DNA of 45,508 nucleotides, from assembly GCF_029255125.1 (NCBI RefSeq), contig NZ_JAPUVR010000134.1:1-45508 (forward strand). Reading direction: 5' to 3'. The stretch is from Accumulibacter sp. Lineage in GTDB: Bacteria; Pseudomonadota; Gammaproteobacteria; Burkholderiales; Rhodocyclaceae. Position numbers and translations under genes: made by a program. The notes below the pieces were generated by a model. It saw nothing but the letters and a program-made list of their open reading frames with translations, was not told the DNA's origin and made no database searches. This document shows positions 1-45,508 of the stretch, one piece after another (position 1 is the first letter of the stretch; each line of letters begins with the position of its first letter).

Positions 1-180
1 ACCGACGTGACCGGAGCGATCGCGATGCCGGAAGGCGTCGAAATGGTGATGCCGGGCGACAACGTGCAGATGACGGTCAAGCTGATTTCGCCGATCGCCA
101 TGGAAGAAGGTCTGCGTTTCGCGATCCGCGAAGGCGGCCGCACGGTCGGCGCCGGCGTCGTCGCCAAGATCATCGAGTAA
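1..180 (+). CDS. tuf: Elongation factor Tu, C-terminal end (partial)
   Basis: The open frame runs in from the left edge and gives the last 59 residues of EF-Tu, the GTPase that delivers aminoacyl-tRNA to the ribosome. The visible part is the domain III beta-barrel. Its recognisable family signatures are EMVMPGDNV, the [16 protein letters not shown] stretch and the terminal KIIE, followed by TAA. It lies directly upstream of tRNA-Trp, secE and nusG, the usual proteobacterial order for the second tuf copy. The 5' part, including the GTPase domain, is outside the window. Confidence 0.97.
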
Positions 181-202
181 CAACAACGTCAGTCCAAGCG
201 CG

Positions 203-218
203 GCTCCGCATGCGGAGC
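203..218. repeat. Perfect 16-nt palindrome between tuf and tRNA-Trp
   Basis: GCTCCGCATGCGGAGC is its own reverse complement and sits 15 nt before the mature tRNA 5' end, flanked by more GC-rich alternating sequence. In RNA it could form a compact hairpin in the tuf-tRNA spacer. It has no T-run, so it is more likely an RNA-processing or stability element than an intrinsic terminator; that role is inference. Confidence 0.4.
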
Positions 219-232
219 GCGCGCTCTGCCGC

Positions 233-308
233 AGGGGTATAGCTCAACTGGCAGAGCGTCGGTCTCCAAAACCGAAGGTTGGGGGTTCGATTCCCTCTGC
301 CCCTGCCA
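233..308 (+). tRNA. trpT: tRNA-Trp (anticodon CCA)
   Basis: A full 76-nt cloverleaf can be drawn. Acceptor AGGGGTA pairs with TGCCCCT (one T-G wobble), with discriminator G and an encoded CCA at 306-308. The anticodon stem TCGGT/ACCGA encloses loop CTCCAAA, putting anticodon CCA at 266-268. The T-arm contains GGTTCGATTCC. Position between tuf and secE matches the common betaproteobacterial arrangement. Confidence 0.97.
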
Positions 309-330
309 CCCTGTCACCAAAGCGGACGAC

Positions 331-684
331 ATGGCCGATAAGTTCAAGTTTGCGCTGGCGCTATTGCTGCTTGCGGCCGGCGTTGCCGGCTTTTACCTGC
401 TCGCTCAGGAAGCGGCGATTCTGCGCGTTCTGGCGGTTCTCGTCGGCGTCGGCTTGGCAGCCGGCGTGGCCTGGAAGACCGAGCAGGGCCGGCTGTTCTT
501 TGTCTTTGCCCGTGAGGCAGCGGCCGAAGCGCGAAAAGTCGTCTGGCCCTCGCGTAAGGAAACGATGCAGACGACCGGTCTGGTTTTTGCGTTCGTCGTC
601 GTGATGGCCGTTTTTCTCTGGTTGACCGACAAGAGCCTCGAGTGGGTGCTCTACGACCTGGTTCTTGGTTGGAGAAAGTCATGA
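331..684 (+). CDS. secE: Preprotein translocase subunit SecE
   Basis: This 117-aa inner-membrane protein is the small clamp subunit of the SecYEG translocon. Two closely spaced hydrophobic segments occupy roughly residues 6-50. They are followed by the amphipathic conserved patch [12 protein letters not shown] (about residues 66-77) and a third membrane segment near residues 83-103. The VWPSRKE motif is the family hallmark. Three membrane spans match the proteobacterial long form rather than the single-span form of many Gram-positives. It overlaps nusG by four bases (ATGA), so the two are translationally coupled. Confidence 0.97.
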
Positions 685-1214
685 GCATGCGCTGGTACGT
701 CGTTCACGCGTATTCGGGTTTCGAAAAGAGCGTACAACGGGCACTTGCCGAGCGCATTCAGAGGCAGGGAATGCAAAGCGCTTTCGGTCGCATCCTCGTT
801 CCGGTCGAGGAGGTCGTCGAGCTCAAGATGGGCCAGAAAAGCATTTCGGAGCGCAAATTTTTTCCCGGCTACGTGCTCGTCGAAATGGAGATGAATGACG
901 ACTCCTGGCACCTGGTCAAGAGCACGCCGAAAGTGACCGGCTTTGTTGGCGGCACGGCCAACAAGCCGACACCGATTTCCGAGAAGGAAGTCGCCAAGAT
1001 CATGCAGCAGATGCAGGAAGGCGTCGACAAGCCGAGACCAAAGGTGCTTTTCGAGCCGGGCGAGGTCGTGCGTGTCAAGGAGGGTCCGTTTACCGATTTT
1101 CACGGTGCCGTCGAACAGGTGAACTACGAAAAGAACCGCCTGCGCGTTTCGGTGACCATTTTCGGACGGCCGACGCCGGTTGAACTGGAGTTTGGGCAGG
1201 TCGAAAAGGCCTGA
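681..1214 (+). CDS. nusG: Transcription termination/antitermination protein NusG
   Basis: A 177-aa housekeeping NusG that binds the RNA polymerase clamp through its N-terminal NGN domain and couples to Rho or ribosomal S10 through its KOW domain. The start is ATG 681, giving [16 protein letters not shown]. It overlaps the secE stop and has GGAGAAAG ten bases upstream; an in-frame ATG at 642 lies inside secE and is not credible. NGN spans about residues 1-115. The KOW motif begins near [20 protein letters not shown] second, divergent NusG-family gene lies at 23698-24216. Confidence 0.97.
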
Positions 1215-1339
1215 TCGAATGAGTCGTTGGCAGTGTGCCGCTTTTCCGGCGCACGGCCGAAGTGCGGCCAGCGGGCCGCGTTTGTCGTTTGGGGAGCGCC
1301 ACCGTCGGCGCGCTTGTACCCGTATTTAGGAGTCAAACC

Positions 1340-1771
1340 GTGGCAAAGAAGATTACCGGTTACATCAAGCTGCAGGTGCCGGCCGGCAAGGCCAACCCCT
1401 CGCCGCCGATCGGACCCGCGCTAGGTCAGCGCGGTTTGAACATCATGGAGTTCTGCAAGACCTTCAACGCTCAGACGCAAGGCCTAGAGCCGGGTTTGCC
1501 GATTCCGGTGGTGATTACCGCCTATGCCGACAAGAGCTTCACGTTCATCATGAAGACGCCGCCGGCGACGGTGCTGATCAAGAAGACGATTGGTATCCCG
1601 AAGGGCAGCGCCAAGCCGCACACGGCCAAGGTCGGAACGCTGACGCGTGCGCAGTGTGAAGCAATCGCGCAGCAGAAGATGCCTGATCTGACGGCCGCCG
1701 ATCTGGCTGCCGCAGTCCGTACGATCGCCGGCAGCGCGCGCACGATGGGCGTCACGGTGGAGGGCGTCTGA
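1340..1771 (+). CDS. rplK: 50S ribosomal protein L11
   Basis: A 143-aa protein of the GTPase-associated centre that binds 23S rRNA and contacts elongation factors. The start is GTG 1340, giving [16 protein letters not shown]; an AGGAG sits seven bases upstream and the resulting length is exactly that of bacterial L11. The longer open frame from 1235 has no family match upstream of this point. The N-terminal domain carries [20 protein letters not shown], and the C-terminal rRNA-binding domain ends with [11 protein letters not shown]. It lies one base upstream of rplA, in the conserved L11 operon. Confidence 0.97.
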
Positions 1772-1772
1772 G

Positions 1773-2462
1773 ATGGCGACGCTGACCAAACGCCAGAAGG
1801 CACTCAAGGGTAAGGTCGAAGCCGGGCGCAACTACGCCGCGGCGGACGCTTTGAAGCTGGCCAAGGAGCTGGCCGCAGCGAAGTTCGACGAATCGATCGA
1901 CGTGGCGGTCTGTTTGGGTGTGGACCCGCGCAAATCGGATCAGATCGTTCGCGGATCGGTCGTCTTGCCCGCGGGCACTGGAAAGTCGATCCGGGTCGCG
2001 GTTTTCGCGCAGGGCGACAACGCTGCCGCAGCGCGTGCCGCAGGTGCGGATATCGTCGGCTTCGAAGATCTGGCGGCGGAGATCAAATCCGGCGTGATCA
2101 ACTTCGATCGGGTTATCGCGACACCTGATGCGATGCGCGTGGTCGGGCAACTCGGGCAGATCCTCGGTCCCCGCGGCTTGATGCCGAACCCCAAGGTGGG
2201 CACGGTGACCACCGATGTCGCCACCGCTGTGCGCAACGCCAAGGCTGGCCAGGTGCAGTACCGCACGGACAAGGGCGGCATCATCCACAGCACGATCGGC
2301 CGCGCCTCGTTCGAGGTCGACAAGCTGGCGGTTAACCTCAAGGCGCTGCTTGAAGCGCTGATCAAGGCCAAGCCGGCAACTTCGCGGGGTCAGTATGTGC
2401 GGCGGGTGGCCATTTCCAGCACGATGGGGCCGGGCATCCGGGTTGATGCAGCGACCATCTAA
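1773..2462 (+). CDS. rplA: 50S ribosomal protein L1
   Basis: A 229-aa L1-stalk protein that binds 23S rRNA and helps move deacylated tRNA out of the E site. In many bacteria it also represses its own L11-L1 mRNA. The signature region [14 protein letters not shown] is present at about residues 131-144, with the conserved N-terminal [13 protein letters not shown]. The length equals the family norm. The start ATG 1773 follows the rplK TGA by one base, indicating coupled translation. Confidence 0.97.
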
Positions 2463-2757
2463 GACTTTCTCGTCGGCTGCCCGCAGGCCTCCTGTCTTGC
2501 GGGAGCCGGAAATGAGCTTTGTTGGGCGGTTGGCAGCGCGCGTTGGTGCACTGCCGGCTGATCGTCAAAGACCGCAGGTACCGAGGGTAAAGGCCCGGAG
2601 TTTAAGCGTGTCTACGGCCTGCGTAGACGGTGTGACCCGAAAAGGACTGTGCAACCGGTGCCGGTTGGCGCCGGCTGCAGCCCGGATCCAGGTCGCCGTG
2701 GGTGCGTTCCGCTCTGTGGGCGGAGCGTGTGTGTTGACTTGATGGGAGGAAGGGCCT
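2463..2757 (+). promoter_or_regulatory. rplJ (L10) mRNA leader
   Basis: This 295-nt gap has no credible gene. Its central part, about 2560-2720, has the look of the L10 leader: GTCAAAGACCGCAGGT, then a run into GGCCTGCGTAGACGGTGTG, and a GC-rich arm CCGGTGCCGGTTGGCGCCGG. In proteobacteria this leader carries the rplJ promoter and folds into the structure bound by the L10-(L7/L12) complex, which represses rplJ translation. Assignment rests on position and sequence resemblance; I did not compute a fold. Confidence 0.6.
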
Positions 2758-3273
2758 GTGGGTCTCAATCTTGAACAAAAGAAGGCTGTCGTCGCCGACC
2801 TTGCGGCGGCGATTGCCGGCGCCCAGACGATGGTCCTGGCTGAGTACAGTGGTTTGCCGGTGGCTCACCTGACGCGTTTGCGCGCCCAGGCGCGCGCCGC
2901 CGGGGTCTATCTGCACGTGCGCAAGAATACGCTGGTTCGGCGAGCGGTTGAATCTACCGTCTTCGCCAGCTTGGCCGAGCAGATGACCGGGCCGTTGATC
3001 TACAGCATTTCGAGTGATCCGGTGGCGGCGGCACGCGTGCTCAACGAGTTTGCCAAGACCAACGACAAGCTGGTTCTCAAAGCCGGCAGCTATGCCGGTG
3101 ATCTGCTCGACAAAGCCGGTGTGCAGGCACTCGCGTCGATTCCGAGTCGCGACGAACTGCTTGCCCAGTTGCTCGGCATCATGCAGGCACCCGTTACCGG
3201 TTTCGCCTGTGCGCTGTCAGCGCTGGCAAAGAGTCGGGAAGAAGCGGCGAATCCGGAAGAAGCGGTTGCCTGA
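2758..3273 (+). CDS. rplJ: 50S ribosomal protein L10
   Basis: A 171-aa protein that anchors L7/L12 dimers to the ribosome stalk base. It starts at GTG 2758 with GGGAGGAAGG just upstream, giving the typical N-terminus [14 protein letters not shown]. The conserved [11 protein letters not shown] segment lies at about residues 53-63. The C-terminal helix that carries L12 dimers ends at NPEEAVA. It is followed after 48 bases by rplL and preceded by the autoregulatory leader. Confidence 0.97.
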
Positions 3274-3321
3274 ACGTGCTGTCAGGTCCATTGAGTATTC
3301 AGAATTAGGAGTTAATAGATT

Positions 3322-3690
3322 ATGGCCATTACGAAAGAAGACATCCTCGAAGCCGTCGGCGCGATGACGGTGATGGAGCTGAACAGCCTGGTCAAGGCGT
3401 TTGAAGAGAAGTTTGGCGTTTCCGCTGCGTCGATGGCGGTCGCGGCGCCGGGGGCGGCTGCTCCGGTGGTCGAAGAGCAGACCGAGTTTACGGTGATGTT
3501 GATGGCGGCCGGCGAGAAGAAGGTCGAAACGATCAAGGTCGTGCGTGCGGCTACCGGTCTTGGCCTCAAGGAGGCGAAGGATTTGGTCGATGGTGCACCG
3601 AAGGCGGTCAAGGAGGCGATTTCCAAGGCAGACGCAGACGCCCTCAAGAAGCAGCTCGAGGAGGTCGGTGCGAAGGTCGAGGTCAAGTAA
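3322..3690 (+). CDS. rplL: 50S ribosomal protein L7/L12
   Basis: A 122-aa acidic stalk protein that recruits translational GTPases. The N-terminal dimerisation domain (about residues 1-33) is followed by the Ala-rich hinge [13 protein letters not shown] and the C-terminal factor-binding domain with [19 protein letters not shown] and [14 protein letters not shown]. Start ATG 3322 has AGGAG about ten bases upstream. Confidence 0.98.
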
Positions 3691-3708
3691 TCCCGGATTG
3701 GCACGCTG

Positions 3709-3738
3709 GGCTGACAGCCGGCAGGCTGTCAGCCTTTT
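3709..3738 (+). terminator. rplL-rpoB attenuator hairpin
   Basis: GGCTGACAGCC and GGCTGTCAGCC form a perfect 11-bp stem around a GGCA loop (3709-3734), followed at once by TTTTGTGCTTTT. It lies 19 nt after the rplL stop and about 200 nt before rpoB. In other proteobacteria a partial terminator at this place sets the ratio of ribosomal protein to RNA polymerase synthesis; the same role is inferred here. The remaining 200 bases to rpoB show no gene. Confidence 0.85.
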
Positions 3739-3941
3739 GTGCTTTTCCAGAAACGGCTTTCTGTCGAACGCCTGGGCGCCGGCAGAGGCGATAAGCGCGA
3801 GCAGCGCACAAACGCAAGCGCGATTGGCGCACAGGTGGTTGTCGCCGCCAGTCGCCTTGCTCTTGTCCGTTGCGCACCGGCAGGTCATCTGATCTCGCCC
3901 GGCGTGTACCAAAGGATTTGCCTTCTGAGTTCGGAGCGACC

Positions 3942-8225
<4,284 letters not shown>

Positions 8226-8315
8226 TTGTTTGCCGCGGGGCGCAACGTGCTGTGTCCGGCGAGCCCGCCGCGGCGCCGCTGGCCCCGGATGCCTTACTCC
8301 TGATTGGAGCGAAAG

Positions 8316-12533
<4,218 letters not shown>

Positions 12534-12598
12534 GCATGCGCGCGGCGCGTCTGGCGGCGAGCGTTCGCCGGTGGCGGTTGAATCGGTCGTACAGACAA

Positions 12599-12642
12599 CA
12601 GAAATGCCGGGAAGGCTATCGCCCTCCCGGCGTTTCTGTTTA
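12599..12642. terminator. rpoC terminator, probably bidirectional
   Basis: CAGAAA-T-GCCGGGA at the left pairs with TCCCGGC-G-TTTCTG at the right (12599-12638) around an AGGCTATCGCCC loop, followed by TT on the + strand. It separates rpoC from the convergent gene at 12640-12954 and probably serves both. The right arm reaches the last codons of the - strand gene. Confidence 0.8.
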
Positions 12643-12954
12643 CAGATCGAATTCCAGATCGAGCAGCGGCGCGTGCTGCTGTGCGCCATAGACGTCCGAA
12701 TCGCCCGGCGAACCGGAAACGATCTGACGCGGCATCACCACCTTGACCGCGTTTGCCGGTGCGAACCAGATAATGCGGCGGATTTCGCGCAGCGACACGC
12801 CGTAGGCGGCGGCCAGTCGCTGCGGCGAGAACTGGCCGCTCGCCCGCAGCGCGTCGAACAGCGTGCGGTCGCGCAGAATGACGTCGAGCACGAGCTCGTA
12901 GGGGCCGGAATTCTTCGAACGGACGACGCGCGCAATATCGAGCAGGCGCTTCAT
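12640..12954 (-). CDS. DUF4387-type protein
   Basis: A 104-aa protein starting MKRLLDIARVVRSKNSGPYE. The N-terminal ARVVRSKNSGPYELVLDVI and the central IIWFAPANAVKVVMPR match my recollection of the DUF4387 family. That family is repeatedly found next to AtuA-type proteins, or fused to them. No catalytic residues are obvious and there is no signal peptide. Its start overlaps the stop of the upstream AtuA-like gene by four bases, so the two are coupled and probably act together. The biochemical function of the pair is unknown. Confidence 0.8.
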   Translation of the reverse strand: MKRLLDIARVVRSKNSGPYELVLDVILRDRTLFDALRASGQFSPQRLAAAYGVSLREIRRIIWFAPANAVKVVMPRQIVSGSPGDSDVYGAQQHAPLLDLEFDL

Positions 12955-14318
12955 TGGCCAACCCCGGCGCCGACCGTCTCGAGGTGGAAGGGGAACAGCT
13001 TGGCTTCGTCGGCCGCCATCAGGTGATAGAGCGAGAACTCGTACACCTCGCCGGTAGCCAGGTCCGAGGGCGAGAAGGGGAAGGCCAGATTGCCCGCGGT
13101 CGCCACTCGCCCATCGTAGCCGTAGTGGAGCAGTGTTGAGCGCGTCAAGGAGCAGACGGTATCCGCGTGCTCCTGGGTATCGGCGACGACCTCGAGCACG
13201 ATGCCGAGTTCGTGCGCGGCGAGCCCGCGGCGCGGTTCGCGTTCGCCCATCACGCCATTCCTCCCGTAAAGGTGGAAGCAGACGCGCGCGCTCTCGGAAT
13301 CGCCCAGCAGCTGTCCGACGCGCTGCCTGACTGCGGCGAGAATGGGATCGATCGACGCGATCATGATCGGGTCGCGCACGCCGGCAATGGATACGGTGCG
13401 AAAGCCGATGCGACGGGCGCCTTCCAGCTTCACCTGGTAGGGTCGCTCGAGGTGCCGGGAACCACGTATCTCGACCGTGCCGTCCGCATGTTCGGCGAAC
13501 TCGCAGGCGCTCAGGTCGAGCACACCACCGGGTCCGGGCAGAAAACAGGGGTCCGACTTCTCGTACAGCGTGTGCGCCGCGGCCGACTCAGCGGTGAATC
13601 TGCGTCCATCGGCGAGCGCCTTGAGGACGAAGGAATCCTCGCGCAAGATTCCGAGCGCGCAGTCGGAACCCGAGCCGGGCGTCGCTGCGATCGCCGCGCA
13701 TTCGAGAATCTTGCCGCAATGCAAGGCCAGCCCGGCATCGTATCCGTGCGCGATGGGCAGGGCGGCAAAGCATGCCGGATCGTAGGCGCGCCCGGCGAGG
13801 ACCACCTGAGCACCCGCCGCCAGCGCGCGGATGAAGGGCTCGACGCCGATCTGGGCGACGATGTGCGGGCTGGCGTCGATTGCCGCGTGCGTCAACGGCG
13901 GGACCAGATCGAGCGCCTGAATGGCGCCCTGGTCGAGCGCAGCATGTACCGTAGCGTGCGGCACATCGCTGCGAATCAGCGCCATGCTGAAGCTCAGGCC
14001 TTGCTCGCACGCCAGTTCGACGATGATCCGGCGGCACCATTCAAGGTGCGGTGCGGCGCCTGAACCGCCGGCCGTGCCGATGACCAGCGGAATGCCGCGC
14101 GCGAGTGCGGCGGGCAGCAGGTAGCCTAGGTCACGCTTGACCGCCGCGCGGTCGGTAAAGGACTTTCCGCTACCGAGGTAATAGGGTCCCGGGTCGGTCG
14201 ATCCAGCATCGACAGCAATCAGGTCTGGTCGTTCGGCGAGGCCGCGGCGCAGACTTTCCTCGGGAAAGCCGTAGCCGAGAATCGCGGTTGGCGCCAGAAT
14301 CCGGAACTCCACTTTCAT
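12951..14318 (-). CDS. AtuA-family (DUF1446) acyclic terpene utilisation-like protein
   Basis: A 455-aa cytoplasmic protein with the AtuA fold signature along its length. It has LIAVDAGSTDPGPYYLGSG near residue 33, the glycine-rich VIGTAGGSGAAPHLEWC near residue 80, VLAGRAYDPACFAALPI near residue 172 and the C-terminal LTRSTLLHYGYDGRVATAGN. In Pseudomonas AtuA belongs to the citronellol/geraniol degradation cluster, but other family members sit in unrelated contexts with no proven activity. No atuB-H genes are visible here, so a terpene role should not be assumed. It is followed by the overlapping DUF4387 gene. An 8-bp inverted repeat (14328-14335 and 14383-14390) lies in the 83-base gap upstream. 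Confidence 0.82.
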   Translation of the reverse strand: MKVEFRILAPTAILGYGFPEESLRRGLAERPDLIAVDAGSTDPGPYYLGSGKSFTDRAAVKRDLGYLLPAALARGIPLVIGTAGGSGAAPHLEWCRRIIVELACEQGLSFSMALIRSDVPHATVHAALDQGAIQALDLVPPLTHAAIDASPHIVAQIGVEPFIRALAAGAQVVLAGRAYDPACFAALPIAHGYDAGLALHCGKILECAAIAATPGSGSDCALGILREDSFVLKALADGRRFTAESAAAHTLYEKSDPCFLPGPGGVLDLSACEFAEHADGTVEIRGSRHLERPYQVKLEGARRIGFRTVSIAGVRDPIMIASIDPILAAVRQRVGQLLGDSESARVCFHLYGRNGVMGEREPRRGLAAHELGIVLEVVADTQEHADTVCSLTRSTLLHYGYDGRVATAGNLAFPFSPSDLATGEVYEFSLYHLMAADEAKLFPFHLETVGAGVGQ

Positions 14319-14401
14319 TGCTCACCCCGAGCGTTTGCTCATCCCCGCATGGCGGTGGGCGGCTTCCGGAGCGCAGTCACCGAACGCTCGCCGCGGGCCG
14401 C

Positions 14402-15925
14402 TTAGCGCGCGCGCCCGTAAAGCCGAGTCAGTTCAGCCAGCCGATGGGCGTGGCTGGCGTCTACCTGGTCCCAGGAAAAACGCCATTCCCATGAGCCCTC
14501 GCTCAGGCTGGGTTCGTTCATGCGGTGTGCCGAGTCGAGCCCGAGCACGTCCTGCATGGGAACGACGCAGAGCGCGGCGACCGATGCGCAGGCAAGCCGG
14601 ATCAGTTGCCAGTGGGGTGCTTCACTTGCCGTTTCTTTGTCCAGTCCGAGATAGGCACGCACGTACGCCTGTTGCTTGGCGTCGAGCGCCTCCCACCAAC
14701 CGCGCGTCGTGTCGTTGTCGTGCGTGCCGGTGTAGACGACGGTGTTTTCCTCGTAGTTGTGCGGCAGGTAGAGGTTATGCGGGTCGCCGTCGAAGGCAAA
14801 CTGCAGGATGCGCATGCCGGGCAGGCCGATCGCGCGGCGCAAGGCATTGACCTCGGGCGTGATGATGCCGAGGTCTTCGGCGATGATGCGCAGGCGGCCG
14901 TCGGCGTCGCCCAAGTCGTGCCGCATCGCGTCGAAGACGGCAATTCCGGGTCCAGGTCGCCATTGCCCGTCGATCGCCGTTTCGGCCTCGGCGGCGATTT
15001 CCCAGTAGGCCTCGAATCCGCGGAAATGGTCGATGCGCACGATGTCGCAAAGCTTCATCGTTTGCCGCATGCGGTCGACCCACCAGCGATAGTTTTCAGC
15101 CCCATGCGCCGGCCAGCGGTAAAGCGGATTGCCCCAGCGCTGGCCGGTGGCGCTGAAGTAGTCGGGCGGTACGCCGGCCACGACGCGCGGCCGACCCGCC
15201 GGGTCGAGGTCGAAGAGTTCGGGGTGCGCCCAGACGTCGGCACTGTGCCCGGCGACGAAAATCGGCAGGTCGCCGATGATTTCGACGCCGCGCGCGTTCG
15301 CGTAGCGCTTCAGCCCGGCCCATTGCTCGAAAAAGCGCCACTGACAGAACTTCCAGAAGGCGATCTCGTCGGCGTGCTTGCGTGCCGCCTTGCGCAGCGC
15401 CTCGGGCTGGCGCCGGGCAAGTGGCGCTGGCCAATCCTGCCAGACTTGCCCGCCGCCGCCGTGCGCGCCGTCGAGCGCCATGAACAGCGCATAGTCGTCG
15501 AGCCACGCCTTGGCCTCGCTGCAGAAAACCTTGAAGGGCTCGTGTTCGGCGCTCTTGCCGGCGAGAAAGCGCTCGGCCGCGCGGCGCAGCAGCGGCAGGC
15601 GGAAGCTGCGCGCCGTCGCGTAATCGACCCGGCCGGCCGGAAAGCTGGGCACTACGGCGAGATCGGTCGTGTTCAGCCAGCCGGCCGCAGCCAACTGCGC
15701 GAGATCGATGAGCAATTCGTTGCCGGCGAAAGCCGAGGGACTGATATACGGTGAATTACCGGGTCCGACGCTACCGAGCGGCAACACCTGCCAGAGCGAC
15801 TGGCGACCGGCGACCAGCCAGTCGACGAAATGGTAAGCGGCTGGGCCAAGGTCGCCGCAGCCGTGTGGGCCAGGCAAGGACGTGGGATGCAGGAGAACTC
15901 CGCACTGGCGGGGCAATGATGTCAT
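14402..15925 (-). CDS. malQ: 4-alpha-glucanotransferase (amylomaltase)
   Basis: A 507-aa GH77 enzyme that transfers alpha-1,4-glucan segments between maltodextrins, acting in glycogen or maltodextrin turnover in the cytoplasm. The N-terminus has QCGVLLHPTSLPGPHG. The catalytic aspartate is in VRIDHFRGFEAYW (about residue 295), the general acid in IAEDLG (about 348) and the HDND motif in YTGTHDNDTTRGWW (about 400). The chosen start ATG 15925 overlaps the stop of the efflux outer-membrane gene by ATGA. An in-frame start 30 bases upstream would lie deeper in that gene. Being last in an efflux operon is unusual for malQ. Confidence 0.95.
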   Translation of the reverse strand: MTSLPRQCGVLLHPTSLPGPHGCGDLGPAAYHFVDWLVAGRQSLWQVLPLGSVGPGNSPYISPSAFAGNELLIDLAQLAAAGWLNTTDLAVVPSFPAGRVDYATARSFRLPLLRRAAERFLAGKSAEHEPFKVFCSEAKAWLDDYALFMALDGAHGGGGQVWQDWPAPLARRQPEALRKAARKHADEIAFWKFCQWRFFEQWAGLKRYANARGVEIIGDLPIFVAGHSADVWAHPELFDLDPAGRPRVVAGVPPDYFSATGQRWGNPLYRWPAHGAENYRWWVDRMRQTMKLCDIVRIDHFRGFEAYWEIAAEAETAIDGQWRPGPGIAVFDAMRHDLGDADGRLRIIAEDLGIITPEVNALRRAIGLPGMRILQFAFDGDPHNLYLPHNYEENTVVYTGTHDNDTTRGWWEALDAKQQAYVRAYLGLDKETASEAPHWQLIRLACASVAALCVVPMQDVLGLDSAHRMNEPSLSEGSWEWRFSWDQVDASHAHRLAELTRLYGRAR

Positions 15926-17328
15926 TTGGATTCCTGTTGGGAGGCAGGCTGCCAACCTCCGCCGAGTGCCTTGTAGAGGTTGATCATCGCCTGCAATTGT
16001 GTTTTCCGGGTCTGCGTGAACTGCAGTTGAGCATTGAACAGGCTACGCTGTGCGTCGAGAACCTCGATGTAGCTCGTATATCCGTTATCGTAGCGCAGGC
16101 GGGCGGTCGCTGCATAACGTTCCAACGACTCGACCTGCCGCTGTTGTGCGGCCAACTGTTCGTGCGTCCGGTTCTGTTCGATCAGCGCGTCGTTGACTTC
16201 GCGGAAAGCCTGCTGGATGGTCTTCTGATAGCTCAGCAGCGCCTGTTGCTGGACGGCTTCCGCCGCCTGGACCTGGCCGGCGATCGCCCCGGCGGTAAAG
16301 ATCGGGACGCTGATCGGCGCCGACGCCTGCCAGATCTGCGAATTGCCTTCGAACAGGTGACCCAGACTGCTGCTGGCGTAGCCGAAGAGGCCAGTGAGCG
16401 AGACGCTCGGGAAGTAGGCGGCGCGCGCCGCTCCGATCTGGGCGTTGGCGGCAATCAGCGTCTGCTCGGCTTGCCGGATGTCCGGCCGTCGCTCGAGCAG
16501 GTCGGCCGGCAGGCCGGCAGGAATCACCGGCAGCGCCAACTGCTCGATCGTCCGGCCGCGCGCGAGCGGACCCGGGTTACGGCCGAGCAGCACGCTCAAA
16601 CCATTCTCCTGCTGCGCGATGGCCTTCTCCAGCAGCGGAATCGTTGCCAGCGCTTCCTCGTACTGCGACTGGTTCTGGCTCAGTTCAAGGATCGAGATGA
16701 CACCACCGGCAAAGCGTTCGCGGAAAACGGCGTGCGATTGCGCGCGACTGTGCGCCGTCGCGCGTGAGATTTCCAGTTCCCGGTCGAGTTCGCGCAAGTT
16801 GATGTAGGCACCGGCGACGCTGGCGACCAACGAGAGGATGACGCTGCGCCTGCCTTCCTCGCTGGCCAGGAGTTGCGCGCGTGCTGCCTCGCTCTGTCGG
16901 CGCAGACGGCCCCAGAAGTCGATTTCCCACGTCGCCGAGAGCGTTGCCTGGTAGCTGTCGAAAACCGTCGGGCCGCCGGTTCCGGGAATCGTGTTGCGCT
17001 GGCGGCTGGCCGTGAAACCGCCGCCAAGCTGCGGAAACTGCGCTGCGCGCACGAAACCGTAGCGGCCGGCGAATTCGTCCACGCGCGCCGCGGCAAGCAG
17101 CAGATCCTTGTTCTCGCGCAGCGCGGTGTGCACCAGGTCGTTCAGGACCGGATCAGCGAACTGCTCCCACCAGGGCGTGTTGGCCAGATCGCCGGCGTCC
17201 TTCTCGCTCACCCGCCAAGCCGTCGGCGTCTCAAGCGGTGGCCGCAGATAGTCCGGACCGAGCGTGCACGCGCTGCTGGCCAGGACGAGCAGCGAAACCA
17301 GCAGCGTGCTGAGCAAAGGCTTACGCAT
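15922..17328 (-). CDS. RND efflux outer-membrane lipoprotein (NodT/OprM type)
   Basis: A 468-aa TolC-like channel subunit. ATG 17328 gives a lipoprotein signal peptide ending ASSAC, with the acylated cysteine at residue 21, followed by the family signature CTLGPDYLRPP. Two OEP repeats follow, with long coiled-coil helices rich in Gln, Ala and Glu, and a C-terminal LYKALGGGW typical of NodT proteins. The start lies inside the end of the RND pump gene (8-bp overlap) behind GGGAGGCGG. An upstream in-frame start at 17448 lies deeper in the pump gene and lacks a signal peptide. It forms the exit duct for the pump and adaptor encoded upstream. Confidence 0.93.
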   Translation of the reverse strand: MRKPLLSTLLVSLLVLASSACTLGPDYLRPPLETPTAWRVSEKDAGDLANTPWWEQFADPVLNDLVHTALRENKDLLLAAARVDEFAGRYGFVRAAQFPQLGGGFTASRQRNTIPGTGGPTVFDSYQATLSATWEIDFWGRLRRQSEAARAQLLASEEGRRSVILSLVASVAGAYINLRELDRELEISRATAHSRAQSHAVFRERFAGGVISILELSQNQSQYEEALATIPLLEKAIAQQENGLSVLLGRNPGPLARGRTIEQLALPVIPAGLPADLLERRPDIRQAEQTLIAANAQIGAARAAYFPSVSLTGLFGYASSSLGHLFEGNSQIWQASAPISVPIFTAGAIAGQVQAAEAVQQQALLSYQKTIQQAFREVNDALIEQNRTHEQLAAQQRQVESLERYAATARLRYDNGYTSYIEVLDAQRSLFNAQLQFTQTRKTQLQAMINLYKALGGGWQPASQQESK

Positions 17329-20300
17329 GGCCGCCTCCCTGCTGCCGGGCAGCACCTGTCGAGGCGCCAGCCGGTAGCTCTTGCGCACTTGCAAGCGCCG
17401 CGTCGCCGCCCGCCTTGCCGCGCCCAGCGCTGATTCTTTCCACGACATAGAACGTCACCGGGATGATGAAGATCGCCAGACAGCTTGCCGCGAGCATGCC
17501 GCCAATGACGGCACCGCCCATCACCTGACGCGAAACGGCACCGGCGCCGCTGGCGATGGCGAGCGGAACACAGCCCAGAATGAAGGCGAAGGAGGTCATC
17601 AGGATCGGCCGCAGGCGCAATCGGGCACCTTCCAGCGTCGCTTCGACCAACGACAGCTCGCCTTTCCGGTGCTCCATGCGGGCAAATTCGACGATCAGAA
17701 TGGCGTTCTTCGCGGCCAGTCCGATCAGCATGACGAGACCGATCTGGGCATAGACATTGTTTTCCTGGCCGCGCACGAGCAGCGCGAGGAAAGCGCCGGC
17801 GACGGCAATCGGCGTGCCGAGGAGGACCGAGAAGGGCAGCGACCAGCTTTCATACTGGGCAGCCAGGATGAGGAAGACGCAGAGCAGCGAGAAGGCAAAG
17901 ATCGCCATCGGTGAAATTCCCTCCTGCGCGCGCTTCTCCTGGTACGACATGCCCAGGTAGCCGTAGCCCATGTCGCTCGGCATGGTTTCCGCGAAGACCT
18001 CCTCGAGCGCCTGCATGACCTGCGCCGAACTGTAGCCGGGGGCTGCCGAGGCATTGATCTGCGCGCTGCGGTAAAGGTTGTAGCGCATCGTGAACTCCGG
18101 GCCGACTACCTCGCGGATCGTCGTCAGCGCCGACAAGGGGACGGCTTCACCTTTGGCATTGCGCACCGAGAATTGGCCGATGTCCTCGATCTTCGTCCGG
18201 TACTCCCCCTCGGCCTGGATGTAGACCTGCCATTGGCGGCCAAAGCGGTTGAAATAGTTGATGAAGCCGCTACCGAGGAAGCTCTGCAGCGTCTTGTAGA
18301 CGTCATTGATGTTGACCCCCTGCTTGAGCACCTTGTCGCGGTCGACCTCGATGAAGCGCTGCGGAACGGTCGGCCGGAAGGTCGTCGACACGCCGGTTAA
18401 CTCGGGACGCTTGCGTGCCGCCTCGATGAACTTGTTGGTGTTCTCGGCGAGGAACTGGATGTCCTTGCCGGCACGGTCCTGGAGAATGAAGGTCGCTCCG
18501 CCCGAGGTGCCGACGCCGGGAATCGCTGGTGGCGGGAACGAGAAGCCGATGGCGCCGCTGATCCCGGCCAGCTTCTGATTCAACGCGGCCTTGATCGCCG
18601 CGTACTGTTCCTCCGGCTTCTTGCGCGCCGCCCACTCCTCGAGCGTGATGAAGAAGAAAGCGCTGTAGGTATTCTGAACCTGGCTCAACATGCTGAAGCC
18701 GATGACCGAGGTCGAGTACTTGATCCCCGGCACCTGCAGGATCAGTTCCTCAGCCTGGCGGGCGATTTCGCGTGTGCGCTGCAGCGAGGCGCCGTCCGGC
18801 AGTTGTACGCCGGCAAAGACGTAGCCCTGGTCTTCGTCGGGCAGGAAGCCGCTCGGGACGATCCTGCCGAGCAGGCCGGCGGCAGCGGTCAAGGCGAGCA
18901 GGAAAAACAGGCTGACCACACTCTTGCGAATGGCGACGCGGCAGATACCGACATAACCGGTCGTCAAGCGGCCGAAGACGCGGTTGAAGCCGTCGTAGAA
19001 CTTCTGCAAGGGACCGCTTCCACGCTGCTTCGGCTTGAGCAGCAGTGCGCAGAGCGCCGGGCTCAGGGTGAGCGCATTGAACGCCGAGATGACCACCGAG
19101 ATGGCGATGGTGACGGCAAACTGCTGGTAAAGCTGACCCGTGATGCCGGGAATGAAAGCGGTGGGGACGAAGACCGCCGCCAGAATGACGGCGATCGCAA
19201 TCACTGGGCCGGTTACTTCCTCCATCGCCTTGAGCGTTGCCTCGCGCGCCGAAAGGCCGTGCTCGATGTGCTGCTCGACCGCTTCGACGACGACGATCGC
19301 ATCGTCGACGACAAGCCCGATGGCGAGCACCAGGCCGAAGAGCGAGAGCGTGTTGATCGAGAAACCGAAAAGCGGGAAGAGCATGAACGTGCCGACAAGC
19401 GACACGGGAACCGCCAGCAACGGGATCAGCGTCGCGCGCCAACCCTGCAGAAAGGCGAAAACGACGATGATGACGAGGACCAGCGCTTCGATCAGCGTGT
19501 GCTGGATTTCCTTGATCCCTTCGGTAACCGACAGGGTCGTGTCGAGCGCGATGACGTAGTCGAGATCGGGCGGGAAACTGTCCTTCAGCTTGGCCATCAG
19601 CTTGCGCGCACCGTCGGCGGCTTCCAGCGCGTTTGCTCCCGGCATCTGGTAGAGCGCGACCAGCGCCGCCGGCTTGCCGTTGAAACGCCCCTCGATGCTG
19701 TACGTCTGGGCGCCGAGCTCGATGCGCGCGACATCGCGTACGCGGACCAGCGAGCCGTCGCTGTTCGCCCGCAGAACGACGTTGCCGAACTCCTCCTCAC
19801 TCTGCAGCCGGCCCTGCGCGCGTACTGCATAGGTGAACTCCTGGCCCGCCGGAACGGGTTCGGCGCCGACCGTTCCTGCCGGATTCACCGTGTTCTGCGT
19901 GTTGATCGCGTTGACGATCTCGGGAATCGTGATGTTCAGACGAGCGAGTCGGTCCGGCCTGACCCATAGCCGCATGGCGTACTGTCCGGCGCCGAAAACG
20001 GTGACGCTGGCGATTCCCTGCACCCGCGTCATCTGATCGTTGATGTTGATATACGCGTAGTTGGCCAGGAAGACGTTGTCGTAGGTGCCGTTGGGCGAAA
20101 ACAGCGCGAACATGACGAGCGGCGAGGCGGCCGACTTTTGCACCGTCACCCCGGCATTGCGCACGTCGGCCGGCAGTTGCGACTCGGCCTGACCCTTGCG
20201 CATCTGCGCGAGAAGTTGGTCGGTGTTCGCGTCGGTGGCAATGTCGAAGTTGACCGTCAGCGTCGATTGCCCGTTATTCGCGTTGATCGAATACATGTAG

Positions 20301-20527
20301 TTCATGTTGTCGACGCCGGACATCTGCTGCTCGATCGGCGTCGCCACGGCTTGTTCGACGGTCAGTGCATCAGCCCCGGTGTAGCTGCTGTTGACCTTGA
20401 TCTCCGGCGGAACGATGTTCGGAAACTGGGCAATGGGTAGCCCGCTCATGGCGATCAGGCCAACCAGGGTCATCAGGATCGAGATGACCATGGCGACGAT
20501 CGGCCGGTTGATGAAGAAGCTGGCCAT
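17321..20527 (-). CDS. HAE1-family RND multidrug efflux pump
   Basis: A 1068-aa inner-membrane proton/drug antiporter of the AcrB/MexB/MexF type. The N-terminus MASFFINRPIVAMVISILM is characteristic. Proton-relay residues are in place: Asp408 and Asp409 in GLVVDDAIVVVE (AcrB 407/408) and Lys940 in GLAAKNAILIVEF (AcrB 940). The two large periplasmic loops and twelve predicted membrane helices are complete. The adaptor gene ends six bases upstream, and the outer-membrane gene overlaps its 3' end. Substrate range cannot be read from the sequence; the genes could be named only by homology to acrB/mexB-type systems. Confidence 0.95.
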   Translation of the reverse strand: MASFFINRPIVAMVISILMTLVGLIAMSGLPIAQFPNIVPPEIKVNSSYTGADALTVEQAVATPIEQQMSGVDNMNYMYSINANNGQSTLTVNFDIATDANTDQLLAQMRKGQAESQLPADVRNAGVTVQKSAASPLVMFALFSPNGTYDNVFLANYAYININDQMTRVQGIASVTVFGAGQYAMRLWVRPDRLARLNITIPEIVNAINTQNTVNPAGTVGAEPVPAGQEFTYAVRAQGRLQSEEEFGNVVLRANSDGSLVRVRDVARIELGAQTYSIEGRFNGKPAALVALYQMPGANALEAADGARKLMAKLKDSFPPDLDYVIALDTTLSVTEGIKEIQHTLIEALVLVIIVVFAFLQGWRATLIPLLAVPVSLVGTFMLFPLFGFSINTLSLFGLVLAIGLVVDDAIVVVEAVEQHIEHGLSAREATLKAMEEVTGPVIAIAVILAAVFVPTAFIPGITGQLYQQFAVTIAISVVISAFNALTLSPALCALLLKPKQRGSGPLQKFYDGFNRVFGRLTTGYVGICRVAIRKSVVSLFFLLALTAAAGLLGRIVPSGFLPDEDQGYVFAGVQLPDGASLQRTREIARQAEELILQVPGIKYSTSVIGFSMLSQVQNTYSAFFFITLEEWAARKKPEEQYAAIKAALNQKLAGISGAIGFSFPPPAIPGVGTSGGATFILQDRAGKDIQFLAENTNKFIEAARKRPELTGVSTTFRPTVPQRFIEVDRDKVLKQGVNINDVYKTLQSFLGSGFINYFNRFGRQWQVYIQAEGEYRTKIEDIGQFSVRNAKGEAVPLSALTTIREVVGPEFTMRYNLYRSAQINASAAPGYSSAQVMQALEEVFAETMPSDMGYGYLGMSYQEKRAQEGISPMAIFAFSLLCVFLILAAQYESWSLPFSVLLGTPIAVAGAFLALLVRGQENNVYAQIGLVMLIGLAAKNAILIVEFARMEHRKGELSLVEATLEGARLRLRPILMTSFAFILGCVPLAIASGAGAVSRQVMGGAVIGGMLAASCLAIFIIPVTFYVVERISAGRGKAGGDAALASAQELPAGASTGAARQQGGGHA

Positions 20528-20533
20528 GACCGC

Positions 20534-21799
20534 CTATTCCTTCTTGGCTGCGGCGGGCGATGCCGTCTGGGCGGGCGGCTGGCCGGATGCGCCGGCCGCC
20601 GGTCCCGCGCTGGTGGCATACGGCTTGGGCGTTACCGGACTCCCCGGCCTCACCTTCTGCGTGCCTTCGGCAACGACCATTTCGCCTGCCCGCAGCCCCT
20701 GGCGGATGATCCATTCCGTGCCGATGCGCTCGCCGACCACCACCGGCCGAACGTCTGCCTTGTTGTCGGGGCCGATCACGGCGACCAGGTGCTTGCCCTG
20801 GACCTCGTTCACCGCGCGTTGCGGAACAAGCAGCGCGTCCTTTTCGACCGACATCGTCGCCCTGATCCGGCCGTACTGCCCAGGCCGCAGCAGCCGGTTC
20901 GGGTTCGGGAAAAGCGCTGCCGCCTTGAATGTCCCGGTAGTCGCTTCCGCCTGCCGGTCGAGCAGCGAGAAGCGACCGCGGTGCGCATAGGTCGAACCAT
21001 CGACCAGAATCAATTCAAGCGGAACATGCTCCGCCTTGCGGCTGGCTGCCGTTGCTCCGCCAGCCACCTTCAGGTACTCGCGCTCGCTGATGTTGAAATA
21101 GACCTTGATCGGGTCCACAGCCGAGACCGTGGTCAGCTCGCCGTTCATTCCCGGGCTGAGCAGGTCACCGATCTGCGCCTTGGCAATTCCGGCAATGCCG
21201 GTGATCGGTGCGCTGATGCGCGTGAAGCCGAGGTTGAGGCGGGCCGTCTTCAACGCCGCGTCAGCCGCCGCGAGTTCAGCCCGGGCCGACTGCTCGGCGC
21301 CGGTCGCGTCGTCGAGATCCTTCTGGCTGACCGCATTCTTCTCGGCCAACGGCTTGATCCGGGCGAGGTTGGCGCGTGTCGTCTGATGGCGCGCCAGTCG
21401 CTGGGCGCGCACGCCGCTGGCTTCCTCGACGGCGGCTTCAAAGGTGCGCGGGTCGATTTCGAAGAGGACTTGCCCTTTCCTGACCAGATCGCCTTCGCGG
21501 TAATGTTGGCTGATCAGGTAGCCGGTGACCTGCGGCCGAATATGCGCATTGACATCGCCATCAAGCGAGGCGATCCATTCGGCGGTAAGCGGCACATCGC
21601 GCTGCACGACGCCGACCACTTCGACGATCGGTGGCGCAGGCGCCACCGCTGCCTGCTCCTTGCCGCAGCCGGCGGCGAGCAGGATGAGCGGAGCGGCGCA
21701 CAGAACGGTGCACAGTTGGTGGCTCCATTGGGCGTGGGCAGTGCCTCGCTGGCAAGGGCGCAGGTGTCGGGAGAGGCGTGGGGTCTGGGTGAGCGTCAT
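20534..21799 (-). CDS. RND efflux periplasmic adaptor (membrane fusion protein)
   Basis: A 421-aa periplasmic adaptor linking the pump to its outer-membrane duct. ATG 21799 follows a CAGGAG stretch on the - strand. The lipobox LLAAGC puts the acylated cysteine at about residue 45 after an unusually long n-region, so a start further in is possible. Family features include the lipoyl half-motif GYLISQHYREGDLVRKGQVLFEIDP, a coiled-coil hairpin at roughly residues 115-180, and a beta-barrel and membrane-proximal domain with LRPGQYGRIRATM. The C-terminus is rich in Ala, Pro and Lys. It is the first gene of the efflux-malQ operon; no regulator gene is adjacent. Confidence 0.93.
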   Translation of the reverse strand: MTLTQTPRLSRHLRPCQRGTAHAQWSHQLCTVLCAAPLILLAAGCGKEQAAVAPAPPIVEVVGVVQRDVPLTAEWIASLDGDVNAHIRPQVTGYLISQHYREGDLVRKGQVLFEIDPRTFEAAVEEASGVRAQRLARHQTTRANLARIKPLAEKNAVSQKDLDDATGAEQSARAELAAADAALKTARLNLGFTRISAPITGIAGIAKAQIGDLLSPGMNGELTTVSAVDPIKVYFNISEREYLKVAGGATAASRKAEHVPLELILVDGSTYAHRGRFSLLDRQAEATTGTFKAAALFPNPNRLLRPGQYGRIRATMSVEKDALLVPQRAVNEVQGKHLVAVIGPDNKADVRPVVVGERIGTEWIIRQGLRAGEMVVAEGTQKVRPGSPVTPKPYATSAGPAAGASGQPPAQTASPAAAKKE

Positions 21800-22139
21800 G
21801 GCAGCTCCTGCACGGGTGGAGATCGAGCGACAGGGCAAGGTGTGGTCAGGAAAAACCCTGCCGGTCGACCGCGCGCCGCGCCGTTTCCCCACCTCGCCCT
21901 GCTCCAGTTGCCATTATACGTGGAGGTTGCGCCGCAATAGGGAGAGGCGTACGATCGAGATCGCTTTCGGTTTATGACAAAGGCCTGTCAAGGCAGGGCG
22001 TTTGGAACGAGTTGTCGGGCGCCAGCAGCAAAGCCAGCAGACAAGGACTGGCGAAACCGGAGCGTTGGACCGGCAGCAGAAGGCGCACCGCTCGAACGGG
22101 CGCTGCCTCCCTGCCTGGCTCAGCATCACAACCCCTAGT
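21800..22139. promoter_or_regulatory. Divergent intergenic region, candidate - strand -10 box
   Basis: 340 bases separate the efflux operon (-) from the 72-aa gene (+) and hold no supported gene. The only strong promoter-like element is TATAAT on the - strand at 21918-21913, about 110 bases before the adaptor ATG. I see no good -35 at the right distance, so the assignment is tentative. No clear + strand promoter or repressor operator was recognised. Confidence 0.35.
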
Positions 22140-22358
22140 ATGAAAGGAATGGAAGCAGTGGCCGGACAAGTTCTTGTATTGATCAACAGACTGATCGATG
22201 CGCGCGCCAAGGGCAACCCGACGGTTGCCAGTACCACCCGAACCAAACTGCTGTTGAAGGGAATCAAGGCAGAGAACTGGACTCCCTCTTCAGCCGACGA
22301 TCCCGCGATGCTCGCCAAGGTTCGTGACGTGGCAAGAGAAATGGGCGTTGCCATCTGA
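22140..22358 (+). CDS. Small protein of unknown function upstream of FIST gene
   Basis: A 72-aa soluble protein, MKGMEAVAGQVLVLINRLID at its start and REMGVAI at its end. I do not recognise a family. It looks mostly helical, with a hydrophobic N-terminal helix (about residues 5-20) and a basic middle (TRTKLLLKGIKAENW). ATG 22140 was chosen because the open frame upstream reads as non-coding. A second start at MEAVAGQ three codons later is also possible. It ends 35 bases before the FIST gene, so the two are probably co-transcribed and the small protein may be a partner of the sensor; that is inference. Confidence 0.7.
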   Translation: MKGMEAVAGQVLVLINRLIDARAKGNPTVASTTRTKLLLKGIKAENWTPSSADDPAMLAKVRDVAREMGVAI

Positions 22359-22393
22359 CCTCGCCATCGCAAAAAATACAAGGAGTTGTCAAA

Positions 22394-23506
22394 ATGATCA
22401 AAACAGCCTTATCGAAAGCGACCGTGACCGCCGAAGCGGTCGAAGAACTGGCCGCACAACTGCATGGTGTCGTGGCGAGCGTCGTTCTGCTCTTCTATTC
22501 GTCCCAGCATGATGCCCGGGAAGTTGCCCGCCTTGCCCGGAACGCTTGGCCGGAAGCGCACACGATCGGTTGCTCCACCTCCGGAGAAATTGTTTCGGGT
22601 GAAATGACCGATGGCGCGATCGCCGCAATGGCGATCGACCGCACGGTCGCTGTCGAGGTCTCCGTCGCGGTCGTCAGCGATATGGGCGACGCAAGCCGAG
22701 TGGACGCTGCCTGCCAACAACTCGGGTCGGCGCTCCATGGCGACGTTGGGCAGCACGTCGGCATCGTCCTGATGGATGGCCTGTCGGGCAAGGAGGAGGC
22801 GGTGATGGATCGCCTTGGCGACCTGACCGACCTGCGCTTCATTGGCGGTTCGTCTGGCGATGACCTGGCGTTCTCCGCGACCTCTCTGATTGTCGACGGT
22901 GACGCGCTGAGCAATGCCGCGGTTCTCGCTGTCCTGCACGTCCCGGCAGGCTACCGGGTGATCAAGACGCAGTCATTCTGCCGTGCCGGCAAGCAGTTGA
23001 CGCCGACGCGCGTCGACGCCGCCAAACGCGAAGTCATCGAGTTCGACGGCAAGCCGGCGAGCGAGGCCTACTGCGAGGCGGTCGGCGCCCGAACAGTCGA
23101 GGAAGCGGGCACCCGGTTCATGTCCAATCCGGTCGGGCTGATGGACGGAGACGAACCCTACGTCCGTTCGCCACAAGCTTTCGACGGCCATGCACTGAAG
23201 TTCTACTGCGCTGTCAGCGAAGGGATCGAGCTTGATCTCCTGCAGTCGACCGACATACTGGCCGATACGCAGCGTGCGCTGGCCGAAGCCAACAGCGATG
23301 GTCGAGTAATCGGCATCCTCAACTTCAACTGCATCCTGCGCACGCTCGAACTCAAAGCGCAGAACAAGACCCATGAGTACGCAAGCCTGTTCTCGCTGCC
23401 GACCGCCGGTTTTTCAACCTATGGCGAAGCCAACATCGGGCATATCAACCAGACGGCGACGATGATAGCGTTTCTTGGTGTGGACGCGGGCGCCGAACCG
23501 GCGTAG
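22394..23506 (+). CDS. FIST-domain sensory protein
   Basis: A 370-aa cytoplasmic protein with FIST_N (about residues 20-215) and FIST_C (about 220-355) domains and no other module. Key stretches are the N-terminal SVVLLFYSSQHDAREVAR and TIGCSTSGEIVSGEMTDGA, then the core FIGGSSGDDLAFSAT, and the C-terminal VIGILNFNCILRTLELK and GFSTYGEANIGHINQTATM. FIST proteins are proposed small-ligand sensors in signalling chains, often next to histidine kinases or cyclases; none is adjacent here. The start has AAGGAG 12 bases upstream. The transcript shows no clear terminator before the RfaH-like gene. Confidence 0.92.
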   Translation: MIKTALSKATVTAEAVEELAAQLHGVVASVVLLFYSSQHDAREVARLARNAWPEAHTIGCSTSGEIVSGEMTDGAIAAMAIDRTVAVEVSVAVVSDMGDASRVDAACQQLGSALHGDVGQHVGIVLMDGLSGKEEAVMDRLGDLTDLRFIGGSSGDDLAFSATSLIVDGDALSNAAVLAVLHVPAGYRVIKTQSFCRAGKQLTPTRVDAAKREVIEFDGKPASEAYCEAVGARTVEEAGTRFMSNPVGLMDGDEPYVRSPQAFDGHALKFYCAVSEGIELDLLQSTDILADTQRALAEANSDGRVIGILNFNCILRTLELKAQNKTHEYASLFSLPTAGFSTYGEANIGHINQTATMIAFLGVDAGAEPA

Positions 23507-23650
23507 CGCGTAGCGGGTGCCGTCGATCCGGCAGTCACCTTCGGCGCGTCGGATTCCCGCGGTGGCGCTACGCCAAACGCGGGCCAGCCATGCAAGCCGC
23601 TTGACGGTGCGGGCCCGATGCGTCGATACTTGCCGCCCGCAAATTGTTCC

Positions 23651-23688
23651 CGCCTTCGTCGATCGTTCGCCGTCGATCGACGAAGGCG
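23651..23688 (+). promoter_or_regulatory. 15-bp perfect inverted repeat ahead of the RfaH-like gene
   Basis: CGCCTTCGTCGATCG (23651-23665) and CGATCGACGAAGGCG (23674-23688) are exact reverse complements around an 8-nt TTCGCCGT loop. The right arm ends nine bases before the GTG start proposed for the RfaH-like protein and contains the only purine-rich GAAGG upstream of it, so the hairpin would hide the ribosome-binding site. No T-run follows, which argues against an intrinsic terminator. It could also be an operator for a dimeric regulator. Confidence 0.7.
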
Positions 23689-23697
23689 CCCAGGCCA

Positions 23698-24216
23698 GTG
23701 CCTCAGCTTTCGCCCACGTCATCCCCCTGGTACGTCTGCTTCACCAAGCCCCGACAAGAGGCGACTGCCGTGCGCAAGCTCGAAGAGCAAGGTTACGAAG
23801 TCTTCCTTCCGATGTTTACCCGCTGGGAGAAAACGACTCGTGGTTGGTCCATGAGGCAGCAGGTCATGTTCCCGCGCTACGCCTTCGTCCGCTGCTCGCG
23901 CTCGGAACAGAGCATCGCGCCAATTCGCAGCACGCCGGGCGTCACCGGGCTTGTCAAGTTTGGCAACACACTGGCCCAGATCGGTCACGAGACACTGTCG
24001 GCCATCCGTCACCTGGCGGAGCGGCAGGCGCGCGCGGCAGACGGGACCGGTTCGCCGTTCCAACCGGGCGAGGTGGTGAGCGTTTCAGATGGACCGCTGA
24101 AGGGGATGAGCGGTATCGTTTCGTCCATTGCCGCAGATCGGGTTGTTGTTCTGCTCAAACTACTTGGGCGCGAGAAACCGGTTGTTATGCCATGTGAACA
24201 TGTGACCTCGGGCTGA
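23698..24216 (+). CDS. rfaH: RfaH-like NusG-family transcription antiterminator
   Basis: A 172-aa NusG paralogue. The NGN domain runs from SPWYVCFTKPRQEATAVRKL (about residue 9) through the hallmark MFPRYAFVRCSRSE and STPGVTGLVKFGN. The KOW domain has FQPGEVVSVSDGPLKGMSGI (about residues 119-138). The sequence resembles RfaH (WYLLYCKRG, LFPNYLFVEF, TRGVSHFVRFG) more than the housekeeping NusG at 681-1214. GTG 23698 gives RfaH-like length; an alternative TTG at 23644 would place the hairpin inside the gene. RfaH-type factors load at ops sites and suppress Rho termination in long surface-polysaccharide operons. The polysaccharide locus starts just downstream and an ops match lies at 25479. Confidence 0.87.
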   Translation: MPQLSPTSSPWYVCFTKPRQEATAVRKLEEQGYEVFLPMFTRWEKTTRGWSMRQQVMFPRYAFVRCSRSEQSIAPIRSTPGVTGLVKFGNTLAQIGHETLSAIRHLAERQARAADGTGSPFQPGEVVSVSDGPLKGMSGIVSSIAADRVVVLLKLLGREKPVVMPCEHVTSG

Positions 24217-24530
24217 TCCTCCTACTGGCTATCACTGCGCCTTGCGGCGTCTTCGCGCGTATCGCGGGAGCAGTAGGAGCGCGGCGGCAGACGAATCATG
24301 AATCGCACGAGTACCAGTATCGGTGGCCGCGGCTTGTGAGCCAGTCGAAGAAGCGTCGTGGTGATCTACAGATTTGTTAGAGCAATGACTTGCAACGCAG
24401 CGATGAATTGCCACGGCTGATCATGTCTCCGAGTAGCGCTGAAAGCGGCTGAAGTCGGTTGATGAGAGTGGAGGGCACGAGGGGCTAGCTGGTCACAGTA
24501 CAAGCACCAGGGACCCTACAGTCTGCCTTG
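24217..24530. other. Non-coding stretch after the RfaH-like gene
   Basis: About 310 bases with no supported gene. CTCCTACTG (24219-24227) and CAGTAGGAG (24271-24279) form a 9-bp inverted repeat with a 43-nt spacer immediately after the stop. It might act in transcript ending or stability but lacks a T-run. The remainder is unremarkable up to the IS5-like left end at 24531. Confidence 0.4.
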
Positions 24531-25145
24531 GGAAACGCTGATTTGAGCGCCGACAGATCATGCGTATGGTATAATGGACACGTCAGGTAAGGTGGGATTG
24601 GCCAATGATTCAGATCAGCTTTTCGGAAGCCGAGTTTGCCGCGAAGAAGCGGGTAACGAAGTACGCGCTCCTTATTGCCGACGTGGAAAAGCTGGTACCC
24701 AGGCGGGAACTGCTGGCGGTCATCGACCCGCATTACCCGACGAAGCGCGGGCGGCCGCCGATCGGGCCGGGGCGAATGCTGCGGGTGTATCTGGTCGAGG
24801 AATGGTACAGCCTGCCGGATGGAAGGGCGGCGAAATCGACCGGGAAAGCGCGACGCTGGCGGCAAGCACTGGCGTTACAACCTGCAGATGTGTCGGCGGT
24901 GAGCAACCTCCGAAGTTTGGCGGCAAAAAGCGCGAGTCAGCATAAGTTCAGGCATGTAGATGCCGCGCGCACAGTTATGCCACGGCGTACCCTTCCTTCC
25001 ACCGCGTCACGGGCTTTGCTGCGCCTGGCAGGCGCCCACACCCTCGACCCGGCTCCAGGCACGCAATTTGCATGCTGGATGTGTCGTTAACGCGCTAGAT
25101 TCCGCGGCCTTGGCGCTTCTTGAGGTCCATTGATCAGCGCTTCCT
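24531..25145 (+). mobile_element. Internally deleted IS5-family element, copy A
   Basis: The left end GGAAACGCTGATTTGAG and right end TTGATCAGCGCTTCC (25130-25144) are imperfect inverted repeats also found at the other IS5-like copies in this window. Between them only about 615 bases remain instead of about 1.2 kb. The N-terminal transposase part (24605 to about 24840) is recognisable: MIQISFSEAEFAAKKRVTKY, then IDPHYPTKRGRPPIGPGRMLRVYLVEEWYSLPDG. It then runs out of frame into sequence without similarity to the right half of copy C. A TATAAT at 24570-24575 may be the element's own promoter. It cannot code for an active transposase. Confidence 0.75.
24605..24840 (+). pseudogene. IS5-family transposase, N-terminal fragment
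   Basis: The frame starting at ATG 24605 matches the IS5 transposase N-terminus (helix-turn-helix region with RMLRVYLVEEWYSLPDG) for about 78 residues. After that the reading frame no longer resembles the family. All three catalytic residues (DDE) lie in the missing part, so the fragment is dead. The paralogous stretch at 38403-38690 is about equally well preserved. Confidence 0.75.
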
Positions 25146-25768
25146 TAAGAGTGGAAGCAAGCCCAGCTCAGGCTAGCAGCGCTGGCGCGGTTTACACTTA
25201 GCTGTCCGCTGCCGTGTTGGAACAGGTACCGCCGATAAGCCCACAAAGATGAATTTCTTCCCATTTCGCGAGTCGCTGGAGTAGCACAATGGCCCGCTTC
25301 ACGGGATAATTCGTCAACAATCGCTGCTTGGGCTGATGCGACCTGTATCGGCCCGCCTCGTGGGTGAGCGCGGCGTAGGAGGTCAGACGCTGGAAGTGTG
25401 GGCCGCCAAACGTAGGGTGGTCGCTTCTCAGGGTGGTTCCACTACATCAAGCTGCTGAATGCGGAAGCATTCGGGCACGGCGGTAGCGTGGTTGAAGTGG
25501 GGTTACCGGAGGTTCCAGCGAGCCTTGGCCAGCAGAAGGGCATTGAGTTAAGTGGGTAGCCTTGTGCCCCGTCGGCGGAAGGCAGAGGGCGTCCAGCCCG
25601 AGCAGAAGTGGCGACGGTTGACCCAATGCTGTAACCGCCACCGGAATCAGGTTGCGGATCGGAAACGGTGCTGGCGAAGCTTGCGTTTCAGGCTCGTCGG
25701 AGCGTTAGCAATCCAGCGCGCGGATGCTGTTGTCAAATCCGGTGCGCCAAATTTCATAAGCATGAGCG
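25146..25768. other. Leader-like region upstream of the polysaccharide genes
   Basis: About 620 bases between IS remnants, with no supported gene. Its notable content is the ops-like site at 25479-25490 and the hairpin before it, annotated separately. One + strand frame reads WFHYIKLLNAEAFGHGG through the ops site but I do not recognise it and it is not preceded by a start or ribosome-binding site. I could not identify a convincing promoter. Confidence 0.4.
25455..25490 (+). promoter_or_regulatory. ops element with upstream hairpin (JUMPstart-like)
   Basis: GGCGGTAGCGTG at 25479-25490 is an exact copy of the 12-nt ops core found before E. coli RfaH-dependent operons (consensus GGCGGTAGnnTG). 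It is preceded by an 8-bp stem, CTGAATGC/GCATTCGG with one U-G pair, closed by a GGAA tetraloop (25455-25474). This parallels the JUMPstart leader, where a small stem-loop lies just before ops. It is on the coding strand of the glycan genes and downstream of the RfaH-like gene, but 1.8 kb before wzx because a decayed IS256-type gene intervenes. RNA polymerase pausing and RfaH loading here is inference. Confidence 0.65.
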
Positions 25769-25769
25769 G

Positions 25770-26990
25770 ATCAGGCGGTAATCTTTTGGCGCCCCGGGGG
25801 ATTGCTAGGCACCAGACGCCGTCTTTTACAACCACACCCCCGAGCGGGTCGGCATTCGCTTCGACGCCGCGAAGGTAGTACCAGCTCTTCTCGGCCTCTT
25901 GGACCCGTTTGAACGCGAGCCCCGGAGCCGTGGCCCGCGACACGCAGTTCCTCGTGTGCATAGTGCGATGGCGTTCCGTGGCGAAGGTCGACACGATGGG
26001 GGTTAGTAGTTTGCAGGTGCATCCGTGGTAGAGGGCGAGAAAGGCGTGGCGGTCCTTAGCGAGTTTGTTGGTGGCCTTCGGGTATTTCGCATGATAGCTC
26101 TTGGGAAAGGCATCAACGGTGACGATGGCATGCGCTCGGGTGAGCTCTAACAAAATCTCGTGCTACGCCGGTTTGGCGTTACCCTTGCCGCTCATTTTGG
26201 AGTTCGTTGAGCACGTTGGCGGCCTCGTGGATCCGACAGCGCCGTGGGCGAGCTTCGGGACAAGTCTGGTCGAGCGCACTCCACAACCCGTTCGTACCGC
26301 CTCCGGCTGCCAACAGGGGGCACCAGTCCAGGCCGCGCGTCTTCAGGTGGCGCAGTACTTCAAGCCACGATGTCGGCGACTCGCGCAGGGCACCGCTAAT
26401 CCTTACCCGTTCGTTGGTGCCTGCGGCGGCGACGAGCACTATGATCAACAGGCAGCTAGTAGCGTGCGCCGCCTTCATCACGCCAGCAGGTATAAATTCC
26501 GTCAGCCCACCAGTAGATGTCGCGGCAGTTGCTCAAGCCGCGGTTTATCCACACCGCGTATTGACCGGCCGACGCGCTTTCAGCCAGTCGACCACGTTCG
26601 GCGCGAACACGCGCACCTTGACACACCAGCACCGTCAAGGTCTCGCGCGCATATCGCCACCGGAAACCCACTTCAGGTACAACCACTGCAGTGTCGCAGC
26701 GATCGTCTTCGGGCGATGCTCGTATTGCGGCGCAACGGCGGAATTAGGCTTGACGCCGGTGCCGGTGTGGTTCCACACCCCTCAGCAGGCGAACCCCAAT
26801 CGATCCGATTGCCGTCAGGACCTCACGCCGCGGCAGACCCCCGTTCCGCACCGCCGCCGTCGCCGACGAAAGTGTCCGAACGTTGGCGTACGCACCCGGG
26901 AATTCCCGCCTCTCAAGGTTGATCGCACCTTGCATCAACTTGTGGGTGTACCGGCGAAACAATGCTTCGAGCGTCAGCCGCACTTCCCGT
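25770..26990 (-). pseudogene. Decayed IS256/Mutator-family transposase
   Basis: Pieces of one IS256-type transposase can be followed on the - strand in three frames. The N-terminal part has VRNGGLPRREVLTAIGSIGV (about 26850). The middle has DIYWWADGIY (about 26510) and the stretch RESPTSWLEVLRHLKTRGLD (about 26370). The C-terminal part has KYPKATNKLAKDRHAFLALY (about 26050) and VSTFATERHRTMHTRNCVSR (about 25950). In IS256 proteins these belong to the zinc/DDE core and the ESTFATVRHRT region. Several frameshifts and stops break it, so it is an old, inactive insertion. It lies between the ops-like site and wzx, opposite to their orientation. Terminal inverted repeats were not located. Confidence 0.75.
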
Positions 26991-27191
26991 GGGTGGCCGT
27001 CCTTGTTGCTTGCGACCTCTCTCGTCGCGCTTCTGCGGATTCGGCGACTGCCGGTGCCGACAACCCGACTTCATCTGAGGTACGCCACCTGATCAAGTCT
27101 TCCTCACGCCTGCCTACGCGAGAATGGAAAATAGCTCATGAAGCTCATTAAACAGTGGTTTCCAAATTGCCTAGCAACGCCCAGTCCGAAG

Positions 27192-27216
27192 TCCTGAGAC
27201 AGTCGATGTCTCAGGA
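27192..27216. repeat. 10-bp inverted repeat upstream of wzx
   Basis: TCCTGAGACA (27192-27201) and TGTCTCAGGA (27207-27216) pair perfectly around GTCGA, about 90 bases before the wzx start. No T-run follows. It could be a hairpin in the wzx leader or a protein-binding site; sequence alone does not decide. The rest of the 27000-27308 gap shows no gene, and no promoter stands out. Confidence 0.45.
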
Positions 27217-27308
27217 TGGAGGGCACAGGTGCGCATCCAAGAGCATTTCCGAGCGAACTGCTCTCTCTCGAACCAACCGCTCGCGACAATACACTCTAAC
27301 GGGGCTTC

Positions 27309-28850
27309 ATGAAATCTTCGCCTGAATTCTCTAAAACGAGCATACTAAAGAACGGGATAAAGATATTTACAAGCAGGATTTTGACAACCATTCTCGCCTT
27401 CTTGACTGTCCCAATAGTAATAGGAAAGCTTGGAATCGATGTATATGGGGCTTGGGAGTCAATACTCGCAATTTCGGCCATCACTAACCTGTTTAGTGCG
27501 GTAATAACAGGCACCCTCCTATGGTTGATATCAACCTCTCATGGTTCAGCAGATAAAGGTGAAATCGAGAGATACGCGCGGAATGGGATTTTTTGCAGCG
27601 TTTGCTTATTTGCAGTCGTAGTTCCAATCTCAGTTTTTTTTCGTCACGAACTGGTCGGCACCTTCAATCTCCCGAGAGAAACTTATCAAGATGCTGTTTG
27701 GCTGCTGCCCGCAGTGGTTTCATTTTCTTTCATCACCAGTATCAACGAAGTTCTGGCAGCGCTCGTAAGTGGTCTTCATCGCGCCGGGACGGCTGCATTA
27801 ATTCAGGCGGGCGCCAGCATTGGCGGCAGCTTGCTTACCATAGTCTGCATTTTCGGGGATGTGGGGTTGGTTAGTTTGCCTATCGGGTTAGCGTTCACGG
27901 CTGTTGGAGCAAACTGCGGTTTGTATGTGGCGTGTGGTAGGGTCTACAAAAAGATCATCCTCTGGCCCTTGTTGCCGGACAGAGGAATACTCAAGCGGGT
28001 TGCCCCGTATGCTGCGTTTATGGCTTTGGGCGCGCTGACAGTAGCGCTCAGAGATCAATCCGATAAGATTATTCTTTCGTATACTGCCTCTGTCGCGTGG
28101 GCGGGATACTACGGTGTTGCTGCTCGGCTTTCTGGTGTCGTAATGGTTGTTTGTACGTTCTTTTATGTTCCCGCAATAGCAGCGGCAGGCTCGTTATACG
28201 CCATGAGTGGCATGGCGGCTGTGACAAAGCTCTATAGCGACCTTACTGTAGGTGTTGCCTATACTGTGGGTTTAGTTGTTGTCCTGCTCGGGAGCTTGTA
28301 CGACCGGATTGTGGTGATGTGGATTGGACATGTTATGCCGGAGGTCGAGGCGATATTTTTTCTCCTTCTTATCGGAAACGGCTTGGCAGTAATGCTGACA
28401 GCTCCCGGCACGTCTGTCTGTAAGGGAATTGGTTTGGTAAAGATTGAGGCTGTCTATATCGCTGCGAGTTTAGCCTTGAACGTTGTTTTGAAGTTGCTGC
28501 TTGTTCCTCATTTTGGGGGGCTAGGTTCGGTCGCATCATCAGTATTGAGCTGGACGCTTGCGTCTTGTGTATTCATCTGGCTGTTACACAAACGTACTCA
28601 GCTGCCCTTTTCGAGCGTGACCAAGACGATAAGAACGATCTTGATAATAGTGCTCTGCGTCTCTCTTGCGCGATGGCTGAGTATTGGATTTCCTCCCGAA
28701 GCGCATCGTCTAGACGCGGCCGTCTCAGCGACTCTGTTGGGGGTGGTTACAGCAGGGGTGTACACTGCGATGATGATGTTATGTCGAGTCATCTCGTTTA
28801 GTACTATCCTGCAACTGTTGGGTGGTCTAACGAGCAAGGCTAAGGCTTAA
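27309..28850 (+). CDS. wzx: Oligosaccharide flippase (Wzx type)
   Basis: A 513-aa integral membrane protein of the MATE-like polysaccharide transporter superfamily, which moves undecaprenyl-diphosphate-linked repeat units to the periplasmic face. The N-terminus shows the family pattern: a short cytoplasmic segment, KNGIKIFTSRILTTILAFLTV, then KLGIDVYGAWESILAI. About twelve to fourteen hydrophobic segments cover the length. The ribosome-binding site is weak (GGGG four bases before ATG 27309). Base use is much poorer in GC than the housekeeping block, with many ATA and AGA codons, which suggests acquisition from elsewhere. It is the first glycan gene after the ops-like site. Confidence 0.88.
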   Translation: MKSSPEFSKTSILKNGIKIFTSRILTTILAFLTVPIVIGKLGIDVYGAWESILAISAITNLFSAVITGTLLWLISTSHGSADKGEIERYARNGIFCSVCLFAVVVPISVFFRHELVGTFNLPRETYQDAVWLLPAVVSFSFITSINEVLAALVSGLHRAGTAALIQAGASIGGSLLTIVCIFGDVGLVSLPIGLAFTAVGANCGLYVACGRVYKKIILWPLLPDRGILKRVAPYAAFMALGALTVALRDQSDKIILSYTASVAWAGYYGVAARLSGVVMVVCTFFYVPAIAAAGSLYAMSGMAAVTKLYSDLTVGVAYTVGLVVVLLGSLYDRIVVMWIGHVMPEVEAIFFLLLIGNGLAVMLTAPGTSVCKGIGLVKIEAVYIAASLALNVVLKLLLVPHFGGLGSVASSVLSWTLASCVFIWLLHKRTQLPFSSVTKTIRTILIIVLCVSLARWLSIGFPPEAHRLDAAVSATLLGVVTAGVYTAMMMLCRVISFSTILQLLGGLTSKAKA

Positions 28851-29724
28851 GCCAAGTCCACATTTTTGCAGCCCAGCCCGTCGATCGCCTCGAAAAACAT
28901 CTGACGTGCATCGGACGAAGACCCATATAAGCGGCGGTTCAAAGTGAGCTCAATCCCCAGCAAGTAGAGGCCGGAAGCCATACCCGTGAGGATCGCCCGA
29001 CCGTTGTCCTTCATCACTGTCAGACGAACTGGGCTGGTATCCGCCGCGATCACGGGCTAGCCTCTCCAGAGTGGGATCGGCAAGTATCTCCCCACCAGCT
29101 CAATCTGCTACCGGCCGAGCGCCTGCCGGAGGTGTGAAAGGGCCTGTTGCATAACGTGAAGAAGTTGCAGGATCTGCTGAACTAGAACCCGGACAACAGC
29201 TCACGTCCGCGAACGAGTCAAAGGTCCTTGGCGAAGACAGGTGGCTCGGTGGGGCAGAGTGGCGCGGCGGACGAGCGCGGCACTGCTGACGTCACCGCCA
29301 TGACGGCGGGAAGCTCTGCGGCAGCGGCGGGACAGGCTTCACCGGCTGATGGGTATCGGCCAGGAGGCGGCTGGGAGGCGGCTGGGAGGCGGCCCAGCAA
29401 GCAGTCGGGCAGTCCACAAGGTCACGGTCGTAGTCAGAAACTGGCGATCAACGCCCGGTGAGCACCACCCCGAGATCCCAGCGGCTTGAGCGACTGCGTT
29501 ATCGACGGATGCGGTCTCGCAGGCTTACACGGCTTGGGACGATGTGGACATTGGACCGCCGGTCGAAGGCGCGATCGGGTTTAGGTTTCGTGTCACCCGC
29601 AGCGCGCGGTTTGAAGTGAGCCGCACCCGTGACAAGGTTGGCGGCGTGCAAGCTTGGCGGGCGCTGGCCGACGGGCAATGCTAGAAGGTCGATCTTGGGA
29701 AATGGTTTTCCCTGGGCCCGCGGC
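28851..29724. other. Unassigned region between wzx and the IS66 remnant
   Basis: About 870 bases without a gene I can support. A - strand open frame at 28847-29053 (68 codons, with GMASGLYLLGIELTLNRRLY) begins at the wzx stop but matches no family I know and lacks a ribosome-binding site. The stretch 29228-29461 is open on the + strand but low-complexity in Ala and Gly. The return to GC-rich composition right after the AT-richer wzx suggests a junction of different DNA pieces. Confidence 0.4.
29363..29392 (+). repeat. Short 11-bp tandem repeat
   Basis: GGAGGCGGCTG occurs twice in tandem, followed by a third partial unit GGAGGCGG. The array lies in the unassigned GC-rich stretch before the IS66 remnant. 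It looks like a replication-slippage product with no visible role. Confidence 0.7.
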
Positions 29725-30615
29725 TGGCCGCGGTGATCCTCCCGCCGGGGCAGCGCATGCACCTGTCGCGGGCGGGCATTCGCCAACTGTTGATGGAACT
29801 GCTCGAGTTGGCGCTGAGTACCGGCGCCGTCGACGACGCCATCCGGGGAGCGGGCGGCGCCCGTTTGCCGCTGGATCACGCCTTGGTGGCTGACCTCGAG
29901 CAGGCAGATCAACTGCAGGTCGATGAGAACTCGTGGCCAGAGTGTGCCAGCATGCTGTGGCTGTAAGCATTGGTGACGATGCACACGGTGCTGATCCTGA
30001 TGGGGCCCCGCGCAGCCGAGGAATGCTCGATAGCGCCATGCAGGACAGCTTTGTGCTACTTGCAAGCCGCTTGCGTCGCTGGCCGCGCCTGCTGCGCAAA
30101 CTGAGGAGGCTGGCCTAATGGAGCGATGGGCGCGTCTCCGTGGTGGGATAAGAGATGGAAGGCAGCCTGAAGATGCCGGTGGCCGGCATCTCCTCGGCGC
30201 GGATCGATCCGGCGCCGGAAGGACTCACGGTTCGCTTCGCGAACGAGATCGGGCGACCGCGGGAGACCTGCGCGAAGGGCATCGCCTTGATGCCTCCTCG
30301 GTGCTGCTTCGGGTTGTGTGTCAATTCATCTACCATTGATTGGGACGTGATTCCGCGTCCCGTTGCCGCGCCTGAGGCGAACAATCCCGCCGAACAGGTG
30401 CTACTGCACTGATTGATTTCGCGCACTATCAGCCACGACACACGCGCTTAAGATGAGTCACGTGCCTTCGCTTTCCTCACCAGCCTCATCGAAACGTGTC
30501 GCCAGCGCGGGAAGGATCCGCCTGGCAGTACCTCCCCACTGTCATCGCTGCCGCTCGCAAAGGCATGCAGCCCTTGACGATCGCTGCAGTCGGGGGCAAT
30601 CGTGTAGCGGAGTGA
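29725..30615 (+). pseudogene. Decayed IS66-family transposase (TnpC)
   Basis: The + strand carries ordered pieces of an IS66 transposase. The first is LSRAGIRQLLMELLELALST (about 29760). Next comes the catalytic-core start ADLEQADQLQVDENSWPE (about 29890), then MLWL followed by a TAA where Trp is expected, then HTVLILMGPRAAE. After a frameshift there is SRLRRWPRLLRKLRRLA (about 30070-30117). The C-terminus is split over two frames: DESRAFAFLTSLIETCRQRG (about 30450), then WQYLPTVIAAARKGMQPL ending at TGA 30613. The 330 bases between the last two pieces do not resemble IS66. The element is inactive and ends 43 bases before the next glycosyltransferase. Confidence 0.75.
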
Positions 30616-30657
30616 ATGATTACTACCGGTCAGCAGTTCCATCGATGAAAGGTTTTC

Positions 30658-31818
30658 GTGAGGCTATTGTTCATTTCTTTTGAACTGGGAGTTACCTCCT
30701 CGGGGATTGCTAGCGATCGCGTTGCCAGGCAGCTAGCGGAACACGGTCACCACATCACAGGACTCGTAGGCGCACAAACGCCACAAGAGAGGCCATTCGA
30801 AGTTTGGACAGCATCTCCATTCCCATTGAAGCCGGCGAGGTTCTACTCGCTGTTAGGGAACCTGATTGGCCGTGATCTAAATTATGTCTTCTGGGAACGG
30901 CGTGCCATCAAACTTGGGTTGTCTCTAATAGATAAGCACTGCCCGGACGTAATTTATGCCAGAGGCTCGCCGGCTTGCGCATTTTCAGTGGGACTGCATC
31001 TCTCGGAACGGACAGGTATCCCCCTGGCAATCCATTTCGCAGATCCGATCCCCGCCACTCCGGACTGGCAGGCAATGCCTGCTGTGCGGGAGAAAATGCG
31101 CCGGACGGTGCTCCCTGCTCAACGCCATGCGTCATTAGTATCGTTTGGAAACGATAGGATGCGTGTCTACCAGGAAAAGACTACCGAAGAGTGTATAGGC
31201 AGCCGGTGCATGATACTACCAAATCCGATTCCCGTAAGAAAGCCATGTACGCCTTTAGTTAAAAAAAATGCTTTCGTATTCACCTTCATTGGTTCGTTTT
31301 TTGGCAGCCGGAGACCTGATTCACTACTCCAGGCATTCTCGGTTGTGGCGCAACGGCATGCGGATGTAAGGCTTCACATCTACGGTGTGTGCTCAAAAGA
31401 GATGAAAGGTCTCATTTACAGGGACGCGTGTCTCGCCAGATGTGTCGACCTGTTTGGATGGACGAGCGACGTTGCGTCGGCGCTTTCTGAGTCGTCCTGC
31501 TTGATCGACGTAGATCCCGATGTTGACGATTGCGTTTACACATCCAATAAGCTCATGGACTATCTTTCGGTCGATCGCCCAATACTTGCGATCACACCCA
31601 GAAATAGCGCTTCACGAGAAGTCTTGGAAGGCCTTAAGGAGTCATGCGTTCTTTCAGACCACGCGATCGAGAATATTGTTGGCGCCATGGAAACAGCAAT
31701 AGCGAGTGACTGGGGCATCAGTGCATTCGAGGAAAGAAGGGAGCTTCGGTCTGCGATGAGCTTAGAAAGCGTTTGTCGCCACCTTGAGAACAGGCTCGAA
31801 GGACTCATACGACGGTGA
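30658..31818 (+). CDS. Glycosyltransferase, GT4-like
   Basis: A 386-aa predicted cytoplasmic GT-B enzyme that would add one sugar to the lipid-linked repeat unit. The N-terminal acceptor domain starts MRLLFISFELGVTSSGIASD and includes DVIYARGSPACAFSVGLHL. The linker ILPNPIPVRKP precedes the donor domain with FVFTFIGSFFGSRRPDSLLQ. The C-terminal donor-site region is YTSNKLMDYLSVDRPILAI, in place of a classical EX7E. It starts at GTG 30658 with AAGG upstream. It stands alone between an IS66 remnant and a deleted IS5 copy, so its promoter is unclear. Donor and acceptor cannot be named. Confidence 0.82.
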   Translation: MRLLFISFELGVTSSGIASDRVARQLAEHGHHITGLVGAQTPQERPFEVWTASPFPLKPARFYSLLGNLIGRDLNYVFWERRAIKLGLSLIDKHCPDVIYARGSPACAFSVGLHLSERTGIPLAIHFADPIPATPDWQAMPAVREKMRRTVLPAQRHASLVSFGNDRMRVYQEKTTEECIGSRCMILPNPIPVRKPCTPLVKKNAFVFTFIGSFFGSRRPDSLLQAFSVVAQRHADVRLHIYGVCSKEMKGLIYRDACLARCVDLFGWTSDVASALSESSCLIDVDPDVDDCVYTSNKLMDYLSVDRPILAITPRNSASREVLEGLKESCVLSDHAIENIVGAMETAIASDWGISAFEERRELRSAMSLESVCRHLENRLEGLIRR

Positions 31819-31895
31819 AAGACGCACGTTGCTCATGGGTCATTCGCGTTGTCGTTTCGCGACCCAAAGCCTCCGCCCTCCACTGGCCGAGGGTT

Positions 31896-32497
31896 GGCGA
31901 AGCGCTGATTTAATGGCCCCGCCCGACGATGCAAAGGGTGCAAATATAGACGCCAATGGGCACGAGATTGGCTAAAGAGTCAGGCCAGCTTTTCGGAAGC
32001 CGAGTTTGCCGCGAGGAAGCGGGTCATGAAGCGCGAAGAGCGGAAAGACCTGGACGTCGACTGGCAGCTGGCGATGAACCGCAGCAAGTTGAAGGCAATC
32101 CCGCAGGAGAACAGGTTTACCCCATTGCCGTGCCAACTGGAATCGGTCAAGGCTATTATCCGGTCGAGGGTCGAGCACCCGCTTTCACATCGTGCATAAT
32201 CTCTTCGCCCATCGGAAGGTCCGTTGCACGAGGCTGAAGAAAAACACCGCCCGGTTGCACACCCTCTTTGGGCTGGCTAATCTGGCCATCGCCACGCGGC
32301 TGCTTGTCGCCCTCCACAGCCAAGGTGGGTTCTGAGCACGCTGAGGAGCACCGAACACGGGCGGTGGAGGCCAGAAGGAGGGTTCAAATGCCAGAAAAAC
32401 CGGCTCGAGCGGCGCGACGCTGACCGGGGGTGTGCTCGTTTCCCAGCTTGCGGCAGCCTTGGTGCGCCTTGACGCCGAATGCGCCGGGTTTCCTTAG
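31896..32497 (+). mobile_element. Internally deleted IS5-family element, copy B (MITE-like)
   Basis: A 0.6-kb derivative. Its left end GCGAAGCGCTGATTTAA and its right end (CTTGACGCC...TTTCCTTAG, degenerate) match those of copy C. An in-frame internal deletion joins transposase residues FSEAEFAARKRVMKRE directly to KDLDVDWQLAMNRSKLKAIP (31986-32100). About 650 bases with the first catalytic aspartates are lost. The joint lies at a short GCGAAGAG-like homology. The coding remnant ends at IRSRVEHP near 32190, then a frameshifted tail LHTLFGLANLAIATRLLVAL is visible to about 32335. It could only move with transposase supplied from another copy. Confidence 0.78.
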
Positions 32498-32796
32498 AGG
32501 GGTCGCAGCAGCTCCCGGTGATTTTCGGCAGTCCATTCTGGCACTCCGAATGTGCTCGATTTTTTTTTGTGATACCAGTTTCCTTATTCTATTAGTAGCT
32601 CTTATCCGCATCGCGTCTTCTATAAGCTTTATGAAAAGGCTGAGTTGACCTAAGAGTGCGAAGCCGTGGTAAAGCATTGAGCAAACCACGCAAGATAGAG
32701 AAGACGTTAGGTACTGGCTACAGTAGTGAATTTATCTTAGCCAGAGATTAAATCATGGTATTAGAAGAGCAGTCGAACTAGCTATAGAGGTTAGAT
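32498..32796 (+). promoter_or_regulatory. AT-rich leader before the second glycosyltransferase
   Basis: This 300-base stretch holds no gene and is clearly AT-richer than the flanking IS DNA. Possible sigma-70 elements are TTGTGA, 17 bases, TATTAG (about 32568-32596), and TTGACC at 32645 with a weaker downstream box. Neither is strong. A T9 run precedes the first. This is the best candidate for a local promoter inside the glycan locus. Confidence 0.3.
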
Positions 32797-33882
32797 GTGA
32801 AAATCTTGGTCGTAGGAAACGGATTTACTCGCTACGAAGAGCCTGGAAGATACTTTGTCAATCACCATACTGCTGACTTTCTCGGCGGGTTGGTTGCCAG
32901 GGGGGTCAAGGTTTCGCTTGCGCAGCCAGTCATTCGCGTCCCCACGGATGGTGGGCTGAACGATGCGCGCGTACCTACCCAGGAAATCGAGATTATCGAT
33001 CTGAATCGACGCGCGGTGACGATCGGGCTAAAGGTATTGCAGGCGATCTGGTCGGCGGATCTGGTATATCTATTTTTTCCGGGGACCTGGCCAAGGCTAA
33101 TTGGCTTTGGTTGTTTGTTACTCAATCGACCATTCGGGATATACTTGCGGGGTGAGCAGTTCTCGAGTAAAGGGTTTGACGTCAGGCTGCTTCAGAGGGC
33201 GGTAGCGATATGCACTGAGACCGGTTTGGAGGAGCGCGTCCGGATGCACAGCGATCGAATTATTCCAGTCGCACCGATGATCGACATGACAGCGCAGGAC
33301 GCACTAGCCCGTACGTCGGAACGGGGACCGAACGGGTCCCTCAGGATTCTTTTCGTGGGACGGCTTGAGAACGCAAAAGGCGTTCCAGAACTCGTCAGCG
33401 CTGCGCGGGAGCTCAAAGAACGGGGTGTATCGTTCGAAATGCGCTTAGTTGGCGGTGGCCCACTTTATCACCGATTAAGAGAAGAGCTGCTAGTGGATAG
33501 TGATTTGCCGATCGTGCTGACGGGGCTACTGTCTGACAAAAGCTCAATGATGGCACAGTACGAATGGGCAGATGCGCTAGTCTTACCATCACATCATGAG
33601 GGCTTTCCGAGGGTTCTATTCGAAGCTATGATCAAGTCTTGCGCGATCGTGACGACGATGGTAGGCGGTATCCCGGCAGTAATGCGCGACGGGGTAAACT
33701 GTCTCGCGCTACCCGTTGGTAGTTCAGTTGCCATTGCAGATCAGCTAGAGCGCTTAGCGAAGGAGCGAGGTTTAACGGGGGCGTTGGCTTCTGCGGGCCA
33801 CACAACGGTATTGGAAATACTTGCTCATCGTGTCGCACACATCGCCGCAGTTCAAAGGATAATCGATGCAAAGGTTAGGTAA
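32797..33882 (+). CDS. Glycosyltransferase family 4
   Basis: A 361-aa GT-B glycosyltransferase. The N-terminal domain starts MKILVVGNGFTRYEEPGRYF. The donor domain contains RILFVGRLENAKGVPELVSA (about residues 183-202), VGGGPLYHRLRE, and the diagnostic E-x7-E in HHEGFPRVLFEAM, followed by AIVTTMVGGIPAVMRDGVNC. GTG 32797 has AGAGG six bases upstream. The acetyltransferase gene starts 17 bases before its end, so the two are translationally linked. Composition is intermediate between wzx and the chromosome core. Sugar specificity is unknown. Confidence 0.9.
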   Translation: MKILVVGNGFTRYEEPGRYFVNHHTADFLGGLVARGVKVSLAQPVIRVPTDGGLNDARVPTQEIEIIDLNRRAVTIGLKVLQAIWSADLVYLFFPGTWPRLIGFGCLLLNRPFGIYLRGEQFSSKGFDVRLLQRAVAICTETGLEERVRMHSDRIIPVAPMIDMTAQDALARTSERGPNGSLRILFVGRLENAKGVPELVSAARELKERGVSFEMRLVGGGPLYHRLREELLVDSDLPIVLTGLLSDKSSMMAQYEWADALVLPSHHEGFPRVLFEAMIKSCAIVTTMVGGIPAVMRDGVNCLALPVGSSVAIADQLERLAKERGLTGALASAGHTTVLEILAHRVAHIAAVQRIIDAKVR

Positions 33883-34486
33883 GATCTGGAATGGTCGAAT
33901 TGGTGGTGTGCCGTCAGCGCTTTTATTGGCGCTGAGTGTAGTATATGGTCGAATAGGAGATTGGATTTCTACGTCCCTATGGAGGGGGAACCTTGCTGCT
34001 TTGGGAACGGGATCAAGAATTCAGCGGAGCGTTACAATTCGCTTTCCGGGGCGCGTAAGGATTGGGCGTGACTGTTGTGTTGGTTCCTTTAGTTCTTTTA
34101 CCTCCGAGTACGCGGATGCCGATCTGGTGATTGGGGACAATGCAACGATTAATCCGCATGTTTTTCTGGACTTTAGCGGTGGCTTAATGATTGGAAAAAA
34201 CGTTTTGATTTCTAGAAACGTCACCGTTTTCACTCACTCGCATGGCTATGATCCAAAGTCGGAGGCGCGGAAGATGCCCTTGCGGATAGACGACAATGTT
34301 TGGGTGGGTGCTAATGTGATTATTGGTGAAGCGGTTTCTTGGATAGCTGCGGGTTCGATCATTGGTACCGGGTCAGTGGTAACACGGGATATCACGGAAA
34401 AGGGGATTTATGCTGGTGTGCCGGCGAGCTTAAAAAAATCTTTGCCGTCTGCAACGGAAGTCTCTAAAGCTGGTCTATCGCGGTAA
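33866..34486 (+). CDS. Hexapeptide-repeat acyl/acetyltransferase
   Basis: A 206-aa left-handed beta-helix acyltransferase that probably acetylates a sugar of the repeat unit, using acetyl-CoA. An N-terminal hydrophobic helix (about residues 14-35) may hold it at the membrane. Hexapeptide turns include LVIGDNATINPHVFLDF, GLMIGKNVLISRNVTVFTH and NVWVGANVIIGEAVSWIAAG. The catalytic histidine loop is VFTHSHGYDP, and the C-terminal GSVVTRDITEKGIYAGVPA is typical. It overlaps the preceding glycosyltransferase gene by 17 bases. The position near IIGEAVSW, where LPGV is usual, is slightly degenerate. Confidence 0.9.
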   Translation: MQRLGKIWNGRIGGVPSALLLALSVVYGRIGDWISTSLWRGNLAALGTGSRIQRSVTIRFPGRVRIGRDCCVGSFSSFTSEYADADLVIGDNATINPHVFLDFSGGLMIGKNVLISRNVTVFTHSHGYDPKSEARKMPLRIDDNVWVGANVIIGEAVSWIAAGSIIGTGSVVTRDITEKGIYAGVPASLKKSLPSATEVSKAGLSR

Positions 34487-35249
34487 GGGCAGAGTGCAAA
34501 GACTCCACATTTACGCCGTAAGCCCCGCGGCGGTGTACGCAACCAACGCGGATCCCTTTCGCGGATGAACTGGACGCCGTTGACGCGGTCCATGACGCAC
34601 TGCAAGCCGCTGAGCATGGCTACGAATCGCAGCGCATAGCTGTAGGTCGGCTGTACAGACAGACCGCGCTGGGGCACATGGCACAAGGGGCCGAATCGTC
34701 GATGCTTTGTCCATTGGAGTCCTGTTCGGCGCCCTGGAGGATCAGCACGCCTTGCGGGGGGCGGTAGGCCTCCGGGAGCACGCCCAGCAGTGGCACGCCA
34801 GCAGACCTTCCCAATTGACGTAATCATTGGGCATTGGCCACGAAGCGCTACTCCGCGATCGTCGCTGCCCGGCCAGAATGCGGCCACGGGATGTGCCCAC
34901 TGTTGGCTTGGCAGCCAGCCTGTCCAACAAAACGATTGCCCGCTTGCTCACGATTCGGTTCCCCAGGTAAACTTTCTTCGGCTGCTCCGCAGCCCAGCAC
35001 ATCCTGCCAGATTCTTCAGTAGATCGTCGGATCGCAGCGGGCTCCTAAAGTGTTCATAAGGGATACCCTCTCGACTGGGTTCTGCGTCGGTGGTCATGCT
35101 CCGCGGTTTCCTGGCGTGTAAGGATGACGACGAACTGGGCGCCGGAACAATCTACATCGGCTTGCAGCGCGTCGGCGACTGCTTCACGGGTCTGCACTTC
35201 GTCCCTGAAGCGGGTTCGGGGTAAGTTGTGTCTACAAATGCATGGGCCA
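34487..35249. other. Unassigned GC-rich region
   Basis: About 760 bases with no gene I can support. Several short frames on the - strand are open, for instance one with RFVAMLSGLQCVMDRVNGVQ near 34600 and one with VPLLGVLPEAYRPPQGVLIL near 34760, but neither has a start, a ribosome-binding site or a family I can name. They look like scraps of decayed genes or IS DNA. The composition contrasts with the AT-richer acetyltransferase gene just before. Confidence 0.4.
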
Positions 35250-35396
35250 AGGGACTCGAAAAGCGGGCGAGGAAGCCAGAAAGTGGCTTTGAATCCGCGA
35301 GGAATTGGCCGGAACGGTGCGACGCGCACCGCAAGGACTCGTTACCCAAACCATCAGCAGCGTTGGGGCGTTTTGGCATCCGTTGATCAGCGCTCC
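35250..35396 (+). mobile_element. IS5-family right-end remnant
   Basis: The 3' non-coding tail of the same IS5-like element survives. GTGGCTTTGAATCCGCGAGG aligns with the equivalent tail of copy C, and the segment ends with the right inverted repeat TTGATCAGCGCTCC at 35383-35396, followed by CTTAGG. No left end or transposase part was found upstream. The next glycosyltransferase starts 55 bases further on. Confidence 0.7.
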
Positions 35397-35451
35397 CTTA
35401 GGCTTCGGAGCTACGGCAATCCCTTCGGCTAATCTAGGCGATCATCACGCA

Positions 35452-36603
35452 ATGGGTTCCCAAAAAAACGTCCTCGTTTTTGCATCCAGCTATTTGCCGG
35501 GTTTTAAGGGTGGAGGCCCGGTTCGCAGTATCTCAAATCTAGTAGAAGCCCTTGGAGACGATCTGGAGTTCAGGATTCTAACCGCTGATCGAGACCTTGG
35601 TGAGACCACTGCCTACCCAGACAGACAGGCTGGAGTTTGGCATACAGTTGGGAAAGCCAAGGTCCAGTATCTCTCACCAGAGCAATTACGCCTACAGAAT
35701 ATGTTCCGGCTTCTTCGAGAAACCGACTGTGATACCGTCTATCTGAATAGCTTCTTTGATCCTAGGTTTAGCGTCGTTCCCCTCGCGCTCTATCGCTATG
35801 TGCTTCGGAAGCGGCCTCAGGTCGTCTTGGCCCCAAGGGGTGAGTTTTCAAGCGGCGCATTAGGGTTGAAGGCAAGAAAGAAGCGTGCGTTTCTGGGAGC
35901 TAGTCGGCTGTTGGGTCTACATCAGGGCATAACCTGGCAGGCGTCGTCACAGCACGAGTTGGATGACATCCGAGCGGTAATGGGACACGCCGCGACAGAC
36001 ATCCGTCTTAGCCCACCGTTCCCAGGAATCCTCGGGGATCTACCACCCCCGAGGGAATCGCGTTTTCCAGAGGAACCGCTGCGCCTGGTCTACCTTGCTC
36101 GTATCGTGCCAATGAAGAACCTACTCTTTGCACTTGAGGTGCTTGCGCAGGTTCAAGTGCGAGTAGTCTTTTCGATCTATGGCCCCTGTGAGGACCAAGC
36201 CTACTGGAAGGCGTGCCAAGAAGCGATCGCGCGGCTTCCAAAGAACGTGAGCGTCCGCGAAAACGGACCGCTACCACAGTCTGAAATTCCTCACGTCTTG
36301 GCTGATCAGGATCTCCTTTTTTTACCCACTAAGGGAGAGAACTTCGGCCATACAATCGCTGAGGCACTGGGAGCGGGTGTGCGGGTCTTGATTTCTGACC
36401 GAACGATGTGGCGTAACCTTGAATCCGAAGGCGTTGGCTACGACCTGGCACTTGAATCGCCCGGGAGCTTTGTCCGCGCTATTGAGACCGAATACTACCG
36501 CGCGCACCAGGAAACACTTAGATTGAGCTGTCGGGCATACCTGGCGCGTAAGTTGGAGCTCGACAAGCTGAGGGTTGCCAACAGGGGCTTGTTTGGGCTC
36601 TGA
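35452..36603 (+). CDS. Glycosyltransferase family 4
   Basis: A 383-aa GT-B enzyme. ATG 35452 gives MGSQKNVLVFASSYLPGFKG; the upstream part of the open frame is IS5 tail. The N-terminal GGPVRSISNLVEAL is the glycine-rich acceptor-domain loop common in this group. The donor domain has RLVYLARIVPMKNLLFALEV, FSIYGPCEDQAYWKAC and the E-x7-E site in KGENFGHTIAEALGAG. The C-terminus is rich in Arg and Leu. It is followed after 355 bases by the polymerase gene. Linkage and sugar cannot be assigned. Confidence 0.88.
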   Translation: MGSQKNVLVFASSYLPGFKGGGPVRSISNLVEALGDDLEFRILTADRDLGETTAYPDRQAGVWHTVGKAKVQYLSPEQLRLQNMFRLLRETDCDTVYLNSFFDPRFSVVPLALYRYVLRKRPQVVLAPRGEFSSGALGLKARKKRAFLGASRLLGLHQGITWQASSQHELDDIRAVMGHAATDIRLSPPFPGILGDLPPPRESRFPEEPLRLVYLARIVPMKNLLFALEVLAQVQVRVVFSIYGPCEDQAYWKACQEAIARLPKNVSVRENGPLPQSEIPHVLADQDLLFLPTKGENFGHTIAEALGAGVRVLISDRTMWRNLESEGVGYDLALESPGSFVRAIETEYYRAHQETLRLSCRAYLARKLELDKLRVANRGLFGL

Positions 36604-36958
36604 GAGGCATTTGCCCAAAATTGGATCAGCGGCCGTCAAGGGGATATCGTCTTCACAAGCCGGAGTACTGGCAATTTGTGGCACTGGACCCCTTTGCTAG
36701 AGCGTGAGCTTGGGGTTAGTGGTCAAACCGGAGTTGTATCAGGAAGTTCGCCCAGGCGTTGAATTGCATTAGCGTCGATAAGTTGTGCAACAGGGAATGC
36801 GCTAAGGATAGGCGCGAGTAAGCAACGGTAGCCGGCGCTGCTCCGTGCGAGCCGAATTCTCGTATCACGGTGAGGCAATAGGAGCATAGGAATGTAGCCT
36901 TCTCCGGAGATTGCCGACTGTCGCGTGTCTAGCTATGCCTTTAAGGGATCGGAGGTGA
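36604..36958. other. Non-coding gap before the polymerase gene
   Basis: 355 bases with no supported gene; short open frames on either strand lack starts with ribosome-binding sites. No strong promoter or terminator is apparent. The last bases, GGATCGGAGGTGA, form the ribosome-binding site of the downstream gene. Confidence 0.4.
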
Positions 36959-38332
36959 ATGGTGGCAGAGCGAGAATATGGGACGGGTGTGGGCCACGAT
37001 TGTCGACCGGGAGGACTAAAGCTGCCCCAAGTAGGCCGAGAGGGAATTTCGACCAGAGTCTCCTTATTTCCGTTATATTTCTTCCAGGTTTATTTGAGTT
37101 TGACGGTTCTCCTATACGCGTTTGGACCATGGCCCTGGCCGACCCAGGAGCCGGGCATTCTTTACGGCTTTTTGCTACTGGTGCAGGTGGCCTTTTGGCT
37201 TGGGTATAGACTTGGGGTACCAAAGGTTCCTTGCAAGTACGTTGGGCCGTGGAGTATGCAGGTGCTTGTTAGCGTAAGCCTGATCTTAAACATGGTGTGG
37301 ATAGTGCCAAGCTTCATGTCTAGGTCGGGGGCTACTGGTTTTAGCCTCGGGGGAATGTTGGAATCGGCTCTGCAGGGACTATACGATCCGGGCAGTATGT
37401 ATGCGGCTCGAATGGAAGCACTTGCGACAGTGGAAAAAACAACCCTTTTCGGCTATTTGAGTCAGGTGGTGAGTCCGGTATTATGGCTTGCTATTCCACT
37501 TGCGATTTTTTTCTGGAAGAGTCTAGACCGTCTAAAAAAGATTTTCTTGTTAATCGTCGTCTTCTTTGAGATAGTCTCGTGGGTGGCAATCGGTACTAAT
37601 AAGGGGCTGTTTGATATTCTGATTGTCGTGTCGTGGATGGTAATCGCCGCAAATCCACGGTTTATCAGCAGCTTTGATTTTAGGGGGTTCCTCAAATCCG
37701 CTGTATTGATAATCGGCGGGTTGGTGGCTGTGCTATACTTTTTTGCCATCGGTCAGGAGGGTCGAGGAGGTGGTGAAATACCAGCCTATGATAGATCGGC
37801 GAATATTCAACTTGACTACGATAATTGGTTAATTGCGGCACTGCCAGATGGTGCGCGGTTGCCGTTCGGTGCTGTCGCGTCGTATCTTTCCCAGGGCTAT
37901 TATCCGTTGTCTATCGCATTGACAGAGCCGCCCACTTTTAGCTATGGTGTAGGTCATTCGCACTACTACACTGGAATCGTGCAGTCGTTCGTTGGGCAAG
38001 GAGTTATTTCAGATAAGACGTATCCGGCATTAATTGAAAAGTATGGGTGGGACCGATATGGAAAGTGGCATACGATGTACACTTGGATGGCTTCGGATAT
38101 CAGCTTTGCCGGGGTCATTGTGTTTGTCTTTGCTCTTGGAGGGCTATTAGCCAAGGTTTGGTGTGACGTCGTTTATCGCCACAATCCGCCGGCTGTTGCT
38201 CTTCTTGCCTTACTCTGTATAATGGTGTTCTACTTTCCTGCGAATAATCAGGTTCTGGCGTTTTCTAGAACAGCTAACGCGTTTTGGGTGATTTTAGTTT
38301 TTTGGGGGCTTACTCGGAGTAGGAAAGCCTGA
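36959..38332 (+). CDS. wzy: O-antigen/oligosaccharide repeat-unit polymerase (Wzy type)
   Basis: A 457-aa membrane protein with about ten to twelve hydrophobic segments. A large loop falls at residues about 265-345 (GQEGRGGGEIPAYDRSANIQ to TFSYGVGHSHYYTG), typical of Wzy polymerases that join repeat units in the periplasm. Sequence identity within this family is low, so the call rests on topology and location. ATG 36959 lies only three bases from GGAGG; the next codon, GTG 36962, has better spacing and may be the real start. The last residues RSRKA and the TGA lie within the left end of IS5 copy C, so the native C-terminus may have been replaced. Confidence 0.75.
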   Translation: MVAEREYGTGVGHDCRPGGLKLPQVGREGISTRVSLFPLYFFQVYLSLTVLLYAFGPWPWPTQEPGILYGFLLLVQVAFWLGYRLGVPKVPCKYVGPWSMQVLVSVSLILNMVWIVPSFMSRSGATGFSLGGMLESALQGLYDPGSMYAARMEALATVEKTTLFGYLSQVVSPVLWLAIPLAIFFWKSLDRLKKIFLLIVVFFEIVSWVAIGTNKGLFDILIVVSWMVIAANPRFISSFDFRGFLKSAVLIIGGLVAVLYFFAIGQEGRGGGEIPAYDRSANIQLDYDNWLIAALPDGARLPFGAVASYLSQGYYPLSIALTEPPTFSYGVGHSHYYTGIVQSFVGQGVISDKTYPALIEKYGWDRYGKWHTMYTWMASDISFAGVIVFVFALGGLLAKVWCDVVYRHNPPAVALLALLCIMVFYFPANNQVLAFSRTANAFWVILVFWGLTRSRKA

Positions 38333-39555
38333 GGAACCGCCGACTTCGCGGCCGAGACCGACGTTGACGGAGGATTGCCGGTCGGTTGTTGGGGGATCGG
38401 ATTTGTCGACGGGTCAGATCGGCTTTTCGGAAGCCAAGTTTTCCGCGAGACAGCGGGTCACGAAGCGGGAGCACTTTGCCGCCGACAGGGAAAAGGTTGT
38501 TTCCTGGCAGGAAGTGCTGGGGGTGATCAAACCGTATTACCTGAAAGGCAGGCGCGGGCCGCCGCCGGTCGGGCTGGAGCGCATGCTGCGAGTGTATCTG
38601 GTCCAGCAGTGCTACGGTCTGTCGGATGAGGGCGCGGAGGATGCGATCACCGACAGCCAGGTGTTGGGGGGATTCGTGCGGATCGATTTGTCGCAAGTAG
38701 CGGTACCCGCTGCGACGACGCTGCTGGAGTTTCGGCACTTGCTGTGGAAGCGACGGGCCTGTCGAAGGCCGTCTTCGAGACGATCACCGGGCAACGGAGG
38801 AGCCAGGCGCTGATGATGTGCGAGGGCACGATTGCTGGCGCGACAATTTTGGCTGCACTGTCGTCGGTGAAGAATCAAACTAGAGCCCATGATCCGGTGA
38901 TGCACCCGACGAAGAAGGGCAAGCAATGGCACTTTGGCATAAAGGCGCGCATCGGTGTCGATGCCGAAAGCGGGCGGCTGGTGCACAGGGTGGTTGGAAC
39001 GGCGGCGAACGTCGCCGACGTGACGCAGACCGCCGAATTGCTGCATGGCGAAGCGAAGACCGTCTGTCGGGATGCCGGTTACACCGGTGTCGAGAAGTGG
39101 GAAGAAATGAAGGGCCGGGACATCGACTGGCAGGTGGCGATGAAGCGCCGCAAGTTGAAGGCAATCCCGCAGGAAAACGAGCTTGGCCCACTGCTGCGCC
39201 AACTGGAATAGGTCAAGGCGAGTATCCGCTCGAGGGTCGAGCACCCCTTTCACATCGTGAAGAATCTCTTCGGCCATCGCAAGGTCTGTTGCTAGGGGTG
39301 AAGAAGAACACTGCCCAGTTGCACGTCCGCTTTGGGCCGGCCGTTCTGGTCATCGCCAAGCGGCAGCTTCTCGCCCTGCACAGCCAAGGTGCCTCCTGAG
39401 TACGGCGAGGAGCCCCGAAAGTGGCCGGTGAAGACCAGGAGGAGGCTTCAAACGCCAGGGAAATCGACCCGAACGGCGCGAGGCTGACCGGAAGTAGTCG
39501 TTTCTCGACGTGCAGCAGCTTTGGCGCGCTTTGACGTCCACTGATCAGCGCCTCC
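38321..39555 (+). mobile_element. IS5-family insertion element, copy C (near full length)
   Basis: The most complete IS5-like copy, about 1.2 kb. The right end CTGATCAGCGCCTCC (39541-39555) is clear. The left end is inferred from GGAAAGCCTGA at 38322, a degenerate form of the GGAAGCGCTGA seen in other copies. The body carries the broken transposase gene described separately, then a 150-base non-coding tail. TTAG follows the right end, consistent with the YTAR target preference of IS5 relatives. Confidence 0.8.
38403..39399 (+). pseudogene. IS5-family transposase, frameshifted
   Basis: The N-terminal part (GFSEAKFSARQRVTKREHF to LLEFRHLLWK, to about 38750) is in one frame and the middle part (ATGLSKAVFETITGQ to ELGPLLRQLE) in another. 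A TAG at 39209-39211 stops the second before VKASIRSRVEHPF. A further frameshift leads into KKNTAQLHVRFG to LHSQGAS. The first catalytic aspartate, normally in VDATI, reads as glycine (IAGATI). The second, in RDAGYTG, and the glutamate in VEHPF are still visible. The gene cannot make active transposase, so this copy is immobile unless helped in trans. Confidence 0.88.
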
Positions 39556-39652
39556 TTAGAGTTGAGAGCCAAGCGTTGCCCGATGTAGGTCTAAGGCGGT
39601 GCATAGCCGAGGTTGTACAGTTGTATTCTATTGACAGTTATTTGGGAGGTTT

Positions 39653-40687
39653 ATGTTCTCTGGGAAAGTGTTGTTGATCACAGGCGGGACAGGCTCTTTC
39701 GGCAACGCTGTGTTGCGCCGCTTTTTGGGTACGGATATTCGCGAAATTCGCATTTTCAGCCGTGATGAAAAGAAACAGGATGATATGCGCAGGCATTACG
39801 CAAGCACTAAAATAAAGTTCTATATTGGCGATGTTCGAGATGCTCGGAGCGTCCTGACGGCAATGCGTGGCGTCGATTTCGTTTTTCACGCGGCCGCTCT
39901 AAAGCAGGTACCTTCATGCGAGTTTCATCCAATGGAAGCGGTGCGAACCAATGTCCTTGGTACGGAGAATGTTCTCGAAGCAGCGATAGCCGCCGGCGTG
40001 AGGCGCGTCGTATGTCTAAGCACCGACAAGGCTGTGTATCCAATTAACGCCATGGGTATCAGCAAAGCGATGATGGAAAAGGTGATGGTAGCGGCGTCCC
40101 GCAATCTGGAAGGGGCTGGCACTGTCATCTGTGGAACACGCTACGGCAACGTAATGGCGTCCCGGGGGTCGGTCATTCCCCTATTCGTTGATCAGGTCCG
40201 TGCGGGGCGGCCGATTACGATTACAGATCCCAGCATGACGCGGTTCATGATGACACTAGATGATGCGGTCGATCTTGTTCTGTATGCCTTCGAGCATGGG
40301 AGAAACGGCGATATCTTTGTGCAAAAGGCGCCCGCTGCCACCGTCGAGACTCTCGCGAAGGCGATTCTCGTCCTGATGAAAAAGGTCGATCACGAAATGC
40401 GTGTCATTGGAACTCGCCACGGCGAGAAGTTGTACGAGGCCTTGCTAAGCCGCGAGGAGCGAGCGGCCGTTGAGGATCTAGACGGGTATTTTCGGGTTCC
40501 GGCCGATGCGCGCGACCTCAATTACGACAAGTTCTTCGAGTTTGGCGAAGAGCGGATCACGCAGGCGGTGGAGTATACTTCGCACAATACAGAACGGCTG
40601 GACCTGGAAGGGATGACACGACTGCTACTGAAGCTTGACTTTATGCAAAGGATCGCGCGTGGTGAGCACGCCGATGCACAGGACTAA
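39653..40687 (+). CDS. fnlA: UDP-GlcNAc 4,6-dehydratase/5-epimerase (FnlA/WbjB/CapE)
   Basis: A 344-aa SDR enzyme that starts UDP-N-acetyl-L-fucosamine synthesis from UDP-GlcNAc. The NAD(P)-binding motif is TGGTGSFGNAVLRRF (residues 10-24). The active-site segment is STDKAVYPINAMGISKAMME, where Met stands in the usual Tyr position of the YxxxK pair. This Met is a feature of the FnlA/CapE group as opposed to FlaA1/PseB. It also has RYGNVMASRGSVIPLF and GTRHGEKLYEALLSREE. ATG 39653 follows GGGAGG by four bases. It leads a four-gene block, fnlA-fnlB-fnlC-wbuB, with small gaps or overlaps. Confidence 0.93.
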   Translation: MFSGKVLLITGGTGSFGNAVLRRFLGTDIREIRIFSRDEKKQDDMRRHYASTKIKFYIGDVRDARSVLTAMRGVDFVFHAAALKQVPSCEFHPMEAVRTNVLGTENVLEAAIAAGVRRVVCLSTDKAVYPINAMGISKAMMEKVMVAASRNLEGAGTVICGTRYGNVMASRGSVIPLFVDQVRAGRPITITDPSMTRFMMTLDDAVDLVLYAFEHGRNGDIFVQKAPAATVETLAKAILVLMKKVDHEMRVIGTRHGEKLYEALLSREERAAVEDLDGYFRVPADARDLNYDKFFEFGEERITQAVEYTSHNTERLDLEGMTRLLLKLDFMQRIARGEHADAQD

Positions 40688-40693
40688 ATAAGC

Positions 40694-41803
40694 ATGCGCA
40701 TTGTGATTACCGGTGCCGACGGGTTTATCGGCCGGAACTTGGTCGTTCGCTTAAAAGAGCTTGGGCATACTGACCTTGTTGGCATTACCCTTGAGTCCAC
40801 CGCAGCGGAATGGCAGGGGGCGCTGAAGGCGGCGAACTTCGTATTCCACCTTGCTGGGGTCAACCGCCCGAAAGACGCAAGCGAGTTTGCAACGGGAAAC
40901 GCCGAGCTTACCGATGAGGTCTGCCGGCTGCTGGCTGACGCCGGAAACGCTGCGCCCGTTGTTTTGTCGTCCTCGACGCAGGCCGAACTGGATAATCCCT
41001 ACGGCCGAAGCAAGCGGGCGGCTGAGGACGCCGTTTTCCGGCACGGCGAGAAGACGGGAGCACCAACCTATGTTTTTCGGCTGACCAACGTATTCGGCAA
41101 GTGGTCGCAGCCAAACTATAACTCGGCGGTGGCTACGTTCTGTCATAACGTTGCACGTGGACTGCCCATCACGATCAACGATCCGACGGCGCCGTTGCGG
41201 CTGGTGTACATCGATGACGTTATGGGCGCTTTTGTTAGGCTGCTTGATACATCACAACCCAGTGGATTTGTCGGGGCAGAGCCAGAGTACCTGACGACAG
41301 TTGGGGATGTGGCTAAGGCTATTGTGGGCTTTGCGGATAGCCGTAAATCGATGCTTACAGAGCGGGTGGGTACGGGACTGATGCGCGCTTTGTACTCGAC
41401 TTACCTTAGCTTCCTGTCACCGGAATCGTTTTCGTACGAGGTTCCATGCCATACTGATCCGAGAGGTGTCTTCGTTGAGATGTTGAAAACGCCGGATTGC
41501 GGGCAATTTTCCTACTTTACCGCGCACCCCGGAGTTACGCGAGGCGAACACTATCACCATACGAAGACTGAGAAGTTCCTTGTCATTAGAGGCACAGCGC
41601 AGTTTGCTTTTCGCCATATTGTAACAGGCGAGCGCTATGAGCTGCTTGCCAGAGGTGGGGAAGGCCGAATTGTCGAGACTGTACCGGGATGGACCCACAA
41701 TATTACGAATGTCGGCGACGAAGAGATGATCGTCATGCTTTGGGCAAATGAGATTTTTGATCGAGAACACCCGGACACTGTTGCGATGAAGGTAAGACCG
41801 TGA
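40694..41803 (+). CDS. fnlB: UDP-2-acetamido-2,6-dideoxy-hexose reductase/epimerase (FnlB/WbjC/CapF)
   Basis: A 369-aa two-domain enzyme. The N-terminal SDR part (about residues 1-245) has ITGADGFIGRNLVVRL and the catalytic YGRSK after SSSTQAELDNP. The C-terminal cupin part (about 250-365) has GVTRGEHYHHTKTEKFLVI and the histidine of PGWTHNITN. In CapF the cupin epimerises C3 and the SDR reduces C4, giving UDP-N-acetyl-L-pneumosamine, the substrate of FnlC. It starts six bases after fnlA and overlaps fnlC by four bases. Confidence 0.93.
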   Translation: MRIVITGADGFIGRNLVVRLKELGHTDLVGITLESTAAEWQGALKAANFVFHLAGVNRPKDASEFATGNAELTDEVCRLLADAGNAAPVVLSSSTQAELDNPYGRSKRAAEDAVFRHGEKTGAPTYVFRLTNVFGKWSQPNYNSAVATFCHNVARGLPITINDPTAPLRLVYIDDVMGAFVRLLDTSQPSGFVGAEPEYLTTVGDVAKAIVGFADSRKSMLTERVGTGLMRALYSTYLSFLSPESFSYEVPCHTDPRGVFVEMLKTPDCGQFSYFTAHPGVTRGEHYHHTKTEKFLVIRGTAQFAFRHIVTGERYELLARGGEGRIVETVPGWTHNITNVGDEEMIVMLWANEIFDREHPDTVAMKVRP

Positions 41804-42930
41804 GGCGGCTGAAGGTTGTTAGTGTAGTTGGGACGCGGCCGGAAATCATACGGCTTTCGCGCGTAATGTCACGGCTTGACGAGTATTGCGATCACGTGCT
41901 GGTCCATACGGGGCAGAACTACGATTACGAGCTGAACCAGATATTTTTTGAGGATCTCGGTGTCAGGAGGCCAGATCACTTCCTGAGCGCAGCGGGTAAT
42001 TCTGGTGCCGAGACAATCGGGAAGGTCATTATCGCGGTCGATAAGGTGATCGCCGCCGAGGAGCCGGACGCGATGCTGGTGCTGGGCGATACCAACAGTT
42101 GTATGGCGGTCCTCCCAGCGAAGCGGCGGAAGATTCCGACGTTTCATATGGAGGCCGGCAACCGTTGTTTCGACATGCGCGTCCCCGAAGAGATCAATCG
42201 GCGAATCGTCGATCACACTGCTGACATAAACCTCACGTATAGCACAATTGCCCGGGACTATCTGCTGCGCGAGGGCTTGCCGCCGGATATGGTTATAAAG
42301 ACCGGCAGCCCAATGTTTGAGGTCCTGGGGCACTACCGGGCTGGCATCGATGCGTCTGACGTGCTGGAACGGTTGGGGCTGATTTCCGGTGAGTTTTTCG
42401 TGGTTAGCGCCCATCGCGAAGAGAATGTCGATTCGGAGGAACGCCTTGGCGAACTGGTGGAGACGCTGAATGCGGTAGCGGCGAAGTACGGATTGCCGGT
42501 GATTGTGTCGACCCACCCGCGCACTCAGAAGCGCTTTGATTTGGCGGGCGCAAGGTTTGATCGACTCGTGCGTCTGCTGAAACCGTTGGGTTTCAAGGAT
42601 TACAATAAGCTTCAGTTGACCGCGAAGGCCGTGATGTCTGATAGCGGTACGATCAACGAAGAGTCGTCCATATTGAATTTCCGGGCTTTGAACTTGCGCG
42701 AAGCGCACGAGCGGCCCGAAGGTATGGAGGAGGCGGCGGTAATGATGGTTGGAATGAGTACTGAGCGGGTGATGCAAGGGTTGGCGATTCTTGAGAACCA
42801 GGCATCGGGCGAAGCGCGGACCTTGCGCCTCGTCGAGGATTACAGCATGCCGAACGTGTCGGAAAAGGTAGTGCGAATTATTCATAGTTACACGGACTAC
42901 GTTAACCGTGTAGTTTGGAAACGCTACTAG
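41800..42930 (+). CDS. fnlC: UDP-N-acetyl-L-fucosamine synthase, 2-epimerase (FnlC/WbjD/CapG)
   Basis: A 376-aa WecB-family C2 epimerase giving UDP-L-FucNAc, the last step of the pathway. Family motifs are VVGTRPEIIRLSRVM, HTGQNYDYELNQIFFEDL, FHMEAGNRCFDMRVPEEINR, VSAHREENVD, SDSGTINEESSILNF and the FnlC-type LREAHERPEGMEEA. The last separates it from plain UDP-GlcNAc 2-epimerases. The start is GTG 41800 inside the fnlB stop (GTGA overlap), so translation is coupled. wbuB follows after 13 bases. Confidence 0.94.
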   Translation: MRRLKVVSVVGTRPEIIRLSRVMSRLDEYCDHVLVHTGQNYDYELNQIFFEDLGVRRPDHFLSAAGNSGAETIGKVIIAVDKVIAAEEPDAMLVLGDTNSCMAVLPAKRRKIPTFHMEAGNRCFDMRVPEEINRRIVDHTADINLTYSTIARDYLLREGLPPDMVIKTGSPMFEVLGHYRAGIDASDVLERLGLISGEFFVVSAHREENVDSEERLGELVETLNAVAAKYGLPVIVSTHPRTQKRFDLAGARFDRLVRLLKPLGFKDYNKLQLTAKAVMSDSGTINEESSILNFRALNLREAHERPEGMEEAAVMMVGMSTERVMQGLAILENQASGEARTLRLVEDYSMPNVSEKVVRIIHSYTDYVNRVVWKRY

Positions 42931-42943
42931 ATTCGGAGAGCAG

Positions 42944-44149
42944 ATGCGGATTGGCCTCATTGCCGATACGTTTCCGCCCCTGCGAACGTCAGGCGCGGTG
43001 CAGCTGCGCGACCTGGTGCGGGAATTCGTGCGCCAAGGGCATTCTTTGACGGTGCTGCTTCCAGCGGACGGATTGAACCAGTCGTGGGAACTAGAATATT
43101 TCTCGGGAGCAAGAGTTCTACGTCTGCGTTCACCCCGGATCAAGAACGTGGGCTATGTCAGGCGAACCATTGGCGAGTTCGTGATGCCATTTGCCATGTT
43201 CCTCAGCTTTCTTCGAAGTCCATTAGCCAATGAGGAGTTCGATGGGTTGGTGTGGTATTCACCATCGATCTTTCACGGGCCGCTGGTCGCCCGCTTAAAG
43301 CGACGGAGCGCTTGCAAGGCCTATCTGATCATCCGAGATCTTTTTCCCGAATGGGCAGTTGACCTTGGCTTGATGAGGCGCGGCGCTGCATATCAGTTCT
43401 TCCGTGCGGTAGCGAACTATCAGTACGCCGTCGCCGATGTGATTGGCGTTCAGACACCTGGTAATCTGAAGTATTTCGAGTCGTGGGTGGGCGTTCCGGG
43501 GCGCCAAACAGAGGTGCTGCAGAACTGGCTGGGTGAGGCAGCCGGTCGGCGCTGTCGAATTCGAGTAGAAGAGACGGCGCTCGCGCTACGCAGGATCTTC
43601 GTATACGCTGGGAATATGGGGATAGCCCAGGGCATGGACGTTTTGCTTGAGCTGGCGGAGCGCTTTCGCAGCCGCGAGGATGTTGGCTTCCTTTTTGTTG
43701 GCAGGGGTAGTGAAGCCGGCAGACTCGCTGTCCAGGCTAGACTACGCGGACTGGACAACGTGCTTTTTCGGGAAGAAATTGACCCGGACGAGATACCTGA
43801 TCTTTATTCCCAGTGCCATGTCGGGCTAGTCGCACTGGATGCACGTCACCGGTCGCACAACATTCCGGGAAAGTTCCTCACCTATATGCAATCAGGTTTA
43901 CCAGTCCTGGCGAGTGTTAATCGGGGCAATGATCTCGCGGCGATGATTCGTACGGAGAACGTTGGGCGGGTCTGCGAAGAGGATGGCGCGGAGAAGCTGC
44001 AGATGGCGGCAGAGGAGTTACTGGACGCACTGGTTGCCGACCCCGACTACGCGCAACGATGCAGATCCCTGTTTTTCCGTGAGTTCTCAGCTGAGCGCGC
44101 AGTCCGTCAGATCGTCGGTGCCCTAGCTGCAACAACAGGTTGGAATTAA
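42944..44149 (+). CDS. wbuB: Glycosyltransferase WbuB-like (L-FucNAc transferase)
   Basis: A 401-aa GT4-family enzyme beginning MRIGLIADTFPPLRTSGAVQ. It resembles the WbuB group that follows fnlABC in E. coli O26 and related loci and transfers L-FucNAc. The N-terminal domain includes YLIIRDLFPEWAVDLGLM. The donor domain has YAGNMGIAQGMDVLLELAER, FVGRGSEAGRLAVQARLRGL and the region HNIPGKFLTYMQSGLPVLAS. Specificity for L-FucNAc is inferred from context. The TAA stop at 44147-44149 abuts an IS5-like left end (GGAAGCGCTGA). Confidence 0.88.
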   Translation: MRIGLIADTFPPLRTSGAVQLRDLVREFVRQGHSLTVLLPADGLNQSWELEYFSGARVLRLRSPRIKNVGYVRRTIGEFVMPFAMFLSFLRSPLANEEFDGLVWYSPSIFHGPLVARLKRRSACKAYLIIRDLFPEWAVDLGLMRRGAAYQFFRAVANYQYAVADVIGVQTPGNLKYFESWVGVPGRQTEVLQNWLGEAAGRRCRIRVEETALALRRIFVYAGNMGIAQGMDVLLELAERFRSREDVGFLFVGRGSEAGRLAVQARLRGLDNVLFREEIDPDEIPDLYSQCHVGLVALDARHRSHNIPGKFLTYMQSGLPVLASVNRGNDLAAMIRTENVGRVCEEDGAEKLQMAAEELLDALVADPDYAQRCRSLFFREFSAERAVRQIVGALAATTGWN

Positions 44150-44165
44150 GGAAGCGCTGAGCGCG
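44147..44165 (+). repeat. IS5-family left-end fragment
   Basis: TTAAGGAAGCGCTGA (44146-44160) is the exact reverse complement of the right-end sequence TCAGCGCTTCCTTAA at 25134-25148 of copy A, and matches the left ends of the other copies. The IS5 transposase does not follow; sequence to about 44370 is unrecognised. It marks another IS5-type boundary, directly on the wbuB stop codon. Confidence 0.7.
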
Positions 44166-44489
44166 ACACCGCCAAAGGGCGCCAACGCTGATGCAGGTAG
44201 GGAAGCCAGCATTTCCGTTTAGCATCGCGTCCTTGGGTCGATTTCTCCAGCGTTTCAAGCTTCCATAATGACCTTCGGCGCCCGTTTTCGGCGCACCGCT
44301 CTGGGGCAGATTAGCCGTCGCTGTCGCTCGGGTAGGATCTGAAACGACGCGGCGAAGCAGAGAAGCGACGGATGGCGAGATACGGACAAGCGATGAAACC
44401 TCGTGAACCGGGGAGGCTGTTGCCACCGGGGAGCGTGGCGCTGGAGGGTAGTCGGGTGACGCTGAGCTTTCGGTGGGAACCGTCGAGGG

Positions 44490-44830
44490 TTGGCGAGGAG
44501 AGACCCGCTGTCCAGGCCCGCTGGCGAGCCGGCCTGGACAGCAGGGGCGGGGCTGCAGGTGGTGATCGCGACCGCGGCGATGGACGAGGCGCAGTGCAGC
44601 GCCTGGTGCCGGGAGCACGGGTTGTATCCGAGCGAGTTGGCGGGCTGGCGAAGTGAGGCGACGCACAGGCGCTGGCCGATCCGGGAGAAGCATGCGCACG
44701 GCCGGGGAATGCGCGCCGACATGGAGCGCATCGGGGAGCTGCAAGGTGAGGTGAAGCGCAAGGAGAAAGCGCTGGTGGAGGCAGCGGCCTTGCTGGTCCT
44801 CTTAAGAGAAAGCTCTCGGCGATTTCCCAA
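44490..44830 (+). pseudogene. IS3-family OrfA remnant
   Basis: The + strand frame reads VVIATAAMDEAQCSAWCREH, then GLYPSELAGWR and, after a basic stretch, MERIGELQGEVKRKEKALVE AAALLVL. This is the C-terminal helix-turn-helix and coiled-coil region of IS3-family OrfA proteins. A Leu-rich run then shifts away from the expected RKK ending. The upstream part, in another frame from 44372, has only weak resemblance. It is broken and not expected to work. Confidence 0.7.
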
Positions 44831-45390
44831 GGGGCTGCGGACGAATGATCCGCTCGGAAGATCGCCAGAGGCAGATGGCCCAAATCGAAGCGGCTTGCCA
44901 GGCCGGAGCGCGCCTGGCGCCGGCCTGCGTGCTGGAGGGAATCGATGCACGCACCTACCAGCGCTGAAAGGTAGACGCCGATCGCTGCGGTGATGGCCAG
45001 CCGCTGGCCGAACCACCAAAGCCGGCACATGCGCTAAGCGAACCCGAACGAGAAGCGATCCTGGCTGTGGCCAATGAACCGCGCTTTGCCGAGCAGCCAC
45101 CCGCACGGATGGTCCCGGAATTGGCCGACGAAGGAAGCTATATCGCTCGGGAATTAAGCTTCTAACGCGTGTTGCACGCACATCAGCGAGTCCATCATCG
45201 CCGTGCGCACACATGCCCCGACGGCAACCCGAAGCCCTCGACGACGCAACAGGCGACGCAAGCGCGCCAGGTCTGGTGCTGAAACATGACCGGTCTGCCG
45301 AGTGCGGCCGACGGACAGGGATCCTTTCTTTTCCGGATCCTCGACTTCTACAGCCGCAAGTTCGTCGGCTTCGCCGTCTGGGCCACTGAG
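44830..45390 (+). pseudogene. IS3-family OrfB (integrase-type) remnant, truncated
   Basis: Recognisable pieces on the + strand are IEAACQAGARLAPACVLEGI (about 44888), PAHALSEPEREAILAVANEP (about 45025) and PPARMVPELADEGSYIARE (about 45100), all separated by stops. RILDFYSRKFVGFAVW (about 45340) belongs to the DDE core. OrfB then ends abruptly where a new element begins near 45390. Several in-frame stops and frame changes show long decay even before truncation. Confidence 0.75.
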
Positions 45391-45508
45391 AGGCTGTGAA
45401 AAAATCCCGAGCCTACCCTCCGGGAACGTGGGACGCAGGGTATAATGACAATGTCAACTACGGACGGTTTCTGGCGATGACTGAATCTCTTTTTCGCGAG
45501 GAAGAAGT
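45388..45508 (+). mobile_element. Left end of another insertion element (cut by window edge)
   Basis: IS3 OrfB similarity stops at about 45388. The following GAGAGGCTGTGAAAAAATCC looks like the terminal inverted repeat of a second element inserted into it. A TATAAT at 45441-45446 and the start of an open frame at 45477 follow. The spacing of TATAATGACA to the start resembles that of IS5 copy A (24570). The family cannot be settled from 120 bases. Confidence 0.5.
45477..45508 (+). CDS. Putative transposase, first ten codons (partial)
   Basis: ATG 45477 opens a frame MTESLFREEE that runs off the right edge. Its layout and position behind a TATAAT and a terminal-repeat-like sequence suggest a transposase of the element entering here. 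It vaguely recalls the IS5 start MIQISFSEAE. Too short for a firm call. Confidence 0.35.
   Translation, partial: MTESLFREEE

Follow-up and report, generated by a model that had tools for sequence, protein, structure and literature searches.

The window, by which we mean the whole analysed stretch of 45,508 nucleotides, carries an RfaH-type gene, a stem-loop followed by an ops element, and polysaccharide genes. Its relevant features are as follows.

720-1190: probable housekeeping nusG, the gene at 23698-24216 being the second of NusG type
23698-24216, plus strand: RfaH-type NusG paralogue read from a GTG start, with TTG at 23644 as a possible alternative
24605-25090, plus strand: ORF that contains part of an IS5-type transposase and lies between rfaH and ops (NF033581, E 2.5e-11; DUF772)
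25453-25477, plus strand: leader stem-loop, with arms 25453-25462 and 25467-25477, a bulged G25473 and the loop GGAA at 25463-25466
25479-25490, plus strand: ops element GGCGGTAGCGTG, separated from the stem by one base and from the RfaH-type gene upstream by 1.26 kb
25552-27150, no strand assigned: ops-wzx stretch with no recognised gene (three ORFs have no Pfam match, two no NCBIfam match)
27309-28850, plus strand: wzx-like flippase gene, the first polysaccharide gene past ops (MatE and TIGR00797, both below cut-off)
30658-44149, plus strand: polysaccharide genes, with homologues of four glycosyltransferases, a hexapeptide transferase, Polysacc_synt_2, Polysacc_synt_C and UDP-GlcNAc 2-epimerase

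We find that the NusG paralogue is, as the original prediction held, an intact RfaH-type gene whose product matches Pfam NusG at 69.7 bits and the RfaH model TIGR01955 at 105.1 bits, the top score among six NCBI models and above that of the LoaP model (64.3 bits). The TIGR01955 score lies under the curated equivalog cut-off of 144.5 bits, so we call the protein RfaH-type and do not file it as an equivalog. When a profile from 12 relatives is searched against the PDB, E. coli RfaH is the best match at 94.6 bits, with the best NusG at 65.4; as judged by sequence, this NGN and KOW protein is nearer to RfaH than to NusG. It is 62-69% identical to 21 further homologues in 19 other genomes of the genus. 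K10 and R73 are named as RfaH residues contacting ops in the available portion of PMC7593976; K10 is retained in 18 of 18 Accumulibacter homologues, R73 is proline in all 18, and E48 is also replaced. AlphaFold2 predicts a beta-barrel KOW for both the window protein and L204, which has a leader of class B (see below), a fold call that, being the same for both, does not discriminate.

The hairpin-ops leader

The exact ops 12-mer predicted for this position and strand is present; it is the sole exact match to GGCGGTAGNNTG within the window, and the G2:C9 and C3:G8 pairs and T6 are all exact. A first-order Markov model of the window gives an expectation per window of 0.005 for GGCGGTAGCGTG and 0.095 for the degenerate 12-mer, so that the chance of under 1% claimed earlier holds for the full word but not for the degenerate one. 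Genome-wide, the degenerate word has 5 matches compared to 11 for the reversed control and is not significant alone; its weight comes from the added hairpin.

That hairpin had been described as an 8-bp GGAA stem four bases before ops, which is what the fold of the window gives, but the pairing conserved in relatives differs slightly: the stem is 9-10 bp long with one bulged base and ends one base before ops, and single-sequence folds give a stem-ops gap of 0-2 bases in nearly all leaders. Such a stem-loop, one base short of ops in the leader of a polysaccharide locus, is JUMPstart-like. Rfam RF01707 scores the window at 18.9 bits and does not reach its gathering cut-off of 35, nor does it exceed that cut-off in any of 28 genomes (18 of the genus), with the E. 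coli control positive, or match any of 9 loci. Judged from its sequence, the leader appears to be a JUMPstart-like variant that the Rfam model misses, with a function that we infer.

Two models of the leader were used. R1 was built from the class A alignment of 40 leaders (Accumulibacter, Sulfuritalea and others). A list of 40 copies excludes L087, which has one mismatch, and L103, which is a duplicate stretch; removing L081, L088 and L092 gives the 37 genus copies. Because R1 includes the window and other genus sequences, its re-finding of genus sites proves nothing, and its silence is the test. R2, a covariance model with a structure drawn by hand, was built from 10 leaders, all outside Accumulibacter, in order to avoid this circularity; on the window it gives 25449-25490 a score of 47.3 bits (E 1.6e-14, the E-values of R2 and R1 being rough because calibrations were short), with the runner-up at 11.0 bits.

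Comparison of leaders from related genomes, as the original prediction proposed, finds both hairpin and ops, with compensatory changes in the stem. Standard pairs occupy 94.5% of pair cells in the 40 class A leaders, versus at most 46.1% in slid controls, and 28 cells are changed on both sides, versus 7.8 in shuffles, although a single set of differences separating two clades accounts for much of the both-side change, so that the cells are not independent events. Five pairs are changed in all, which does not exceed what shuffles give, as 108 of 500 reach that number. Among the 14 class B leaders, one pair varies as C-G, U-A and U-G. The word itself is highly constant, with GGCGGTAGCGTG identical in 32 of the 37 genus copies. 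No sigma-70 pattern common to the regions upstream of these 37 copies was found, the last 40 bases, which include the stem, being AT-richer; a promoter search of 23400-27400 has its sole plus-strand match at 23601-23630, before rfaH.

We considered and rejected the simple notion that leader class tracks the RfaH tree: it does so for classes A and A', which follow clades of the protein tree, while B and D each occur in separate clades. In the branching order of this tree, E. coli RfaH sits near two class B proteins. Further leader types precede ops at gammaproteobacterial rfaH loci (L193:4372 and 5632, L180 and L186), and L193 reads GCCAAACNCTGCATTGG twice before ops. The RfaH genes of L181 (recorded as Akkermansia muciniphila) and L191 (recorded as Anaerolineales) fall among betaproteobacterial ones, and these two contigs are probably mis-binned.

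Regulator and site across genomes

In the genus set of 28 Accumulibacter genomes, R1 gives 37 matches of at least 51 bits in 18 genomes, followed by single matches at 35.6 and 30.7 bits and then nothing above 23. An rfaH homologue is found in 20 of the 28, and strong site and rfaH occur together in 17 genomes; seven genomes have neither, with no R1 match at E 0.01. The one genome with a strong site and no rfaH, G003, is 72% complete. The three with rfaH and no strong site are G001 and G012, whose rfaH contigs run only 0.9 and 1.5 kb further downstream, respectively, and G008, which holds only a degraded copy of 30.7 bits; an earlier candidate site in G008 lay inside a gene with no stem and was dropped. 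Relatives that keep the regulator thus mostly keep the site (a strong copy in 17 of 20), contrary to what the original prediction named as evidence against itself, and the co-occurrence across the 28 genomes has a Fisher p of 7e-4, or 2e-4 if G008 is counted. All 23 strong copies on rfaH contigs lie downstream of rfaH on the same strand, and 12 of the 18 site-bearing genomes have two to four sites.

These data leave almost no room for a chance word or a conserved coding sequence. The genome is GC-rich, ops words turn up in other places, some within genes, and the most often open frame, GGC GGT AGC GTG, is open in 18 of the 37 genus copies, the window included. That frame is blocked in the other 19, however, and in 16 of the 37 copies every frame meets a stop no farther than 60 bases to either side, which makes coding sequence a poor explanation; the R2 score and the bias in strand and position argue against chance. 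A rough codon-usage gene caller places 9 of the 40 listed copies, that of L081 included, inside mostly short, low-scoring frames. The linkage of an RfaH-type gene to a hairpin-ops leader is not chance.

The original prediction of a linked, locus-specific module is borne out as to linkage, which is usual, but calls for a qualification as to locus specificity, given that the rfaH contig of G011, G015 and G018 carries no site and the sites lie on other contigs. Even if those contigs were adjacent, rfaH and site would be at least ~339, 32 and 42 kb apart, respectively, which suggests that the RfaH-type factor also acts in trans. Sites kept on such contigs, together with the tight co-occurrence of site and regulator, argue against a factor that acts in cis without sequence recognition, as proposed for NusG-like (beta KOW) RfaH homologues, with ops a mere pause site or leftover. 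This scenario would fit the predicted beta-barrel KOW and the replacement of R73 and E48, and according to the accessible text of the preprint PMC13015549, beta-type homologues adjoin their targets, lack some ops-binding residues and are active without ops; L204 is predicted to be beta as well, so the fold call does not discriminate, and we consider cis action of this kind quite unlikely.

Two observations on individual genomes concern the sites themselves. Three hairpin-ops copies of G014 (L102:1722, 8200 and 11433), 6.5 and 3.2 kb apart, have flanks identical over 78 bases, suggesting recent duplication of the leader. Two of the three sites of G018 (L100:5997 and 19670) read GGCGGTAGCCTG (G10C), a change that no other of the 37 genus copies has.

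The same pairing holds beyond the genus. In a set of 150 genomes from the family, 12 have an R1 match at E 1e-6, all within the 26 that have an rfaH homologue (hypergeometric 5.6e-11), although five of these 12 contributed leaders to the R1 training set, some chosen for adjoining rfaH; with new leaders only, 7 of 7 genomes have rfaH (5e-7). Position was unconstrained in this search, and 12 of its 14 matches fall on the rfaH contig, downstream and on the same strand. In the named-genome set, the best 80 of 474 confirmed stretches represent 79 loci, 29 of which have an exact ops on the same strand at most 8 kb downstream (33 sites in all), 17 of them with a site no more than 250 bases from the rfaH match; some of the 79 are short of downstream DNA, and absence of ops there is uninformative. 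The same loci have no exact ops on the other strand and two upstream, and the reversed word occurs nowhere downstream and once upstream. Across 399 genomes of the order, CAYGGCGGTAGCGTG is found in 22 genomes (23 places), about equal to the reversed control (about 26), so that raw ops counts match the control and only context separates true sites. Of these 23 loci, the window's included, seven were judged chance and set aside (L115, L117, L123, L125, L126, L135 and L136), and eight others have rfaH within 1.5 kb of ops.

Genes around the site

The description of the site as the head of a polysaccharide locus is accurate only loosely: a same-strand locus does follow, but wzx begins at 27309, 1.82 kb after ops. 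The flippase assignment comes from MatE (24.6 bits, cut-off 24.9) and TIGR00797 (50.9 bits, cut-off 147.4). Within the polysaccharide genes, the ORF at 36959-38332 has no Pfam match. Further IS5-type transposase pieces, at 38414-39211 and 31966-32142, resemble the one between rfaH and ops, where the NF033581 match covers only profile positions 5-105 of 285. The 25552-27150 stretch is probably decayed IS DNA, and part of it, 25751-26528, has DNA matches of 71-73% in two related genomes.

In many relatives, a MarR_EPS gene (TIGR04176) encoding 112-120 amino acids lies 66-368 bases before a site; the one tested against TIGR04176 scores 138.1 bits (cut-off 88). A family search of the 28 genus genomes finds MarR_EPS in 15 (14 above cut-off) and none in that of the window. 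On a G011 contig other than that of rfaH, two sites (L107:5500 and 6331) flank a MarR_EPS gene, one before and one after it.

These surroundings raise the question of whether the module, real in the genus, survives in the window only as an unused relic, with rfaH, ops and wzx split by IS insertion and MarR_EPS lost. The transposase fragment between rfaH and ops, the 1.8 kb from ops to wzx in which the tested ORFs have no family match, the lack of MarR_EPS, and flanking bases (C before ops, GT after) each unique among the 37 genus copies all point this way. A relic would be less expected to retain what the window does retain amid seemingly decayed DNA, namely an intact rfaH frame, the stem and all 12 ops bases, and the site is also the sole R1 match in its genome. 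We therefore regard the relic explanation as unlikely, though it is the most serious competitor, and the site in the window may be partly eroded, a worn example and not a typical one.

The first clearly coding genes after the sites, among those tested, include gmd, other sugar-nucleotide enzymes and a glycerol-3-phosphate dehydrogenase homologue, and in other genera UDP-glucose dehydrogenase and an ABC exporter. DUF4351/Rpn-like genes, which we take to be of PD-(D/E)XK type, are also often first; they form a cluster of 35 genes in 15 genomes, scattered in Accumulibacter polysaccharide loci (L094, L097, L099, L100, L102, L107 and others), several of them directly after a hairpin-ops copy. Both this and the identical flanks in G014 could indicate that stem-loop and ops belong to a repeated mobile or Rpn/DUF4351 gene unit that merely sits in these loci. 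We find this very improbable, since a site lies in the 1.3 kb upstream of only 13 of the 35 cluster genes, nothing in the window matches the cluster, and other genera have the site beside rfaH with different genes behind it.

Proposed mechanism and comparison with known systems

What the analysis shows directly is that the site and the stem are present and conserved, and that genome by genome they go with the regulator. We interpret 25449-25490 as an RfaH recruitment leader with a pausing-antitermination mechanism, at a probability of roughly 0.77. For pausing, binding and antitermination, and for whatever the RNA stem may do, the model is mostly E. coli RfaH. Polymerase arriving from upstream on the plus strand would pause at ops, where the non-template strand would form a small hairpin. 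The RfaH-type product of the gene at 23698 would bind there and displace NusG, and the modified polymerase would continue across the long polysaccharide locus free of Rho-dependent termination, aided by a ribosome that the KOW domain may recruit. With an E. coli-like pause at T11, the nascent RNA stem, which ends one base before ops, would lie 12 nt from the RNA 3' end and so would sit at the RNA exit channel, where it may strengthen the pause. Hairpin-stabilised pauses have an RNA stem at a like distance, 12 nt, from the 3' end. The window ops keeps all bases of the E. coli non-template pairs, G2:C9 and C3:G8, which the accessible text of PMC11001881 describes together with the pause at ops and a 10-11 bp hybrid.

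A more speculative extension, possible but rather doubtful, is that linked and possibly non-switching RfaH homologues do need ops, that the RNA stem is a working part that differs by RfaH lineage, forms at the exit channel of the polymerase paused at ops and makes a composite pause with the DNA hairpin, and that a genome uses its two to four sites for reloading, both along one very long locus and at unlinked loci.

Accumulibacter is a main phosphorus-removing organism of sludge, and its polysaccharide loci gain a candidate master switch. At many rfaH loci of beta- and gammaproteobacteria, candidate target sites become readable, and their leader stems are of several distinct kinds. The leaders also offer a natural way to test whether linked RfaH proteins of beta type can do without ops, as has been suggested. 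In the open-access literature, we found no paper that brings together RfaH and Accumulibacter; RfaH, betaproteobacteria and the term "ops element"; Accumulibacter, NusG and exopolysaccharide; or Betaproteobacteria and "operon polarity suppressor". The available portion of PMC7593976 (2020) calls it an open question how RfaH homologues of species other than E. coli locate their targets.

Several known systems resemble parts of this module. NusG paralogues that lie within the operons they target (TaA, UpxY; clusters CL2-CL8 of PMC7593976) are likewise encoded beside envelope polysaccharide genes; the accessible part of that paper calls their recruitment modes unknown, whereas a candidate site is found here. 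The "monomorphic" beta-KOW RfaH homologues of PMC13015549 share the predicted beta KOW and linkage to long operons, but those tested are reported, in the text available, as active without ops, which is conserved here. A conserved stem-loop among gammaproteobacterial JUMPstart elements has already been reported (PMC2864571, as far as its available text goes). Like the RfaH-type factor, LoaP is a NusG paralogue serving long operons. The LoaP RNA target is a different hairpin with no ops. The E. coli system of RfaH, ops and JUMPstart (RF01707) has the identical 12-base ops, a stem-loop before it with a 1-base gap, and polysaccharide targets, and E. coli RfaH is the nearest solved relative of the 23698 protein. 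The differences are that stem and loop are not the same here, that R73 and E48 are replaced, and that, unlike in E. coli, the regulator is usually linked and most site-bearing genomes hold multiple sites; the E. coli rfb leader, with its 5-bp stem, 9-nt loop and 1-base gap, has the geometry of class B.
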